From: Streptomyces endophytica
GTDB taxonomy: Bacteria; Actinomycetota; Actinomycetes; Streptomycetales; Streptomycetaceae
Assembly: GCF_026153355.1 (NCBI RefSeq)
Contig: NZ_CP110636.1
Location: 5,208,001-5,272,000 of the forward strand
Length of the DNA: 64,000 bases
Direction of reading: 5' to 3'
Shown: positions 1 through 64,000 of the stretch, piece by piece
Layout: the number at the start of each line of letters is the position of its first letter
How positions within the stretch are numbered: position 1 is the first letter of the stretch
Program-made: the position numbers and the translations under genes
The notes under the pieces: model-generated
Database searches by the model: none
Told to the model about the DNA's origin: nothing
What the model saw: only the letters and a program-made list of their open reading frames with translations

Positions 1-474
1 CGCGCCCATGCCGCGGGTGGCCTTGGCGAGCGTGGCCATCTTCGCGCCGGTGACCGTCTTGTCGGCGACCACCACGATCTTGTTGGTCCGCGGGTCGATC
101 GACCACGCGGTGCCCGGGACCGCGGCGGTCTCGCGCAGCGTCTTCGTCCCCGCCTTCAGCGCGGTCATGCTGTTGTGCACGACCCTCGCGACCGCTCCCT
201 TGGCCTGCACCCGCTCGGCGGCGTCCTTGGACAGCACGTTCATCACCAGGTGGCCGTTGGCGCCGTCCAGGTACCAGGCGGCGTTGTCGCCGCCGAGGTC
301 CGACTTCAGGGCCGTCGCCAGCTGTGTCGCCGCGGAGGCGCTGAAGGTGCGCGGGGCCGGCGGCCGGTCCGTGCTCGCGTTGGCGTTGGGGAGCAGGATC
401 GCCGCGCCCATGACGGCGGCCGCGGCGGCGCCGATGACGACGCCGGTCCGCTTGTTCACATGTCGGTGGCTCAC
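1..474 (-). CDS. Streptogrisin-like S1 serine protease precursor, partial (N-terminal part)
   Basis: The reading frame starts at a GTG at 474 and runs off the window start, so only about 158 residues are visible. GGAGG sits 8 nt upstream of the GTG. An alternative in-frame GTG is at 459. After a short basic stretch (SHRHVNKRTG) comes a hydrophobic Ala/Val/Ile segment typical of a secretion signal. Then comes a region like the alpha-lytic/streptogrisin pro-domain, with the features NAAWYLDGANGHLVMNV and WSIDPRTNKIVVVADKTV. The pro-domain of this family assists folding of the secreted chymotrypsin-like protease and is then removed. The catalytic His/Asp/Ser domain would lie outside the window, so activity cannot be judged. 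The family call rests on the pro-domain pattern and is reasonably secure. Confidence 0.75.
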   Translation of the reverse strand, partial: MSHRHVNKRTGVVIGAAAAAVMGAAILLPNANASTDRPPAPRTFSASAATQLATALKSDLGGDNAAWYLDGANGHLVMNVLSKDAAERVQAKGAVARVVHNSMTALKAGTKTLRETAAVPGTAWSIDPRTNKIVVVADKTVTGAKMATLAKATRGMGA

Positions 475-776
475 TTCACTGACCTCCAGGGCCGCACAGG
501 AACGGAGCACACGGAGCGCCGTGGTGCGGCGCGGCGCGCCCCGTGTGTGGTTGCATCCAGTCCTACGGAGTCCGCCGCGCCCCCGGCTCAGGCCCGCTCA
601 ACCTGTGATGAATTCCGCCGGCCTCCTCCCCGACGCCCTACACTCCCGCGCCCGGCTCACGCGCGGCCGGCCCGGCGTGACCGAATCCGTGCCCTGGCCG
701 CCCCGGCTCTGCTTGGCTGGTGCCCTCGGCGATCACCACGACCGGGTGACCGCCACGACCACGGGAGGTCCACGGC
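475..776. other. Intergenic region between divergent genes
   Basis: This 302-base gap separates the protease gene (leftward) from the DUF6506 gene (rightward), so it should carry both promoters. The open frames across it are rich in Arg/Pro/Ala and lack ribosome binding sites. No convincing -10/-35 pair or long palindrome was recognised. Confidence 0.4.
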
Positions 777-1076
777 ATGGCACTCACCCACTGGGGGTTC
801 ATCTACACGGCGGCCGGCAGCGCCGCCGGCGGCGAGGTCAACGTCGTGGACACCGGCGCGTGCCGCAGCGTGTTCATCGGGGTGACCAAGCCCGAGGAGG
901 GCGTCGAGGCGGCCCGCAAACTGGTGGCCGACGGGGTCCAACTCATCGAGCTGTGCGGCGGTTTCGGGCCGGTCTGGGCCGGCCGGATCATCGACGCGAT
1001 CGACGGCGCGGTCCCGGTCGGCACGGTCGGGTACGGGCCCGAGGCGGTCGACCAGGTACACGCGATCTTCTCCTGA
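777..1076 (+). CDS. DUF6506 family small protein
   Basis: A 99-residue soluble protein starting at ATG 777, with GGGAGG about 8 nt upstream. The pattern WGFIYTAAG near the N-terminus, a central ARKLVADGVQLIELCGGFGP block and a C-terminal VPVGTVGYGPEAV resembles the DUF6506 family as remembered. That family has no established biochemical role. The conserved ELCGGFGP stretch, with a single cysteine among glycines, is the most striking element and could be a ligand or cofactor loop (inference). No transmembrane segment or signal peptide is visible. The gene stands alone: the upstream neighbour is divergent and the next gene begins about 190 bases later. Confidence 0.75.
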   Translation: MALTHWGFIYTAAGSAAGGEVNVVDTGACRSVFIGVTKPEEGVEAARKLVADGVQLIELCGGFGPVWAGRIIDAIDGAVPVGTVGYGPEAVDQVHAIFS

Positions 1077-1265
1077 ACCGGGCCGCGGCCCGCCCGCCCC
1101 GCCGCGGCCGCCGCGGCGGGGCGTGAAGATCAGCTGTCACCGCGCTTAAGAAAACCTCGATGGACCGGGCGCCCGTCGTACGGAAGATTTTCCGGCGGAG
1201 ATCGGGTGGCCGGAACCTCACTGCCCCCGACACGTCATGCACTCTTACGTACGGGAGCCGTCGCG

Positions 1266-2293
1266 GTGAAGGCACTGGTCAAGCAGAAGGCGGAGCCGGG
1301 GCTCTGGCTCACGGAGGTGCCGGAACCGGCCATCGGCCCGGGCGACGTACTGATCAAGGTGCTCCGCACCGGCATCTGCGGCACCGACCTGCACATCCGC
1401 GCCTGGGACGGCTGGCCCAGCAGGCGCTCGCCACCCCGCTGACGATCGGCCACGAATTCGTCGGCGAGGTGGTCGCCACCGGCCGCGACGTGGCCGATGT
1501 CGCGACCGGCGACCTGGTCAGCGGCGAGGGCCACCTGGTCTGCGGCAAGTGCCGCAACTGCCTCGCCGGGCGCCGCCACCTGTGCCGCGCCACGGTCGGG
1601 CTCGGCGTCGGCCGGGACGGTGCCTTCGCCGAGTACGTGGCACTGCCCGCGACGAACGTGTGGGTGCACCGCGTTCCCGTGGACCTCGACATCGCCGCGG
1701 TCTTCGACCCGTTCGGCAACGCCGTGCACACCGCGCTGTCGTTCCCGCTGGTTGGCGAGGACGTCCTGATCACCGGCGCCGGGCCGATCGGCCTGATGGC
1801 GGCGGCGGTGGCCCGGCACGCGGGCGCCCGCAACGTCATGATCACCGACGTCAGCGAGGAACGCCTGGCCCTCGCCCGCAAGATCGGCGTCAGCCTGGCG
1901 CTCAACGTCGCCGAGGCGGACATCGCCGACGGGCAGCGCACGCTCGGGCTGCGCGAGGGCTTCGACATCGGGCTGGAGATGTCCGGGCGGCCCGAGGCGG
2001 TGCGCGACATGATCGCCAACATGACGCACGGCGGCCGGATCGCCATGCTCGGCCTGCCCGCCCAGGACTTCCCCGTCGACTGGTCCCGGATCGTCACCTC
2101 CATGATCACGATCAAGGGCATCTACGGCCGGGAGATGTTCGAGACCTGGTACGCGATGTCGGTCCTGCTCGAAGGCGGACTGGACCTCGCCCCCGTGATC
2201 ACCGGCCGGTACGCGTACACCGACTTCGAGGCCGCCTTCGACGACGCCGCGAGCGGCCGCAGCGGCAAGATCATCCTGGACTGGAGTGCCTGA
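1266..2293 (+). CDS. tdh: L-threonine 3-dehydrogenase (frame interrupted by one missing base)
   Basis: Zinc-dependent, NAD+-linked oxidation of L-threonine to 2-amino-3-ketobutyrate, the first step of threonine breakdown to glycine. The N-terminal part (from GTG 1266) contains GICGTDLHI with the catalytic zinc cysteine. The rest contains GHEFVGEVV, the structural zinc loop [15 protein letters not shown] and the Rossmann motif [14 protein letters not shown]. The two parts lie in different frames. Adding one G at 1413-1416 (TGGCCCAG to TGGGCCCAG) joins DGW to AQQALATP and gives about 342 residues, the normal family length. Downstream kbl, 60 bases away, completes the pathway. A single missing base in a G run with everything else intact suggests a sequencing error, though a real mutation cannot be excluded. 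Confidence 0.85.
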
Positions 2294-2353
2294 TCACGGT
2301 CTGACCGCGTCCGTCCCGCCCGTCACCACCCCCACTCTCCTGGAGAACCCCTG

Positions 2354-3559
2354 ATGTTCCACTCCGTACGCGACGAACTGCGCGGCACCCTCGACGAGAT
2401 CGTCGCCGCCGGCCTGCACAAGCCCGAGCGGGTCATCGGCACGCCCCAGTCGGCGACCGTCGGCGTCACCGCCGGAGGCAACCCCGGTGAGGTGCTCAAC
2501 TTCTGCGCCAACAACTACCTCGGTCTCGCCGACCACCCCGAGGTCGTCGCGGCCGCCCACCAGGCGCTGGACCGCTGGGGCTACGGCATGGCGTCCGTGC
2601 GCTTCATCTGCGGTACGCAGGAGGTGCACAAGGAGCTGGAGGCGCGGCTGTCCGCCTTCCTCGGCCAGGAGGACACCATCCTGTACTCCTCCTGCTTCGA
2701 CGCCAACGGCGGCGTCTTCGAGACCCTGCTCGGCCCGGACGACGCGGTCATCTCCGACGCCCTCAACCACGCCTCCATCATCGACGGCATCCGGCTGTGC
2801 AAGGCCCGCCGCTTCCGCTACGCCAACCGCGATCTGGCCGATCTGGAACGCCAGTTGAAGGAGGCCACCGAGGGCGGCGCGGGCCGCAAGCTGATCGTCA
2901 CCGACGGCGTCTTCTCCATGGACGGCTATGTGGCGCCGCTGCGTGAGATCTGCGACCTGGCCGACGCCTACGACGCGATGGTGATGGTCGACGACTCGCA
3001 CGCGGTCGGTTTCGTCGGCGCCGGCGGCCGCGGCACCCCCGAGCTCCACGGGGTCATGGACCGCGTCGACATCATCACCGGCACCCTCGGCAAGGCGCTC
3101 GGCGGCGCCTCCGGCGGCTATGTCGCGGCCCGCGCCGAGATCGTCGCCCTGCTGCGCCAGCGCTCGCGGCCGTACCTCTTCTCCAACTCGCTCGCGCCGG
3201 TGATCGCCGCGGCCTCGCTCAAGGTCCTCGACCTGCTGGAGTCCGCCGGGGACCTGCGCGAGCGGCTGCACGCCAACACCGCGCTGTTCCGCTCCCGGAT
3301 GACCGAGGAGGGCTTCGACGTCCTTCCCGGCGACCACGCCATCGCCCCCGTCATGATCGGCGACGCGTCCCGGGCGGCCCGGCTGGCGGAGCTGCTGCTG
3401 GAGCGCGGGGTGTACGTGATCGGCTTCTCGTACCCGGTCGTGCCGCAGGGCCAGGCCCGCATCCGCGTCCAGCTGTCCGCCGCGCACTCCACCGAGGACG
3501 TGCACCGTGCCGTGGACGCCTTCGTAGCGGCGCGAGCCGCGCTGAACGCGGAGGCGTGA
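2354..3559 (+). CDS. kbl: Glycine C-acetyltransferase (2-amino-3-ketobutyrate CoA ligase)
   Basis: PLP enzyme that cleaves 2-amino-3-ketobutyrate with CoA to glycine and acetyl-CoA, acting directly after threonine dehydrogenase. It has 401 residues, the usual size for the alpha-oxoamine synthase family. Visible motifs are [16 protein letters not shown] near residues 50-65, [35 protein letters not shown] (PLP-binding Asp and His) and the Schiff-base lysine region [14 protein letters not shown] around residue 245. ATG 2354 has a GGAG site 9 nt upstream. The gene follows tdh by 60 bases, so the two probably form an operon. The last seven codons are also the first unit of a small tandem repeat that continues past the stop. 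Confidence 0.95.
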
Positions 3560-3610
3560 GCTGCGCTGAACGCGGAGGCATGAGCCGCGGTGAACACTGA
3601 GGCGTGAGCC
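3539..3610 (+). repeat. Three tandem 24-bp repeats over the kbl stop codon
   Basis: Three consecutive 24-bp units (3539-3562, 3563-3586, 3587-3610) begin GCGCTGAACGCGGAGGCGTGA. The first unit supplies the last codons and stop of kbl. Units two and three are diverged copies, each with its own in-frame TGA. A partial fourth copy follows at 3611. This looks like local duplication by slippage. Confidence 0.8.
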
Positions 3611-3685
3611 GCGATGAGCGCCGGGGCGGCGGCTGCCACGGGGGAGTGACCGGCCGGTCCGTCCGCGTCCTGGGACACTGGGGAC

Positions 3686-4594
3686 ATGATCGAAGCACGC
3701 CGGCTGCACATCCTTCGTGCGGTGGCCGACCACCGCACGGTCACCGCCGCGGCCGCCGCGCTCTACCTCACGCCCTCGGCGGTGTCCCAGCAACTGGCCG
3801 CCCTGGAACAGGAGACCGGCCACCGCCTGGTGGAGCGCAGCGCCCGCGGCGTCCGGCTGACCCCCGCGGGCGACATCCTGCTCGGCCACGCCAACGCCGT
3901 CCTCGCCCAGCTGGAACGCGCCGAGTCCGAGCTCGCCGCGTACGGCTCGGGCGAGGCCGGCACGGTCACCGTCGCGTCCTTCGCCACCGGCATCGGCCTG
4001 GTCGTCGCGCCCGCGCTGACCGCGTTGGCCGGCTGCGCGCCCGGCATACGGGTCCGCGTCCAGGACGCCGAGGGCGACGCCAGTCTGCGGATGGTCCTCG
4101 ACCGGCAGGTCGACATCGCGGTGGCCGTCGAATACCGGGGCGCGCCCCGCGCGGACGATCCCCGGCTGACCCGGGTCCCGCTCTACGCCGAACCCTTCGA
4201 CGCGGTCCTCCCGCCCGGCCACCGCCTCGCCGAGGCCGACCGGGTCGCCGTCGCCGACCTCGCCGGCGACCCCTGGATCGGCCCCTACCCCGGCAACCCC
4301 TGTCACGACGTGGTTGTCCTGGCCTGCGAGTACGCCGGCTTCGAGCCGCGGCTGGAACACTCCTCCGACGACTTCCGGGCGGTGGTCGCGCTCGCGTCGG
4401 CCGCGGCCGGGGTGGCGCTGGTGCCCCGCTCGGCGCTGCGCGACATGGACCTGACCGGGGTCGTCGTGCGCCCCCTCGACGACGTCGCGCCCACCCGCCG
4501 GGTCTTCGCCGCGGTACGCCGCGGGGCCGAGGACCACCCGCTGTTCCGCCCGGTCCTGACCGCGCTCCGGGAGGCGGCGGCCGCGCAGGGCTGA
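3686..4594 (+). CDS. LysR family transcriptional regulator
   Basis: A 302-residue DNA-binding regulator. Residues 1-60 form the LysR winged helix-turn-helix (RRLHILRAVADHRTVTAAAAALYLTPSAVSQQLAALE), followed by the linker helix and a two-lobed effector-binding domain starting near residue 90 (GTVTVASFATGIG). The length is standard for the family. ATG 3686 begins IEARRLHIL, the usual spacing before the helix-turn-helix. It lies downstream of tdh-kbl on the same strand, after a 126-base gap holding the tandem repeats, and about 100 bases before the ClC channel gene. The target is unknown. LysR proteins often control a neighbour, so either flank is possible. Confidence 0.9.
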   Translation: MIEARRLHILRAVADHRTVTAAAAALYLTPSAVSQQLAALEQETGHRLVERSARGVRLTPAGDILLGHANAVLAQLERAESELAAYGSGEAGTVTVASFATGIGLVVAPALTALAGCAPGIRVRVQDAEGDASLRMVLDRQVDIAVAVEYRGAPRADDPRLTRVPLYAEPFDAVLPPGHRLAEADRVAVADLAGDPWIGPYPGNPCHDVVVLACEYAGFEPRLEHSSDDFRAVVALASAAAGVALVPRSALRDMDLTGVVVRPLDDVAPTRRVFAAVRRGAEDHPLFRPVLTALREAAAAQG

Positions 4595-4694
4595 CCGGCG
4601 TTCGGGTGCTTCGGACTGATCCGGACGGCGTCCTTCCGGGCCGCCCGCCCCGCCCGTGGCAGGCTCGTCCCGGTTGCGGCGAGGAGGCGAGGCG

Positions 4695-6086
4695 ATGTCG
4701 GTCGGCCCCACCGGCCAGAGCGGTCCCACCGGCCCTGGCGGCCCCACCGGCACACCGCCGGCCGCCGCGCCCCCCGACCCCTACGCACCGGTGCGCACCC
4801 GCGGCTACCCGAAGCTGCTGCTCACCGCGGCGGTGATCGGGTTCCCGGTCTGTGCGATCGCGTTCGGCTTCCTCGCCGTCGTGCACGCCCTGGAACCGTT
4901 GCTCTACGTCGACCTGCCGCGGGCGCTGGGCTTCGCCGGCACGCCGCTGTGGTGGCCGCTGCCGGTGCTCGCCCTCGCCGGGCTGCTGACCGGGCTCGCC
5001 ATCCGCTACCTGCCAGGGAACGGCGGCCACGAACCGGCCGACGGGCTGGCGCTCGGCGGCCCGCCCCTGCTCTCCGCACTGCCCGGCGTCGCGCTCGCGG
5101 CCCTGGCCTCGCTCGCCTTCGGCGCGGTGCTCGGTCCGGAGGCGCCGCTGATCGCCCTGGGCGGCGGCCTGGCCGCGGCCGCGGCCAGGCTGACCTGGCG
5201 GGGAACCGACGCCGCCGGGGTGGTCGCCATGGTGGGATCGGCCGGCAGTTTCGCCGCGATCAGCGCCCTGCTCGGGTCCCCGCTGCTGGGCGCGTTCCTC
5301 CTGATGGAGGTCGCCGGCCTGGCCGGCCCGCTGCTCGGGGTGGTGCTGGTGCCGGGCCTGCTCGCGTCGGGCATCGGGGCACTGGTCTTCACCGGGCTGG
5401 GCGACTGGACCGGGCTCGGCACGTACTCCCTCGCGCTGCACGACGTCCCCCGGGCCGCCGAGCCCACCGTCCCGGAGTTCGGCTGGGCCCTGGTCATCGG
5501 GGTGGCCGCCGCGTGCGCCGGCACCGGGATCCGGTGGCTGGCGCGGTGGCTGAAGGCGCGGGTGATCCGCCACCGGGTGCCGGCCACGGTGCTGATGGGT
5601 CTGGTGGTGGGCGCGCTGGCGGTGGGCTTCTCCGCGGCCACCGGCAAGCCCGCCCAGGAACTGCTCTTCTCGGGCCAGTCGGCGCTGGGGACGCTGTTCC
5701 ACGACAGCGCCGGATACTCGATGGCGGCGCTGCTGCTGCTCCTCCTGGGCAAGGGCCTGGCGTACGCCGTGTCGCTGAGCGCCTTCCGGGGCGGGCCGAT
5801 CTTCCCGTCGCTGTTCCTCGGCGCGGCCGGCGGGGTGGTGCTGTCGCATCTGCCCGGGCTGTCGCTCACCCCGGCGTTCGCGATGGGCGTCGGGGCGCTG
5901 GCGGTGGCCATGCTCCGGCTCCCGATGACGTCGGTGCTGATGGCGACGCTGCTGATGGGCCGCAGCGGACTCACCGTGATGCCGCTGGTGATCGTCGCCG
6001 TCGTGGTCGGTTACGTGGTGACGCTGCGGCTCACCCCGGCCCCCGCCGCGCCCGGCCGCCCCGCCCCGGCGCCGTCGGCGGCCTGA
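4695..6086 (+). CDS. ClC family chloride channel/antiporter with collagen-like N-terminus
   Basis: A 463-residue integral membrane protein with about ten hydrophobic segments. ATG 4695 is preceded by GAGGAGG; an upstream in-frame ATG at 4656 lacks a good ribosome site. It has the ClC gating-glutamate motif as LGPEAPLIALGG near residue 152 and the GxFxP-type motif as FRGGPIFPSLFLGA near residue 365. The first ClC signature (GSGIP) is not recognisable, so the ion selectivity filter differs from the Escherichia coli type. The first 20 residues form Gly-X-Y triplets (GPTGQSGPTGPGGPTGTPP), a collagen-like cytoplasmic tail. Family members move chloride as channels or in exchange for protons. The gene converges with the PHP gene, with only 12 bases between the stops. 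Confidence 0.88.
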   Translation: MSVGPTGQSGPTGPGGPTGTPPAAAPPDPYAPVRTRGYPKLLLTAAVIGFPVCAIAFGFLAVVHALEPLLYVDLPRALGFAGTPLWWPLPVLALAGLLTGLAIRYLPGNGGHEPADGLALGGPPLLSALPGVALAALASLAFGAVLGPEAPLIALGGGLAAAAARLTWRGTDAAGVVAMVGSAGSFAAISALLGSPLLGAFLLMEVAGLAGPLLGVVLVPGLLASGIGALVFTGLGDWTGLGTYSLALHDVPRAAEPTVPEFGWALVIGVAAACAGTGIRWLARWLKARVIRHRVPATVLMGLVVGALAVGFSAATGKPAQELLFSGQSALGTLFHDSAGYSMAALLLLLLGKGLAYAVSLSAFRGGPIFPSLFLGAAGGVVLSHLPGLSLTPAFAMGVGALAVAMLRLPMTSVLMATLLMGRSGLTVMPLVIVAVVVGYVVTLRLTPAPAAPGRPAPAPSAA

Positions 6087-6098
6087 CCGGGCGTCCGT

Positions 6099-7126
6099 TC
6101 AGCGCGGGGTGCGGCCGGTGGCCGTCCAGGTGGCCAACTGGCGCTCCGTCCAGGTGTTGATGACCCGCTCCGCCGGTACGCCGCACTCCTCGGCGCGGGC
6201 GCAGCCGTAGATCTGCCAGTCCAGCTGGCCCGGGGCGTGCGCGTCGGTGTCGATGGCGAACAGCGTCCCGGCCGCCAGCGCCCGGCGCAGCAGCCGGCAC
6301 GGCGGATCGAGGCGCTCGGGCGGCAGTTGATCTCCACCGCGGTGCGGTGCTCCGCGCAGGCCGCGAACACCTCGTCGGCGTCGAACTCCGACTCCGGGCG
6401 GCCCCGGCCGGTCACCAGCCGCCCGGTGCAGTGCCCGAGGACGTCCACCAGGGGATTGCGTACCGCGGCCACCATCCGCCGGGTCATCGGCGCCCGGTCC
6501 ATCCGGAGCTTGGAGTGCACCGAGGCCACCACCACGTCGAGCCGCTCCAGCAGCTCCGGTTCCTGGTCGAGGGAGCCGTCGTCGAGGATGTCGCACTCGA
6601 TCCCGGTCAGCAGCCGGAACGGCGCCAGCCGCTGGTTCACCTCCGCCACCAGCTCCAGCTGTTCCCGCAGCCGTTCCGCGGACAGTCCGCGGGCGACGGT
6701 GAGCCGGGGGGAGTGGTCGGTCAGTACGCACCACTCGTGCCCCAGGTCGCGGGCGGCCCGGGCCATCACGTCGACCGGGCTGCCGCCGTCCGACCAGTCG
6801 GAGTGCAGATGGCAGTCGCCGCGCAGGGCCCGCCGCAGCCGCTGCCCTTGCTCCCCGTCGACCAGCGGCGCGCCGGCCTCGTCCTCCAGCCGCGCCAGAT
6901 AGGTGGGCCGCACGCCCGCCAGCGCCTCTTCGACCACCCGGGTGGTCTTGGGACCCAGCCCCTTGAGGCGGACCAGCGTGCCCTGCCGCGCCCGCTCGCG
7001 CAGCGCGTCGTCCGACAGTGCGCCGAGGGCGGCCGCGGCCCCGCGGAACGCCTGTACGCGGTAGGTCGCCGCGCCCTGCCGCTCCAGCAGGAACGCGATC
7101 CGCTCCAGCGCGTCGACGGGCTCCAC
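6099..7126 (-). CDS. PHP-domain phosphoesterase with helix-hairpin-helix (PolX C-terminal-like; frame interrupted)
   Basis: The start is GTG 7126 with AAGGAG 6 nt upstream; longer in-frame starts lack support. The N-terminal half carries a helix-hairpin-helix/DNA polymerase X-like part (LKGLGPKTTRVVEEAL). The C-terminal half is a PHP metal-dependent phosphoesterase (GDCHLHSDWSDGG, VLTDHSPRL, VVASVHSKL, VLGHCTGRL, AVEINCRP, FAIDTDAHAPGQ). These supply the His/Asp metal ligands. After EINCRP the frame is lost. Adding one base near 6317 restores ERLDPPCRLLRRALAAGTLFAIDTDAH and gives about 342 residues, the usual size for these stand-alone actinobacterial proteins. The polymerase active site is absent, so a nuclease or phosphatase role is likely. 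The break is probably a sequencing indel. Confidence 0.82.
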
Positions 7127-7902
7127 GTACGGCTCCTTCCGGGTGCGCCGGTCCCGCGGGTCCCTCTCACCGTGCCGCAAGCGGACACCGGCTGCCACCG
7201 GGCCCGCCGGCCGGACCGTCGCCCGCGGGCGGTACCGGCGGTAAATCGCCCATTCCCGCCGAGTCGGACGGTGTGCCGTTATGGGGTTATGTCCGTTCTC
7301 GGGGCGGTCGATCCGATTCCATGGGAATGCCGTACGGATAGTGCCGAAGAATCCGTGCAAGGTGTTCCATGGGCTTGATACCACCCCGGTAACTCCGGGT
7401 AAATCGGGCGCCGTTAAAGCTTGCGCAACATTCGGCGGAGGGTTCTCCGGGCCCTCGGTGGAGTTCCGCGGGCGCCCGTTGATCGGTGCTGTAAAAACCG
7501 TGTGTCTTCAAGGAATCTGCACACCGATTGCGCAGCCGGCACACCCCCTCCCGCTGTCCGTCACGGCGCTGACCTGCACGTAAGCGGTTTGATGCGGGAA
7601 TGTCCCGTTCGCCTGACGGGTCTTCGACAGGATGAGCGAACGCAAACCGCAGGGGTTGTGAAGAAGCTGCCACCAATTCATGGACGTGCGTCCACGTCAG
7701 GTAATTGAGAGGTTCGAAGCGGTCCGGATCGGCCGTAGTCCGATTAGCAGCACAACCCACCTGCATGCTTTGATCCTTCGCACTGCGGAAGTCGCGCGGA
7801 GGTTCTCGATTTCGAGGGCCCGGGCGACCGCTGCCGCGGCCGGACCGCCCTGTGGACGGCTCGGTCGCAGCTATTTGAGATATGTATCCGAAAGGAATCA
7901 TC
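7127..7902. other. Long non-coding region upstream of the peptide-export locus
   Basis: About 776 bases without a supported gene. The frames here show random third-position composition, and the G+C content is visibly lower between about 7280 and 7740 than in neighbouring genes. A 205-codon minus frame (7287-7904) is judged spurious. The region should contain the promoter of the precursor gene at 7903. Short dyads are present, including CCCGT-N7-ACGGG near 7605 and the palindrome at 7681-7694. No clear -35/-10 pair was assigned. Confidence 0.5.
7681..7694. promoter_or_regulatory. 14-bp palindrome, possible operator
   Basis: TGGACG-TG-CGTCCA is a perfect dyad about 210 bases upstream of the precursor gene in otherwise non-coding DNA. 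It could bind a dimeric regulator of the export locus. No cognate DNA-binding protein is adjacent, because the cNMP-binding protein at the operon end has no helix-turn-helix. Confidence 0.3.
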
Positions 7903-8115
7903 ATGCGCGAGATTCAGACCCAGGAAATCGCCGACAGCGAGCTGGACAACGTGGCCGGTGGCCTCGTCGGCAACCTGGCCAGCACGGCCACCTCCAGCCT
8001 TGACGGTGCCACGGGCCTCAACGTCGGCGGCACCCTCGGCACCGTCACCGGCACCGTCGAGGGTCTGACCGGCGTCAACACCGGCCAGGTCACGGGCCTC
8101 GTCGCCGGTCTCTAA
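7903..8115 (+). CDS. Double-glycine leader peptide precursor (Gly/Thr/Val-rich, no Cys)
   Basis: A 70-residue precursor starting at ATG 7903 (AAGGA 7 nt upstream). The 20-residue acidic leader ends in ELDNVAGG, the classical double-glycine site cut by C39 peptidases such as the one encoded at 9121. The following 50-residue core starts LVGNLASTATSS and is made almost only of Gly, Leu, Val, Thr, Ala, Ser and Asn. It has no Cys, no aromatic and no basic residue, and it repeats TG-hydrophobic units. No lanthionine, radical-SAM or other modifying enzyme is nearby, so the product may be exported unmodified. The leader is short and not nitrile-hydratase-like, although the exporters match the NHLM type. 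Bacteriocin, surface peptide or signal are all possible. Confidence 0.75.
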   Translation: MREIQTQEIADSELDNVAGGLVGNLASTATSSLDGATGLNVGGTLGTVTGTVEGLTGVNTGQVTGLVAGL

Positions 8116-8164
8116 AGACCGAACGGCAGGTCGGCGTCCCCTCCTTGCCGACATGCCGGCCGGA

Positions 8165-8203
8165 TGCCCCGGAACCGCCAGGCCTTCGCCGGGTTCCGGG
8201 GCA
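8165..8203 (+). terminator. 12-bp stem-loop between precursor and exporter genes
   Basis: TGCCCCGGAACC (8165-8176) pairs perfectly with GGTTCCGGGGCA (8192-8203) around a 15-nt loop. It sits 50 bases after the precursor stop and before the adaptor gene. Such partial terminators commonly keep precursor mRNA more abundant than exporter mRNA. There is no obvious U-tract, as is usual in Streptomyces. Confidence 0.6.
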
Positions 8204-8317
8204 CCCGGCTGCCGAGCCCCGGACCCGACACCGTACGCTCGGCCCCACCGCGGTGGCCGGGACGGGCGCCGGGTCCGTGAAGTCCTGACAGTCCTTTGCA
8301 GTTGAGGGAAGAGTGTC

Positions 8318-9124
8318 GTGCAGTTCCGCCAACAGGCCCTTTCCAAGCTGCAGTCGCCCGAGGAAATCGATCTGCCGGTCCGCTTCGCCCGGCCGCAGGG
8401 ACTGCTCGTCCTGATCGTCACGGTCCTCTGCCTGCTCGCCGCCGCCGTATGGGCGGTGACCGGGACCGTCTCCTCCACCCTCACCGCACCCGGGATCCTC
8501 ACCCACGGCCAGGGCAGCTACGTCCTGCAGAGCCCCGTCGCGGGACAGGTCACCGCCGTCCTCGCCCAAGAAGGCCAGCGGGTGTCCGCGGGCGCCCCGG
8601 TCCTCAAGGTCCGCACCGCGCAGGGCACCGCCGTCGTCCGCACCATCGCCGCCGGCCGGCTGACCACGATGGTCGCCACCATCGGCTCGGTCGTCACCAC
8701 CGGCGCGGACGTGGCCTCCGTCGAACGCGTGGCACACACCGGCGACCCCCTGACGGCGACGCTGTACGTACCGGCCGAGAACGGCGCCTCCGTCCCCGTC
8801 GGCGCCTCCGTCGACCTCACCGTCCAGTCCGTGCCGAACCAGCAGTACGGCGTGCTGCGCGGCCGGGTCAAGGCCGTCGGCCGGACCGCCCAGACCCGCC
8901 AGCGGATCGGCGCCTACCTGGGCAGCAGCCAGCTCGGCGAGCAGTTCTCCAAAGCCGGCCCGCCGGTCGCCGTCCTGGTACAGCTCGACCGCGCCCCCGG
9001 GAACAGGTCCGGCTACGCCTGGTCCACCTCCGACGGACCGCCCTACACCGTCGACTCCATGACGCTGGCCAGCGGCGCCGTCCACCTCGCCGCGCAGCAC
9101 CCGATCGATTGGCTGCTGCCGTGA
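8318..9124 (+). CDS. HlyD-type membrane fusion/adaptor protein of peptide exporter
   Basis: A 268-residue adaptor starting at GTG 8318 (GAGGGAA upstream). A short cytoplasmic N-terminus (QFRQQALSKLQSPEEIDLPVRFARP) precedes one transmembrane helix (residues about 30-52). An extracytoplasmic lipoyl/beta-barrel-like region follows (SPVAGQVTAVLAQEGQRVSAGAPVLKV). The opening 'RQQALSKLQSPEEIDLPV' pattern matches adaptors of NHLM-type bacteriocin systems. It would bridge the ABC exporter and the cell wall and assist peptide release. The stop overlaps the next start (GTGA at 9121), indicating translational coupling to the peptidase-containing transporter. The coiled-coil hairpin is short compared with Gram-negative HlyD, as expected without an outer membrane. 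Confidence 0.85.
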   Translation: MQFRQQALSKLQSPEEIDLPVRFARPQGLLVLIVTVLCLLAAAVWAVTGTVSSTLTAPGILTHGQGSYVLQSPVAGQVTAVLAQEGQRVSAGAPVLKVRTAQGTAVVRTIAAGRLTTMVATIGSVVTTGADVASVERVAHTGDPLTATLYVPAENGASVPVGASVDLTVQSVPNQQYGVLRGRVKAVGRTAQTRQRIGAYLGSSQLGEQFSKAGPPVAVLVQLDRAPGNRSGYAWSTSDGPPYTVDSMTLASGAVHLAAQHPIDWLLP

Positions 9125-11403
9125 CCGCATCGCAGGACTCCGCACCCCCGCAGGACCGGCTGCCGCCGGCCGGCCGCGGCCGGCACCGCCCCGAGGCCGC
9201 GTCCGGTGCCCGGCGCCGCCGCGCCACCCCGCCCCCGGCACCCAAGAAGGTCAAGTCGGTCCGCACCCCCACCGTCCTCCAGATGGAGGCCGTGGAATGC
9301 GGCGCCGCCTCCCTGGCGATGGTGCTCGCCCACTACGGACGGCACGTCCCCCTGGAGGAGCTGCGGATCGCCTGCGGCGTCTCCCGCGACGGCTCCCGCG
9401 CCAGCAACCTGCTCAAGGCCGCCCGCAGTTACGGCCTGCAGGCCAAGGGCATGCAGATGGAAACCGCCGCGCTCGCCGAGGTCCAGGCCCCGGCCATCCT
9501 CTTCTGGGAGTTCAACCACTACGTCGTCTACGACGGCATGGGCCGCCGGATGGGCCGCCGCGGCGTGCACATCAACGACCCCGACAAGGGCCGCCGCTTC
9601 GTGCCCACGGAGGACTTCGACACCAGCTTCACCGGCGTCGCCCTGGTCTTCGAACCGTCCGAGTCCTTCCGCAAGGGCGGCCGCAAGCCCGGCGTCCTCG
9701 GCGCCGTGCCCGCCCGGATGCGCGGCACCACCGGCACCCTGCTCGCCGCGCTCCTCGCCAGCCTGCTGCTGGTCGCGGTCGGCGCCGCGGTGCCCGCGCT
9801 CAGCCGGACGTACATCGACATGTTCCTGATCGGCAAGCAGACCTCCCTGCTGGGGCCGCTCTTCGCGTCGATGGCCGCGATGGTCGCGCTCACCGCCGTC
9901 CTCACCGGGCTGCAACAGGCCAACCTGCTGCGCGGCCGGATCATCTCCTCCACCCTCACCAGCGCCCGGTTCCTGCGCCATCTGCTCCGGCTCCCGGTCA
10001 CCTTCTTCTCCCAGCGCAGCCCGGCCGACCTGGTCCAGCGCCTGCAGTCCAACGACGCGGTCGCCGAAACCCTCGCCCGGGACCTCGCCGCGGCCGGCGT
10101 GGACGGCATCGTCGTCGTCCTCTACGCCGTGCTGCTGTGGACCTACGACCCCCAGCTCACCGTCATCGGCGTCGGCATCGCCCTGCTCAACGTCGTCGCC
10201 ATGCGGATCGTGATCCGGCTGCGCGCCACTCACACCGCCAAACTCCGCGCCGACACCGCACGGCTCACCAACACCGCCTACACCGGCCTGCAGCTCATCG
10301 AGACCATGAAGGCCACCGGCGGGGAGAACGGCTACTTCCGCCGCTGGGCCGGCCAGCACGCCGCCACCCTGGAGGAACAGCAGCGGCTCGGCGTCCCCAG
10401 CGCCTGGCTGGCCGTCGTCGCGCCCACCCTCGCCACCCTCAACAGCGCCCTGATCCTCTGGATCGGCGGACTGCGGGCCGTCGAGGGCCACATCTCCATC
10501 GGCCTGCTGGTCGCCTTCCAGGCGCTGGTCACCCGCTTCACCGCACCCATCACCCGGCTCAACGGCGTCGCCGGCCGCATCCAGGACTTCGCCGCCGACG
10601 TGGCCCGCCTCAAGGACGTCGAGTCCTTCCCCGCCGACAGCCTCTACACCCGGCCGGGCTCGGACGGCGACACCCGCCGGCTCAAGGGCCACGTGACGCT
10701 GGAGAACCTCACCTTCGGCTACAGCCCGCTGGACAAGCCGCTGCTCACCGGCTTCTCACTGGCCGTCGGCCCGGGCCGCCAGATCGCCCTGGTCGGCGGC
10801 TCCGGCAGCGGCAAGTCCACCGTCTCCCGGCTGATATCCGGCCTCTACAGCCCCTGGGAAGGCACCATCCGCATCGACGGACAGCGCCTGGAGGACCTCT
10901 CCCGCAGCGCGCTCGCCGCCTCCGTCTCCTTCGTCGACCAGGACGTCTTCCTCTTCGAGGGAACGGTCCGGGACAACGTGGCCCTGTGGGACCCGTCCAT
11001 ACCCGACGAGGCGGTCATCACCGCCCTCAAGGACGCCGCCCTCTACGACGACGTCATCGCCCGCCGCCCCGACGGCATCCACAGCCGGGTCGACCAGGAC
11101 GGCCGCAACTTCTCCGGCGGCCAGCGGCAGCGCCTGGAGATCGCCCGCGCCCTGGTCCGGCGCCCCAGCATCCTCGTCCTCGACGAGGTCACCAGCGCCC
11201 TCGACGCGCAGACCGAACAGATCATCATGGACAACCTGCGGCGACGCGGCTGCGCCTGCGTCGTCATCGCCCACCGGCTCAGCACCGTCCGCGACAGCGA
11301 CGAGATCGTCGTCCTCGACCACGGTGTGGTCGTCGAACGCGGCCGGCACGAGGACCTGGTCGCCGCCGGAGGCGCGTACGCCGAGCTGGTCAAGGAGCAC
11401 TGA
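9121..11403 (+). CDS. C39 peptidase-containing ABC exporter (bacteriocin/peptide processing and export)
   Basis: A 760-residue PCAT-type transporter. An N-terminal C39 Cys peptidase (residues about 45-190) has the catalytic Cys in MEAVECGAASLAMV, the His in FNHYVVYDG and the Asp in HINDPDKG; it should cut the ELDNVAGG leader. Next is a six-helix ABC membrane domain (about 215-500). A nucleotide-binding domain follows with Walker A GGSGSGKST, signature FSGGQRQR, Walker B ILVLDEVTSALD and the H-loop AHRLST. All catalytic residues are present. The GTG start overlaps the adaptor stop by four bases, and an Arg/Pro-rich 40-residue extension precedes the peptidase. Its position after a double-glycine precursor and adaptor makes the role in leader cleavage and export very likely. 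Confidence 0.93.
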   Translation: MTASQDSAPPQDRLPPAGRGRHRPEAASGARRRRATPPPAPKKVKSVRTPTVLQMEAVECGAASLAMVLAHYGRHVPLEELRIACGVSRDGSRASNLLKAARSYGLQAKGMQMETAALAEVQAPAILFWEFNHYVVYDGMGRRMGRRGVHINDPDKGRRFVPTEDFDTSFTGVALVFEPSESFRKGGRKPGVLGAVPARMRGTTGTLLAALLASLLLVAVGAAVPALSRTYIDMFLIGKQTSLLGPLFASMAAMVALTAVLTGLQQANLLRGRIISSTLTSARFLRHLLRLPVTFFSQRSPADLVQRLQSNDAVAETLARDLAAAGVDGIVVVLYAVLLWTYDPQLTVIGVGIALLNVVAMRIVIRLRATHTAKLRADTARLTNTAYTGLQLIETMKATGGENGYFRRWAGQHAATLEEQQRLGVPSAWLAVVAPTLATLNSALILWIGGLRAVEGHISIGLLVAFQALVTRFTAPITRLNGVAGRIQDFAADVARLKDVESFPADSLYTRPGSDGDTRRLKGHVTLENLTFGYSPLDKPLLTGFSLAVGPGRQIALVGGSGSGKSTVSRLISGLYSPWEGTIRIDGQRLEDLSRSALAASVSFVDQDVFLFEGTVRDNVALWDPSIPDEAVITALKDAALYDDVIARRPDGIHSRVDQDGRNFSGGQRQRLEIARALVRRPSILVLDEVTSALDAQTEQIIMDNLRRRGCACVVIAHRLSTVRDSDEIVVLDHGVVVERGRHEDLVAAGGAYAELVKEH

Positions 11404-11404
11404 G

Positions 11405-14283
11405 GTGTCAGCCCTGCCCCCGTTCCCGCACGCGGGACCCGGCGAGACCGACGCGGTGACGCAGGCCCTCGGCGGCCTCGGCACGCCCGTCGACTGCGCC
11501 GGACTGCGCAGCGTCCCCCTCGAAGGGCCGCACGTGCTGTGGCTGGTCACCGCCGGCGTGCTCGACCTGTTCGCGGTCGACGCCGCGGCGGAGGGCCACT
11601 GGCACTTCCTGGGCCGGCTCGAACCCGGCGCCCTGCTCCTCGGCCCGGTCGACGGCCCCCAGCACACCCTGCTCGGCCGCCCCTCGCAGGACTGCGCGGT
11701 GCGCCGGATCCCGCTGCGCGAGCTGCCCCGTTGGGACTACGGCGGGTACGGCGAGCAGGCCGACACCGGTCCGCAGCCGCTGTACGCCGCGCCCGGCGGC
11801 TACGGCCACCCCGCGGCGTACGGCCCGCTGGAGCACGCCTTCGCGCTGGGCACCGCCCGCAGCCTCGGCGTGCTCTTCGAGGCCCCGCTGGACGGCCGGC
11901 CCGGCGACGAGGCGGTGGCCGACGACGACGTCCTCTGGATGCCGGTCCCGCCCGGCAGCGTCCAGTACGGTGCCTCCTACAGCGCGGAGGCGGCCGCCGA
12001 CCTGCTCGTCGACCCCGAGCTGTGGCAGCGGATGGTCAACCAGCAGTACCGGCTGCTGTCCGCCGTCGACCGCTGGATCGAGCAGCTGGAGCGCGCCCAC
12101 GAGGACCGTACGGCGGCCGGCATCAAGGCCGGTGAGGCCGTCCGCGAGCGCGCCGACCAGGCGCTGCTGGCCTCCATCGGCCGCCAGGACCGCGCCGCGC
12201 GGGGCGGCTCCGGGTCGGACCGGGGCGACGACACCACCTTCGCGGTCTGCCGCACGGTCGCCGAGGCCGCCGGGATCACCCTCACCGAGCCCCCAGGGGC
12301 GGCGCCGTCAACGACCGCATCACGCCCGTCGAACGGATCGCGGTCAGCTCCCGGATCCGCACCCGCGCGGTCCGGCTCACCGGCACCTGGTGGCGGACCG
12401 ACAGCGGCCCCCTGGTCGGCCACCGCGCCAAGTCCGGCGCCCCCGTCGCGCTGCTGTGGCGCCGCGGCCGCTACGAGGCGGTCAACCCCGCCTCCGGCCT
12501 GCGGATGCGGATCGGCAAGGACAACGCCGACGAGTTCGAGGCCCGCGCCGTCATGTTCTACCGCCCGCTGCCCGAGCGGCCGATGAACATGTGGCGGCTG
12601 ATGCGCTTCAGCCTGCGCGGCACCCGCACCGACGTCCGCAACCTCGCCCTCAGCGGACTGGTGACGGTCGCCCTCGGCGCCCTCGTCCCGATCGCGACCG
12701 GCAAGGTCCTCGGGGTGTACGTCCCGGCCGCCGACAAGGGCCTCATCGTGCAGGTCGCGCTGGCCGTCATCATCAGCAGCGTGGTCGCCGCCGCCTTCAT
12801 GCTGCTGCAGAGCCTCACCGTGCTCCGCATGGAGGGCCGCATAGAGAGCGCCCTGCAACCGGCCGTCTGGGACCGGCTGCTGCGGCTGCCGACCAAGTTC
12901 TTCACCGAACGCTCCACCGGCGAACTGGCCAGCGCCGCGATGGGCATCAGCGCCATCCGGCGGGTGCTGTCCGGCATCGGCCCGGTGGCCGTGCAGTCCA
13001 CGACCGTCGGCGCGATGAACCTCGTCCTGCTCCTCGTCTACAGCGTGCCGCTGGCGCTCGCCGCGCTCGGCATGCTGGTCGTCATCGGCGCGGTCTTCCT
13101 CATCATGGGCCTGTGGGAGCTGCGCTGGCAGCGACGGCTGATCAAGCTGTCCAACAAGCTCAACAACCAGGCGTTCCAGACCCTGCGCGGACTGCCCAAG
13201 CTGCGGGTCGCCGCGGCCGAGAGCTTCGCCTACGCCGCCTGGGCCCGGGAGTTCGCCCGGTCGCGGGAGCTCCAGCAGAAGGCCGGCCGGATCAAGAACC
13301 TCACCACCGTCCTCAACGCCGTCTACCTGCCGCTGTGCTCGCTGACCCTCTTCATGCTGCTGGCCGGCCCGGCCCGCGGCACCATGTCGGCCGGCTCGTT
13401 CCTCACCTTCAACACCTCGGTCACCATGCTGCTGACCTCGGTCACCCAGATCACCGGCGCCTTCGTCTCGGCCGCCGCCGCCCTGCCGATGTTCGAACAG
13501 ATCAGGCCGGTGCTGGACGAGGCACCCGAGGTACGCGGCGCCAGCGCCCAGCCCGGCACCCTCACCGGCGCCATCGAGGCCAAGAAGCTCTCCTTCCGCT
13601 ACACCGACGACGGCCCGCTCGTCCTCGACGACATCTCGCTCCAGGTCCGCCCCGGCGAATTCGTCGCCGTCGTCGGCCCCAGCGGCTGCGGCAAGTCCAC
13701 CCTGCTGCGGCTGCTGATCGGCTTCGACAAACCCACCTCCGGCAGCGTCCTCTACGACGGCCAGGACCTCGGCGCCCTGGACCAGGCCGCGGTCCGCCGC
13801 CAGTGCGGGGTCGTCCTGCAGAACGCCCAGCCGCTCACCGGCTCCATCCTGGACTGCATCTGCGGCGCCGAGTCCTTCACCCAGGAGGAGGCCTGGGCGG
13901 CCGCCGAGATGGCGGGCCTGGCCGAGGACATCAAGCGGATGCCGATGGGCCTGCACACCATGATCTCCGGTGGCGGCGCGATCTCCGGCGGGCAGCGGCA
14001 GCGCCTGATGATCGCCCAGGCCCTGGTCCGGCGGCCGCGGATCCTCTTCTTCGACGAGGCCACCAGCGCCCTGGACAACGAGACCCAGCGCATCGTCATC
14101 GACAGCACCCGCAAGCTCAGCGCCAGCCGGCTGGTGATCGCCCACCGGCTCTCCACCGTCATGGACGCCGACCGGGTGATCGTCATGGACGACGGCCGGA
14201 TCGTCGAGCAGGGTGCCCCGGCCACGCTCCTCGCCGACACCGGCGGCCGGCTGCACGACCTGGTGCGCCGTCAGCTGACCTGA
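11405..14283 (+). CDS. NHLM-type bacteriocin export ABC transporter permease/ATPase (frame interrupted)
   Basis: The second ABC half-transporter of the system begins at GTG 11405, one base after the previous stop. A long N-terminal cytoplasmic region (residues 1 to about 400) with no peptidase carries WWRTDSGPLVG and PVALLWRRGRYEAVNPASG. An ABC membrane domain follows, then a nucleotide-binding domain with Walker A GPSGCGKST, signature ISGGQRQR and Walker B ILFFDEATSALD. The frame breaks at the C run 12290-12294. One extra C joins TEPP to RGGAVNDRITPVERIAV and gives about 960 residues, the size expected for this NHLM subunit. In characterised NHLM loci this protein partners the C39-type exporter, probably as a heterodimer. 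The break is probably a sequencing indel. Confidence 0.87.
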
Positions 14284-14377
14284 CCGCACCCCGGGGACGG
14301 CCGCACCGCCGGACGAGCCGTTCCCGGCATCCCCGCCGTCCACCGCATATCGTGCCAAGCGGCGGACGGAGGATGAG

Positions 14378-14836
14378 ATGGCCACGGCGCGAAACCTGAT
14401 CGACGCGATGCCCCCCGAGCAGCGGCGACTGCTGACCGAGCTCGCCCGCGAGGTGACGCTGCCCCGCGCCACCCGGCTCTTCGAGGAGGGCCGGCGGGCG
14501 GACCGGTTCTGGATCATCCGCAGCGGCCAGGTCGCCCTCGACCAGCACGTCCCCGGCCGCCGGTCCGCCGTCGTGGAAACCCTCGGCCGGGACGAACTGC
14601 TCGGCTGGTCCTGGCTGTTCCCGCCCTACCTGTGGCACCTGGGCGCGCAGACCGTCGGCCCGGTCGAGGCGGTCGAATTCGACGCCCCGGCGGTCCGCGA
14701 GCTGTGCGAACGCGACCCGGTCCTCGGCCGCGCGGTGTACCGCTACGTCGCCGAGACCGTCTCCCACCGGCTGCACGGCACCCGCACCCGGCTGCTCGAC
14801 CTCTACGGCCCCCAGGGCAGCGGCTTCGACGACTGA
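14378..14836 (+). CDS. Single-domain cyclic nucleotide-binding protein (Crp-like sensor, no HTH)
   Basis: A 152-residue protein made up only of a cNMP-binding beta-roll (FEEGRRADRFWIIRSGQVALDQ, then ETLGRDELLGWSWLFPPY) and the start of the dimerisation helix. The Crp/Fnr DNA-binding domain that would follow is absent. The stop comes naturally and no DNA-binding frame follows. It is the last gene of the peptide-export operon, 94 bases after the ABC gene. Small proteins of this type recur beside actinobacterial export systems. A role in sensing state or activating the transporter is inference. The GELLGWSWL-like loop lacks the classic Arg of cAMP sites, so the ligand may differ from cAMP. Confidence 0.75.
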   Translation: MATARNLIDAMPPEQRRLLTELAREVTLPRATRLFEEGRRADRFWIIRSGQVALDQHVPGRRSAVVETLGRDELLGWSWLFPPYLWHLGAQTVGPVEAVEFDAPAVRELCERDPVLGRAVYRYVAETVSHRLHGTRTRLLDLYGPQGSGFDD

Positions 14837-14908
14837 CCGGGCCGGGCCGCGCGAAAAGCACCCCACCGCCCCGGAACCGCACCCCCGAACCGGCCGACTA
14901 CCTGTGCC

Positions 14909-14926
14909 GGGCCGTGTCCACGGCCC
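14909..14926. terminator. Short GC hairpin before importer operon
   Basis: GGGCCGT-GTCC-ACGGCCC is a perfect 7-bp stem with a tetraloop between the cNMP-protein gene and the importer operon. It could end the upstream transcript or act in the leader of the importer mRNA. Confidence 0.45.
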
Positions 14927-14970
14927 CCCGGCCGGGCGGACCGGCCGCGGAAGCGTAGGGGAGAAGCACC

Positions 14971-16038
14971 ATGCGTCCTGGGAAGTTGTGCGGTCTGGCC
15001 GCGGTCGTGGCACTGACCGCCACCGCGTGCGCCGGCGGGGGAGCGGACACCGGCCGGGACGACGCCGGCCGCGGCGGCGCCGGATTCCCGGTGCGGATCG
15101 CCGACTGCAAGGGCACGAAGACCACCTTCACCGCCCCGCCGCGCAGAATCGTCACCAGCAACGCCTCCGCGCTGGAGATGCTGCTCCGGCTGGGCGCCGG
15201 CGACCGCGTCATCGGCACCGGCTTCCCCCCGGGCAAGGGCGCCCTGCCCGCCGCCCTCGACGCCCGCGCCCGCAAGGTGCCCGTCCTCGGCAAGCACCTC
15301 ATCGCCAAGGAGAAACTCCTCGGTTCGGGAGCCGACCTCTACATCGACACCTTCGCCTCGATGGGCCACATGGGCGGCGCCGGGGACGCACCCACCGACG
15401 ACGAGTTCGCTGCGGCCGGCATCAAGCACCTCTACCTCGCCTCCACCGCCTGCGCGCCCATGGCGAAGCAGCCGCAGCGGGACCTGTCCGGGGTGGAGGA
15501 CGACATCCGCCGGCTCGGCGCGGTCACCGGAACGGCCGACCGGGCGAAGCAGCTCATCGCGGGCATGCGGGCCAAGGTCGCCGCCGTGCACCAGGCCGTC
15601 GGCAGCGTCCCCGAGCGGCAGCGTCCGACGTACTTCTTCTTCGACTACGACGCCGGCACCAAGCAGCCCCTCGCGGTCTGCCGGAAGCAGGTCGCCAACG
15701 CCGTCCTCACCCAGGCCGGCGCCCGCAACGTCTTCGCCGGCTGCGACGGCGACTTCCGGCCCGTCTCCTGGGAGGACGTGGTCGCCAAGGACCCGGACTG
15801 GATCCAGCTCGGGGTGCGCAACCGGGGCGACGCCGCGGCCAACGCCCGCGCCTTCGACGAGGCGGCGGCCTTCCTGAAGAGCTTCCCCGCCACCAAGGGA
15901 CTGACCGCGGTCAAGAAGGGGCACTTCCTGCGGATCGGTTCGGAGCGCACGACGATCCCCGGGGTCGGCACCGCCGACACGGTCGAGGAGATCGCGCACA
16001 CGCTCTACCCGGCGCGGTTCAAGGAGGCCCGGCGGTGA
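14971..16038 (+). CDS. Metal-chelate (FecB/BtuF-type) ABC transporter substrate-binding lipoprotein
   Basis: A 355-residue lipoprotein starting at ATG 14971 (GGGGAGAAG upstream). The signal ends in the lipobox LTATAC with the lipidated Cys at residue 20. The mature part has two lobes joined by a long helix, typical of cluster A chelate-binding proteins: PPRRIVTSNASALEMLLRLGAGDRVIGTG in lobe one and GARNVFAGCDGDFRPVSWEDVVAKDPDWIQL in lobe two. Such proteins hand ferric siderophores, cobalamin or other metal chelates to FecCD permeases. A segment SMGHMGGAGD and several extra Cys residues are noticeable and might touch metal (inference). The GTGA overlap with the permease gene shows that it heads a three-gene importer operon. 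Confidence 0.9.
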   Translation: MRPGKLCGLAAVVALTATACAGGGADTGRDDAGRGGAGFPVRIADCKGTKTTFTAPPRRIVTSNASALEMLLRLGAGDRVIGTGFPPGKGALPAALDARARKVPVLGKHLIAKEKLLGSGADLYIDTFASMGHMGGAGDAPTDDEFAAAGIKHLYLASTACAPMAKQPQRDLSGVEDDIRRLGAVTGTADRAKQLIAGMRAKVAAVHQAVGSVPERQRPTYFFFDYDAGTKQPLAVCRKQVANAVLTQAGARNVFAGCDGDFRPVSWEDVVAKDPDWIQLGVRNRGDAAANARAFDEAAAFLKSFPATKGLTAVKKGHFLRIGSERTTIPGVGTADTVEEIAHTLYPARFKEARR

Positions 16039-17120
16039 CACCCGTCTTCGCCGACGCCCCCGGCCGGGCGGAAGCGGACGACCGGACCGGGCGCCGGACC
16101 CCGCGCGCCGGACTGCTCGCCCTCGTCCTGGGCGTCGCCCTGCTGGCGGCCCTGACCGCCGCGGTTTCCGTCGGCGCCACCGCCATCCCGCCCGCGGAGG
16201 TCTGGTCGGTGGTGCTGCGAAGGCTGGGCGGCGCGCCGCCCCGGCCGGGCACCGACGACCTCATCGTCTGGCAACTCCGCGTGCCCCGCGCCCTGTTGGC
16301 CGCCCTGGTGGGCGCCGGCCTCGGGCTCGTCGGAACCGCGACCCAGGCACTGGTCCGCAACCCGCTGGCCGACCCGTACCTGCTGGGCATCTCCAACGGC
16401 GCCTCGCTCGGCGCGGTCGCCGCGATCGTGCTGGGCGCGAGCACCGGCGGACTGCTCGGGCTCGGGCTGTCCGCGGCCGCGTTCGCCGGCGCACTGGCCG
16501 CGTTCGCCCTGGTGTGGAGCCTGGCCCGGCGCGGTGGCGGATTCTCGCCGCTGCGGCTGGTGCTGGCCGGCGTCGGCGTCGGCCAGTTCCTCTCCGGGTT
16601 CACCAGCTACCTGGTCCTCCAGGCCGGCGACGAGCAGCAGACCCGCAGCGTGCTGTTCTGGCTGATGGGCAGCCTGAGCGGGGCCACCTGGAGCCTGCTG
16701 GGGCTGCCGCTGCTCGCCGTCACGGCCGGGCTGCTGGCCCTCCAGGCCCGGGCCCGTGCCATGAACGCCCTGCTCATGGGCGACGAGACCGCCGCCGGCG
16801 TGGGCGTCCCGGTGACCCGGCTGCGCCGCGAACTGTTCGTCGTCACCAGCCTGCTGACCGGCGTCCTGGTCGCGGTCTCCGGCGCCGTCGCCTTCGTCGG
16901 CCTGATGGTGCCGCACCTGTGCCGGCTGGTCATCGGCGGCGACCACCGCCGGCTGCTGCCGCTGTCCGCGCTGACCGGGGCGCTGCTGCTGGTCGTGGTG
17001 GACCTGGTGTGCCGTACGGCCATGGACGCCCAGGAACTGCCGGTCGGGGTGGTCACCGCGCTGATCGGCGCGCCCGCCCTGCTGTTCGTGCTGGACCGGC
17101 GGACGGCGGCCGACCGGTGA
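16035..17120 (+). CDS. FecCD family ABC importer permease
   Basis: A 361-residue membrane permease with about ten hydrophobic helices. Recognisable FecCD features are LRVPRALLAALVGAGLGLVGTATQALVRNPLADPYLLGISNGASLGAV near residues 75-130 and GAVAFVGLMVPHLCRLVIGGDHRRLLPLSALTGALLL near residues 285-320. It forms the homodimeric channel of a chelate importer. GTG 16035 overlaps the binding-protein stop, and its own stop overlaps the ATPase start, so the three genes are translationally coupled. It carries out transport together with the lipoprotein before it and the ATPase after it. The substrate cannot be named from sequence; iron-siderophore, haem, cobalamin or another metal complex all fit. Confidence 0.92.
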   Translation: MTPVFADAPGRAEADDRTGRRTPRAGLLALVLGVALLAALTAAVSVGATAIPPAEVWSVVLRRLGGAPPRPGTDDLIVWQLRVPRALLAALVGAGLGLVGTATQALVRNPLADPYLLGISNGASLGAVAAIVLGASTGGLLGLGLSAAAFAGALAAFALVWSLARRGGGFSPLRLVLAGVGVGQFLSGFTSYLVLQAGDEQQTRSVLFWLMGSLSGATWSLLGLPLLAVTAGLLALQARARAMNALLMGDETAAGVGVPVTRLRRELFVVTSLLTGVLVAVSGAVAFVGLMVPHLCRLVIGGDHRRLLPLSALTGALLLVVVDLVCRTAMDAQELPVGVVTALIGAPALLFVLDRRTAADR

Positions 17121-17905
17121 ACGTCGCGATCGAGGACCTGCACGTCGGCTACGCGGGCCGCAACGTCGTCGCCGGGGTGCACCTGATGGCCGCCTCCGGC
17201 GAGATCGCCGGACTCGTCGGCCCCAACGGCAGCGGCAAGTCCACCGTCCTGCGGACCGTCTACCGCCACCTGCGGCCCACCGCCGGACGCGTCCTGCTGG
17301 CCGGCACCGACCTGCGCACACTTACGCCCGGGCAGACCGCACGGCAGGTCGCCGCGCTGCCCCAGGAACGCGGCAGCGACTTCGAACTGACCGTGCGCGA
17401 GGTCGTGATGATGGGGCGGACGCCCTACAAACGGGCCTTCGCCGGGGACGACCACGAGGACCGCGAACGGGTGGCGCACGCGCTGGCCGCCGTCGGACTC
17501 GCCGGACACCAGGCCCGCCGGTTCTCCGCCCTCTCCGGCGGCGAACGCCAACGCGCCCTGCTGGCGAGGGCGTTCGCCCAGGACCCCGAGGTGCTGGTGC
17601 TGGACGAACCCACCAACCACCTCGACATCCGCCACCAGGTCGACCTGCTCACCCTGCTGCGCGACCGCCGCCGCACCACGCTGATCTCCCTGCACGACCT
17701 CAACGCCGCCGCCGCGCTCTGCGACCGGCTGCACGTGCTGCACGACGGACGGGTGGTGGCCTCCGGCACCCCGCGCGAGGTGCTCACCCCGGACCTGCTG
17801 GCCGAGGTCTTCGGCGTACGCGCCGCGGTGACCGAACACCCCCTCACCGGCGACCTGCTGATCGCCTACGACCACCGTGCGCCGCTGCCCGCACCGTGCG
17901 GCTGA
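17117..17905 (+). CDS. Metal-chelate ABC importer ATPase (FecE/BtuD type)
   Basis: A 262-residue ATP-binding subunit starting at GTG 17117, overlapping the permease stop by four bases. Motifs are Walker A GPNGSGKST (about residue 36), Q-loop AALPQERGS, signature LSGGERQR, Walker B VLVLDEPTNHLD and the H-loop SLHDLN. The LDEPTNHLDIRHQVDLL pattern is characteristic of FecE/FhuC/BtuD importers. All catalytic residues are intact. It powers uptake through the FecCD permease. The gene ends head-to-head against the isonitrile synthase gene, separated by about 60 bases holding a strong inverted repeat. Confidence 0.93.
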   Translation: MNVAIEDLHVGYAGRNVVAGVHLMAASGEIAGLVGPNGSGKSTVLRTVYRHLRPTAGRVLLAGTDLRTLTPGQTARQVAALPQERGSDFELTVREVVMMGRTPYKRAFAGDDHEDRERVAHALAAVGLAGHQARRFSALSGGERQRALLARAFAQDPEVLVLDEPTNHLDIRHQVDLLTLLRDRRRTTLISLHDLNAAAALCDRLHVLHDGRVVASGTPREVLTPDLLAEVFGVRAAVTEHPLTGDLLIAYDHRAPLPAPCG

Positions 17906-17963
17906 CGGGGAGGGACAACTGACGTGGGAGGGGAGGGAGGTCACACCGACCGCCCTCCCCGTC
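17904..17963. terminator. Bidirectional terminator between convergent operons
   Basis: GACGGGGAGGG (17904-17914) is exactly complementary to CCCTCCCCGTC (17953-17963). It lies precisely between the ends of the importer ATPase gene and the isonitrile synthase gene. The 38-nt centre contains more GGGAGG-type sequence that could pair alternatively. Confidence 0.6.
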
Positions 17964-17966
17964 CCC

Positions 17967-18940
17967 TCACCCCGCGGCCACGAAGTGGCTCGGCCGGCCG
18001 TCCCGCAGCACCGGCCGGCCGAGCCGCTCGGCCTCCGCACGGTGCCGCAACTCCCGCCTGCCGTCCGGGTGTTCCAGTACGCACGAGTGCCAGGGCGTCA
18101 GCCAGACGTCCGGCGCCGCCAGCAGCCGGATCCCGAACTTCGCCGCGCCGCGCGGCTGCGGATGGATCGAGAGCCGGACCGCGCCCGGGTGGTGCCGGGC
18201 GACCAGCTCGCCCCAGGCGTGGCTGCGCCGCATCACCCCGTACGCGCGCCGGCGGCAGTCGCGCTGCAGCGCCGAACGGGTGCCGGCGAACGCGGCGGTG
18301 TCCTCGAAGAGGAACCGGGTGATGCCCTGGTACAGCCGGCGGGTCGGCTCGTGGCCGCGGGTCCGGGCGCGCAGCGCCTCCAGCGTGGGGCGTACCGTTC
18401 GTCGACCAGCGCCCGCCGGGCGTCGTACGACAGCCCGGGCCCGTACACCGCCCGCAGGTCGAAGACGTCCAGCCGGGTCAGCCCCTCGGCGCGGATCAGG
18501 GCGCGCAGGGCGTCACCGTAGGCGTCGACGGCGTGGTCGGGCACGTGGATGAGGTCGCTGAAGACGTGCCCGTCCGAGCAGATGACCACCCGTGCGCCGG
18601 GTGGATGGACGGCCTCGATCCGCGCGCAGAGCGCGTCCAGGAAGCGCAGGGCCAGCCGCTCGCCCTCGTCGGGCAGCGGGCCGAGCACCTTGGCCGGGTT
18701 CGGCGACTTGCAGGGGAAGCCCGGGAGCGTGAACACGATCGGCTCGCCGGCCGCCACCGGACCCATGAGCTGCCGGTACTGCTCGGGGAACGCGTCCGGC
18801 CCGTCCCCGCCCGCGGTGTCCAGCGTCCGCCGGTACGGCAGGAGGACGGCGAGCACCGCCGCGCACACCGCCCCGGGGTCGGCGGGCGGCGGGAGAACGG
18901 CGGGACGGGCGGGCAGCACCCGGTCGGGGCGGGTCAGCAC
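17967..18940 (-). CDS. Isonitrile synthase, PvcA/Dit1 family (frame interrupted)
   Basis: Enzymes of this family convert the amino group of L-Tyr or L-Trp (or similar) to an isonitrile, using ribulose-5-phosphate as carbon donor. The GTG start at 18940 overlaps the P450 stop. Diagnostic blocks are VFTLPGFPCKSPNPAKVLGPLPDEGERLALRFL and ARVVICSDGHVFSDLIHV. The C-terminal part contains RLSIHPQPRGAAKFGIRLL and WLTPWHSCVLEHPDGR. The frame breaks at the four-base G run 18387-18390 (C run on the coding strand). One extra base joins VDERYAPT to LEALRA and yields about 324 residues, the family norm. No PvcB-type oxygenase is adjacent; a P450 is the partner instead. The substrate amino acid is not predictable. 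The break probably reflects sequencing error. Confidence 0.85.
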
Positions 18941-20253
18941 GCGGCGTCCGCCCCGTCCGCGAACCGCCCCGCGGTGAACGGGCAGCCGCCCCCGGAGGCC
19001 GTACCGACGGCGTTCTCGTCGGCGTCCCCGGCGGCTCCGTACGCCACCGGCAGCCGGTCGACGCCCCGTGCCAACACCGCGGGGAGCCAGGTGAGTTGGT
19101 CGTCCGGTGCGGCGAACCGGAGCCCGGGGAGCCGTCGGAGCAGCGTCTCCAGGGCGATCTGGAGTTCGATCCGGGCGAGCGTGGCACCGGGGCAGAAATG
19201 GATGCCGTGGCCGAAGGCCAGATGCGGGTTGGGGGAGCGGCCGAGGTCGAGGCGGTCGGCGTCGGCGAACCGGCGCGGGTCCCGGTTCGCCGCGCACAGC
19301 GACACGATGACGGAGTCGCCGGCCGGGACCCGGGTGCCGTGCAGATCGGCGTCCTCGGCGAAGAACCGCCAGGTCGTCAGCTCGAAGGCACTGTCGTACC
19401 GCAGCAGTTCCTCCACCGCACGCGGCAGCAGCTCCGGACGGGCGGCCAGCTCGGCGAGCTGCCGCGGGTGGCGCAGCAGGGCGACCAAAGCTGTGGTGAT
19501 CTGGTTCGTGACCGGTTCCTGCCCGGCCACCAGCAGCTGGAAGATCATCGAATCCAGCTCCGCCGGCTCGATCCGGCCGTCGTCGCACGCGGCCACCAGC
19601 CGGGACAGCAGATCCGCGCCGCGCTCCCGGCGCTTGTGCGCGACCAGACCGGCGATGTACCCCTCCAGCCCGCGCAGCCGCGCCTCGTACGCCGGCCGGC
19701 CCGGGTCGGTGGGCCCCACCGGCTGGACCACCTTGCCCCAGTCCCGGTCGAAGCGGTCCGCGAACTCCGCCGGCAGGCCGATCACTTCGGCGAGGACCCG
19801 GAAGGGGAAGCGGGCCGCGAAGGTCTCCACGAGGTCGGTGCGGCCGCTCGCCGGCAGCCCGTCGAGCAGCGCCTCGGCCAGCTCCTGGAAGCGGGGCCGG
19901 AGCGCCTCGACGCGCGACGGGGCGAAGGTGTCGGTGAGGAGCCGGCGCAGCGCGGTGTGCCGGGGCGGATCCTGGTGCAGCAGATGCACCTGGAGCCGGG
20001 AGCGCTGCGGCTCGGGCATGATCGAGGCGCGGGCCCGCCAGGCCGCGTTGCCCCGGGAGTGGTGCTTGCCCAACCGCGGGTCGGTCAGCGCCTGATGGGC
20101 GGCCTCGTAGCCGGTGACGAGCCAGGCGCACACCCCGCTGGGGAACCGCACCCGGTGCACCGGGCCGCGCGCCCGCAGCTCGGCGTACAGCGGATACGGA
20201 TCTCGGGTGTAGTCCGCCCCGTAGAGCTCGACGGGCTCGGGCAATCTGGACAT
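18934..20253 (-). CDS. Cytochrome P450
   Basis: A 439-residue soluble actinobacterial P450. ATG 20253 follows GGAGGAA by 6 nt; the longer GTG version at 20268 would include that ribosome site. The haem-binding loop is FGHGIHFCPGATLARIE, with the Cys ligand near residue 355. The K-helix ExxR is EELLR, and the I-helix reads LLVAGQEPVTNQ, where the usual acid-alcohol pair (E/D-T) is E-P. That change can alter oxygen activation and is seen in some P450s doing unusual chemistry. A 30-residue tail ends in Cys. It overlaps the isonitrile synthase start by seven bases, so the two must be co-translated. Tailoring or dimerising an isonitrile product, as in yeast Dit1/Dit2, is an attractive inference. 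Confidence 0.92.
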   Translation of the reverse strand: MSRLPEPVELYGADYTRDPYPLYAELRARGPVHRVRFPSGVCAWLVTGYEAAHQALTDPRLGKHHSRGNAAWRARASIMPEPQRSRLQVHLLHQDPPRHTALRRLLTDTFAPSRVEALRPRFQELAEALLDGLPASGRTDLVETFAARFPFRVLAEVIGLPAEFADRFDRDWGKVVQPVGPTDPGRPAYEARLRGLEGYIAGLVAHKRRERGADLLSRLVAACDDGRIEPAELDSMIFQLLVAGQEPVTNQITTALVALLRHPRQLAELAARPELLPRAVEELLRYDSAFELTTWRFFAEDADLHGTRVPAGDSVIVSLCAANRDPRRFADADRLDLGRSPNPHLAFGHGIHFCPGATLARIELQIALETLLRRLPGLRFAAPDDQLTWLPAVLARGVDRLPVAYGAAGDADENAVGTASGGGCPFTAGRFADGADAAC

Positions 20254-20522
20254 GGGTGTTTCCTCCACGGCACTGACCGGTGACCGCCGTGCGCGAACGG
20301 CACGGCGTGGGAGAGGTCGGTCGCGGAGCGCGTCGAGTTCCCGCCGTACGCCGGCGAATCCGGCGGAAGGGGGAGCGGCGGAGGGCGAACGGGGGTGCGG
20401 GCAAACCCAGTTAGTCGGCCGGTGACGCCACCGGGTTCCGGTGCCGCAACAGGATGAACCTCACGTGCCAAAGGCCCCCCGATCGGCCGCTCCGCCCCGC
20501 GTCCACCTGCCACGATGACGCG

Positions 20523-20804
20523 ATGTCCCGTTCTCCGGCCGACCGCAGTCGGCCCCCGCACCGCACGCTCGCCGCCCGCCTGCTGCCCGCCCGGCCGGTG
20601 CTCGGATTCATCGCCCTGCTGGCCGTCCTCTTCGCCCTGTCCTACGCGGCCGGAACGCTCGCCGGCCCGGTCGCCCCGGGCCTGCACCCGGCCGGCGGCA
20701 CCCGCGGCGGCGACCACGCGCCCGCCGACGACGGGGACATGGGCGGTATGCACGGCATGGGCGCCCCCGCGCCCCGCCCGCTCGTCGCGGGAGCCCCGCG
20801 ATGA
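20523..20804 (+). CDS. Small Met/His-rich membrane protein of copper operon
   Basis: A 93-residue protein starting at ATG 20523. It has one transmembrane segment (residues about 26-50, LGFIALLAVLFALSYAAGTLAG) and an outward C-terminal tail containing HAPADDGDMGGMHGMG, a likely Cu(I)/Cu(II)-binding Met/His cluster. Its stop overlaps the CopA start (ATGA at 20801), so it is coupled to the copper ATPase. I do not know a named family. The position and composition suggest periplasm-side copper binding or delivery to or from the ATPase. A good ribosome site is not obvious; an upstream in-frame ATG at 20454 is possible but adds an implausible tail. Confidence 0.7.
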   Translation: MSRSPADRSRPPHRTLAARLLPARPVLGFIALLAVLFALSYAAGTLAGPVAPGLHPAGGTRGGDHAPADDGDMGGMHGMGAPAPRPLVAGAPR

Positions 20805-23103
20805 CCGCCCGTACGACCACCCTCACCATCGGCGGGATGACCTGCGCCGCCTGCGTGGGCCGGGTCGAGCGGAAACTCGGCCGGCTGGACGGCGTCGCGG
20901 CCTCGGTCAACCTGGCGACCGGCCGGGCCACCGTCCAGCACCCGGACGCGGTGTCCGTCGACGACCTCGTCACCACCGTCGAGGCGGCCGGCTTCACCGC
21001 GCAGCTCCCGGAACCGGAGACGCCGCAACCACCGGACGGCGAGCGTCAGTTGACGACGCCGGACGACGACACCCGCGGCGCCCGCCACCGGCTGCTGGTC
21101 ACCGCCCTGCTCTCGCTGCCCGTCCTGGTCCTGTCGATGGTGCCCGGCTGGCAGTTCCGCCACTGGCAGTGGCTGTGCTTCGTGCTCGCCGCCCCGGTCG
21201 CCGTATGGGGCGCGGCCCCCTTCCACGCCCGTGCGCTGCGCGGACTGCGGCACGGCGCCGCGACCATGGACACCCTGGTCTCGCTCGGCGTGACCGCGTC
21301 CTTCGGCTGGTCGGCGTGGGCGCTGTTCCTCGGCGGGGCGGGCGCGCCCGGCATGACGATGCCCTTCAGCCTGCTGCCCACCGCGGGTGACGGCAGTGCG
21401 CACCTCTACCTCGAAGCCGCCGTCGGCGTACCGCTGTTCGTGCTGGCCGGCCGGCACATGGAGGCCAGGGCCCGGCGCGGCACCGGCGCCGCACTGCGGG
21501 CGCTGGCCGAACTCGCCGCCAAGGACGTCGCCGTACGGGTGGCGGGGAGGAGCGGCGCATCCCGGTGGAGCGGCTGCGGGCCGGCGACCACTTCCTGGTC
21601 CGGCCCGGGGAACGGGTCGCCACCGACGGCACCGTCGTCACCGGCGGCTCCGCCCTGGACCTGTCCCTGATCACCGGCGAGAGCCGCCCGGTCGAGGTCG
21701 GCCCGGGCTCGGCGGCGTCCGGCGGGGCGCTCAACTCCGGCGGGCTGCTGGAGGTACGGGCCGACGCGGTCGGCGCCGACACCCAGCTCGCCCGGATCAC
21801 CCGGCTCGTCGAGGACGCCCAGACCGGCAAGACCCGGATCCAGCGGCTGGCCGACGCGGTGGCCGCGGTCTTCGTCCCCGCGGTGCTGACGGTCTCGGTC
21901 AGCGTCCTCGGCTTCTGGCTCGGCGCCGGCGCCGACCCGCAGGCCGCGGTCACCGCGGCGGTCGCCGTCCTCGTCGTGGCCTGTCCGTGCGCCCTCGGCC
22001 TGGCCACCCCGACCGCCCTGCTCGCCGCCACCGGCCGCGGCGCCCAGCTCGGCATCCTGGTCCGCGGCCCGCAGGCGCTGGAACGGCTGCGCCGGATCGA
22101 CACCGTCGTCCTCGACAAGACCGGCACCCTCACCGCCGGCCGGATGACCGTCACCGCCGTCACCGCCCGCACCGACGGCCTCGGCCCGGACACCGCGCTG
22201 CGCCTGGCGGCCGGCGTCGAACAGGGCTCGGAACACCCGCTGGCCCGCGCCGTCACCACCCGCGCCCGCGACCGCGGCCCCGGCCAACCCCTGCCCGCCG
22301 TCAGCGACTTCACCGCCCTGCCCGGCCACGGCGTACGGGGCACCACGGACGGGCACCGCGTCGAGGTCGCCCGGCCCGGCGACCCCGCCGGGCTGCCGGC
22401 CCCCCTCGCGGACGCGGTGCACGAGGCCGGAACCGCCGGCCACACCGCCGTCCTGGTCACCGTCGACGGCACCCCTGAGGCCGTCCTCGCGGTCGGCGAC
22501 GCGCTGCGCCCCGACAGCTACCGCGCCGTCGACCACCTGCGCCGGCTGGGCCTGCGCCCGGTCCTGGCCACCGGCGACCGCGCCGCCACCGCCCGCGCGG
22601 TCGCCGGCCACCTCGCCATCACCGAACTGCACGCCGACGTGACGCCCGAGGACAAGGCCGCCCTGGTCACCACCCTCCAGCAGCAGGGCGCCCGGGTCGC
22701 GGTGGTCGGCGACGGCGTCAACGACGCGGCCGCCCTGGCACTGGCCGACCTCGGCATCGCCATGGGCAGCGGCACCGACGCCGCGATCGGCGCCGCGGAC
22801 GTCACCCTCGTCCGCGAGGACCTGCAGGCCGTCGCCGACGCGGTACGCCTGGCCCGGCGCACCCTGGGCACCATCCGGGCCAACCTCGTCTGGGCCTTCG
22901 GCTACAACCTCGTCACCGTGCCGCTCGCCGCCGTCGGCCTGCTCAACCCGATGCTCGCCGCCGCCGCGATGTCCGCCAGCTCCCTGCTCGTCGTCGGCAA
23001 CAGCCTCCGGCTGCGCGCCTGGCAGCCCGGCGGCGGACCGGCCCGGCCGGGCCGCGGCAGCACCGGCCGCCGCACCACCACCGCACACCGGGAGACCGCA
23101 TGA
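20801..23103 (+). CDS. Copper-translocating P1B-type ATPase (frame interrupted)
   Basis: A P-type ATPase exporting Cu(I). The N-terminal heavy-metal-associated domain has GGMTCAACVGRVE. Membrane helices follow, then the A-domain LITGESRPVEV, the CPC motif ACPCALGLATP in the ion-binding helix, the phosphorylation site VVLDKTGTLTAG, the HP locus SEHPLA and the hinge GDGVNDAAAL. All are intact. Frames change at the G run 21544-21547. One extra G joins AVRVAGE to ERRIPVERLRAGDHF and restores about 767 residues, normal for CopA/CtpV. It overlaps the Met/His-rich protein gene before it and the PCuAC chaperone gene after it (ATGA at 23100), forming a copper operon. The break looks like a homopolymer error. 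Confidence 0.9.
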
Positions 23104-23817
23104 CACGGCTGCCCGCGGCCACCGTCGCCGTACCCCTGCTCACCTGCCTGGCGACCCTCGGCGCCCTCACCGCCTGGACGGCGGCCGGCCGGGCCGGCAC
23201 CCCCCCGGATGGAGGTCACCGACGGCCGGGTGCTGGTCCCGTCCGGCCCCGAGGCCACCGCCGCGTTCCTCACCGTCCGCAACACCGGCGACGCGGACGA
23301 CGTCCTCACCGGTGTCACCGGCCCCGGCGGGCACCGGGCGATGCTCGGCCGTTCCGCCGACATCGGCCACAACGCCCGCAGCATGGCCATGGTCCGCACC
23401 GCCGCCGTCCCGGCCGGCGGCACCCTGCGGATGACGCCGGCCACCCTGGACATCATGATCAGCCCGCCGCCGCGGCTCGCGCCCGGCGACCGGCTCACCC
23501 TCACCCTGCACTTCCGCGACAGCCCCCCACGGACCGTACGGGCCACCGCCGTACGCCCCGGGGAACTCCGCACGGACGGGGCCCAGGGACCGGCCGCGCC
23601 CGTCCCTGAGCCCCCTCGCCGTGGCGGGCGCGGTCCGGCCGTCAGGCCACCGCGCCCGCCAGCGCGCACGGCCGGTCGGCCGGCTCCGGCCGCTCAGCCT
23701 CCGCCAGCAGCGCCACCAGCGTCTCCCGGGCCCGCGCCACCCGGGACCGTACGGTTCCGATCGGGCAGCCCATCACCCCGGCGGCCGCCGCGTACGGCAG
23801 CCCCAGCACCTGGGTGA
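23100..23817 (+). CDS. PCuAC family copper chaperone, secreted (frame interrupted, end uncertain)
   Basis: The start ATG overlaps the copper ATPase stop. A signal-like N-terminus (LPAATVAVPLLTCLATLGAL) is followed, after a frame change at the seven-C run 23200-23206 (one C too many), by the DUF461/PCuAC domain. That domain reads MEVTDGRVLVPSGPEATAAFLTVRNTGDADDVL, then AMLGRSADIGH, MAMVRTAAVPAGGTLRM and LDIMISPPPRLAPGDRLTLTLHF. These proteins bind Cu outside the membrane through an H/M-x10-M-x21-H-x-M motif. Here the usual HxM is DIM, so one ligand is replaced. After PGELRTDG the frame turns Pro/Arg-rich and runs 176 bases into the antiparallel sigma-factor gene. The true end is therefore probably near 23600 and may hide a second indel. 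Confidence 0.7.
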
Positions 23818-24235
23818 GCAGGAACGCCTCCCGCCGCTCCGGCGCCAGCGCCGCCAGCAGCCCGGTCAGCGCGATGCCCTCGTCGAAACCGGGCAGCCCG
23901 CGCGGCTGCACCCGCTCGGCCGCCGCCTGCCAGTCGTCGGTCGCGGCCAGCCGCGGCCGCACCGCATGCGACCGGAACCGGTCCGCCACCACCCGCCGGG
24001 CGATGGTGAGCAGCCAGGTCCGGGCCGAGGACCGGCCCTCGAACCGCGGCAGACTGCGCAGCGCCCGCACATAGGTGTCCTGCACCAGGTCGTCGGTGGC
24101 CTGCGGATCGCCGCTGAGATGCGTCACATAGCGCCGCACGTCGAGCTGGGTGGCCCGGACGAACTGCTCGACGGCCCGCTCGTCACCGGTCCGGGCGGCC
24201 AGCGCCCAGCCGGTCACCGCCTCGTCATCCCGCAT
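23642..24235 (-). CDS. ECF-type RNA polymerase sigma factor
   Basis: A 197-residue sigma-70 family protein of the ECF group. Region 2 (residues about 20-90) includes DLVQDTYVRALRSLPRFEGRSSARTWLLTIARRVVADRFR. Region 4 (about 120-185) includes LAPERREAFLLTQVLGLPYAAAAGVMGCPIGTVRSRVARARE. ATG 24235 is used, and the divergent zinc-finger gene starts 50 bases away. This sigma/anti-sigma pair lies inside the copper block. A role in switching on copper-stress genes is plausible but not proven by sequence. Its 3' end is antiparallel to the end of the PCuAC frame, so one of the two annotated ends may be too long. Confidence 0.92.
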   Translation of the reverse strand: MRDDEAVTGWALAARTGDERAVEQFVRATQLDVRRYVTHLSGDPQATDDLVQDTYVRALRSLPRFEGRSSARTWLLTIARRVVADRFRSHAVRPRLAATDDWQAAAERVQPRGLPGFDEGIALTGLLAALAPERREAFLLTQVLGLPYAAAAGVMGCPIGTVRSRVARARETLVALLAEAERPEPADRPCALAGAVA

Positions 24236-24284
24236 TCCGCGACCGCCCCTCGCCGCCGGTCCGCGCTTCGGAGAGGATGGCGGT

Positions 24285-24599
24285 ATGCACTGCGCGCCCC
24301 TCCGTACGGCCCTCTCCGCCCGCCTCGACGGGGAGGAGCTGCCACCCGGCCTGACGCCACGCCTGCTCGACGACCACCTCGCCGGCTGCGCCGACTGCCG
24401 GCGCTGGGAGGCACGGGCCCGGGCCCTGTCGGCGCGGGTCGCGCAGGCGAGCGCGGAGGCCGCGCGGGCCCCGGAGGCCGGGGGTGACCCGGCGACCGTC
24501 GAGGCACTGCTCGCCGGGCTGCGGTCGCGCCCCGTATGGCCGAGTGGAGTCGAGTGCGCCTACGAGGAGGGGAAGACCGGAGGTACCGCCGCGGGCTGA
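24285..24599 (+). CDS. Zinc-finger anti-sigma factor (zf-HC2 type)
   Basis: A 104-residue protein starting at ATG 24285. Its core is the zf-HC2 motif DDHLAGCADCRRWEARA (His-x3-Cys-x2-Cys near residues 30-38). That motif binds zinc in ZAS-type anti-sigma factors and releases the sigma factor on a redox or metal signal. It is divergent from the ECF sigma gene with only 49 bases between starts, so the two probably share a control region. There is no transmembrane helix, so this would be a cytoplasmic sensor. The final 25 residues (SRPVWPSGVECAYEEGKTGG) look less conserved and may be read in a shifted frame. Zinc could be displaced by copper in this genomic setting (inference). Confidence 0.8.
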   Translation: MHCAPLRTALSARLDGEELPPGLTPRLLDDHLAGCADCRRWEARARALSARVAQASAEAARAPEAGGDPATVEALLAGLRSRPVWPSGVECAYEEGKTGGTAAG

Positions 24600-24731
24600 G
24601 GCCGCCTGGGCACCCCGCTCGCCGGCCACGGACACGGGCGGCGCCGCCACCGGCATCCGGACACGATTCATCATCTGGAGTCCTTCGCATGACCCGGTCC
24701 CCGCACACGGCGGTGACCGGTGAAGTCGGAG

Positions 24732-24765
24732 CGGGGACAGGAGGCGCGCCCGGCGCGCGTCCCCG
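24732..24765. terminator. Terminator hairpin between convergent genes
   Basis: CGGGGAC (24732-24738) pairs with GTCCCCG (24759-24765). An inner stem GCGCGC-CCG-GCGCGC (24744-24758) stacks inside it. It lies between the anti-sigma gene and the convergent Met-rich membrane gene. Confidence 0.55.
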
Positions 24766-24787
24766 GCTCGGGAATTCGACCGTGCTG

Positions 24788-25552
24788 TCAGCGGACAGCC
24801 GGCACCTGCGGCGGACCCCGCAGCGTCATCGCGTGGGCCAGCAGGAGCGTGCGCACCGCCCGGCGCGGCTCCTGACGCGCGGCGCGCACGGCCGGCGGCG
24901 CGTCGGGCAGGACGATCCGCAGCACCGGCGCCAGCGGCGCGAACAGCCGGGCCGACACGCTCCGGACGAGCCGGAAGGCGGCCCGCTCACCGCCCCACAA
25001 CCACCAGGCGCTGAGCAGCGCGACGAGGAGGTGGGCCGCGACCATGCCGGCCGCACCGCCGTGCGCCGCACCGCCCGGATGCGCCATGCCCGCCATGCCC
25101 GGCATCCCTGCCATGCCCGGCATCCCTGCCATGTCGTGGGTTCCGCCGGACATCCCGGGCATCGCGGCCATCTGGCGGTGCATCAGCCGCATCATCTCCG
25201 CGGCATCGCCCCCGGAGGCCGGCATTTCCCCGGCGCCGCACAGCAAGCTCTCCGCCCACTGCCGGACCAGGGGCACCTGCCCCCCACCGGATTGGGCCAT
25301 CGCCTGGCCGAGGGAGAAGGCGCTGTGCAGGGCGGTCTGGGTGCCGACGGTCAGCAGGCCGACGAGCAGCGGCCCGCGTTCCCGGCCCGCGACGCACCAA
25401 ACGCCGGCCGTGGTGGCCCCGCCGGCCGCGAGCAGCATCCACCCGGGCACCGCCGTACCGGACATCACCGAGTGACCCAGCGCGGCGAGCAGCACGCAGA
25501 CCACGGCGAACACCGCGGCCCGAAGCCCCCTGAGTACCTGCCCCGCAACCAT
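24788..25552 (-). CDS. Met-rich integral membrane protein (DUF5134-like)
   Basis: A 254-residue membrane protein read from ATG 25552; in-frame starts further upstream exist but would add an unlikely tail. Four or five hydrophobic helices are visible (VFAVVCVLLAALGH, MLLAAGGATTAGVWCV, GLLTVGTQTALHSAF, MVAAHLLVALLSAWWLW). Between helices, residues about 120-165 carry a dense Met/His loop with repeated MAGMPG units and MMRLMHRQM, resembling copper-binding Met clusters. The organisation matches DUF5134-like proteins that sit beside copper genes in actinobacteria. A copper-storage or transport role is inferred from the Met loop and from neighbours (copper ATPase, PCuAC, sigma/anti-sigma). No catalytic motif is seen. 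Confidence 0.75.
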   Translation of the reverse strand: MVAGQVLRGLRAAVFAVVCVLLAALGHSVMSGTAVPGWMLLAAGGATTAGVWCVAGRERGPLLVGLLTVGTQTALHSAFSLGQAMAQSGGGQVPLVRQWAESLLCGAGEMPASGGDAAEMMRLMHRQMAAMPGMSGGTHDMAGMPGMAGMPGMAGMAHPGGAAHGGAAGMVAAHLLVALLSAWWLWGGERAAFRLVRSVSARLFAPLAPVLRIVLPDAPPAVRAARQEPRRAVRTLLLAHAMTLRGPPQVPAVR

Positions 25553-25708
25553 GACGGGCCCATCGTCGCACCCCACCCCCGACACGGGGACGCCCGGGCA
25601 CCGATATGACGACCCGTCAGAATCCTGGCCGGGCCCTCCCCGTGAAATGCCTTGCCGGCCGGGCCGCTTCATGGCATCCTGACGTTAATGCAACTGAAGT
25701 AGCAGTAA

Positions 25709-26506
25709 GTGGTAGTCCTCCTTCACCCGGATATCCGTCTCCGACGCCGCCGCCGGTCCGTACGCGATCGCCGCCGCACCGGCGATGTCGTCTCCCGGCG
25801 CCCGGACGGCGTGCTCGACTACCACGGCCGTACGGACGACCAGGTGAAGGTGCGCGGCTTCCGGATCGAGCCGCAGGAGGTCGAGTACGCACTACGGGAG
25901 CAGCCCGAGGTGGCCGACGCGGCCGTCACCGTGCACCGCCCCTCCCCCGACGACGCCCGGCTGGTCGCCTTCGTCGTCGCCGCACCCGGCCCGGTCCCCC
26001 GGCCGGACGCCCTGCGCGACCGGCTGGCCGCGGCCCTGCCCGCCCATCTGGTACCCGACGAACTGACCGTCGTCGCCGACCTGCCGCTCAACCCGTCCGG
26101 CAAGGTCGACCGCCGCGCGCTGGCCGACCTGCTCTCCGCGCACGGGCCCGACAGTGCCGTGGGTTCAGAAGGTTCCGGCGGTGCAGATACGTCGGACGGG
26201 TCGCCGGCGTCCGCCCAGGACGGACCGCTGACGCCCCTGGAGCAGGCCGTCGCCGACGTCTGGAGTCGCTCCCTCGGCTGCGAAGTGACCCGGCCGGACG
26301 CCGACTTCCTCGCCCTCGGCGGCCACTCCCTGCTCGCCCTCGCCGTCACCGACGACCTCCGCGAGGAACTCGGCGTCGAGCTGTCGCTCGCCGACTTCTT
26401 CGGCTCCCCCACCGTGGCCGGCCAGGCCGCCCTGGTCGAGCGGGCATTGCTCGCCGCGCACGGTGATCTTCACCCGCACGCCCCGGAGGACACCGATGGC
26501 CACTGA
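25709..26506 (+). CDS. NRPS fragment protein: adenylation C-terminal lobe plus carrier domain
   Basis: A 265-residue protein beginning about GTG 25709. Homology starts abruptly at adenylation motif A7 ([13 protein letters not shown]), then A8 ([20 protein letters not shown]) and A10 ([14 protein letters not shown], catalytic Lys kept). A PCP follows with the phosphopantetheine Ser in [17 protein letters not shown] (near residue 213). Motifs A1-A6, including the ATP- and substrate-binding core, are absent. The DNA upstream is antiparallel to another gene, so they are not hidden in another frame. It overlaps the next NRPS gene by 11 bases. It could be a relic of recombination or a carrier protein loaded in trans. 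The exact start is uncertain because the first 20 residues are Arg-rich and unconvincing. Confidence 0.75.
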
Positions 26507-29501
26507 CCGCACCGCCGCCCCCGCCCTCCAGGAGGAGCTGCTGCGCCGGGCACGGGAACGCGCCGCGGCCCGCACCGCCACCGGCCCCGGTTCCGCCGAC
26601 CGCGGCCCGGCACCGCTCTCCCGCGCCCAGCACCGCATGTGGCTGATGGACCGGCTCGGTCACGACGGCGCTTCGTACAGCGTGCCGTTCGCCACCCGGC
26701 TGCGCGGCCCGCTCGACGTCGACGCGCTGGCCTCCGCACTGACCGGGCTCGTCCGCCGGCACGAGATCCTGCGCACCCGTTACGTACAGCGGAACGGCGA
26801 GCCGTGCCAGGAGGTGCTCCCGGCACCCGAGTCGATCGCGGTGCCGGTGGTCCCGGCCGACCCGGCGGAGGCCGCACCGCTGCTGGCCGCGGAGGCCCGC
26901 CGTCCGTTCGACCTCTCCGCAGGGACCGTGCCCCGCGCACTCGTCCTGCGACACGGCCCACAGGACCACACCGCGCTCCTGACGTTCCATCACATATCCC
27001 TCGACGGACCGTCCTTGGAGATCGTGGCGGAAGAGCTCGGCGCGCTCTACGAGTCCGCCGCCCGCTCCCGGGAAGCCGCCGCCACCGTGGCCGGATCCGG
27101 CCCCGCACAGCGGCAACCGCAGCCCCCGTCAGGGCCACATCCGCAGCCCCGACCGCCCCAGTACGCGGACTTCGCCCGGCACGAACACCGAGCCGCGGGC
27201 GACCGTCCCGACGAGGGCCTGCGGCACTGGCACGCCCTCCTCGACGGCGCCACTCCCCCGCGACTCCCCGGCCCCGCGCACCCGCCGGCCGACCTCACCG
27301 CCCGGCCCACCGGATCGCACACCACACCGCTCGCCCCCGAGGTGCCGGCCGCCCTGCGCGAGCTCGGCCGGCGCCACCGGGCCACGCCGTTCACCGTGGC
27401 GCTCACCGCCGCGTTCGCCGCCCTGCGCCGCGGTACCGGGCAGGACGACCTGGTGATCGGCATCGCCGGTACGCACCGCCGGGGAACGGCCATGCGCGGA
27501 CTGGTCGGGCTGTGCGTCAACACCCTCCCGCTGCGCGTCGACACCTCCGGTGACCCGTCCTTCGGCACGCTGCTGAAGCGGGTGCGTGCCGCCCTGCTCG
27601 ATGCCCAGCAGCACGCCGACGTACCGTTCGACGTCATCGTGGACCGGCTCGGCGCCGCCGCGCGGGGCGCGGACGGAACGTCCCTGGTGCGGGTGACCGC
27701 GGACGTCCTCGGCGCGCCGACGACGCTGCGTCTGCCCGGGACGGACGCGGAGTACGTCGAAGTCGGCGTGGGCGAAGCCAAGTTCGACCTCTCCTTCGGC
27801 CTCGTGGACACCGACCGGCCGGCCGCCCTGGTCCAGTACCGCCGCGCCGTACTGGACGAGAAGGCGGCCACCGGCCTCGGCGCCACCTACGCGGCCCTCC
27901 TGACCGCACTCGCGACCGCCCCGGACGACCTGCCGCTCTCTCAACTGCCCGACGCGGAGGGGGTCCAACTACCCTATGCGGCCGCTGAGTTGGATGAGAG
28001 CGACACGCACCCGGCCGAACGGATCCTGCGCTCCCACCCCCATCTCTCCGACGCCGCGGTGGTCTCCCCTCCCGGCGGGCCGCTGCTCGCCTACGCGGTC
28101 CTGCGGGAGATCGGGGGCCCGTCGCCCGCGGAGCTCCGCGCCCACCTGCGGGACCGCCTGGCACCCGACCTCGTACCGGCCGCCGTCACCCTGCTCGACG
28201 TCCTCCCCCGCGCCGCCGACGGCACGGTGGACCCGGCACGCCTTCCCGGTCTCCCCTCGCTGCCCGCACCCGAGGGACCCCACGCCGACGCCGTACGTGA
28301 GGGCTTCGCGGCGCTGCTGGGCCGCACGCCCGCCCCGGACGACGACTTCTTCGCGCTGGGTGGCCACTCGCTCGCCGCCGTCCAGCTCGCCGAACGCCTG
28401 CGTCGTGCGCTGACCCTGCCCCTGACCGGCCTGGACATCATGCAGGCCCGCACTCCCCGCGCGGTCTCCGCCCTCCTCGACGTGCGTGCGGCGGAACGCG
28501 CCGCCGCGTCCCTCCGGCCGGCCACCCGCCCGGGGCAAACGGAGCGCACGAGCCGGACAGCGGCGGGACGGTCGGGTCGCGCGCGGACGGGCACCGTACT
28601 GGTCACCGGCGCCACCGGCGGCGTCGGCAGCTTCCTTCTGCGGGAACTCGCCGCCCAGGGACGCCCCGTACTGGCCCTGGCCCGTCCCGAATCCGCGCAC
28701 CTGGTCGCGGCGGACGGGGTGGACGTCGTCGAGGGCGACCTCACCGACCTCGACGGGCTGCGCAAGGCCGTCCGGAGCGCGGACGCCGTCATCCACGCGG
28801 CCAGCACCTTCACCCGTCCCGAGGTGGACGTGGCGGCGCTGGACGCCATGGTGGACGCCTGGTCACGGGGCCCGTTCGTCTTCGTCAGCAGCGTGGACGC
28901 GTACGGGCATCCCGACGGCGGTCGGGTGGCCGAGGAGTCCCCCTCGCGCGAACCGCTCAGCCCCTACGGCCGGGCGAAGCTCGACTGTGAGGCGCGGCTG
29001 CTCCGGGCGGCCGGCACCGCGGGGCGGGGCGGCGCGAGCGCGGTCCGTTCCCCGCTGGTCTGGGGCCCGCACGACCGACTGCGCGACCAGTTGCGCTGGG
29101 GCGCCACCGGAGTGCTCTACCAGGCGATCCGCGAGGGCCGGCCGCTGGCCGTCCCCCGTCCGGGCGCCGGCGGCCACGGCTGGTACGGCGCCGCCTGGGT
29201 GCACGGCGCGGCGCTGGCCCGAGCGGTGGTCTCCTGCCTGGACGCCCCCGTCCACGGCGTGGCCAACGCCATCAGCGGCCACGTCTCCTGGCAGGACCTC
29301 GCCGCCGAGCTCTCCCCACTCCTTGGCGTAGCAGGTGAGTTGGAGGAATCGGACGAGGTCCACCCCGACCTGAACCACCACTGGCATTACGACTCCGACC
29401 GCCTGGCACGCTCCCTGCGCCCCCTACCCGGCGAAGACCTCGCTTCGGTCCTCGCCTCGATGATCACTCCGTCCCTGGACCGGCAGTCCACTGGAACATG
29501 A
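26496..29501 (+). CDS. NRPS-like protein: condensation, truncated adenylation lobe, carrier, SDR reductase
   Basis: About 1,001 residues from ATG 26496 (GGAGG upstream). A complete condensation domain ([15 protein letters not shown] at C1, HHISLDG active site near residue 167, ending about 480) is followed by a small adenylation C-lobe. That lobe lacks A1-A6 and its A10 reads [10 protein letters not shown], without the catalytic Lys. A PCP then has [21 protein letters not shown], with its Ser near residue 625. Last is an extended short-chain dehydrogenase domain ([16 protein letters not shown] nucleotide loop, [14 protein letters not shown] catalytic pair). The assembly could condense a substrate delivered on the preceding carrier protein and release or modify it reductively. 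No adenylating enzyme is encoded nearby, so loading in trans is inferred. Confidence 0.85.
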
Positions 29502-29619
29502 AGCTTTACCGATCGGTCGACCACTTGTCGTCGCAGGTCGGATAGCTTCCCCGCATCCATTGAACGCGAAGCGCGGACTCCTCCCACCCACACCGGAGGG
29601 GTCCGCCGGGAGGCATGTC

Positions 29620-29925
29620 GTGAGTGTCAGCAACCTCTTCCGGACCGCGGCCGCACTGCCGGACGCCTGGAGCTCCCGCCCCCTGGCCGAGGTGGGAACG
29701 GCCACCGTCAAAGTGCTCCGCATGAACGAACTCCCCCTGGAGGAAGAGGCCCACCGCACACCGGAGGTACTGCTCGTCCTCGACGGCGCCTTGGCGCTGA
29801 CCGTCGACGACGTCGAGGTCACGGTGGGCCCGGGCGAGATGTACCTGGTGGCGGCAGACACCCGCCACGCCGTGCGTCCGGGCAGCCACGGCACCCTGGT
29901 GATAGTCGAAGTGCCGGAGGAGTAA
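29620..29925 (+). CDS. Small cupin-domain protein
   Basis: A 101-residue single-cupin protein starting at GTG 29620 (GGGAGG 6 nt upstream). A beta-barrel pattern is visible: PEVLLVLDGALALTVDDVEVTVGPGEMYLVAADTRHAVRPGSHGTLVIVEV. The second cupin motif retains its His (TRHAV), but the first motif has Pro/Glu in place of the usual HxH, so the metal site may be incomplete. It lies 118 bases after the C-PCP-SDR protein on the same strand and may belong to that transcription unit. Cupins of this size act as isomerases, dioxygenases or binding proteins. No specific reaction can be assigned. Confidence 0.75.
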   Translation: MSVSNLFRTAAALPDAWSSRPLAEVGTATVKVLRMNELPLEEEAHRTPEVLLVLDGALALTVDDVEVTVGPGEMYLVAADTRHAVRPGSHGTLVIVEVPEE

Positions 29926-30039
29926 AGCGGGTTCCGGCGGACGCCGCCCCCGGGATTGGCTCTCGAACAGCTCCCTGGTGTAGAACTCTCCCGATCAATC
30001 ATGATCACGTCATTCTGCGCATCACGGGGGACTCTCGGC

Positions 30040-30600
30040 ATGAAGCCAACTCAACGACTCATCAGCACGCTTGCGGTCGTCGCCACGCTCGGCGTCGGCC
30101 TCACCGCCTGCGGCCCGGAGGACGACCCCTACGGCGACGACGCCGGCTCCGGCAGTGGTGGCGCCAGCGCCTCCGCCCAGCCGTCGAAGAAGCCGGCTCC
30201 GAGCGACAAGGCCACGGACCAGGCCGACGGCCCGGGCGACTGCGGGACGCCGCCGAAGCTGCCGGCCGGGCACAAGATGGTCGAGCCCGCCGTTCCCCCG
30301 TCGAAGGGCTCGCTGTCCGCCAAGGACGCCAAGCCGGTCTGTACGCCCAACGACTGGATCTACCACGGTCAGGGCAAGGCCAAGTACTACCTCTTCGCCC
30401 AGGACGTCAAGGCGGAACTGTCCACCGGGCCGGGCCGCACGAAGTCGGTTCCGGTCGGCCAACTGTGGATGCACGCCGGTGACTGCATGACGAACCCCGG
30501 TGCCGTGAAGGCGCCCTACACCTGCTCCGGGAACATCTACGACATCACCCTGGACTCCGAGGGCCAGATCAACAGCATCAAGGAGATCTGGCACCCCTGA
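30040..30600 (+). CDS. Secreted lipoprotein of unknown function
   Basis: A 186-residue exported lipoprotein from ATG 30040. The signal peptide ends in the lipobox VGLTAC, with the Cys at residue 24. A Ser/Gly/Ala/Pro/Lys linker (residues about 30-75) anchors a small C-terminal domain containing four further Cys (GDCGTPP, PVCTPND, AGDCMTN, YTCSGNIYD), likely forming two disulfides outside the cell. The domain ends YDITLDSEGQINSIKEIWHP, a beta-hairpin-like repeat reminiscent of small inhibitor or scaffold domains. I do not recognise the family. The gene stands alone and ends before a strong terminator shared with the convergent beta-propeller gene. Confidence 0.75.
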   Translation: MKPTQRLISTLAVVATLGVGLTACGPEDDPYGDDAGSGSGGASASAQPSKKPAPSDKATDQADGPGDCGTPPKLPAGHKMVEPAVPPSKGSLSAKDAKPVCTPNDWIYHGQGKAKYYLFAQDVKAELSTGPGRTKSVPVGQLWMHAGDCMTNPGAVKAPYTCSGNIYDITLDSEGQINSIKEIWHP

Positions 30601-30614
30601 GCCCTCCCGGACAC

Positions 30615-30642
30615 GGCGCCGGCCGCAGGGTCGGCCGGCGCC
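30615..30642. terminator. Strong bidirectional terminator
   Basis: GGCGCCGGCC (30615-30624) and GGCCGGCGCC (30633-30642) form a perfect 10-bp stem with an 8-nt loop between two convergent genes. Confidence 0.75.
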
Positions 30643-30660
30643 ACCCGCGGGCTTCCGCAT

Positions 30661-31728
30661 TCAGATACCGGAGACCACCGCCACGGTGAACGGTATCTGC
30701 GGCGTTCCCGGCCCCATGGGGCCGCCCTTGTCGAACTGGGACCGCACGACGAGCGTGCGCCCGTGGCTGCGGACCAGGGTGGTCGGGATCTGCAGCGCCT
30801 TGTCGGTGACCTTGCGCTCCAGGCGCGCCGAAGCGCCGTCGTCGAAGACGTGCCAGCGGCTGATCGTGTTGGTGATGTTGTGGACGACCCACAACGTATT
30901 GCCGCGCAGCTCCAGGCCGTCGCCGTTGAGGACGTTCCCGCCGTGCAGTGCGACCCGGCGCACCGCACCGGAGCGCAGGTCGACGCGGTACAGCGTCCCG
31001 GCGGTCATGTCGACGGTCAGCAGGTAGCGGCCTGACCGGTCGGCCGTGATGCCGTTCAGCGTGACGGCGTCCGCCGGTTGCGGGCCGAGCGCGCCGGTCA
31101 GGTCGTAGGCGGTGGTCAGCTGGGCCCGCCGGCCGTGCGCGGCGGCCGCTGCCAGTTGTTGCGGGGTGACCCGGTAGAGGACGGACCGGTAGCTGTCCGT
31201 CAGGTACGCGGTCCCGTCGGGAGTGATCGCGAGGTCGTTCACGAACGACTTGGCCGACCCCGTGACGTCGAACCGCGCGACGAGTGCGCGGCTCCGCAGG
31301 TCGTAGACGGCGACGCCGGCCGTCGAATCGGTGACCCAGAGATGACCGGCACGGTCGACCTTGAGGCCGTTGGCCGTGGCGCGTCCGTCGGTACCGGCCG
31401 GCAGGAAGACCTCGGCGGTGCGGTGGCCGGGCGTTGCCTTGTACACGGCACCGGTCGTGTATGAGCCGACGTAGAGGTCGCCGCTCACCGGGTCGGCGGC
31501 GATGCCCTCGGGATAGACGCGGTCACCGGGCAGGTCGTACGCGGCGGAAACCCGGGCACGGGCGTCCTGCTGGGCGCCGGCCGGACGCGAGGCGGGCACG
31601 TGTGCCTGGGCCGTGGCGGCGACGGTGACGGAGACGGACGCGGCCGTCAGGGCCAGCGCGGCCGCGCCCAGCACATGGCGACGGCGCCGGTTGGCGCGGG
31701 ACAAGAAGGTGGATACCTCTCGGGACAA
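30661..31728 (-). CDS. Secreted beta-propeller protein (SMP-30/NHL-like)
   Basis: Read from TTG 31728 (GAGAGG 8 nt upstream), giving about 355 residues. The frame is open to 31830, but the promoter described at 31832 leaves room for a leader. A twin-Arg-like segment (SRANRRRRHVLGAAALALTAASVSV) is an export signal. The mature protein has repeated blades (YPEGIAADPVSGDLYVGSYTTGAVY, ANGLKVDRAGHLWVTDSTAGVAVYD, FVNDLAITPDGTAYLTDSYRSVLYRV, LNGDGLELRGNTLWVVHN) typical of gluconolactonase/SMP-30/NHL propellers. These fold around a metal and may hydrolyse lactones, but the substrate is unknown. The gene is divergent from a MarR regulator, with a palindrome over its promoter, so repression by that MarR is likely. 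Confidence 0.82.
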   Translation of the reverse strand: MSREVSTFLSRANRRRRHVLGAAALALTAASVSVTVAATAQAHVPASRPAGAQQDARARVSAAYDLPGDRVYPEGIAADPVSGDLYVGSYTTGAVYKATPGHRTAEVFLPAGTDGRATANGLKVDRAGHLWVTDSTAGVAVYDLRSRALVARFDVTGSAKSFVNDLAITPDGTAYLTDSYRSVLYRVTPQQLAAAAAHGRRAQLTTAYDLTGALGPQPADAVTLNGITADRSGRYLLTVDMTAGTLYRVDLRSGAVRRVALHGGNVLNGDGLELRGNTLWVVHNITNTISRWHVFDDGASARLERKVTDKALQIPTTLVRSHGRTLVVRSQFDKGGPMGPGTPQIPFTVAVVSGI

Positions 31729-31831
31729 CGTGAGCGCCTCTCGGTAGCAGATGGAGATCCAGGTCCCGGACGTCAGGACCGGAGCACCGCGCGGACCGGG
31801 AACCGCGGGGCCCCCACCGGCGATGAACACG

Positions 31832-31861
31832 AAGCTAGATTAGAACTCTAATGCTCGTCAA
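31832..31861 (-). promoter_or_regulatory. Promoter with overlapping MarR-type operator
   Basis: On the minus strand TTGACG (31861-31856) and TAGCTT (31837-31832) are separated by 18 bases. Inside the spacer lies the palindrome ATTAGA-AC-TCTAAT (31839-31852 on the plus strand). The AT-rich site stands out from the GC-rich surroundings and lies between a secreted-protein gene and a divergent marR gene. Confidence 0.65.
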
Positions 31862-31933
31862 GATTCGAATTTGCATGTAGACCCTCATTTGCGCGTGGGG
31901 TCTCCTCCTCCACACAGCCGTTACGATGCGGAG

Positions 31934-32377
31934 ATGACGTCCATGCCCGCCTCCGAGCGCCTCGGATCCTCCCTCAAGCTCGCCGAGCGGGCGCTGCAGA
32001 GCGCCAAGCACGCGGCCCTCAAGCCGGCCGGTCTGACGGTTCCGCAGTACGCGGCCCTGCTCTTCCTCGCCGAGAGTCCTGGCATCTCCGCGGCCGCGCT
32101 GGCGCGGGCCTGCGGGGTCACCCCGCCGACCATGAACACGGTGCTCAAGAACCTCCAGGAGCGCGGCCTCATCGAGCGCACCCCGCACGAGTGGCACCGG
32201 AACGTCCTGGAAACCCGGCTCACCGACCAGGGCCGGGCCGTGATGAACGACGCCGATGCGCGCGCCATCCGCGTCGAGCGCGCACTGGCCGCGGAGTTCA
32301 CGGACGAGGAGCGCGCAACGCTGGTGGCTCTGCTCGGCCGCTGCGCCACGCTCCTGGATTCCGTACGCCCGGACTGA
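31934..32377 (+). CDS. MarR family transcriptional regulator
   Basis: A 147-residue regulator from ATG 31934. The winged helix-turn-helix is at residues about 45-95 (YAALLFLAESPGISAAALARACGVTPPTMNTVLKNLQERGLIERTPHEW), flanked by dimerisation helices, and LTDQGRAVMNDADARA lies on the wing side. Length and layout are typical of MarR. It is divergent from the secreted propeller gene, and the ATTAGA-AC-TCTAAT palindrome in the intergenic region is a good candidate for its binding site, with autoregulation. The ligand is unknown. No Cys suited to redox sensing is prominent in the recognition region except ARACGV. Confidence 0.9.
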   Translation: MTSMPASERLGSSLKLAERALQSAKHAALKPAGLTVPQYAALLFLAESPGISAAALARACGVTPPTMNTVLKNLQERGLIERTPHEWHRNVLETRLTDQGRAVMNDADARAIRVERALAAEFTDEERATLVALLGRCATLLDSVRPD

Positions 32378-32388
32378 CGGCCTGGACC

Positions 32389-32407
32389 GCCGGCCCGGAC
32401 GGCCGGC
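32389..32407 (+). terminator. Hairpin after marR gene
   Basis: GCCGGCC-CGGAC-GGCCGGC, a perfect 7-bp stem 12 bases past the marR stop, probably ends its transcript. Confidence 0.5.
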
Positions 32408-32473
32408 CCGGCCGACCTGGCGCCGGCGGGAAACCCATGGCGGGGTCCCTCATCCGTCATGAGAAGCTGCAGC

Positions 32474-32794
32474 ATGTCCAAGCACCTGCGGTTCTTCTTC
32501 GAAGCCGGCGTCCCGCACACCCCGCTGTGGCCCCACGAGATCGACAGCCCGTACGGCTACCCCACCGATCTGGAACGGTTGCCGATCAGCTCGGCCACCC
32601 GCACCGAACTGACGAGACTGTGCGAGCGGTTCCAGTCCTCCATGGACTGGAAGAATCCGGCCGGCCCGTCTCCGTGGTCCAGCATGGAAAGGGAGCTCTT
32701 CGACCAGGAGTCGGACGCGGCGCTGGAAGCCCTACGGCGGGAGCTGGGCGACGACTGGCGGGTCAACGACGAGCGGGTGCCGTGGTCGTGGTGA
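32474..32794 (+). CDS. Conserved hypothetical small protein
   Basis: A 106-residue soluble protein starting at ATG 32474. It opens [19 protein letters not shown], has a Trp-rich middle ([36 protein letters not shown]) and ends DERVPWSW. Codon use has strong third-position G/C, supporting a real gene. I do not recognise the family and see no catalytic motif, signal peptide or membrane helix. Its acidic, Trp-containing character is like small proteins sometimes seen beside contact-toxin immunity genes, but no toxin is adjacent. The gene converges on the phosphotransferase-like gene, 52 bases away. Confidence 0.65.
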
Positions 32795-32846
32795 CGAGGC
32801 GGAGACCTCCGGGACCGCCCCACGACGCATCACTCCGGCCCGGCGG

Positions 32847-33379
32847 TCAGCCGACGTGGGCGGCGATGGTGTGCGCGCACACCAGGGACTCGGTGCCCGT
32901 CGTGTCGACCTCCAGGTCGTAGCGCACGCCCTGGTGGACCGCATCCGCCTGCGCCGCGGCCATCCCCTGGGTGCGGTCTCCTCGTGCGACCTCCCGCCCG
33001 CGGCGACCGCACTCTCACACCTCACGCCGACCCACAACACGGCCAGATCGCCCAGCGCCTCCCGCCACCGCTGCTGGGACGCCGTTCCGCCGAGGAAGAC
33101 GTCGTCGACGATGATCCTGGCGCCCGCCCGGGCCATCGCCACGATGCCCTCCGTCCAGGCCACCTCCAGCGCCCGGAAATCCGCCCCGACGCTGACCCCG
33201 CCATCCGCGGCGAATACGATCCCCGCGTCCGACGCCTGCATCTTCGCGGGCAGGGCGTCGACGAACGAGTCACACCCGAACGCCAGCCATGGATCCGGCA
33301 ATACGGCCTGCAGACACCGAACGATCCCGGACTTCCCCGAGCTGGAACCACCGTTGAGAATGATCACCTGAGTCGCCAC
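32847..33379 (-). CDS. Chloramphenicol 3-O-phosphotransferase-like protein (frame interrupted)
   Basis: A P-loop kinase of the CPT family, which phosphorylates chloramphenicol or related small molecules with ATP. ATG 33379 begins [22 protein letters not shown], a clear Walker A. The catalytic-base region [14 protein letters not shown] and [15 protein letters not shown] follow. After [10 protein letters not shown] the frame is lost. Adding one base near 32994-32999 restores [33 protein letters not shown] and [13 protein letters not shown] with stop at 32847, giving about 177 residues, as in the family. Resistance is possible, but many actinobacterial CPT homologues have no known drug substrate. 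The break again falls in a short G/C run and is probably a sequencing indel. Confidence 0.85.
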
Positions 33380-33436
33380 CGCGCCACAGTAGGGCGCTTC
33401 CCCGACGACACGAAACGACTTTCGGCGGAACGGCGC

Positions 33437-34276
33437 TCAGGCGGCTTTCCCCAGGAACGCCGCGGTGGTCGCCACAAACCCGTCGGCGTCGTCGAGCCAG
33501 GGGTAGTGGCCCGCTCCCGGCTGCACGGCGAGCGTGGCGTCGGGGAACAGCCCCGCGAACTCCGCGACCGACCGCGGCGGGCTGTTCAGGTCGAACTCTC
33601 CGGCGAGCAGCAGGGCGGGCCCCTCGTAGGCGGCGAGTGCCGCACGCGTGGCCTCCGGGGCGAAGGCACCCTCGGCCGCGAAGAGGGCGACGGCTTCTTG
33701 ATTGCCCGGCCGGCTGGCCACGTGGTGCTGCTGCGCGGCAGTGTCCCACCGGCCGTAGAAGAAGGGCGTGATGGCGTCCCAGTCGCTGCCCGCGCCCTCG
33801 GTGATCGCCTCCAAGGCGGCGAACGCCGAGGCGAACCACGGCTCGTTTTCCCGTAGTTGCGCGAGCTCACGTCGGCTCTCCCCGGTGATCGCGATGCCGA
33901 CGGCTCGGGTACTGGGGGCGATCAGGGCGAGCTTGCCGACGCGCTCCGGGTACCGGGCCGCGTATTGCGTCGCCAGGTTCGCGCCGGCGGAGTGGCCCAG
34001 CAGATCGATCCGGGTGAGTCCGAGGTGTACGCGCAGGGCCTCGACGTCGTCGACGAGGCGGTCGCAGCGGTAGGTGGCGGTGTCCTCGGGGATCGCGGAC
34101 GCACCGGTACCGCGGAGGTCCAAGAAGATCATCTGGTGGTGCGCCGACAGGCCGCCGAGGTCGCCGAGATAGCGGGAATCCGTGGGTCCGCCCGGGAGGC
34201 AGACCACCGGCCGGCCCTCGCCCTGTATGCGGTAGGCGAGCGGGGTGCCATCGGGCGCGGAGAAGGTGAGAGGCAT
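33437..34276 (-). CDS. Alpha/beta-hydrolase (proline iminopeptidase-like)
   Basis: A 279-residue soluble hydrolase. ATG 34276 has AAGGA 8 nt upstream; the in-frame ATG at 34297 coincides with a predicted transcription start and would give a leaderless version. It has the oxyanion region VVCLPGGPTDSRYLGDLGG, the nucleophile elbow LGHSAGAN (Ser near residue 97), an acid in LAGEFDLNSP and the His in PGAGHYPWLDD, so the catalytic triad is complete. These enzymes cleave N-terminal Pro peptides or small esters. The exact substrate is unknown. The gene is divergent from a helix-turn-helix protein and separated from it by a long perfect palindrome, pointing to repression by that neighbour. Confidence 0.88.
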   Translation of the reverse strand: MPLTFSAPDGTPLAYRIQGEGRPVVCLPGGPTDSRYLGDLGGLSAHHQMIFLDLRGTGASAIPEDTATYRCDRLVDDVEALRVHLGLTRIDLLGHSAGANLATQYAARYPERVGKLALIAPSTRAVGIAITGESRRELAQLRENEPWFASAFAALEAITEGAGSDWDAITPFFYGRWDTAAQQHHVASRPGNQEAVALFAAEGAFAPEATRAALAAYEGPALLLAGEFDLNSPPRSVAEFAGLFPDATLAVQPGAGHYPWLDDADGFVATTAAFLGKAA

Positions 34277-34295
34277 GATGCGCATCCTTGCAGCC

Positions 34296-34347
34296 ATAAC
34301 CAGGTTATACAACCTGGTTATGGTAGCGAACGGGGCCGATGTATAAC
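34296..34347. promoter_or_regulatory. 26-bp palindromic operator with divergent promoters
   Basis: ATAACCAGGTT (34296-34306) and AACCTGGTTAT (34311-34321) are perfect inverted arms around ATAC. On the plus strand TTATGG (34318-34323) and TATAAC (34342-34347) are spaced 18 bp and predict a start at about 34354, exactly the GTG of the regulator. On the minus strand TATAAC (34309-34304) lies inside the palindrome. Regulator binding would therefore block both promoters. Confidence 0.7.
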
Positions 34348-34353
34348 GGTGTT

Positions 34354-35001
34354 GTGGCAGGCAAAGACAACGGGCACCAGAACGACAGCAGCCCGCACCA
34401 GCCCTCGCGGCCCCTCACCGAGGAACAGGCCGCGCGGATATTCGCCGGCATGAACGAGGTCATTCGTGCGGGCGAGGAGATGCGGACGCTGCGCACCGAA
34501 ATGATCAAGATGCTCGCCGGCTCGGGCTGGACTCAGGAGAAGATCGCCCAGCTCACCGAGATGAGCCAGCCCGCCGTGTCCAAGCAGGTGACGAAGGCGA
34601 AGCTGAGCGGCTCACCGCCCCCGATGGACCTCTCCCTCGACCAGCGCGACACCCCATGGCTCGAAGGACGCCTCTGGGGCCTCGCGGAGGAGATCTCGGA
34701 GGCCTGCTACGACACCGCGCGCTGCACCCGCTACGTCAACTCCCTTGCCCGGGGCCGGAAGCGCTTCACTCCGCAGAACGTCGATGAGCTGCGTCGCCTC
34801 GTCGAGGAGGACCTGCGGCTGCATCAATCGCTGCTGCCCGGCGGCCATCGGGAGGCCTACGACCAGATCAGCCGGGCGCTCGACGTCCCCTCAAAGGCCG
34901 CTTCCCGCACAGGTGCCGCCACCGCCACCCCCGGGTCACCCGCCGCGCGGCGAACCCTCGCCTCTCAGATCCAGCGTGAGCGACTCCGGGGCGATGCCTG
35001 A
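34354..35001 (+). CDS. Helix-turn-helix DNA-binding protein, probable repressor
   Basis: A 215-residue protein from GTG 34354. The in-frame ATG at 34339 overlaps the predicted -10 box, so a leaderless start at the GTG is favoured. A helical N-terminus precedes a sigma-like/resolvase-like helix-turn-helix at residues about 50-80 (GSGWTQEKIAQLTEMSQPAVSKQVTKAKL). The C-terminal half is helical and charged (GRLWGLAEEISEACYDTARCTRYVNSLARGRKRF), with a basic tail. I recognise no ligand domain. It is divergent from the hydrolase gene, and the 26-bp palindrome between them overlaps its own -35, so autoregulation and control of the hydrolase are likely. Confidence 0.75.
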   Translation: MAGKDNGHQNDSSPHQPSRPLTEEQAARIFAGMNEVIRAGEEMRTLRTEMIKMLAGSGWTQEKIAQLTEMSQPAVSKQVTKAKLSGSPPPMDLSLDQRDTPWLEGRLWGLAEEISEACYDTARCTRYVNSLARGRKRFTPQNVDELRRLVEEDLRLHQSLLPGGHREAYDQISRALDVPSKAASRTGAATATPGSPAARRTLASQIQRERLRGDA

Positions 35002-35070
35002 GCGCGGATCGTGCGCTTGTCGCCATGACCTGGGGAGCGACCCTCCTAGGCGGTCTCGCGCGTGGACCTC

Positions 35071-35107
35071 GGGGGGGCTCGGGGGGTCTCGGGGGCGGAT
35101 CTCGGGG
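35071..35107 (+). repeat. G-quadruplex-like G-run cluster
   Basis: Four G runs of 7, 6, 5 and 4 bases (35071-35077, 35081-35086, 35091-35095, 35104-35107) with loops of 3, 4 and 8 nt lie in the 163-base gap before the membrane protein gene. They fit the G3+N1-7 quadruplex pattern except for the last loop. The first three runs alone contain enough G for a quadruplex. Confidence 0.55.
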
Positions 35108-35164
35108 ATGCCTCAGGGTCGGTACCTGATGTAGCTCAGGGTGCCGAGTCCGTACTTTTTGATC

Positions 35165-35758
35165 ATGACTTCACCACGTACGGCATTCCTCACCGCCCCC
35201 CTCCTGATGGGCGGGTACGGCGTGCTCCGCATCATCGACGGCCTCGACGGCAGCCGCGGACCGGGCCCCGCATGGACCGCCGGCCACCTGTGCTTCCTCG
35301 GCGGGATCGCATTCTTCGTTCGGGGCTTCGGCCTGATGCGCGCGTGGGCGGGTCGCAACCGGCTGGCCACGGTGGGTCTTTGGACCGGCACGGCGGGAGC
35401 CGTTGCCGTCGCGGTGCAGTTCCTCATCGACCTCGCCGTCGGATTCGTCTCCGCCGACCACGGCGCCATGCAGGAGCTGTTCGCCCGCATCCAGGCGATA
35501 CCGGGAGTACTTCCGGCGTTCTACGACGTCGGGCCGCTGCTCTTCTTCGTCGGCCAGCTCATCCTCGTCGCCCAACTCGCCGTCCGGCGCATCCTCAAGC
35601 CCTGGGCGCCCGTCCTCGTCCTCATCGACACCACCCTGCCCTTCGCCGACAAGGACCTCATACCGCTCGGAGCCGCGCTCCTGCTGGTCTCCTTCGCGCC
35701 GCTGTACCGCCGCCGCCCGGCCACGCACCCGCCGCTCGGCACGTCACTGGCGGCGTGA
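35165..35758 (+). CDS. Integral membrane protein of unknown function
   Basis: A 197-residue protein from ATG 35165 (an upstream in-frame ATG at 35141 is less likely). Five to six hydrophobic helices are visible (FLTAPLLMGGYGVLRII, AGHLCFLGGIAFFVRGFGLM, LATVGLWTGTAGAVAVAVQFLIDLAVGFV, FYDVGPLLFFVGQLILVAQLAV, WAPVLVLIDTTLPF, IPLGAALLLVSFAPLY). The C-terminus is basic (YRRRPATHPP). No catalytic or transport signature was seen. It stands alone, with the G-run cluster upstream and a simple repeat downstream. The name can go no further than membrane protein. Confidence 0.8.
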   Translation: MTSPRTAFLTAPLLMGGYGVLRIIDGLDGSRGPGPAWTAGHLCFLGGIAFFVRGFGLMRAWAGRNRLATVGLWTGTAGAVAVAVQFLIDLAVGFVSADHGAMQELFARIQAIPGVLPAFYDVGPLLFFVGQLILVAQLAVRRILKPWAPVLVLIDTTLPFADKDLIPLGAALLLVSFAPLYRRRPATHPPLGTSLAA

Positions 35759-35787
35759 CACCACAGCCGCCACACGAGGCGAATCGG

Positions 35788-35850
35788 CCGTCCGTCCGTC
35801 CGTCCGGCCGTCCATCCATCCATCCGTCCATCCGTCCGTCCGTCCGTCCG
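35788..35850 (+). repeat. Tetranucleotide microsatellite (TCCG/TCCA)n
   Basis: About fifteen units of TCCG with interspersed TCCA and one GGCCG interruption fill the gap between two convergent genes. This is a simple sequence repeat, prone to slippage. Confidence 0.9.
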
Positions 35851-35868
35851 AAGGACAGTGCCTCGGCC

Positions 35869-36831
35869 TCAAGGAAGCAGGATCAACTTGCCCTTGGTGC
35901 GGCGGGCCAGCAGGTCCTCGTGGGCGTCGCGCGCGTGCCCGAGGTCGTATGCGGCACCGACCAGCGGCCGCAGGCGTCGCCGCGCGGCGAGGTCGAGCAG
36001 TTCCTCCAGTGCCGGACCACCGGCCCCCTTCCCGGCGATCAGCGGGATGAGCCAGAAGCCGGCGACGGTGATGCTGTCCACCGCGAGCCGGCCGGGGGCG
36101 AGGGGCGCGGCGGGCTGCCGGGAGGAGACACCGTACGTCACCAGGCGTCCGAGGTATCCGAGTGCGTCCAGTGCGGAGTCGAGGACGGGGCCACCGATGG
36201 CGTCCAGGATGATGTCGACCGGGTGTCCGTGATTGGCGTCGAGGACGCGCTCGCGGTAGCCCTCCGCGTCACCGTCGATCGCCGCGTCCGCGCCGAGTTC
36301 CAGGGCGAAGGCGCGCTTCTCGTCGGACGACGCGGTGGCGATGACGCGCCCGGCGCCGAACTCCCGGGCCAGCTGGACGGCGAGGCTGCCCGTCCCGCCC
36401 GCGGCGGCATGGACCACCACGCTCTCGCCGGGCCGTATCCGTGCGACCGAACGCAGCAGATGCCATGCCGTCAGCCCCTGGACGAGCAGCGCAAGCGCCT
36501 CGCCCGCGCTCACCCCGTCCGGTAGCGCGACCAGGTCGCGGTCGGCGACGACCGTCTTCGCGGCGTAACCGCCCTGCCCCACATAGCCGAGCACCCGTCG
36601 GCCGTCCGGGGTCCGGCCGACGACCTCCATGCCGGGGATACGCGGCAACGGCCCCTTCGGCGCGTACGGTCCCTCGGTGTGCTCGCCGGCGATCTGCTTG
36701 ATGTCACCGAAGTTGACGCCGGCGGCCTCCACCTCCACGAGGCTCCCGCCCCGCCCCGCCACCGGGTCCGGCACCTCGGCCTCCCGTAAGACCTCGGGGC
36801 CACCGAACCGCTCGTACCGCATCGCGCGCAT
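35869..36831 (-). CDS. Zinc-independent quinone oxidoreductase/MDR family NADPH oxidoreductase
   Basis: A 320-residue medium-chain reductase from ATG 36831 (GGGGAGAGG upstream). The GroES-like N-terminal domain shows MRYERFGGPEVLREAEVPDP and EAAGVNFGDIKQIAG. The cofactor domain has HAAAGGTGSLAVQLAREFGAGRVIATASSDEKRAFALELGADAAID, the AAGGxG loop of quinone reductase-type MDRs. No zinc ligands of alcohol dehydrogenases are present. Such enzymes reduce quinones or enones with NADPH. The physiological substrate is not clear. It converges with the membrane protein gene across the microsatellite and is divergent from the SMI1-like gene. Confidence 0.9.
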   Translation of the reverse strand: MRAMRYERFGGPEVLREAEVPDPVAGRGGSLVEVEAAGVNFGDIKQIAGEHTEGPYAPKGPLPRIPGMEVVGRTPDGRRVLGYVGQGGYAAKTVVADRDLVALPDGVSAGEALALLVQGLTAWHLLRSVARIRPGESVVVHAAAGGTGSLAVQLAREFGAGRVIATASSDEKRAFALELGADAAIDGDAEGYRERVLDANHGHPVDIILDAIGGPVLDSALDALGYLGRLVTYGVSSRQPAAPLAPGRLAVDSITVAGFWLIPLIAGKGAGGPALEELLDLAARRRLRPLVGAAYDLGHARDAHEDLLARRTKGKLILLP

Positions 36832-36911
36832 GGACACACCTCTCCCCGTACTGATCATCACGCCTGACCTCAGTGTCGCTCATGGCCCCGATGTCAGTGG
36901 CGTCCGCTTCA

Positions 36912-37909
36912 ATGACCGCCATGAACGAACGGGAACAACAGACCGCCCGGGAAGCACTCCTGTCGGCCATCCACCGCCTGGCCTGGCCGGGCACCGGCGA
37001 TCTGGTCTGTGAAGAGGCAGGCCATCCGGCGGGACACGTATGTCTGGTGCTGCCTCCGGCCGCGGTGAACACGTCGGGAGCTTCGCACCCATCGGACCCT
37101 TCGCACCGGCCTGACCTCTCCTCGCTCCAAGAGGCGCTCAGCGGACGCTACGGACAGCCGCGGAATCTGGCGATGGACGGATACGCCGATCCGACCGTCA
37201 CCCCGCGGACGGGGCTGCCGCTCCTGGCCCCGTTCGGTGAACGGCTCGTCGAGATGCGCGCTTGGGCGCACGGAGGCCGGTGGATCGGCTGCGGCAGTGC
37301 GCGTTTCGACGAGGGCATACGGCCCGTGGTGCTGGTCGCGGAGGGCCAGGATCCGGCGGCGGACGTACCGGAGGGCTCTTCCTGGTTGGACGGGGTCGTC
37401 GCCGTGACGGGATGGAACGCCTCCGGCACGCGCACGGTCGACTGGGCGGCGACCGAGGCCCGTCTCGGGACCCGCCTGCCCAGTGACTACAAGCGCCTGG
37501 TCGACATTTTCGGGGACGGCGCCTTCGACGAGTACCTCCAACTCCACGTCCCCGGCGCCTGCTTCAAGTCCACCGACCTCCTCCGGCACACGGAGTGGCT
37601 CAGCGAGTGGGCCAGCGCGGGAGGCGGCCGCCTGTGGGAACCGTACGAGCTGTACCCGCACCCGGCGGGCTCCTCCAGTGGGCGCGCACGGAACAGGCCG
37701 ACGCGTTCTTCTGGCTCACCGAAGGCACCGACCCCGACAGGTGGCCCGTCCTCATCACGGAAGACATCCCCGACTCATGGGTCCGCTTCGACGGTACGAC
37801 CACCGAATTCATCTACCGCATGCTCACCGACCGGCAGCACCCCTTCTCCACGGCCCGCTATTTCGACAGCCATTGGTTCGAGAGTTATGGACGCGAGAAA
37901 GAGGAGTAG
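36912..37909 (+). CDS. SMI1/KNR4 (SUKH) family protein, frame interrupted
   Basis: The protein begins near ATG 36912 or 36921; neither has a strong ribosome site. The N-terminal third resembles a helical immunity-type domain. Then comes the SUKH core (ATEARLGTRLPSDYKRLVDIFGDGAFDEYLQLHVPGA). After ELYP the frame is lost at the C run 37655-37657. One extra C continues as APGGLLQWARTEQADAFFWLTEGTDPDRWPVLITE and WVRFDGTTTEFIYRMLTDRQHPFS, the expected C-terminal SUKH half, ending at 37909. The total is about 332 residues. SUKH proteins are immunity proteins against contact toxins or general protein-binding modules. No toxin gene is adjacent. The break is probably a sequencing indel. Confidence 0.82.
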
Positions 37910-37948
37910 GCGGTGGGGGCACGGGCGCGGGCACGAGCGAGGAAACGG

Positions 37949-37986
37949 CAACGGCCGCCCCGACCGGGTGGTCGGGGCGGCCGTTG
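37949..37986. terminator. Very strong bidirectional terminator hairpin
   Basis: A perfect 17-bp stem (37949-37965 with 37970-37986) and a GGGT loop separate the SMI1-like gene from the convergent end of the diaminopropionate operon. One arm reads CAACGGCCGCCCCGACC. Confidence 0.85.
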
Positions 37987-38033
37987 GGCGGGTGGCAGGG
38001 CGGTATCGGTGAGTGCCCGTGCTCCGTGCGCCG

Positions 38034-39401
38034 TTACTTGCCGGCGGGTTGCGGGGTGTTCGCGCCGTTGCGGGTGGTGCGCCAGCGGGTGAGGACGAGG
38101 TGCGAGACGACGCCGAAGACCAGGCCCCAGAAGGCGGAGCCGACGCCGAGGAGGGTGACTCCCGATGCGGTGGTGAGGAAGGTGATCAGGGCGGCCTCGC
38201 GGTCCTTCTCCTCGGTGACCGCTCCGGTCAGGCCGCCGGCCAGCGCCCCGAGCAGGGCGACGCCGGCGATGGCGGCGACCAGTTCCTTGGGCAGGCCCGC
38301 GAAGAAGACCACGAGGGTGGTGCCGAAGGCGCCGATCAGGAGGTAGAACGCTCCGCACGCGACGCCCGCGATGTAGCGGCGCTTGGGGTCACGGTGGGAT
38401 TCGGGTCCGGTGCAGATCGCCGCGGTGATGGCCGCGAGGTTGATGGCGTGCGATCCGAACGGGGCGAGCAGCGTGGAGACCAGGCCGGTCGAGCCGATCA
38501 GCAGCCGGTCCTTGGGCTGGTATCCGGACGCGGTGAGGACCGCCATGCCGGGGGCGTTCTGCGAGGCCAGGGTGGCCAGGATCATGGGTACCGCGATGCC
38601 GATGAGCGAGGCGACCGAGAACTCGGGAGTGGTCAGTACGGGGCGGGCCAGCTCGATGCTGTGCAGGTTGATGTGCAGTCGCGAGGTGACGGCGCTGCAC
38701 ACCACGCCCGTGGCCAGCGCGATCAGCACGGCGTAACGCGGCAGCCACCGCTTGCCGAGCAGATAGGCCAGCAGGACGGGCCCGGCGATCCACGGCGCGG
38801 TCTTCAGGGAGGTGAAGAGTCCGGTGCCGAAGGAGAACAGGATGCCCGCGAGCATGGCCGCCACCACGGCCGTGGGGACCTGCCGGATGAGCCACCCGAA
38901 CACCCCGGTGAGTCCCACCAGGGTGATCACGACACCGGTGACGAGGAACGCACCGATGGCTTCCGGGTACGAGTAGGCGCCCAGGCTGGTGACCAGCAGG
39001 GCCGCGCCGGGCGTCGACCAGGCGGTGATGACCGGCATCTTCGTCCGCAGGCTGAGCCCGATGCAGGTCAGACCGCTGCCTATGGAGATGGCCCAGACCC
39101 AGGAGCCGGTCTGCGCCTGGTTCAGATGGCCGGCCGTGGCGGCGGCGAGCACGATCACCAGCGGGCCGGAGTACGAGACCACGACGGCCACGAATCCGGC
39201 GAGGACCGCGGACAGTGAAAGGTCGCCCATCAGGCCACGTCGGGCGGCAGGTTGGCCGGAATTCGCGGGTGCCGGGGTGCCCGTACCGCCCGTCGTGCCG
39301 GTGCTCTCGCTACTGGTGGTGCTCGTGCTGGTGTTGCCGGTGGTGCTGGTACTTGAGCTGGTGCTGTCGGTGGTGCTGGTGTTGCTGGTGTCTGAGCTCA
39401 C
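38034..39401 (-). CDS. benE: BenE family benzoate/H+ symporter-like transporter
   Basis: A 455-residue membrane transporter with about twelve helices. GTG 39401 overlaps the stop of the preceding gene by four bases. BenE-type blocks include GLMGDLSLSAVLAGFVAVVVSYSGPLVIVLAAA, LRTKMPVITAWSTPGAALL and LASQNAPGMAVLTASGYQP, the last a conserved central signature. It also has FGSHAINLAAITAAICTGPE. The first 50 residues are an unusual Ser/Thr-rich tail (STSTTGNTSTSTTSS) encoded by near-repeats. BenE imports benzoate in aromatic degraders, but no aromatic pathway is seen here. As the last gene of the sbnA-sbnB operon it may move the pathway product or a precursor. That role is inferred from linkage alone. 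Confidence 0.88.
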   Translation of the reverse strand: MSSDTSNTSTTDSTSSSTSTTGNTSTSTTSSESTGTTGGTGTPAPANSGQPAARRGLMGDLSLSAVLAGFVAVVVSYSGPLVIVLAAATAGHLNQAQTGSWVWAISIGSGLTCIGLSLRTKMPVITAWSTPGAALLVTSLGAYSYPEAIGAFLVTGVVITLVGLTGVFGWLIRQVPTAVVAAMLAGILFSFGTGLFTSLKTAPWIAGPVLLAYLLGKRWLPRYAVLIALATGVVCSAVTSRLHINLHSIELARPVLTTPEFSVASLIGIAVPMILATLASQNAPGMAVLTASGYQPKDRLLIGSTGLVSTLLAPFGSHAINLAAITAAICTGPESHRDPKRRYIAGVACGAFYLLIGAFGTTLVVFFAGLPKELVAAIAGVALLGALAGGLTGAVTEEKDREAALITFLTTASGVTLLGVGSAFWGLVFGVVSHLVLTRWRTTRNGANTPQPAGK

Positions 39402-40600
39402 GGGGCGTCCTTCGCGGCGCGTTCCAGTGCCTGCTCCAGATCGGCGATGAGGTCGGCCGGGTCCTCGACGCCGATGGACAGCCGGAGCATGTCCTTGGGT
39501 GATGTGCTGTCCGGTCCCTCGAATGTGTAGCGGTGTTCAATCAGGCTTTCCACCCCACCCAGGGATGTGGCGCGAATGAACAGTTCGCAATGTTCGGCCG
39601 CGCGCAGCGAACGCGTCCAGTCACCGGCGATGTGCAGCGAGAGCATGCCGCTGTAGCCGCCGGTCATCTGCCGGGAGGCGACCTTGTGCCCCGGGTCGGT
39701 GGGCAGGCCCGGGTAGGCGACCCGGCTGACCAGCGGGTGGGCGGAGAAGTGCTCGGCCAGGGTCATGGCGGAGGCCGATATCTGGCGCATGCGCGGGAAG
39801 AGCGTCCGTATGCCGCGGAGCAGCAGGTACGTCTCCCAGGGGCCGAGGATCGGGCCGGTCAGCCGGCGGTGCAGGCGCAGCCGCTCCCAGAGCGCCTGGT
39901 GCTCCTCGGTCGGGTCCGGGGCCGCCACGAGGAGGCCGGCCACCACGTCGTTGTGGCCGTTCAGGTACTTCGTGCCCGAGTGCATGATCAGGTCGGCGCC
40001 GAGGTCGAAGGGCCGGGTGTGCACCGGCGTGGGGACGGTGTTGTCCACGCCGAACAGCGCGCCGGCCCGGTGGGCGATCTCGGCGCAGGCCTCGAGGTCG
40101 GTGACCAGCCAGGTCGGGTTGGCCGGGGATTCCGCCCACAGCAGGGTGGTCGGTGCCGCGTTGACCGCCTGGGCCACCGCGTCCAGGTCGTCCATCGGGA
40201 CGCGTACGACCTCCAGGCCGCGCTGCTGCCCGAACTCCAGCAACCACTTGGTGAGGCCGAAGTACATGGTCTGCGGCACCACGACCCGGGCCCCGGCGGG
40301 CAGGACCTGGAAGACGGCGGTGGCGGCGGCCATGCCGGAGGAGAAGACCAGCGCGTCGGAACCGCCCTCCAGTCCGGCGACGACGCCCTCCACCTGCTCG
40401 TAGCCCGGGGTGCCCTGGTCCCGCAGATAGGCGAGGCCGGCCGGGGTGCGGTACTGGTCGTCGCGGGCGAAGGTCGCCCCCATGCTCACCGGCGGCGGCA
40501 CGGCACCGGTGGTCGGGCAGCGCCAGCCGTCGCCCTGGGCGGCTCGGGTCTCGACGCGGTACTCCCGGGTCCAGGGAGTGTAGGTCTCGCGGTTGCTCAT
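39398..40600 (-). CDS. PLP-dependent trans-sulfuration family enzyme (cystathionine gamma-synthase/lyase-like)
   Basis: A 400-residue fold-type I PLP enzyme from ATG 40600, overlapping the FAD-protein stop (ATGA) and overlapped by benE. Motifs are TFARDDQYRTPAGLAYLRDQGTPGYEQVEGVVAGLEGG, SSGMAAATAVFQVL (phosphate-binding), LLWAESPANPTWLVTDL, FGVDNTVPTPV (PLP Asp), the Schiff-base Lys in MHSGTKYLNGHNDVVAG and the C-terminal SLGGVESLIEH. The family includes cystathionine gamma-synthase, gamma-lyase and methionine gamma-lyase, all acting on beta/gamma-substituted amino acids. Linked to diaminopropionate synthesis, it may perform a beta- or gamma-replacement or elimination on an unusual amino acid rather than methionine metabolism. 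This is inference. Confidence 0.88.
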   Translation of the reverse strand: MSNRETYTPWTREYRVETRAAQGDGWRCPTTGAVPPPVSMGATFARDDQYRTPAGLAYLRDQGTPGYEQVEGVVAGLEGGSDALVFSSGMAAATAVFQVLPAGARVVVPQTMYFGLTKWLLEFGQQRGLEVVRVPMDDLDAVAQAVNAAPTTLLWAESPANPTWLVTDLEACAEIAHRAGALFGVDNTVPTPVHTRPFDLGADLIMHSGTKYLNGHNDVVAGLLVAAPDPTEEHQALWERLRLHRRLTGPILGPWETYLLLRGIRTLFPRMRQISASAMTLAEHFSAHPLVSRVAYPGLPTDPGHKVASRQMTGGYSGMLSLHIAGDWTRSLRAAEHCELFIRATSLGGVESLIEHRYTFEGPDSTSPKDMLRLSIGVEDPADLIADLEQALERAAKDAP

Positions 40601-42528
40601 GATGTCCTCTTGGTCAGGGCCGGCAGGGCGGTGCGGAGGGCGAGTTCGGCGTCCTTCAGCGCGCGGGACGGCGCGCCGGGCGAGGGGACGTAGTGGTTGT
40701 AGTAGCTGGACCCCTCGGTGTGCGGGCCGAGGAAGAACAGCGTGCGCCGGACCTCCCCGGCGGGGCCGATGCCTTGTCCCTCGCGGGTGACGTGGAGTCC
40801 GGCGACCCGGGTGCCGCGCCGGGCCAGGGTGGCGACGCGGCCGGCCGCGACGAGCCGGCCCAGCAGCGAGGTGGGCAGCCGGTCCGCGCTCGGCTCGGCG
40901 ACGTGGGCGTGCACGACGTGTCCGACCTCGACGCTCTCCGGGCCGGCCAGGCAGGTGGACTCCAGGCGCCACGGGCCCCGGCCGCACGGGGCGATGACCT
41001 TCGGGCGCGGCCCGGGGCCGAGCCGCAGCACGCCGGCGTCCAGCAACGACAGCAGTTCCGCCGACCGGTCCAACTGAGGGCCGATCACCAGGCGGTTGAC
41101 GGCGGAGTTGAACTCCCCGAAGAAGTGGTCCAGCGAGGGGTCGTCGACGCCCGGCGGGTCGATGACGGCCCGGAGGATGTCGCGGTGGTCGCGCAGCACC
41201 TCCAGGGCTTCCTTGACGGGGCTGGCGCCCAGCCCTTCGCGGGCCTCGGCCAGGTCGTCCGCGACCCGGGCGGCGAACCACTCGGCGTACGCCGCCGCGT
41301 CGGCCCACTGCCGGTCGGCGGGCTCCTCGGTCAGCACGCCGTGCAGCGGGTACGGCCCGAACTCCTCCCGTGCGGCGGCCAGCGCCCGGTCGCCGCCCGA
41401 GGTGGCCACCCGATGGGCGAACTCCGCGGCCGCGCCCGCGGCATCGCCCGTCCTGCGGGCCAGGACGGTGCGGTAATAGGTCAGTTCCATCTCGGCCTCG
41501 ACCAACGGCAGTACGTCGTCGAGGAAGTCGAGCCGACCGTCCGCACGCTGCCGGCGCAGGGCCTCGATCCGGTCCGTCGTCAGGACGAGGGGCGCGAAGC
41601 GCGCCCGGCCCGGGTTGAGGTGCGGACGGCTGCGCGAGGGCATCCCGGAACGGTTGGCCAGCACGATCCACGGTTCGCGGCCGCTGGGTACGTACCGCAG
41701 CCGTCCGCCGTCGTCCGCCGGTTCGTGCCGGCCACCGCGTCCCAGCGTCAGGCTGGCGATCACGTCCATGGCGGTCAGTCCCATGCCCAGCACGGCGACG
41801 TCGTCGCCGGGGGCGATGCTGTCCAGGGCGTCGGGCAGCGGGTAGGGGAGGGTGATCAGGCCATGGCCGGCGGGCGGTTCGGGCTGGGCGGCGGCCGGGA
41901 GGTGCAGGGTGTGGTGGCCGACGGTCACGAAGACCGCGTCGGCCTCCAGGTGGGTGCCGTCGTCGAGGAGGACGACCTCGCCGCCGTCCTCGCCCGGGCG
42001 GATGTCGGTGGCCGTGGTGGCGTGCCGCATCAGGGCGAAGCAGGGCGGTGCGGCGGCGACGATGCGCTCGGCCGCCCAGGTGAGGTATGCGCTCAGCAGC
42101 CTCCGGGGGAGGAAGTCGTTCGGCCGGATCTCCCGGCCCTCCCCCGCCCGTACGGTGTAGCCGTCCGCGCCCAGCCGCAAGTCCCTCTCCTGGCACCAGG
42201 CGTGGAGGGACGGGCCGCTGATCCCCGTGGGGCCGTCCACCATCTCGTCGTCCGCGAAGGCGGTGATCTGCGCGCACACCGTGTTGAGCAGGAGGTGGTC
42301 GGGCTGGTCGCGGAGGTGAAAACCGGGGCCGAGGGGCTGGGGGTCCACGAGGTGGACGGTGACCGGGAAGGGCTCCGCCAGGCACTGGCTGACGAGCCGC
42401 TCCACGATGCCCAGCCCGCGCGAGCCGGCGCCCACGATCGCGAGGGTGGTGTGCCGTTCGGCGTCCCGGGTGCCCGCCGGGGCTCCCGCGCGCTGCCCGT
42501 GGTCCGTGTACTGCTCCGTCGTTACCAC
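40597..42528 (-). CDS. FAD/NAD(P)-binding oxidoreductase (PF13454-type), function unknown
   Basis: A 643-residue flavoprotein-like enzyme starting at GTG 42528, overlapping the sbnB stop by seven bases. The first Rossmann motif is TTLAIVGAGSRGLGIVERL (near residue 30). Next come a conserved FHLRDQPDHLLLNTVCAQ segment and a second dinucleotide motif VAVLGMGLTAMDVIASLTLGRGG near residue 250. The C-terminal half contains FFGEFNSAVNRLVIGPQLDRSAELL and ends with FFLGPHTEGSSYYNHYVPSPG. Proteins of this type occur in siderophore and amino-acid natural-product operons, but the reaction is not established. N-hydroxylation or amino-acid oxidation are possibilities. It is the third of five tightly coupled genes, so it probably acts on a diaminopropionate-derived molecule. 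Confidence 0.82.
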   Translation of the reverse strand: MVTTEQYTDHGQRAGAPAGTRDAERHTTLAIVGAGSRGLGIVERLVSQCLAEPFPVTVHLVDPQPLGPGFHLRDQPDHLLLNTVCAQITAFADDEMVDGPTGISGPSLHAWCQERDLRLGADGYTVRAGEGREIRPNDFLPRRLLSAYLTWAAERIVAAAPPCFALMRHATTATDIRPGEDGGEVVLLDDGTHLEADAVFVTVGHHTLHLPAAAQPEPPAGHGLITLPYPLPDALDSIAPGDDVAVLGMGLTAMDVIASLTLGRGGRHEPADDGGRLRYVPSGREPWIVLANRSGMPSRSRPHLNPGRARFAPLVLTTDRIEALRRQRADGRLDFLDDVLPLVEAEMELTYYRTVLARRTGDAAGAAAEFAHRVATSGGDRALAAAREEFGPYPLHGVLTEEPADRQWADAAAYAEWFAARVADDLAEAREGLGASPVKEALEVLRDHRDILRAVIDPPGVDDPSLDHFFGEFNSAVNRLVIGPQLDRSAELLSLLDAGVLRLGPGPRPKVIAPCGRGPWRLESTCLAGPESVEVGHVVHAHVAEPSADRLPTSLLGRLVAAGRVATLARRGTRVAGLHVTREGQGIGPAGEVRRTLFFLGPHTEGSSYYNHYVPSPGAPSRALKDAELALRTALPALTKRTS

Positions 42529-43523
42529 CGGCGGGTCTCCCCGAAGAAGTTGGGGACCGCGATGGCCGAGCCGGCCGCCCGGGCCTGCTGCAGGACGTAC
42601 GCGCCGACGGCCAGGTCGAGGACGCCGAGGCCGAACGGCGAGAAGATCACCGGCCGTTCCTCGGACACCGTCACCTCGCCGTTCAGGACACCGGCGAGCG
42701 TGCCGGTCACGAAGTCCCGCGAGCCGGTCAGCTGCTCCGCGAGGTGCGGCGAGGTGTTGGCCTTCAGGCAGTGGTCGACGTCATCGAGGACGTTGTCCGC
42801 CGCGAGCACCACCTCGGGCGCGAGGTCCCGCAGCGAGATGTTCAGCACGAGCTGGCCGGGCTTGAACGGCGTGGTGACGTACGGCTCCAGGGCGGTGGTG
42901 GCGAAGACCACGGTCTCGGCCTCCAGCGCCGTGCCCAGGTCGGGGGTGAAGGAGGCGGGGCGCTGCTGGGTGGTGCGCAGGTGGTCGACGAGGGCCTGGC
43001 CCGACTCCTCGTGGAGGTCGTGCACGAGGTAGGCGTCCGGGGTTGCGCCCGCGGCGTGGAGGTAGTCGCAGATGTTGCGGGCGATGACACCGCCGCCGAC
43101 GATCGCGATCCGCGTGCCCTCGAATCCGCCCGGGCGCAGGGTGGTTGCGGCCACGGCGGCGGACGCCGCGGTGCGGGCGGCGCTGATGTTCGCGGCTTCC
43201 AGGCAGGCGATCGGGTAGCCGGTCTCGTAGTCGTTGAGGATGAGCACGGCCGAGGCGCGGGGCTTCCCGACCTGGGTGTTCTTGGGGAAGCTGGCGATCC
43301 ACTTGATGCCCGCGAGCTGGACGTCGGCGCCGAGGTAGGCGGGCAGCGCGATGATCCGGGAGTCGGGCTTCTCCGGGAACCGGAGGAAATAGCTGTCGGG
43401 GTTGATGCTTTCCCCGGCCTCATGGCTGCGATATGCCTGGCTGACGATGCCGAGTACCTCGGCCCGTTGGTCGCTCAGGATCTCGCGAACGGTCTCGCCC
43501 GCCACCACGTCGAAGTCGAACAT
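42522..43523 (-). CDS. sbnB: SbnB-like 2,3-diaminopropionate synthase (ornithine cyclodeaminase family)
   Basis: A 333-residue NAD-dependent enzyme of the ornithine cyclodeaminase/mu-crystallin family. In staphyloferrin B synthesis SbnB oxidatively cleaves N-(2-amino-2-carboxyethyl)-L-glutamate (ACEGA) to L-2,3-diaminopropionate and 2-oxoglutarate. ATG 43523 is preceded by GGAGAGG at 10 nt; an upstream GTG is too close to that site. Visible features are SYFLRFPEKPDSRIIALPAYLG and GIKWIASFPKN (substrate-contact region), ARTAASAAVAATTLRPGG, the Rossmann loop IAIVGGGVIARNICDYLHAAG and FSPFGLGVLDLAVGAYV. It begins 17 bases after the SbnA stop, as in other Dap pathways (VioK, ZmaV and relatives). 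The assignment is strong because partner SbnA is adjacent. Confidence 0.92.
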   Translation of the reverse strand: MFDFDVVAGETVREILSDQRAEVLGIVSQAYRSHEAGESINPDSYFLRFPEKPDSRIIALPAYLGADVQLAGIKWIASFPKNTQVGKPRASAVLILNDYETGYPIACLEAANISAARTAASAAVAATTLRPGGFEGTRIAIVGGGVIARNICDYLHAAGATPDAYLVHDLHEESGQALVDHLRTTQQRPASFTPDLGTALEAETVVFATTALEPYVTTPFKPGQLVLNISLRDLAPEVVLAADNVLDDVDHCLKANTSPHLAEQLTGSRDFVTGTLAGVLNGEVTVSEERPVIFSPFGLGVLDLAVGAYVLQQARAAGSAIAVPNFFGETRRW

Positions 43524-43540
43524 GAAAAACACACCTCTCC

Positions 43541-44524
43541 TCAGGCGCCGGCCTGAGAAACTTCCGAAATTTCCGAGCAGATGAGTTCGGGCCAGCGGTC
43601 GGCCACCCAGGAGTCGTCGTAGATCGTCTCCAGGTAGCGTTCACCGAAGTCCGGTGAAAGGGCGACCACGACGCTTCCCTCGGGGATTTCCTTGGCCTTG
43701 TCCCGTACCGCGGACAGCACCGTGCCGCTGGATCCGCCGAGCAGCAGCCCACGTTCCTCGGCCAGCATCCTGCACATTTCCACGGCATCCGCTTCGGGCA
43801 CCATGACGACTTCGTCAATACGGCGCTCGTCGAGGATTTCGGGACGCCGGCTGGTGCCGAGCCCCGGGATGTGGCGCCGGCCGGGCGGGCCGCCGAAGGA
43901 CACCGACCCGACGGCGTCGACGGCGATGATCCGGGTGGCCGGGCTGTGCTGCCGGAAGTACTCCGCGCATCCCATCAGGGTCCCGGTCGTGCCGGCCCCG
44001 ATGAAGGCGTAGTCGACGTGGCCGATCTCGTCGAGGATGGAGCGCCCGGTGCGGTCGCGGTGTACCTGGGGGCCGGCCGGATTCGCGTACTGGTTCAGCC
44101 AGTACGTCTCGGGCTCGCACGCCAGGCGGTCGCGGATGTAGTTGATACGGGACTGCAGATAGCCGCCGTTGCCGTCGCGGATGTCGATGACGACGACCTC
44201 TGCGCCGAGCGCCTGCATCAGCCGCACGGACTGCGCGTTGGCATTGGGATCCGTCACACAGGTCAGGCGGTACCCCTTGGCCGCACAGACCATGGCGAGG
44301 GCCACGCCGAGATTCCCCGAGGTCGATTCGATGAGGCGGGTACGCGGAAATTCACGACCCGAGTCCTCGGCCTGGGCCACCAGGGCGATGGCCGTCTTCA
44401 GCTTGACCGAGCCTGCCGGATTGAGGCCCTCAAGTTTGAGGAAGACTGAACTTCCAGGTACGAGATGATCGGCCCGGATGAACAAGTCATCCAAGACCAG
44501 ATCATAAATTTCTTCTGCTATCAC
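43541..44524 (-). CDS. sbnA: SbnA-like ACEGA synthase (PLP beta-replacement enzyme)
   Basis: A 327-residue cysteine synthase-like PLP enzyme. SbnA joins O-phospho-L-serine and L-glutamate to N-(2-amino-2-carboxyethyl)-L-glutamate, which SbnB then cleaves to diaminopropionate. The PLP Lys is in NPAGSVKLKTA (near residue 41), the substrate-binding ESTSGNLGVALAM follows, then YWLNQYANPAGPQVH, IGAGTTGTLMGCAEYF, VDAVGSVSFGG, LPG-like IPGLGTSRRPEIL, and GGSSGTVLSAV. These are SbnA-type rather than CysK-type residues. The start is GTG 44524; the ribosome site is weak. It heads the five-gene minus-strand operon. An AT-rich 430-base upstream region with palindromes probably holds the promoter. Confidence 0.92.
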   Translation of the reverse strand: MIAEEIYDLVLDDLFIRADHLVPGSSVFLKLEGLNPAGSVKLKTAIALVAQAEDSGREFPRTRLIESTSGNLGVALAMVCAAKGYRLTCVTDPNANAQSVRLMQALGAEVVVIDIRDGNGGYLQSRINYIRDRLACEPETYWLNQYANPAGPQVHRDRTGRSILDEIGHVDYAFIGAGTTGTLMGCAEYFRQHSPATRIIAVDAVGSVSFGGPPGRRHIPGLGTSRRPEILDERRIDEVVMVPEADAVEMCRMLAEERGLLLGGSSGTVLSAVRDKAKEIPEGSVVVALSPDFGERYLETIYDDSWVADRWPELICSEISEVSQAGA

Positions 44525-44957
44525 GGAAATCCAACACTGTTGAGTGCGGGCACGCAGACGTGCGGCCCGGGCCGAAATTGCGAGAACCCATGGGCGTACT
44601 CACTGCGCCCGGTCAATACGCAGACATGCAGAAGATGGTTTCCCCCCGTTTGTCGCCTACTTGTCCCCCGAGTCCGCGACGCTCAAATGGTGCCACACGC
44701 CGACACGGTTCGTACAGGACATTTTTTCGACTAGGGACGTTTCACCCGGTTCCGGATCGTCCGGAATTTGACATTCCAAATATGCTTCAGAACTCAACAT
44801 TTTGAACGGAGTGGCAATATGCAGATCCGAGGCGTGTCGCACGCGTCCGACGACGTGCCCGCCGCCGCACTTCGCATACAACGGAAGTGGATTTCCAGTC
44901 TCCATTTGCCGGTCAATTGCCGGGCAGCCGGCACGCCGATGCGGCTACCATCTGCCG
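44525..44957. other. AT-richer divergent control region with two palindromes
   Basis: About 430 bases between sbnA (leftward) and a small hypothetical gene (rightward), with visibly lower G+C than the flanks. TTCCGGA-TCG-TCCGGAA (44750-44766) is a perfect dyad two bases from a consensus-like TTGACA (44768-44773). CAACA-C-TGTTG (44532-44542) lies just upstream of the sbnA start. A regulated promoter for the diaminopropionate operon is likely. A convincing -10 box was not fixed. Short open frames here (for example from 44820) are not credible genes. Confidence 0.55.
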
Positions 44958-45356
44958 ATGCCCCGCAGGGAAAAGACAGCGCGCCAACTCGTCGTCGACG
45001 GCGAGACCTTCCTGTGGTCGTTGCACCACACCCACGACGCGGTGGGCAACGGCCAGGACCACGGCTACTGCGAAATCCTCGTCATCCGCCGGTTCAAGGC
45101 GCGCGGCCGGCTGCGCATCGTGTTGCGGAGCGGCCCCGGCAGGCTCGTCCCCGACGGCTACCTCATGTTCTCCGGTGCGGTCGGCACCACCGACGGCCCC
45201 CTGCTGAACCTGCACGAGCCGGGGACCGTACGCGCCTTCCTCGACGAGGCCCTGACCAAGGGCTGGCGGCCCGACGATCCCCTGACCGAGGAGATGGACG
45301 GCTGGCGCCTGTTCGACACGGTGGCCGGCCGCCGCGGCGAGCAACGACCGGAATAG
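44958..45356 (+). CDS. Conserved hypothetical protein, 132 residues
   Basis: A soluble protein starting at ATG 44958. A basic N-terminus (MPRREKTARQLVVDGETFLWSLHHTHDA) leads to a beta-rich segment (GYCEILVIRRFKARGRLRIVLRSGPGRLVPDGYLMFSGAV) and a helical C-terminus (FLDEALTKGWRPDDPLTEEMDGWRLFD). Codon use fits a real gene. It resembles small Streptomyces proteins of unknown role in which a cystatin-like or integron-cassette-like fold has been suggested, but I do not recognise a named family. It converges on the GNAT gene, and the 3' end may overlap an alternative C-terminus of that gene. Confidence 0.7.
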   Translation: MPRREKTARQLVVDGETFLWSLHHTHDAVGNGQDHGYCEILVIRRFKARGRLRIVLRSGPGRLVPDGYLMFSGAVGTTDGPLLNLHEPGTVRAFLDEALTKGWRPDDPLTEEMDGWRLFDTVAGRRGEQRPE

Positions 45357-45382
45357 CCCGGCCGCCCGAGACGGCGCGGCAC

Positions 45383-46042
45383 TCAGGCCATGCCCACTGC
45401 GCCAGCATCATCGTGCGCAGGTCGTCCCGGATCGGCCGGCCGTCCGGACGCGCGCGGGAGAACTCCGCGAGCCCTCGCTCCATCCCAGCACAGGACGTGC
45501 AGGTGCCCGTCGAGCGGGAAGGCGGGCGGGGCGGCCGGAAGGACGCGGTCGAAGGAGAAGCGGGTCTTCTCCGCCACACGGCACGACGCCTGGTTGTCGA
45601 GCTGGTGGAGGAGTTCAAGACGCCGCAGCCCGTGGGCGCCGAAGGTGTGGAACGCCCAGTCGGCCAGGGCCTGGAGGGCGCGCGGTGCCACGCCTCGTCC
45701 GCGGGCGTGGGCCGCGGTCCAGTAGCCCACCTCCGCTGACGGCTTGCCGCGGGCGACGGCTTTGAGGGCCACGTGTCCCAGCAACTGACGGTGGGTGCCG
45801 AGGTGTTGTGCTTCCAGAACGGCGAAGGAGAATCGGTCGCCGCTCGTCCAGCCCTGCCGTTGGGACTCGACCCAGCGGAGGCCGTCGGCCTCGTCGCTCA
45901 GGGGAAGACTGGCCCAACGCCGCAGAGCGGGGTCCTGGCACGCCTCGACCAGAGCGGGTGCGTCCGCCGGGAGCCAGGGGCGGAGCAGGAGCGCGGGCCC
46001 CGTCGTCGTGGCGTCCACGGGCAGGGGGACCGGGGCCGTCAC
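45383..46042 (-). CDS. GNAT family N-acetyltransferase (C-terminus uncertain)
   Basis: A 219-residue acetyltransferase read from GTG 46042, which overlaps the MerR stop (GTGA). RimJ/RimL-type motifs are LLLRPWLPADAPALVEACQDPALRRWASLP, LLGHVALKAVARGKPSAEVGYWTAAHARGRGVAPRALQALADWAF (acetyl-CoA loop) and LRRLELLHQLDNQASCRVAEKTRFSFD. It would acetylate a protein N-terminus or a small amine. After HLHVLCW the annotated frame loses GC3 bias, while the adjacent frame (RGLAEFSRARPDGRPIRDDLRTMMLAQWAWPE) gains it. A one-base insertion near 45490 may therefore have altered the end. Operon linkage with the MerR regulator suggests MerR-controlled expression. Confidence 0.78.
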   Translation of the reverse strand: MTAPVPLPVDATTTGPALLLRPWLPADAPALVEACQDPALRRWASLPLSDEADGLRWVESQRQGWTSGDRFSFAVLEAQHLGTHRQLLGHVALKAVARGKPSAEVGYWTAAHARGRGVAPRALQALADWAFHTFGAHGLRRLELLHQLDNQASCRVAEKTRFSFDRVLPAAPPAFPLDGHLHVLCWDGARARGVLPRASGRPADPGRPAHDDAGAVGMA

Positions 46043-47124
46043 CGGGAGCACGTGCGTACCCGCAGCGCCCGGACGGACCAGTCGAGCACCGGTGCCAGGG
46101 CCTCCGGGGCCGGCCAGCCGTTGATCGCCGCGAGCAGTGGGAAGTAGTGGTCCCTGCGGGGGTCGTTCATGGATTCCAGGCGGCGCAGCAGCTGACGCTG
46201 GACGTCGAGGGTGCCTTGCGGGGTGTCAAGGCGGCCCAGCACGGTCGCGTAGTGCGCCGTGAGGGCGGCGACGGTCGGATCGGCCGGCGGCCCGGCCGGG
46301 TCGATGCCCGCGGCGAGAGCCGGACCGACGTGCGCGCGGACGGTCGCGGCCAGGTCGGGGCGCGGGCCCACGGCGGCACCGGGCTGTTCGGCGGCGTACT
46401 CCTCGACCATCCGGCGCACCGCGGCCCGGAAGTCGCGGTCCAGGGTCAGTTCGGCGAGTTCCACCCAGGCCCGGACCTGCTCGGCGTCGGGGTCGTCGGG
46501 CAGCTCGGGGGTCATCGAGCGCACGATCGCCGTGAATTCCGGGCATGCGGGGTCAACGTCAGGACCGCGCAAGGGAGGGGCGGCGCCGGTGTCGCCGAAG
46601 AGGGCGTGGAGGAAGTCCTCGATCAGACCGCGGCGTTCCTCTTCGGTGAGCTGGGACAGCTTGTGCAGGGAATCGGTCTCCTCAGGTGTGCATCCGCGCT
46701 CGGCCACCGCCGTCAGCACCGCGTGCCGCAGTCGCAGTACGCGGATCTGTACCGCCAGGGCGTCGGCGTGCGCCGCGGCGACCTCCGGGAGGGAGGCTTC
46801 GCGCTCCACGACCTTGCGGACGGTGGCGAGGTCCAGCCCCAGGTCGCGCAGGGTCCGTACGAGTTCCAGGCGGGCGACCGCGGTGGCGTCGTAGCGGCGG
46901 TAGCCGGCCGGGCTGCGGTCGGTCGGCGCCACGATGCCGCGGTCGGAGTAGAAGCGGATGGTCTTGACCGTGAGACCGGTGCGCCTGGCCAGTTCGCCGA
47001 TGGAGTACAGGCCGTCGCCGACGCCGACGGAGCTGCCGGAATCGCCGCAGTCGTGGGAATCGTTGGAGACGTGGTAATCCTTCAAGTCGCGGGAATCGTT
47101 GGAGCGGAGGGTGTCGGCGTGCAT
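46039..47124 (-). CDS. MerR family transcriptional regulator with long C-terminal domain
   Basis: A 361-residue regulator from ATG 47124. The winged helix-turn-helix (YSIGELARRTGLTVKTIRFYSDRGIVAPTDRSPAGYRRYDATAVARLELVRTLRDLGLDLATVRKVVE) begins about residue 40, after an unusual Asp/Ser-rich N-terminal stretch. The roughly 200-residue C-terminal helical domain resembles effector-binding regions of large actinobacterial MerR proteins (LTEEERRGLIEDFLHALF, VRAWVELAELTLDRDFRAAVRRMVEEY). The GNAT gene is coupled by a four-base overlap. A MerR-type dyad with 19-bp spacing lies immediately upstream, consistent with autoactivation. The inducer is unknown. Confidence 0.9.
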   Translation of the reverse strand: MHADTLRSNDSRDLKDYHVSNDSHDCGDSGSSVGVGDGLYSIGELARRTGLTVKTIRFYSDRGIVAPTDRSPAGYRRYDATAVARLELVRTLRDLGLDLATVRKVVEREASLPEVAAAHADALAVQIRVLRLRHAVLTAVAERGCTPEETDSLHKLSQLTEEERRGLIEDFLHALFGDTGAAPPLRGPDVDPACPEFTAIVRSMTPELPDDPDAEQVRAWVELAELTLDRDFRAAVRRMVEEYAAEQPGAAVGPRPDLAATVRAHVGPALAAGIDPAGPPADPTVAALTAHYATVLGRLDTPQGTLDVQRQLLRRLESMNDPRRDHYFPLLAAINGWPAPEALAPVLDWSVRALRVRTCSR

Positions 47125-47130
47125 GTCGCT

Positions 47131-47161
47131 ACCTTTGCGTCTCCCCTTACTGGAGACTCAA
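47131..47161 (-). promoter_or_regulatory. MerR-type promoter/operator
   Basis: On the minus strand TTGAGT (47161-47156) is followed after 19 bp by AAAGGT. The spacer holds the dyad GTCTCC-N7-GGAGAC (47139-47157). Long-spacer promoters with a dyad are the hallmark of MerR targets. The predicted start would coincide with the merR ATG, suggesting a leaderless message. The -10 box is poor. Confidence 0.5.
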
Positions 47162-47234
47162 GTCCACCAGGTGCCACGGCCTGACGCGCGTCCGGTACGT
47201 ACCGCGCCGGTCCCCCGACCCTCGCCACGTCCCG

Positions 47235-48392
47235 TCAGGGCAGTCGCGGCGGCGTCCAGTCGGCATGGCGCAGGATGGTGCGGACCGTGGCGCGGGACGG
47301 GGCGAGCCGGAGGGCCGTGTTGCGCAGGGCGAGGGCCACGGGGTGGGTCAGTTGCTGTCCCATCCGGCCGGCCTGGCGGGCGGCGCGGGCGACGGACTGG
47401 CTGCGGGGGCGACGTTCCGCGTCGTAGCGGGTCAGCGCCGCCTCAACGCCGGGCTCGGTGGCCAGGGCGGCGGCGAGTGTGGCCGCGTCCTCCAGTGCCT
47501 GGCAGGCGCCCTGGCCGAGGTTCGGGGTCATGGCGTGCGCCGCGTCGCCGAGCAGGGCGGTCCGGCCCACGGCGTAGGTGGGCAGCGGGGTGGCCAGTTC
47601 GTTGATGTCGTGGTGCAGGACGGCCTCGGGACGGGTGGCGTCCAGCAGGGCCGGGATGGGGTCGTGCCAGTCGCCGAAGCGGCGGCGCATCTCGGCGAGC
47701 GGGTCGGGGAAGCGCACACCGGCGGGCGAGTTGAGGACGGCGTGCCATTCGGCGCGGCCGTCCGTGAAGGCGATGTGGCCGAACTCGGCGCCCGGACCCC
47801 AGGTCAGTTCGAAGTCGGTGCGCAGCTCGACCGGGTGCTCGGTGAGGGCGCGCAGTACGGTCGAACCGCTGTAGGCGGGCCCGGGGTGGCCGGGCAAGAA
47901 CTGGCCGCGCAGCCGGCTGTTGATGCCGTCGGCGGCCACCACCAGATCCGCGTCGAGAACGGTCTCCCCCACGGGTATCCGCACCCGGGCCGGATCGGAG
48001 CGGTCCACGGAGGTCACCTCGGCGCCGATGAGGAGTGACCCGGCCGGCAGGGCGTCGCGGAGCACCCGGTGGAGGGTCGCGCGCGGGATGCCCACGATCG
48101 GGGTGCCCAGTTCGCGCTCCAGCGCGACGCCGTCCATACGGGCCAGCCGGCGTCCGTCCGGCGTGCGGGTGCCGCCGACGTACTGCGGCCGTGCCGCTGC
48201 GCGTACCGCCGCGCCGACGCCGAGGGCGTCCAGGGCGCGGATGCCGTTGGCGTGCAGGGAGATGCCCGCGCCGGCGTCGTCGAGGACGGGGGCGCGTTCG
48301 ACGACGGTCACGTCCCAGCCGATCCGGCGCAGGCCGAGCGCCGCGGCCAGCCCGCCGATGCCTCCCCCGACCACCACCGCGCTGCTGCTCAC
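47235..48392 (-). CDS. FAD-dependent monooxygenase (PHBH class A type)
   Basis: A 385-residue flavoprotein from GTG 48392 (GAGAGGGGA upstream). FAD-binding GxGxxG is in VVVGGGIGGLAAALGLRRIGWDVTVVERA. The NAD(P)H/FAD DG motif is LVVAADGINSRLR, and the GD motif is ALLGDAAHAMTPNLGQGACQALEDA. Together they define class A aromatic hydroxylases and related tailoring oxygenases. The length is normal for the single-component group. It is divergent from a TetR regulator, and two copies of a TCTACA/TGTAGA palindrome lie between them, so TetR repression relieved by a small molecule is likely. The substrate is not predictable; drug inactivation or metabolite tailoring would both fit. Confidence 0.9.
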   Translation of the reverse strand: MSSSAVVVGGGIGGLAAALGLRRIGWDVTVVERAPVLDDAGAGISLHANGIRALDALGVGAAVRAAARPQYVGGTRTPDGRRLARMDGVALERELGTPIVGIPRATLHRVLRDALPAGSLLIGAEVTSVDRSDPARVRIPVGETVLDADLVVAADGINSRLRGQFLPGHPGPAYSGSTVLRALTEHPVELRTDFELTWGPGAEFGHIAFTDGRAEWHAVLNSPAGVRFPDPLAEMRRRFGDWHDPIPALLDATRPEAVLHHDINELATPLPTYAVGRTALLGDAAHAMTPNLGQGACQALEDAATLAAALATEPGVEAALTRYDAERRPRSQSVARAARQAGRMGQQLTHPVALALRNTALRLAPSRATVRTILRHADWTPPRLP

Positions 48393-48430
48393 AACGGTCC
48401 CCTCTCTTCCCGCACAGGCCCTTCCCTGGC

Positions 48431-48477
48431 CTTCTACAGATGTAGAAGATCGTAGCCCCTGCCTCTACAGGTGTAGA
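48431..48477. promoter_or_regulatory. Tandem TetR operators
   Basis: Two matching palindromes, CTTCTACA-GA-TGTAGAAG (48431-48448) and TCTACA-GG-TGTAGA (48464-48477), lie in the 93-base gap between the monooxygenase and tetR. Their centres are about 31 bp (three helical turns) apart. The second ends 8 bases before the tetR GTG. Confidence 0.8.
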
Positions 48478-48485
48478 AAGGAGGG

Positions 48486-49043
48486 GTGACCACAGATCGA
48501 CGTACGGTCCTCGCCGACGCCGCCATCGACGTACTCGCCGATGACGGGCTGCGGGGACTGACCCACCGGGCCGTGGACCGCGCGGCGGACCTGCCGGCGG
48601 GCACCACTTCCGCGTACTTCCGCACCCGGCAGGCGCTGCTCACCGCGCTGGTCCGGCGGCTCGTCGCACGCGACCAGGCGGAGCTGGAGAGGGCGGGGGA
48701 AGAGCTGCCTATGCCGCGCGACGCCGACGAACTGGCCGCTCAGATCGGTGCGTTCGTGGAGCGGCGGCTCACGGGAGAAGGGCGGCAGCGGTCCCTCGCG
48801 CGCTATGCGTGCGCGCTGGAGAGCGCGCGCCATCCCGAGCTGCGGGAGATCCTGGTACCGCGGGAGAACGCCGGCCGGGACACCGTGCGCGACTTCCTGG
48901 CCGCGCAGGGTGTGGCCGATGCCGAGGGCCGCACGCTCACCCTGCTGGCCTGCGTGGACGGGCTGGTCTTCGACCGACTGCTGGGCGGCGGGGGCGTACT
49001 GGAGGAGGAGATCCGGGGGCTGATCGGGACCGCGTTGCGGTAG
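48486..49043 (+). CDS. TetR family transcriptional regulator
   Basis: A 185-residue regulator from GTG 48486. The N-terminal helix-turn-helix is LADAAIDVLADDGLRGLTHRAVDRAADLPAGTTSAYFRTRQALLTALVRRL, a standard TetR pattern with the YFxT/R recognition segment. The C-terminal helical ligand domain ends LACVDGLVFDRLLGGGGVLEEEIRGLIGTALR. It is divergent from the FAD monooxygenase, and two TCTACA/TGTAGA palindromes fill the space between, one close to its own start. Autorepression and repression of the oxygenase are therefore probable. The inducer is unknown. Confidence 0.92.
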   Translation: MTTDRRTVLADAAIDVLADDGLRGLTHRAVDRAADLPAGTTSAYFRTRQALLTALVRRLVARDQAELERAGEELPMPRDADELAAQIGAFVERRLTGEGRQRSLARYACALESARHPELREILVPRENAGRDTVRDFLAAQGVADAEGRTLTLLACVDGLVFDRLLGGGGVLEEEIRGLIGTALR

Positions 49044-49100
49044 CCCGGAGAGGCGGGTGGTCGCGGGGAGGCACGCTGCGCGGCCGCCCCGCACGGCCGC

Positions 49101-49235
49101 TCAGGGGCTCACGGGCTCCCAGCCGAAGAAGACCGATCCGAAGAAGCTGAACAGCCACAGCACGGCGAGTGCGGTGACCACCCCGAGCGCGGCGATTCCG
49201 ATCACAACTGCTTTTGCCCCTGCACTATTTGCCAT
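49101..49235 (-). CDS. 44-residue single-span membrane protein
   Basis: A short gene from ATG 49235 with GGAGGAGGAG upstream, ending at TGA 49101. The peptide has a brief polar N-terminus (MANSAGAKA), one hydrophobic helix (VVIGIAALGVVTALAVLWLF) and a tail FSFFGSVFFGWEPVSP. The strong ribosome site, good codon use and membrane-helix composition support a real small protein. The aromatic FFGSVFFGW tail looks membrane-interfacial. I do not know the family. It is divergent from a 50-residue acidic protein gene. Confidence 0.6.
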   Translation of the reverse strand: MANSAGAKAVVIGIAALGVVTALAVLWLFSFFGSVFFGWEPVSP

Positions 49236-49396
49236 GGCCCGATTCTCCTCCTCCCCGTGTCCGCGTGGGCGGCGGGGGGCCGGTCGCGAGGGCCGCCGGC
49301 CAGCACGGGCCGTCGGTCACCGGAAGCGTTACGCTCGTGATGCAGGCAGGCGTTCCGACCGCAATGGCGGCCACGAGCCAGTACGCGGAGGCGGCC

Positions 49397-49549
49397 ATGA
49401 GCCAGTACGACGAATACACGACTCCGTCGCAGGCCGAGGGCGAACGGCTGGAGGAGGACATGGATCCGGGCCAGCCGCAGCACCCCGAGACGATGCGGAC
49501 CCAGCCTTCCCAGGCGGAGGGCGAGCGCCGGGCGGAAGACGACGAGTGA
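49397..49549 (+). CDS. 50-residue acidic protein with repeated PSQAEGER motif
   Basis: A small gene from ATG 49397 (GGAGGCGGCC just upstream). The product MSQYDEYTTPSQAEGERLEED has the motif PSQAEGER twice (near residues 10 and 37), each followed by an acidic patch, and is predicted to be disordered and strongly acidic. In-frame upstream starts (49214 or the ATG at 49340) are possible but have poorer ribosome sites. No family recognised. It converges on the small MerR-type gene, only five bases away. Confidence 0.55.
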   Translation: MSQYDEYTTPSQAEGERLEEDMDPGQPQHPETMRTQPSQAEGERRAEDDE

Positions 49550-49554
49550 GGAGT

Positions 49555-49929
49555 TCAAGGGCCGGGCGGGGCGGCCCCGCGCCGCCCCTCCGCGCCCGCG
49601 ATCGTCTCCCGTAGCACCTCGCGGGCCGCCGCGAGCTCGGCGGACCGCCGGTCGAGGGTGCGCAGCTGGTCCCGGAGCGCGTCGAGCACGCCGGGGCAGG
49701 GCCGTACCGCGGCCGTATCGGTGGTGCAGGGCAGCACCTGGCGGATGACCCGGGTGGGCAGCCCGGCCGCGAGGAGGGCCCGGATGCGCCGTACGGCGGC
49801 GGTGTCGGCATCCGCGTAGGTCCGATAGCCGTTGGCCAGCCGCTCGGGCCGCAGCAGCCCCGCCCGCTCGTAGTAGCGCAGCAGCCGCTCGCTGGTCCCG
49901 GTCCGCTCGGCCAGCTCCCCGATCAGCAC
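49555..49929 (-). CDS. Small MerR family transcriptional regulator
   Basis: A 124-residue regulator from GTG 49929. The winged helix-turn-helix is IGELAERTGTSERLLRYYERAGLLRPERLANGYRTYADADTAAVRRIRALLAAGLPTRVIRQVLPC, followed by a dimerisation helix. Two Cys (LPCTTDTAAVRPCPGVL) lie at the end of the DNA-binding part. This is near where metal- or redox-sensing MerR proteins keep ligands, although the spacing differs from CueR or SoxR. It is divergent from the amidohydrolase gene, and a TTGACC box with a long spacer lies between them, suggesting that it activates that gene. Confidence 0.9.
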   Translation of the reverse strand: MLIGELAERTGTSERLLRYYERAGLLRPERLANGYRTYADADTAAVRRIRALLAAGLPTRVIRQVLPCTTDTAAVRPCPGVLDALRDQLRTLDRRSAELAAAREVLRETIAGAEGRRGAAPPGP

Positions 49930-49945
49930 GGCCTCCCCCTCTCGC

Positions 49946-49976
49946 TTGACCTTCCCACGGTGTCAGGGATCAACAC
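49946..49976 (+). promoter_or_regulatory. Probable MerR-activated promoter for the amidohydrolase gene
   Basis: TTGACC at 49946-49951 is followed by CTTCCCACGGTGTCAGGG-like dyad sequence and a weak -10 about 19 bp later, between the divergent MerR and hydrolase genes. The resemblance to MerR-type spacer promoters is by eye. Confidence 0.4.
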
Positions 49977-50027
49977 TGCTCCCGCCGCCCGCATTCCGCC
50001 GGTGGCCCGCACCTCAGGAAGGCCCAC

Positions 50028-50834
50028 ATGATCATCGATGCCCACAGCCACGTCCACGACCCGCTGGACCTCCACCTGGCCGCGCTGGACGACGCGGGCG
50101 TGGACCGCACGGTCCTCTTCCCCACGCGTCCGCACCCGGAGCAAGCGACGGACCTGGCCTCCCTCCGCCGCGAGATGGGCGTGCTGGAACGGGCGCTGAG
50201 TGGTGGTTCCGACGGCCGTACGGGCCCCGCCGGTGACGACGGGTACGCCGCCGCGTGGCGGGAGTTGGACGAAGCGCTGGCCGCCCACCCGACCCGGTTC
50301 CTGGGCTTCGGCTCGGTACCGCTGGGCCTGGACGGGGCGGGGACGGCGGCGTGGGTGGCGCGGGAAGTGGCCGGCCGCGGACTGCACGGCATCGGGGAGC
50401 TCACCCCGCCCCCGGACGGGGCGGCCCTGGTCGAGCCGGTGCTCCGGGCCGCCCACGACCACGGCGGGCTTCCCGTGGTCGTCCACGGCTACGCCCCCAC
50501 GACGGCGGCGGACGTGCGCACCCTGGCGGAACTGGCGGCCCGCTACCCGAAGGTGCCGTTGGTGATCAGCCAACTGGCCGGGGCGCACTGGATGGCAGCG
50601 GTCGAACTGGCCCAGGCCACGCCCAACCTCTATCTGGAACTGTCCACGGCGAACATCGTCTTCGCCGTCCGGCTGGCCATCCAGGAACTCCCCACCCGCA
50701 CCCTCTTCGGCTCCGACGCCCCGTATGGCGACCCGGTCCTGTCCCGCGCCACCGTGGAGCGGGTCACGCCGCCCGGCGAGGTCCGGGAGCGGGTGCTGGG
50801 CGGGAACCTGGCGGAGTTGCTGGGCCTGGGATGA
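50028..50834 (+). CDS. Amidohydrolase family (TIM-barrel metal-dependent hydrolase)
   Basis: A 268-residue amidohydrolase-2-type protein from ATG 50028 (AGGAAGG upstream). The metal motif is MIIDAHSHVHDP at the N-terminus (HxH). Later ligands and barrel strands are GIGELTPPPDG, LPVVVHGYAP (His), PLVISQLAGAHWMAAVELA (a His/Asn-like position) and FGSDAPYGDP (catalytic Asp). This family hydrolyses or decarboxylates small organic substrates (ACMSD or hydrolase types). The substrate is unknown. It is divergent from a MerR regulator, so expression may respond to a small molecule. Confidence 0.88.
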   Translation: MIIDAHSHVHDPLDLHLAALDDAGVDRTVLFPTRPHPEQATDLASLRREMGVLERALSGGSDGRTGPAGDDGYAAAWRELDEALAAHPTRFLGFGSVPLGLDGAGTAAWVAREVAGRGLHGIGELTPPPDGAALVEPVLRAAHDHGGLPVVVHGYAPTTAADVRTLAELAARYPKVPLVISQLAGAHWMAAVELAQATPNLYLELSTANIVFAVRLAIQELPTRTLFGSDAPYGDPVLSRATVERVTPPGEVRERVLGGNLAELLGLG

Positions 50835-50937
50835 CGCACTCCGCGGACAGGTCGGCTACGCTCTGCGGCGACATCGCGTGTCGGTCACCGGCTGGGTGAG
50901 GCATGGAGGTGTCGGGAGATGCCTTCGGAGGCATTCC

Positions 50938-51327
50938 TTGTCAGTCGAGTTGAACCACACGATCATCCACGCCCGGGACAACCGGGAGTCCGCCGCCTTC
51001 TTCGCGGACCTGCTGGGCCTTGAGATCACCGCGGAGTGGGGCCCGTTCATCGCCGTCGGTCTGAGCAACGGCGTCACGCTGGATTTCGCCACGATCCCCG
51101 CGGACGACATCACCCCGCAGCACTACGCCTTCCTGGTCTCCGAGGAGGAGTTCGGCCGGGCGTACGCGCAGATCGAGCAGCGCGGCATCGAGCACTGGGC
51201 CGATCCGCACCAGCGGCACCCCGGCTCGATCAACCACAACGACGGTGGCCGGGGCGTGTATTTCCTGGACCCGGCGGGTCATGCGATGGAGCTCATCACC
51301 GTGCCGTACGGCGGCTGGCCGGCGTAA
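50938..51327 (+). CDS. VOC (glyoxalase/bleomycin-resistance fold) family protein
   Basis: A 129-residue VOC protein from TTG 50938, chosen because GGAGG lies 6 nt upstream and the product then begins LSVELNHTIIHARD, the usual VOC start. Paired beta-alpha-beta-beta-beta modules are visible: NHTIIHARDNRESAAFFADLLGLE and HYAFLVSEEEFGRAYAQIEQRGIE. The metal or substrate side has GRGVYFLDPAGHAMELITVPYG with the conserved Glu. Such proteins act as dioxygenases, lyases or antibiotic-binding resistance proteins. No specific role is visible. It may be co-transcribed with the amidohydrolase 100 bases upstream. Confidence 0.88.
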   Translation: MSVELNHTIIHARDNRESAAFFADLLGLEITAEWGPFIAVGLSNGVTLDFATIPADDITPQHYAFLVSEEEFGRAYAQIEQRGIEHWADPHQRHPGSINHNDGGRGVYFLDPAGHAMELITVPYGGWPA

Positions 51328-51341
51328 GCACCTGCGCCGAA

Positions 51342-51368
51342 GGCCGCACCCCGGCAAGGGGTGCGGCC
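51342..51368. terminator. Bidirectional terminator
   Basis: GGCCGCACCCC (51342-51352) and GGGGTGCGGCC (51358-51368) form an 11-bp perfect stem with loop GGCAA, between the VOC gene and the end of the NRPS-linked GNAT gene. Confidence 0.8.
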
Positions 51369-51407
51369 GCGGCGGGCAGGCGGAGCAGGATGGCCCTGGA
51401 GGCCGCT

Positions 51408-51932
51408 TCAGGAGAAGTCCGGGGTGTCGTTCACCGTGGAGACCACCAGCATCTTCGTGACCGTCCCGGTGTCCGAGACGACGTCGCGCACGTGGCGGAA
51501 GCCGAGTCGTTCGCAGAGGGCGAGGCTGGCGGTGTTCTCGGCGCCGACCATGCCGTAGACCTCTTTGAGGCCGAGGGTGTCCGCGGCGTAGGTCAGCAGG
51601 CCCTGGACGAGTTCGCCGCCGAGCCCCTGGCCCCAGTGTTTTCTGACCAGGGCGGCGATGGCCTCGTGGCCGTCGACGTTGCCGGTCTTCTTGATCTCGG
51701 CGTGGCCGATGTAGTCGCCGTCGGACCACACGCCCCACACGTCGAAGAGGTTCTTGCCGTAGACGTCGGTGAGGATCGAGCGGTAGATGGTGCGGATCTC
51801 CGGTTCGGAGCATCTCTCCTGGCCCATCCAGCGACAGACCACTTCGTCGCTGAGGAGCTCGACGAAGACGTCCTCGTCCTCGGGGCGGTAGGGGAGGAAG
51901 ACCAGTCGTGCGGTACGCAGGGTCGGGGTCAT
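51408..51932 (-). CDS. GNAT N-acetyltransferase at the end of the NRPS operon
   Basis: A 174-residue acetyltransferase from ATG 51932 (AAGGA 8 nt upstream); longer in-frame starts run into low-complexity sequence. RimJ/RimL-like features are MTPTLRTARLVFLPYRPEDEDVFVELLSDEVVCRWMG, YIGHAEIKKTG, ALVRKHWGQGLGGELVQGLLTYAADTLGLKEVYGMVGAENTASLALCERLGF (acetyl-CoA loop and following helix). It follows the MbtH gene by 146 bases on the same strand. In an NRPS setting it could acetylate an amine of the peptide or of diaminopropionate, or give self-resistance. Neither can be decided from sequence. Confidence 0.88.
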   Translation of the reverse strand: MTPTLRTARLVFLPYRPEDEDVFVELLSDEVVCRWMGQERCSEPEIRTIYRSILTDVYGKNLFDVWGVWSDGDYIGHAEIKKTGNVDGHEAIAALVRKHWGQGLGGELVQGLLTYAADTLGLKEVYGMVGAENTASLALCERLGFRHVRDVVSDTGTVTKMLVVSTVNDTPDFS

Positions 51933-52078
51933 GGCAGACGTCCTTGTCTCGATGGGAGGGCCGCGGGCGGAGGGCCACATAGGGATGTCCGAGGGGTGCG
52001 GGGTGTGTGGGGGGACGTGTCGCTCGGTCGGCGTGGGGCGCGGCGGGTGCCGCGCCCCACGGTGCCGGTGACGGCCGG

Positions 52079-52282
52079 TCAGGCGTCGGCGTTCTCCATG
52101 CGCTCGCGCAGGCTGCGGGGGCGCATGTCGGTCCAGACCTCGTCGACGTAGGCGGAGCACTCGTCCTGGGTGCCCTCCTTGCCGACGGCGTGCCAGCCGG
52201 CGGGGATCTCCAGGTCGGCGAGCCAGAGCGAGTACTGGTCCTCGTCGTTGCGCAGGACCTGGTAGCGGGCGTTCTCGTCCAT
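52079..52282 (-). CDS. MbtH family protein (NRPS adenylation-domain chaperone)
   Basis: A 67-residue MbtH-like protein from ATG 52282 (AAGGAGA upstream). The conserved set is NDEDQYSLWLADLEIPAGWHAVGKEGTQDECSAYVDEVWTDMRPRSLRERM, including the paired Trp residues and the SLWP-like SLWLADLEIPAGW block. MbtH proteins bind adenylation domains of NRPSs and are often required for their solubility and activity. It lies 96 bases downstream of the NRPS stop, in the same orientation, so it should serve the three adenylation domains visible in that protein. Confidence 0.95.
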   Translation of the reverse strand: MDENARYQVLRNDEDQYSLWLADLEIPAGWHAVGKEGTQDECSAYVDEVWTDMRPRSLRERMENADA

Positions 52283-52295
52283 GTCGATTCTCCTT

Positions 52296-52323
52296 GGGTT
52301 GAGCCGGGTTGAGCCGGGTTGAG
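52296..52323. repeat. Short tandem repeat between NRPS and mbtH
   Basis: The 10-bp unit GAGCCGGGTT (in the frame TTGAGCCGGG) occurs about 2.8 times in the gap after the NRPS stop. The adjoining GGATGGATGGG is also repetitive. Confidence 0.6.
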
Positions 52324-52377
52324 GTGGATGGATGGGTGGAGATGGGTCGAAGGGTTCTGGTGGGACGGTGGTGTGGT

Positions 52378-55300
52378 TCAGAGGCTATTGCGGGCGTGCC
52401 GGGCTATCTGGTGGAGGGCCTCGGTGAAGTCCTCGGCGACGGCGCGGACGGTGGTCTCCTCGTGGGTGTCGGGGCGGTAGTGCCAGGTGAAGGTGAGGCG
52501 GCCGTTCTGGACGGCGCCGACCGCCTCCAGGAGGTGGGAGCCGGGGTCGCGGGGGTCGTGGTCCTGGCCGAAGCTGCCGTGTTCGGCGCGGATCAGGCCG
52601 CCGCCGGTGTCGGTTCCGGTGCGGCGGGCGTCCCATTGGCCGAGGTAGTTGAAGACGAGTCGGCCGTGGCCGGTGCGCTCCAGGCGCCGGCGGATGTCCG
52701 GGCTGCCGTACGTGCGCAGGGCGCCGAAGCCGAGGCCGTTGCCGGGGACGGTGCGGAGTTGGCGTCGGACGGACTTGACCAGGGCGCGCCAGTCCCGGGT
52801 GGGGCCGAGGTCGGCGCGGTCGGGGATGTGCAGGCCGACCGGGTGGACGGTGGTGAACCAGCCGACGGTGCGGGAGAGGTCGACACCGTCCAGGACGTCC
52901 TCGCGGCCGTGTCCTTCGAGGTCCACGGAGACCCGGTCCCGGTCGGTCCAGCGGGCCAGGGCGAGGGCGAGGGCGGCGAGCAGGACGTCGTTGATGCGGG
53001 TGCGGTAGGCGGTGGGGGCGGCCCGGAGGAGTGCGGTGGTGTCGGACTCGTCCAGGGTGCGGGTCAGGGTCCTGGTTTCGGCGGTGGTGGCGGGCTCCGG
53101 GGTGTGGTCCACCGGGAGCGGGGCGGAGTTCAACGCCTCTTCCCAGTAAGGGAGTTCGTGGTCCAGGGCGCCCGCGGCGACGTGTGCGGCGAGGCCGCGG
53201 GCCCAGTCGCGGAAGGAGGTGGTGCGGGCGCCGAGCGTGACCGGGTGGCCCTGGGCGGCCTGGTGGTAGGCGGTGTCCAGGTCGTCGAGGAGGATCCGCC
53301 AGGACACCGCGTCGATGACGAGGTGGTGGGCCACCAGGAGCAGGTAGCCGGGGTGGTCCCGGCCGCCGGTGAAGAGCGCGGCGCGGAGCAGCGGGCCCCG
53401 GCCGATGTCGAGGCCGGTGTGCAGTGTGTCGGCGGTGGTGCGGAGGGCGGTGTCGGTCTGGTCGGGGGTGAGGCCGGTCAGGTCGTGGCGGGTGAGGAGG
53501 CGGTCCGGGGTGGCGGGCGGGGGCGGGTTGTGCTGGTGCCAGCGGCCCTCCTGTTCGGTGAAGCGCAGGCGGAGGGCGTCGTGGTGGGTGAGGAGGGCGG
53601 TGAGCGCCGCTTCCAGGGCCGTGGGGTCGGGTTCGCCGTCGAGTTCGAGCAGTGCGGACTGGTTGAAGTGGTGGTGGTTGGCGCGGGGGGTGGTCAGGAA
53701 CCAGTGCTGGATGGGGGTGAGGGGCAGGTCGCCGGTGACCGGGCCGTCGTCGGCCCGGTCGGGTCCGGTGGTGACCACGGTGGCCAGTTCGGCGACGGTC
53801 TGGTGGGTGAAGAGGTCCTTGGTCGCGAGGTGCAGTCCGGTGCGGCGCAGCCGTGAGACGACCTGCATGCTGAGGATCGAATCGCCGCCGAGGGCGAAGA
53901 AGTTGTCGTCGGCGCCCACGGTGTCGAGGCCGAGGACCTCGGCCCAGATCTGCGCGATACGGCGTTCGGTGTCCGTGCGCGGGGCGATGTGGTGGGCGGT
54001 GGGGACGGTGGACGGGGCGGGTGCGGGCAGCGCCCGGCGGTCGGTCTTGCCGTTGGGGTGAGGGGCAGCTCCGCCAGCGGGACGAACACCGACGGCACCA
54101 TGTGGGACGGGAGGGTGTGGGCGAGGTCCGCGCGCAGTTCCTGGACGTCCAGGGCGTCGGGTGGCCCGTCGGCGGGGACGACGTAGGCGACCAGCCGGCC
54201 GGGGGCGGGGGGCTCGGCGCCGGACGGGCCGGTGCTGCGGACCACGACCGCGGCGTCCCGGACCTGCGGGACGCGGCGCAGTGCGCTCTCGATCTCGCCG
54301 GGTTCGATGCGGTATCCGCGGACCTTGACCTGGTCGTCGGCGCGTCCGGCGTACCGGAGTTGGCCGTCGGCGCCCCACCGCACCAGGTCTCCGGTGCGGT
54401 ACATCCGGCTGCCGGGCGGGCCGAAGGGGTCGGCCGGGAAGCGGGCGGCGGTCAGTCCGGGGCGGGCCAGGTAGCCGCGGGCGAGTCCGGCGCCGGCCAC
54501 GTACAGCTCGCCGGTGACGCCGACCGGTACGGGGCGCAGGGCGGCGTCGAGGACGTAGGCGCGGGTGCCGTCGACGGGGTGGCCGATGGGCGGGGCGTCG
54601 GCGCCGGGGATGAGCGGTCCGGTCCAGGTGGCCACCACGGTGGCCTCGGTGGGGCCGTAGGAGTTGATCATGCGGCGGCCCGGGGCCCAGTGGTCGACGA
54701 GGTCGGCCGGGCAGGCCTCGGCGCCGACGATGAGGGTGCGCAGGTCCGGCAGGGTGCCGGCCGTTTCGGGCGGGACGGTGGCGAGGGCGGCGGGCGGGAT
54801 CAGGGTGTGGGTGATCCGCCGGCCGGCGAGCACCTGGGCGAGGCGGTCGCCGACCAGGGGGCCCTCCTCCCCCGCGATCAGGGTGGCGCCGGCGAGCAGG
54901 GAGACGCACAGCTCCAGGACGGAGGCGTCGAAGCTGGGCGAGGCGAACTGGAGGATCCGGTCGCCGGGTTGTACGTCGTAGCGGTCGGCGGCGGCCGCGG
55001 CGAAGCCGGCGAGTCCGGTGTGCGTCACGACCACGGCCTTGGGGGTGCCGGTGGAGCCGGAGGTGTAGATGACGTAGGCGGGGTGGTCGGTGGTGAGGGG
55101 GGCCGGGCGGTCCGCGTCGGTGGGGGCGGTCGCGGGGCCGTCGGGGCGCCACACCTCCGCCGGGTCGTCGAGGACCAGGGCCGCCGCGGAGTCGCGGACC
55201 ATGAACTCCCGGCGCTCGGCCGGGTAGGCGGGGTCGACGGGCAGGAAGGCGCCGCCGGCCTTCGCCACCGCCAGTTGCGCCACGACCATGTCGGCGCCGC

Positions 55301-56880
55301 GCGGCAGCGCCAGGGCGACCAGGCGTTCCGGGCCGACGCCGCGGGAGATCAGCCGGTGGGCCAGGCGGTTGGCGGCGGTGTCCAGCTCGGCGTAGGTCAG
55401 TACGCGGTCGCCCTCGGCGAGGGCCGGAGCGTCGGGCCGCCGGGTGACCTGCCGTGCGAACAGCTCGGGCAGGGTGGCCGGCGGGACCTGGTGCGCGTCG
55501 CCGTGCCGGTCGGTGAGCAGGCGCCGCAGTTCGTCGGCGGGGGCCAGCGGGAGCGCGCCGAGCGGGCGGTCGGGGTCGTCGGCGAGGGCGGTGAGCAGGG
55601 TGGTGAGCTGATCGGCCATCCGGCGTGCGGTGTCCGCGTCGAACAGGTCGGAGTGGTAGGTGAGCAGCCCGTGCAGGGCGCCGGAGTCCGCCTCGGCGAA
55701 CTCCAGGGTGACGTCGAAGGCGGCCTCGTCCCGCTCGGGCTCGATGTCGCTGACCCGGAGGCCGGGCAGGTCCATCGGCGCGCCGGGGGCGTTCTGCAGG
55801 ACCACCATGGCCTGGAAGAGCGGGGTGCGGCTGGTGTCGCGGTCCGGCTGGACCTCGTCCACGACCCGCTCGAACGGCACGTCCTGGTGCGCGAACGCGT
55901 CCAGCACGGTGTCACGGACGTCGGCGAGGAAGTCCGGGAAGGACCGCTCCGGTTCGACGGTGGAGCGCAGCACCAGGGTGTTGACGAAGAAGCCGATCAG
56001 GCGCTGGGTCTCCGGGCGTTCGCGGCCCGAGGTGACCGTGCCGACGGCGATGTCCCGCTGTCCGGAGAGCCGGGCGAGGAGCGTCTGGACCGCGGCGACC
56101 AGGGTCATGAACAGGGTGGTCTGCCGGGTCCGGCCGAACTCGGCGAGCCGGTGGGCGGTTTCCGGCGGCAGGACGAATCCGGTCGTGGCGCCGTGCCGGG
56201 TGCGGACCGGTGGCCGGGGCCGGTCGGTGGGCAGCTGGAGCGGTTCGATGCCGGTCAGCCGCTCCTTCCACCAGCGCAGCTGGTCCTCGGCGGCCGGGCC
56301 GGTGAGCGCGGTGCGCTGCCACTGGGCGACGTCGGCGTACTGGACGGGCAGCGCCGGCAGCGTGGCGGGGGTGCCGGTCAGCGCGGCGCGGTAGAGGTGG
56401 GCCAGGTCGCCGGTGAGGATCCCGGTCGACCAGCCGTCGGTGATGATGTGGTGCAGGGTCAGGGTCAGGACGTGGTGGTCGTCCGCGAGCCGGATCAGCC
56501 CGGCCCGCAGCAGGGGCCCGCGGCGCAGGTCGAAGGGGCGGGTGCGCTCTTCGGCGAGCAGCTGCGCCAGCCTCACCGGGCGGTCGCCGGGCGGCAGCTC
56601 CGTCAGATCGTGCAGCGGCAGCGGGACGTCCTGCGGCGGGTGGACGATCTGGACGCCCTGGCCGTCGACGGAGTCGAAGGTGGTGCGCAGCGATTCGTGC
56701 CGGGCCGCCAGGGCGGTCAGGGCGGCGGCGAGCGCGGTGGTGTCCAGTCGGCCGCGCAGCCGCAGGGCGAGCGGGGTGAGGTACTCGGTGCTCTCCGGCG
56801 CGAACGAGTCCAGGAACCACAGGCGTTGCTGGGCGAAGGACTGCGGCAGCGGGGTGTCGCGGCCGACCGGGACCAGCGCG
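52378..56880 (-). other. Terminal NRPS module C-A-T-E with frame break in A
   Basis: Last module of the NRPS at 52378-64000. C domain [17 protein letters not shown] with HHIITDGWS near 56440 (LCL type). Adenylation about 55470-54000: A3 [14 protein letters not shown]4 [10 protein letters not shown]5 [12 protein letters not shown]8 [21 protein letters not shown]10 is split by the missing base at 54055-54058. Carrier [14 protein letters not shown] near 53880. Epimerisation [20 protein letters not shown] and VFNYLGQWD to the stop at 52378. An E domain at a C-terminus usually docks to another NRPS. Confidence 0.82.
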
Positions 56881-59800
56881 GCGCCCGGCCGGCCGGCGCT
56901 CTGTCCGGGCGCGGTGAGCAGCGCGGCGAGGGCGGCCGGGGTCGGGTGGCTGAACACCGCCCGCGGGGTCAGCTCGGTGCCGAAGGCCTCCGCGAGCCGC
57001 GAGGTGAGCCGGATGCTGAGGATGGAGTCGCCGCCGAGGGCGAAGAAGTCGTCCGTCACGCCGACTTCGGGTACGCCGAGGACGTCGGCCCAGATGGCGG
57101 CGGTGCGGCGTTCGGCGTCGGTGCGCGGTGCGACGGCTCGCGGCCGGCCGGTGGGGGCGTCCGGGGCCGGCAGGGCGGCCCGGTCGACCTTGCCGTTGGT
57201 GCTGAGCGGCAGTGCGTCCAGCGGGACGACGGCGGTGGGCACGAGGTAGTCGGGGAGGGTGCGGCGGGCGTGGGCGTGCAGCGCGTCGGGGTCGAGTCCG
57301 TCGTGTCCGACGACGTAGGCGACGAGCTGTTTCGCGCCGGACCGCCCTTCGCGGGCCACCACGGCCACGTCCGCGACGGCGGGGTGGGCGGCCAGGGCTC
57401 CCTCGACCTCGCCGGGTTCGACGCGGAAACCACGGATCTTGACCTGGTCGTCGGCGCGGCCGAGGAACTCGACGGTGCCGTCGGGGTGCCGTCGGGCGAG
57501 GTCGCCGGTGCGGTACATCCGGGTGCCGGGCGGACCGGCGGGGTCGGCGAGGAAGCGTTCGGCACTCGCTCCGGGCCGGCCGAGGTAGCCGCGGGCCACG
57601 CCCTCGCCGGCCAGGTAGAGCTCCCCGACGGTGCCGGGCGGTACGGGCCGGAGCCGCGCGTCGAGGACGTGCACCCGCATGTCGTCGAGGGGGCGTCCGA
57701 TGGGCACCGGGTCGGGTACCGCGGCCGCGTCGGTCATGGCGTGGGTGGTGGCGAAGGTGGTGGTCTCGGTCGGGCCGTAGCCGTCCACGACGGTCAGGCC
57801 GGGGCAGGCGTCGAGGACCCGGCGCACGGCCGCGGCCGGGACCACGTCACCGCCGGTCCACACCTGGCGCAGTCCCGCGAAGCAGTCCGGCGCGTCCTGT
57901 GCCAGCAGCCGGAACAGCCCGGCCGTCAGCCACAGCGCGGTCACCTCTCCCCGCCGGCCAGCCGCCGCAGCAGGGCCGCGTTCACGTCGCCCGGCGGGGC
58001 GACCACGATGCGGCCGCCGTTCAGCAGCGGCGCCCAGACCTCGAAGGTGGCGGCGTCGAACGCCACGGGAGAGTGCAGCAGGACGCGTTCGCAGACGGGG
58101 CCCTGGAAGCGGCTGTCGGTGGCGAGCGCGGCCACATCGCGGTGGCGCACCCCGACGGCCTTGGGCTCACCGGTCGATCCGGAGGTGAACATCACGTACG
58201 CGAGGCGGTCGGGGTCGGTGACCGCCGGCGGCGGTGGGCCGGCCGGGCCGTCGGCACGGGCGTCGGTCACGTCCCGGTCGGTCAGCCGCACCGTGACCCC
58301 CGCCTGCCGGAGCAGGGTGCGGCGGCGCTCCTCGGGGGCGCGGACGTCCACCGGGACGTAGGCACCGCCGGCCTTGAGGACCGCGAGCTGGGCCACGACG
58401 AGGGCCACCGAGCGGTCCATGAGCAGCGCCACCCGCCCCTCGGCGGGCAGCCCCGCGGCACGCAGACGATGACCCAACTTGTCCGCCCACTCATCCAGTT
58501 GACGGTACGTCAGCTCTTGTCCGGCGTCGCTGACGGCGAGGGCGTCCGGGGTGCGGCGCACCTGCTCGGCGAAGAGGGCCACCGGGGAACCGGGCGCCGC
58601 CTGGCGCGCCGGGGTGTTCCACCGGTCCAGCAGGGCGCGGTCGGCGTCGGTGAGCGGGTCGAGGTCGTCCACGGTCCGGGCGGCGCCGTCGGCGACGGCG
58701 GTGAGCAGGGCCCGCAGCCGGTCCGCGGTGCGCTCCACGGTGGTGCGGTCGAACAGCGCCGGGTCGTAGGCGAGGCCGAAGCCGAGGCGGTCGGCGAGGT
58801 AGGCGCGCAGGCACAGCGGGAAGGTGGGGGCGTCATCGGCCCGCACGTCGGTGATGCGGATGCCGGCGTCGGCCGCGGCCGTCTCGTCGAAGGGGTAGTT
58901 CTCGAAGACCACCATGCTGTCGAACAGCGGCTCCCCCGCGGGGAGTTCGCTGAGTGCCTGGATGCGGGCGAGCGAGACGAAGTCGTAGCGGCGGGAGTCG
59001 CTCTGCTGCTCCTGGAGGTCGCGCAGCCAGTCCGGCACGGTCCGGGCGCCGTCGATCCGGGCCCGGGTCGGGACGGTGTTGATGAACATGCCGACCATGG
59101 ATGCCACGCCGGCCAGTTCGGCCGGGCGGCCGGAGACGGTGGTGCCGAACACCACGTCCCGGCGGCCGCCGGAGCGGGCCAGCAGCAGCGCCCAGGCGCC
59201 CTGGACGACGGTGTTGACGGTGAGCCCGTGGCGGCCGGCCATGGTGCGCAGCCGGTCGGAGACCTCGGGGGTGAGTTCGACGGCGACGCTGTCGGTCGCC
59301 CGGGCGCGGTGCGCCTCGGCGGGCCGCCGGTCGTACGGGAGCGGGGTGCGGGCGGTGCATCCGGCCAGCGCGTCGGCCCAGTGCCGCTCGGCCCGCTCCT
59401 CGTCCTGGTCGGCCAGCCACTGGAGGAAGTCCCGGAACGGGCGGCGGGCCGGCGGGCGGAGGGTGGTGCCGCGGGCCGCGGCGGCGTACTGCGCGCACAC
59501 GTCGGTGAAGATCTGGCCGGTGCTCCAGCCGTCGAGCATCAGGTGGTGCGAGGACCACACCAGGACGATCTCGTCGTCGGGCAGCGCGGCCACCGCGATC
59601 CGGCTGAGCGGGGCGCGGGTGAGGTCCACGCCGGTGGCGCGTTCCTCGGCGAGCAGCTTCTCTTGCGCCCGGTCGCGTTCGCCGGGCGTCAGGGTCCGCC
59701 AGTCGTGGTGGGTGACGGGCAGCTCGGCGTGCCGGTGGACGACCTGGACGGGGTGCGGCAGGCCGTGCCAGTGGACGCTGCTGCGCAGGGCCGGGGTGTG

Positions 59801-62800
59801 GTCGGCGACCCGCTGCCAGGCCGCGGCGAAGGCGTGCGGATCGGCGATGCCGGCGATCCGGACCGCCATCTGGTCGAAGTAGGCACCGGCGTCGTCGACC
59901 AGCTGGTGGAAGAGCATGCCGGCCTGGAGCGGGGTCAGCGGGTGGATGTCAGCCACGTCGCGGCCGTCACCGGCGAGCAGGTCCACCTGGTGCTGGTCGA
60001 GTCCGGCGAGCGGGAAGTCGGACGGAGTGCGGCCGCCGGTGTCCGGGCGGGCGCAGTGCGCGACGATCTCGTCCAGCGCCGCGAGGGTGTCCTCGGCGAG
60101 GCGGCGCACGGAGGCCTCGTCGTAGACGGCGGGCGGGTAGGTCCAGCCGAGTTCGAGCCGGCCGTCCTGGACCACGCCGGTCACGTCGAGCAGATAGCTG
60201 CGTTCCTCGTCGGGGTCGGTGTCCTGTCCGGCGGGCGGCAGGGCGGCGCGGTAGAGCCCGTCGTCCGCCGGCCGGTCCGTGGCGGCGACGTCCCACCGGC
60301 CGTGGTAGTTGAAGCCGATGCGCGGCCGCGGCGCGTCGGGCAGCGGGGCGTGGGGGGCGAGGTGGCGCAGCGCGCCGTAGCTCAGTCCGCGCAGCGGGAC
60401 GGCCCGTAGCTGTTCCTTGACGGAGCGGACGGTGTCGCGCCAGTCGGCTTCCGGGTCGACGGTCAGGGCGAGCGGGAATTCCGCGGTGAACCAGCCGACC
60501 GTGCGGGACAGGTCCAGGTCGTCGAAGAGGTCCTCGCGGCCGTGCCCCTCGATGCCGAGGAGGACGGTGTCCCGGCCGCTCCAGCGGCTCAGGGTGCGGC
60601 CCAGGGCGCTGAGCAGGACGTCGTTGACCTGGGTGCGGTAGACGTCCGGTACCTGGCGCAGCAGGGCGTCGGTCGCGTCCCGGCCCAGGCGGACGGTCAC
60701 GGTGGCGGCGGCGCCCTTCGGGTGGGCGCCGGGCCGGTCGGCGGGGAGGTCCGCGGGCGTGCCGCAGACCCGGGTCCAGTACGGCAGGTCGCCGTCGAAG
60801 GCGCCGGAGCGGGTGTGCCGTTGCAGGCGGTCGGCCCACTGCGGGTAGCCGGTGCTCGCCGGGGGCAGGGCGGCCGGGCGGCCGGCGGAGGTGTTGCGGT
60901 GGGCGGCCTCCAGGTCGGCCAGCAGGATGCGCCAGGACACCCCGTCGACGACCAAGTGGTGTGCGGTGAGGACGAGTTGGGGCGGACGGCCGGGGCCGCG
61001 GTCGAAGAGGAGGGCGCGCAGGACGCGACCCTCGGTGGGATCCAGGGAGGTCTGTGCGTCGGCGGCCGCGCGCTGGACGGCGTCCTCCTGCGCGCGGTCG
61101 TCGAGGCCGGTCAGGTCGTGGTGGGCGAAGGCGTCGCCGGGTGCGGCGGGCAGCACCTCCTGGTGCCAGGTGCCGTCGGTGGGGCGGAACCGGGTGCGCA
61201 GCGCCGGGTGGTGGGCGATCAGGGCGTCGACGGCGCGGCGCAGTGCCTCCGGGTCGGTTCCGGGGGCGAGTTCCAGCCGCTGGGTCATGGTGAAGTGCAG
61301 CCGGTCGCCGGGCCGGCGGCCGTCGAGGTACCAGCGCTGGATGGGCGTGAGCGGCGCGGGCCCGGCCGGGGCGGTGGCGTCGGCGGCCGGCGGGGCGGCG
61401 ACCTGCGCGGTGCGCAGGGCGAGTTCGGCGACGGTCTGGTGGCGGAAGACGTCCTTGGAGGTGAGGGCGAGTCCGGCCTGACGGGCCCGGGAGACGATCT
61501 GGATGCTGAGGATCGAGTCGCCGCCGAGGGCGAAGAAATTGTCCTCGACGCCGATCCGGGGCGTGCCGAGGACCTCGGCCCAGATCCCGGCGAGCAGGGT
61601 CTCGGTGTCGGTACGCGGGGCCACGTACGGGGTGTCGGTGTCCGGCTGGAGCGGGGGTGCGGGCAGGGCGCGCCGGTCGGTCTTGCCACTGCTGGTCCGC
61701 GGCACCCGCGCGAGCGGGACGAAGGCCGCGGGGACCATGTAGTCGGGCAGCGTACGGCGCAGGTGGATGCGGAGTGCGTCCGCGGCGGGCTGTCGGCCGC
61801 CGCGCGGCACGACGTAGGCCACCAGCATCGTGCGGCCGGCCTGGGTGCGGGCCGCGACGACCGCGTCGCCCACCTCGGGGTGGTCGAGGAGGGCCGCCTC
61901 GACCTCGCCGGGCTCGATGCGGAAGCCGCGGATCTTGACCTGGTCGTCGGTGCGGCCGAGGAATTCCAGGAGCCCGCCGGGGTGGCGGCGGGCACGGTCG
62001 CCGGTGCGGTACATCCGGGTGCCGGGCGGGCCGAACGGGTCGGCGACGAAGCGCCCGGCGGTCAGGCCCGGCCGGCCCCGGTAGCCGCGGGCGACCTGCG
62101 CACCGGCCAGGTACAGCTCACCGGGCACGCCGACGGGTACCGGCCGCAGGGAGCCGTCGAGCACGTAGGCGCGCAGGTTGCGGCCGGGCCGTCCGATGAC
62201 CGGGTGCGTCGCGTGGTCGGTGAAGCGTCCGTAGACGGCGTCGACGGTGCACTCGGTGGGGCCGTAGATGTTGTACGCGGTGACGCCGGGCAGCGCGCGG
62301 AGCTGCTGCCAGGCGGCGGTGCCGACGGCCTCGCCGCCCACCAGGACGATCCGGGGGCGGTGGCCGCCGGTGGTGAACAGCCCGGCGGCCAGCAGCTCGT
62401 GCAGGAAGGACGGCGTCACGTTGAGGCAGTCCAGGCGGTGGTCGGCGATCCGGGCGACGAAGGCGGCCGGGTCGAGCCGTACGTCCTCGTCGATCAGGTG
62501 CACCTGCTGTCCGAGGGCCAGCAGCAGCGGGCCCTCCCAGGAGGTGTCGAAGGAGAAGGCGGCGCTCAGCGCGGCGCGCAGCGGGGTGCCGTCGGTGGTG
62601 TGCGGGGCGACCAGCCCTTCCCGGTGGTCGTGGCAGAGGTTGACGAGCTGGCGGTGTTCGACTGCGACGCCCTTGGGGCGGCCGGTGGAACCGGAGGTGT
62701 AGGTGAGGTAGGCGGTGTGGGCGGGGTGCAGCGGGGCGATGCGGTCGGCGTCGGTGGGGTTGTGGCTGGGCTGCCGGTCCAGCGGGGCGTCGCGCAGCGC

Positions 62801-64000
62801 CTCGGGGGTGAGCACGGTCTGCGGTGCGGCGTCCGCGAGCAGGTACGCCACCCGGTCAGCGGGCAGCTCCGGGTCGACGGACAGCTGGGTTCCGCCGGCC
62901 TTGAGGACGGCCAGCAGCGCCACGAACATCGCGGAGGTGCGCGGGAGTTGGACGGCGACCACCCGCTCGGGTCCGACCCCCAGCGAGATGAGGTGGTGGG
63001 CCAGCCGGTTGGCGCGGGCGTTGAGCTCCGCGAAGTCGAGGGTGGCGTCCCGCGCCACCAGTGCCGTGGCGTGCGGGGTGCGGGCCACCTGGGCCTCGAA
63101 CAGCTCGGGGAAGGTGGTGTCCGGGACGGGCAGTGCGGCGCCCTGCCACTCCTCCAGGACCTGGTGCCGCTCCGCGTCGGACAGCAGCGGCAGGTCGCCC
63201 ACCGGGCGCCCGGGGTCGTCGGCGACCGCTTCCAGCAGCAGGCGCAGCCGGCCGGTCAGCCGCTCGACGGTGTCCCGGTCGAACAGGTCGGTGTGGTACT
63301 CGACGAAGCAGGTGAGGCCGCCGCCGTCCTGCTCGACGAAGTCGAGGCCGAGGTCGAAGGTGGCGCTCCGGCCCGGTGGCTGGACCGTCTCGACGTCCAG
63401 GCCGGGCAGCTGCGGGGCCCGGCCGCCCAGGTTGTGCAGGGCGACCATGACCTGGAACAGCGGGGTGCGGCTGGTGTCGCGTTCCGGCTGGAGCGCGTCG
63501 ACGACCCGCTCGAACGGCACGTCCTGGTGGGCGAAGGCGTCCAGCACGGTGCCGCGCACCCGCGACAGCAGCGCGTCGAACGGCTCCTCGGTGCGCACCC
63601 GGCCGCGCAGCACGAGGGTGTTCACGAACATGCCGACCAGATGCTCCAGTTCGGGGCGATCGCGGCCGGCGGTCACGGTGCCGACGGCGATGTCCTCCTG
63701 GCCGGCCCAGCGGGCGAGGAGCACCTGGCAGGCCGCGAGCAGGGTCATGTAGAGGGTGGCGTCGGCGCGCCGGCCGGTCTCCCGCAGCCGGTCGGTCAGC
63801 GCGGCGGGCAGCGCGAACTCCAGCAGTGCGCCGTTCTTGGTGCGCACCGCGGGCCGGGGCCGGTCGGTGGGCAGCTCCAGCGGCGCGACGTCCGCCAACT
63901 GCTCGCGCCAGTAGCTGAGTTGCCGCTCGGCGTCGGCGGACCGGGCGCGTTGCCAGGCGGCGTAGTCGGCGTATTGGACGGGCAGCGGGGGCAGGTCGGG
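52378..64000 (-). CDS. Multimodular nonribosomal peptide synthetase, partial (N-terminus outside window; two frame breaks)
   Basis: About 3,870 residues are visible in three stretches that belong to one protein. Domain order is partial C, A, T, E, then C, A, T, then C, A, T, E, ending at TGA 52378. No thioesterase or reductase follows. Frame breaks occur inside the second A domain at about 57944 (GGER joined to [11 protein letters not shown] by one extra G) and in the third A domain at the G run 54055-54058 (LPLTP joined to [12 protein letters not shown] by one extra C on the coding strand). Both repairs restore conserved motifs exactly. Two E domains predict two D-configured residues. The upstream Dap operon and adjacent MbtH and GNAT genes suggest a diaminopropionate-containing peptide. 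This is inference, since substrate codes were not derived with confidence. Confidence 0.93.
56881..59950 (-). other. NRPS module C-A-T with frame break in A
   Basis: Module of the NRPS at 52378-64000, following an E domain and so expected to be of DCL type. C domain starts [12 protein letters not shown], active site HHLMLDGWS near 59540. Adenylation about 58630-57130: A3 [14 protein letters not shown]4 [10 protein letters not shown]5 [11 protein letters not shown]8 [20 protein letters not shown]. The frame break at about 57944 lies between A4 and A5. Carrier Ser in [14 protein letters not shown]. The pocket fragments [17 protein letters not shown] and TGGD resemble Val-type pockets, a weak inference. 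Confidence 0.8.
59951..64000 (-). other. NRPS module (partial C)-A-T-E
   Basis: Module of the NRPS at 52378-64000. The condensation domain is cut by the window edge (only its second half, with [18 protein letters not shown], remains). The adenylation domain runs about 63120-61650, with A3 [12 protein letters not shown]5 [12 protein letters not shown]7 YRTGD, A8 [20 protein letters not shown] and A10 [10 protein letters not shown]. The carrier Ser is in [14 protein letters not shown] at about 61507-61545. The epimerisation domain (about 61355-59960) has [10 protein letters not shown] and [10 protein letters not shown]. Its adenylation A4 reads [10 protein letters not shown]. The amino acid should leave as a D-residue. 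Confidence 0.85.

Follow-up and report, generated by a model that had tools for sequence, protein, structure and literature searches.

A conserved A-less terminal NRPS module beside the cut-off tail of an A-PCP gene at a probable chromosome arm joint in Streptomyces endophytica

The stretch of DNA analysed here (the window) comprises 64,000 nucleotides of Streptomyces endophytica (NZ_CP110636.1, positions 5,208,001 to 5,272,000) and contains two adjacent open frames encoding truncated NRPS proteins, referred to below as protein one and protein two, whose positions as given in the initial annotation were confirmed (Table 1). Pfam assigns AMP-binding_C and PP-binding domains to protein one, and Condensation, AMP-binding_C, PP-binding and Epimerase-type SDR domains to protein two. 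The adenylation (A) core (PF00501) was found by Pfam in neither protein, in agreement with the initial annotation, and the gene overlap noted there is also genuine, as 44 bases are common to the two listed frames and the same overlap is present in the intact S. nigrescens copy. The two proteins were, however, wrongly said to share a remnant of A7/A8-like sequence. With the A-domain motif names and limits of the NRPS literature, pattern matching finds A7 (RTGD), A8, an A9-like stretch and A10 including its lysine in protein one, whereas none of the A7, A8, A9-like and A10 patterns matches protein two, in which the lobe begins past A8. Elsewhere in the window, a 77-aa frame with a double-glycine-like leader (judged by eye) lies beside two ABC transporters, one of them of the Peptidase_C39 type (7882-14283, plus strand), an arrangement that looks like a bacteriocin/RiPP export locus.

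Table 1. Coordinates, within the window, of the two NRPS frames, their domains and the adjoining junction
Feature	Start	End	Strand	Remarks
Left-arm gene adjoining the junction	24788	25672	-	No Pfam match; inside block 18332-25710
Protein one	25709	26506	+	Open frame spanning the junction; 3' remnant of the A-PCP gene that is NRPS3 of the intact cluster
Left-arm side of the junction	25734	25776	+	42/43 bases shared with the 5' portion of the NRRL S-337 gene at L098 7392-8363 (Vgb_lyase family)
Junction	25774	25776		3 bp (CCG) common to left-arm and right-arm sequences
C-terminal part of NRPS3 A domain	25775	26113	+	Protein one; A7 to A10, lysine present
PCP of protein one	26243	26437	+	Pfam
Protein two	26496	29501	+	C-lobe-PCP-reductase; likely ATG at 26496, open frame from GTG at 26463
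Condensation domain	26610	27929	+	Protein two; HHISLDG
Vestigial A C-lobe	28017	28220	+	Protein two; AMP-binding_C only, without A7/A8, A10 lysine replaced
PCP of protein two	28290	28478	+	GGHS carrier serine
Terminal extended-SDR reductase domain	28587	29498	+	Protein two

Homologues of protein two were collected one per locus, 16 from a first set of 24 (the eight left out being 29-36% identical) followed by 3 and 19 more, and these 38 together with the window give 39 rows. The last 22 homologues came from the better NRPS3 matches, those of lower quality and a single match lying at a contig edge being left out; L099 was set aside as a copy of L017, and other strains may occur in both collections. 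No A core was seen in any of the 38 homologues: neither the A3 nor the A8 pattern occurs in any row, and no row has the length that a complete A domain would require in addition to its other domains. Among the 16 members scanned with Pfam (15 homologues and the window), PF00501 is found in none and the lobe in 13. The C motif is present in 38 of the 39 rows, and the terminal R domain is an extended SDR of about 300 aa with both TGxxGxxG and YxxxKxxxE in 37, the two misses being one cut-off and one frameshifted copy. The strict carrier pattern matches 30 rows; two of the nine misses (L031 and L137) are broken and the other seven retain FFxLGGHS with a different residue before it. L137 (genome G012), in which the frame breaks past the C domain, is either another decayed copy or an assembly error. 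Comparison of protein two with its S. nigrescens homologue (L022) gives a dN/dS of 0.42 for the C domain and 0.41 for the R domain, with no clear sign of relaxation. As far as these sequences indicate, protein two belongs to an old, conserved family from which the greater part of one domain disappeared early on.

A structure model of the reductase domain (pLDDT 86.8) has the extended-SDR fold upon structure comparison. The matches listed are mostly sugar epimerases and plant reductases, and no NRPS R domain is among the best 50 matches of each fold list, beyond which one may be present. The reductase sequence matches MxaA weakly (E 7e-4), and Pfam NAD_binding_4 is found in 2 of the 16 members scanned. 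For protein two as a whole, the mean pLDDT is 77.2 (72-87 in the lobe) and the pTM is 0.47, so that the arrangement of its domains is uncertain, and the C domain dominates the Foldseek matches obtained with the whole model.

The vestigial lobe could be identified in 34 of the 39 rows, including the window and a partial copy in L031. It is absent from four rows (L029, L030, L032 and L141), which keep C, PCP and R, and the remaining row, L137, frameshifted after the C domain, was not counted for the lobe. In all 34 lobe-bearing rows the A10 lysine is replaced, and the four lobe-less rows form one side of a branch with an SH-aLRT of 99 in a quick tree. Over 12 pairs, the dN/dS of the lobe is 0.04-0.65 as compared with 0.23-0.43 for the C domain, values that point to purifying selection on the lobe. 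The best explanation is that the lobe descends from a complete A domain of long ago and has been retained chiefly for its structure. Alternatively, it may be a working docking platform that brings a partner A domain to the PCP, a possibility that we hold only tentatively. The dN/dS values and the wide retention of the lobe agree with such a role, as does the suggestion that neighbouring C domains act as a platform in the fungal NRPS SidC (PMC10192304), but the clade of four rows that does without the lobe still retains C, PCP and R. More specifically, the orphan lobe of antipain-type synthetases might conceivably persist because partner A domains use it as a landing site without catalytic function, and represent a step between full-A and fully A-less modules, although we consider this rather doubtful; if true, one clade has already lost the landing site.

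In all 16 loci examined for gene content (L017-L032), the protein two homologue (NRPS4) occurs together with NRPS1 (C-A-PCP), NRPS2 (A-PCP) and NRPS3 (A-PCP), some of them partial or split: NRPS4 is partial in L031, 76% of NRPS3 is covered in L027, and NRPS3 is split over two frames in L021. Genes for three A-domain proteins therefore stand with the homologue in each of the 16 loci. Pfam finds the A core in NRPS1, NRPS2 and NRPS3 of L022, the sole locus so scanned. Read by eye at the GrsA positions, the specificities of NRPS1-3 are presumably Arg-like, unclear and Val-like, respectively, and were not used as evidence. A free-standing C-like gene, the fifth NRPS gene, lies upstream in all 16 loci (partial in one) and matches the C domain of NRPS1 in a profile comparison (97%, E 2.9e-11); Pfam alone gives an E of 0.0075. 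EHHXXHDG, reported as a signature of ureido-forming C domains (PMC11212132), has one match in each of the 16 loci, lying within NRPS1 in the eight that were aligned. The cupin gene at 29560-29925 was considered as an operon member and rejected, being present only in L022 among the 16 loci. For protein two, the closest relative is S. nigrescens HEK616, whose NRPS locus is carried by a record (L077; NZ_AP026074.1, 95-144 kb) that is named plasmid SNP1 and called a linear plasmid; in the relatives G080 and G310, the NRPS locus of SNP1 sits on the long main contig.

The intact relatives have five NRPS genes and three A domains, and the same numbers are described for the omicsynin (omn) cluster, itself described as generally homologous to the deimino-antipain (anp) and chymostatin clusters (PMC12783407). 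The intact relatives, which also have the ureido-type C motif, fit clusters of this type. The terminal omicsynin protein, OmnF, carries at its end a short reductase of the extended-SDR type; this unusual R domain, about 300 residues long, is reported to be required for the aldehyde and to be without the helix-turn-helix of other NRPS R domains (PMC12783407). Protein two is the counterpart of OmnF by architecture, and its terminal SDR fits this release reductase, in line with the reductive release that had been envisaged from the sequence of the window. The likeness extends to size, as omnF was amplified as 2847 bp and protein two has 3006 bp; in contrast, an A lobe, present in protein two, is not mentioned in the part of the OmnF description consulted (PMC12783407). 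Among the titles listed by literature searches on truncated A domains, which covered open papers, none concerned antipain clusters.

In the intact relatives, an absent A core is combined with a carrier and a C motif in NRPS4 and with partner A domains in the cluster. The terminal PCP would most likely be loaded in trans by one of these A domains, the C domain would join the peptide to the amino acid on this PCP, and the SDR domain would free the product as an aldehyde. The three partner A-domain proteins found in every locus fit trans loading of the carrier of protein two, and the trans loading and aldehyde release proposed for the intact relatives, which are most likely by analogy, follow published work on omicsynin and capreomycin. 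CmnI of the capreomycin pathway, which is without an A domain, is loaded in trans by the A domain of another module, and CmnI/VioI (capreomycin/viomycin) represent the same C-plus-carrier module without an A domain (PMC12400406). Foldseek, too, lists CmnI as a match to protein two, the aligned stretch being about the size of a C domain. It lacks the A domain, and the part of the account available mentions no reductase, whereas protein two keeps both an A lobe and a reductase (PMC12400406). Partial A domains are described for module 2 (dA) of fungal SidD/Nps6, where the SidD carrier is loaded by another A domain (PMC10192304), and for the terminal module of glidonin GdnB, where C is followed by a partial A, a T and a release domain (PMC10587159). 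These likenesses are drawn from the available descriptions; SidD and GdnB belong to other organisms and products, and GdnB has TE domains where protein two has an SDR.

Protein one differs from protein two in having a full-length counterpart in relatives. At the equivalent place, S. nigrescens HEK616 SNP1 (L022) and NRRL S-337 (L017) carry an A-PCP gene with a full A domain, whose A core was confirmed by Pfam in L022. DNA homology starts abruptly at window 25774 in all five relatives aligned and in three further ones. To the right of the junction the identity to SNP1 is 94% over 12 kb and 97% over 1.7 kb more, and a 24.5-kb query reaching window 49000 is 89% covered at 95.4% identity. On the left side, the block at window 18332-25710 has 93% identity to contig C10 of NRRL S-337, a different contig from that of its cluster. 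Codons 1-22 of protein one are left-arm DNA and not NRPS sequence, corresponding in part to the start of a virginiamycin-B-lyase-family gene read in a different frame, and the GTG start of protein one is probably spurious. By this comparison, protein one is what remains of the 3' end of an A-PCP gene, and it probably has no function. The full A domain in the closest relatives and the sharp junction are what the initial annotation had named as speaking against its own interpretation, and for the A domain of protein one they do so.

The alignments indicate that the joint removed an MFS gene, the free-standing C-like gene, the C-A-PCP gene, the first A-PCP gene and most of the next. Compared with the intact clusters, nothing ahead of the final third of NRPS3 survives in the window copy, and of the NRPS gene set the NRPS3 tail and NRPS4 are all that remain. 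The missing cluster DNA was not found in the strain's own genome in searches that scored 40 candidate places each: beyond 109 retained bases, the listed matches longer than 200 bases are only 64-70% identical. The matches are paralogue-like, with short ones reaching higher identity. A frameshift as the cause of the short A domain of protein one was rejected because A sequence appears in none of the upstream frames inspected and the genome lacks the missing DNA. A tRNA was likewise rejected as the cause of the breakpoint, as none lies within the 64-kb window.

A DNA search across the junction covered 295 genomes, from which four relatives with good matches on both sides were chosen. G080 and G310, whose contigs measure 8.5 and 8.6 Mb, carry one side near 0.85 Mb and the other near 8.0-8.1 Mb, both in the same orientation. 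A distance of 1.1 Mb separates the sides in G153, and in G210 they fall on different contigs; where both are on one contig, the separation ranges from 1.1 to 7.3 Mb. We paired 46 of the 66 tRNAs of the S. endophytica genome with those of G080 by score and order, which together with the two flanks gives 48 points. These fall on two inverted lines against G080, with position sums of 6.08-6.59 Mb for the 44 markers left of the joint and 13.37-13.48 Mb for the four markers to its right. As the three right-hand tRNA pairs were matched by order, equally scoring partners being present elsewhere, the right-hand line was checked by DNA alignment, which is independent of the pairing. Seven of ten right-hand stretches probed match G080, all inverted and with sums of 13.44-13.49 Mb (6.08 to 6.83 Mb of the S. 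endophytica contig), and three (at 6.40 Mb, 6.87 Mb and the contig end) have no G080 match in the places tried; a single stretch probed on the left-hand side falls at its expected place. In G080, the counterpart of the contig start is at 6.55 Mb and the last right-hand match lies at 6.63 Mb, so that the contig returns to within about 76 kb (in G080 coordinates) of its beginning. Collinearity reaches 6.83 Mb of the 6.90-Mb contig, with no match in the last ~70 kb where probed and no useful match to the last 6 kb in four relatives. DNA similar to window 40597-44524 (minus strand) lies near the left-arm flank in G080 and G310 and to the right of the NRPS genes in the window; this segment encodes a PALP enzyme, an ornithine-cyclodeaminase-like protein and an FAD/NAD(P)-binding protein, and is like 2,3-diaminopropionate (SbnA/SbnB) genes.

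No match to the telomere-protein gene tpg was found in the S. endophytica genome, as against at least one in each of four relatives, and the DNA that neighbours the left side of the joint in relatives is absent from it. In the assembly, the arms are joined, without the neighbouring end-side DNA of both sides and without tpg. From gene order and these absences, which point to a circularised chromosome without both ends, we infer that the chromosome is circular and has lost both ends. Arm joining with loss of large end segments is reported for Streptomyces both as a spontaneous event and after loss of a tap-tpg plasmid (PMC3905888, PMC8743545); here the same joined arms and lost ends are deduced from one assembly.

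This reading of the chromosome draws on one public and possibly indel-rich assembly, a single contig with a completeness of 82.63% and with several NRPS A and C domains split between frames. The incompleteness and the split frames suggest poor quality and could be taken to mean that the joint at 25774 is a chimera of assembly, the strain having an intact cluster and a linear chromosome. This is unlikely: a misjoin based on overlap would presumably need more than the 3 bp common at the joint, the assembly contains neither the missing cluster parts nor tpg nor the DNA that should adjoin either side, and the contig returns close to its start. It is similarly improbable that a smaller rearrangement (a deletion, an inversion or a plasmid integration) put left-arm DNA beside the cluster and left the chromosome uncircularised: the plasmid name of the HEK616 record and the last ~70 kb, unmatched where probed, so that contig end and start may not adjoin, would allow for it, but on either side of the joint the gene order follows the G080 chromosome with one and the same reading direction, and tpg is missing. 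Fusion of the arms, in our view, very probably cut an antipain/chymostatin/omicsynin-type protease-inhibitor peptide cluster at 25774 with a 3-bp microhomology, leaving its 3' end in the window with protein two as its A-less terminal module.

The arm joining would have left the NRPS3 tail and protein two without intact partners, and in this strain protein two is probably an orphan and the pathway dead, its loss of function being ascribed to the missing partners only. That proteins one and two form one evolved A-less module with substrates loaded in trans and residual lobes as linkers, as was initially proposed, is highly improbable: protein two alone fits, given its A-less architecture conserved in 38 homologues and its partner A-domain proteins, but the counterparts of protein one in relatives possess a full A domain, its 5' end here is left-arm DNA, and the two lobes are unlike in how far they extend and in whether the A10 lysine is present. 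The two truncated A domains are both real but of unrelated origin, and the proteins are not one evolved module. As protein one was cut at the arm joint and protein two is anciently A-less, the argument that one and the same lobe would not be lost two times by random decay is inapplicable to what are two unrelated events.

The kind of cluster, the kind of truncation and the kind of chromosome event are all already known. Their coincidence at this locus illustrates that a striking pair of truncated enzymes can arise from two unrelated histories, and the joint adds one more sequence-level candidate for a Streptomyces arm fusion, here hitting a biosynthetic gene. For the family of protein two, a lobe that is present in most homologues and missing in one clade offers a natural set in which to ask which part of the A domain a trans-loaded carrier still needs.
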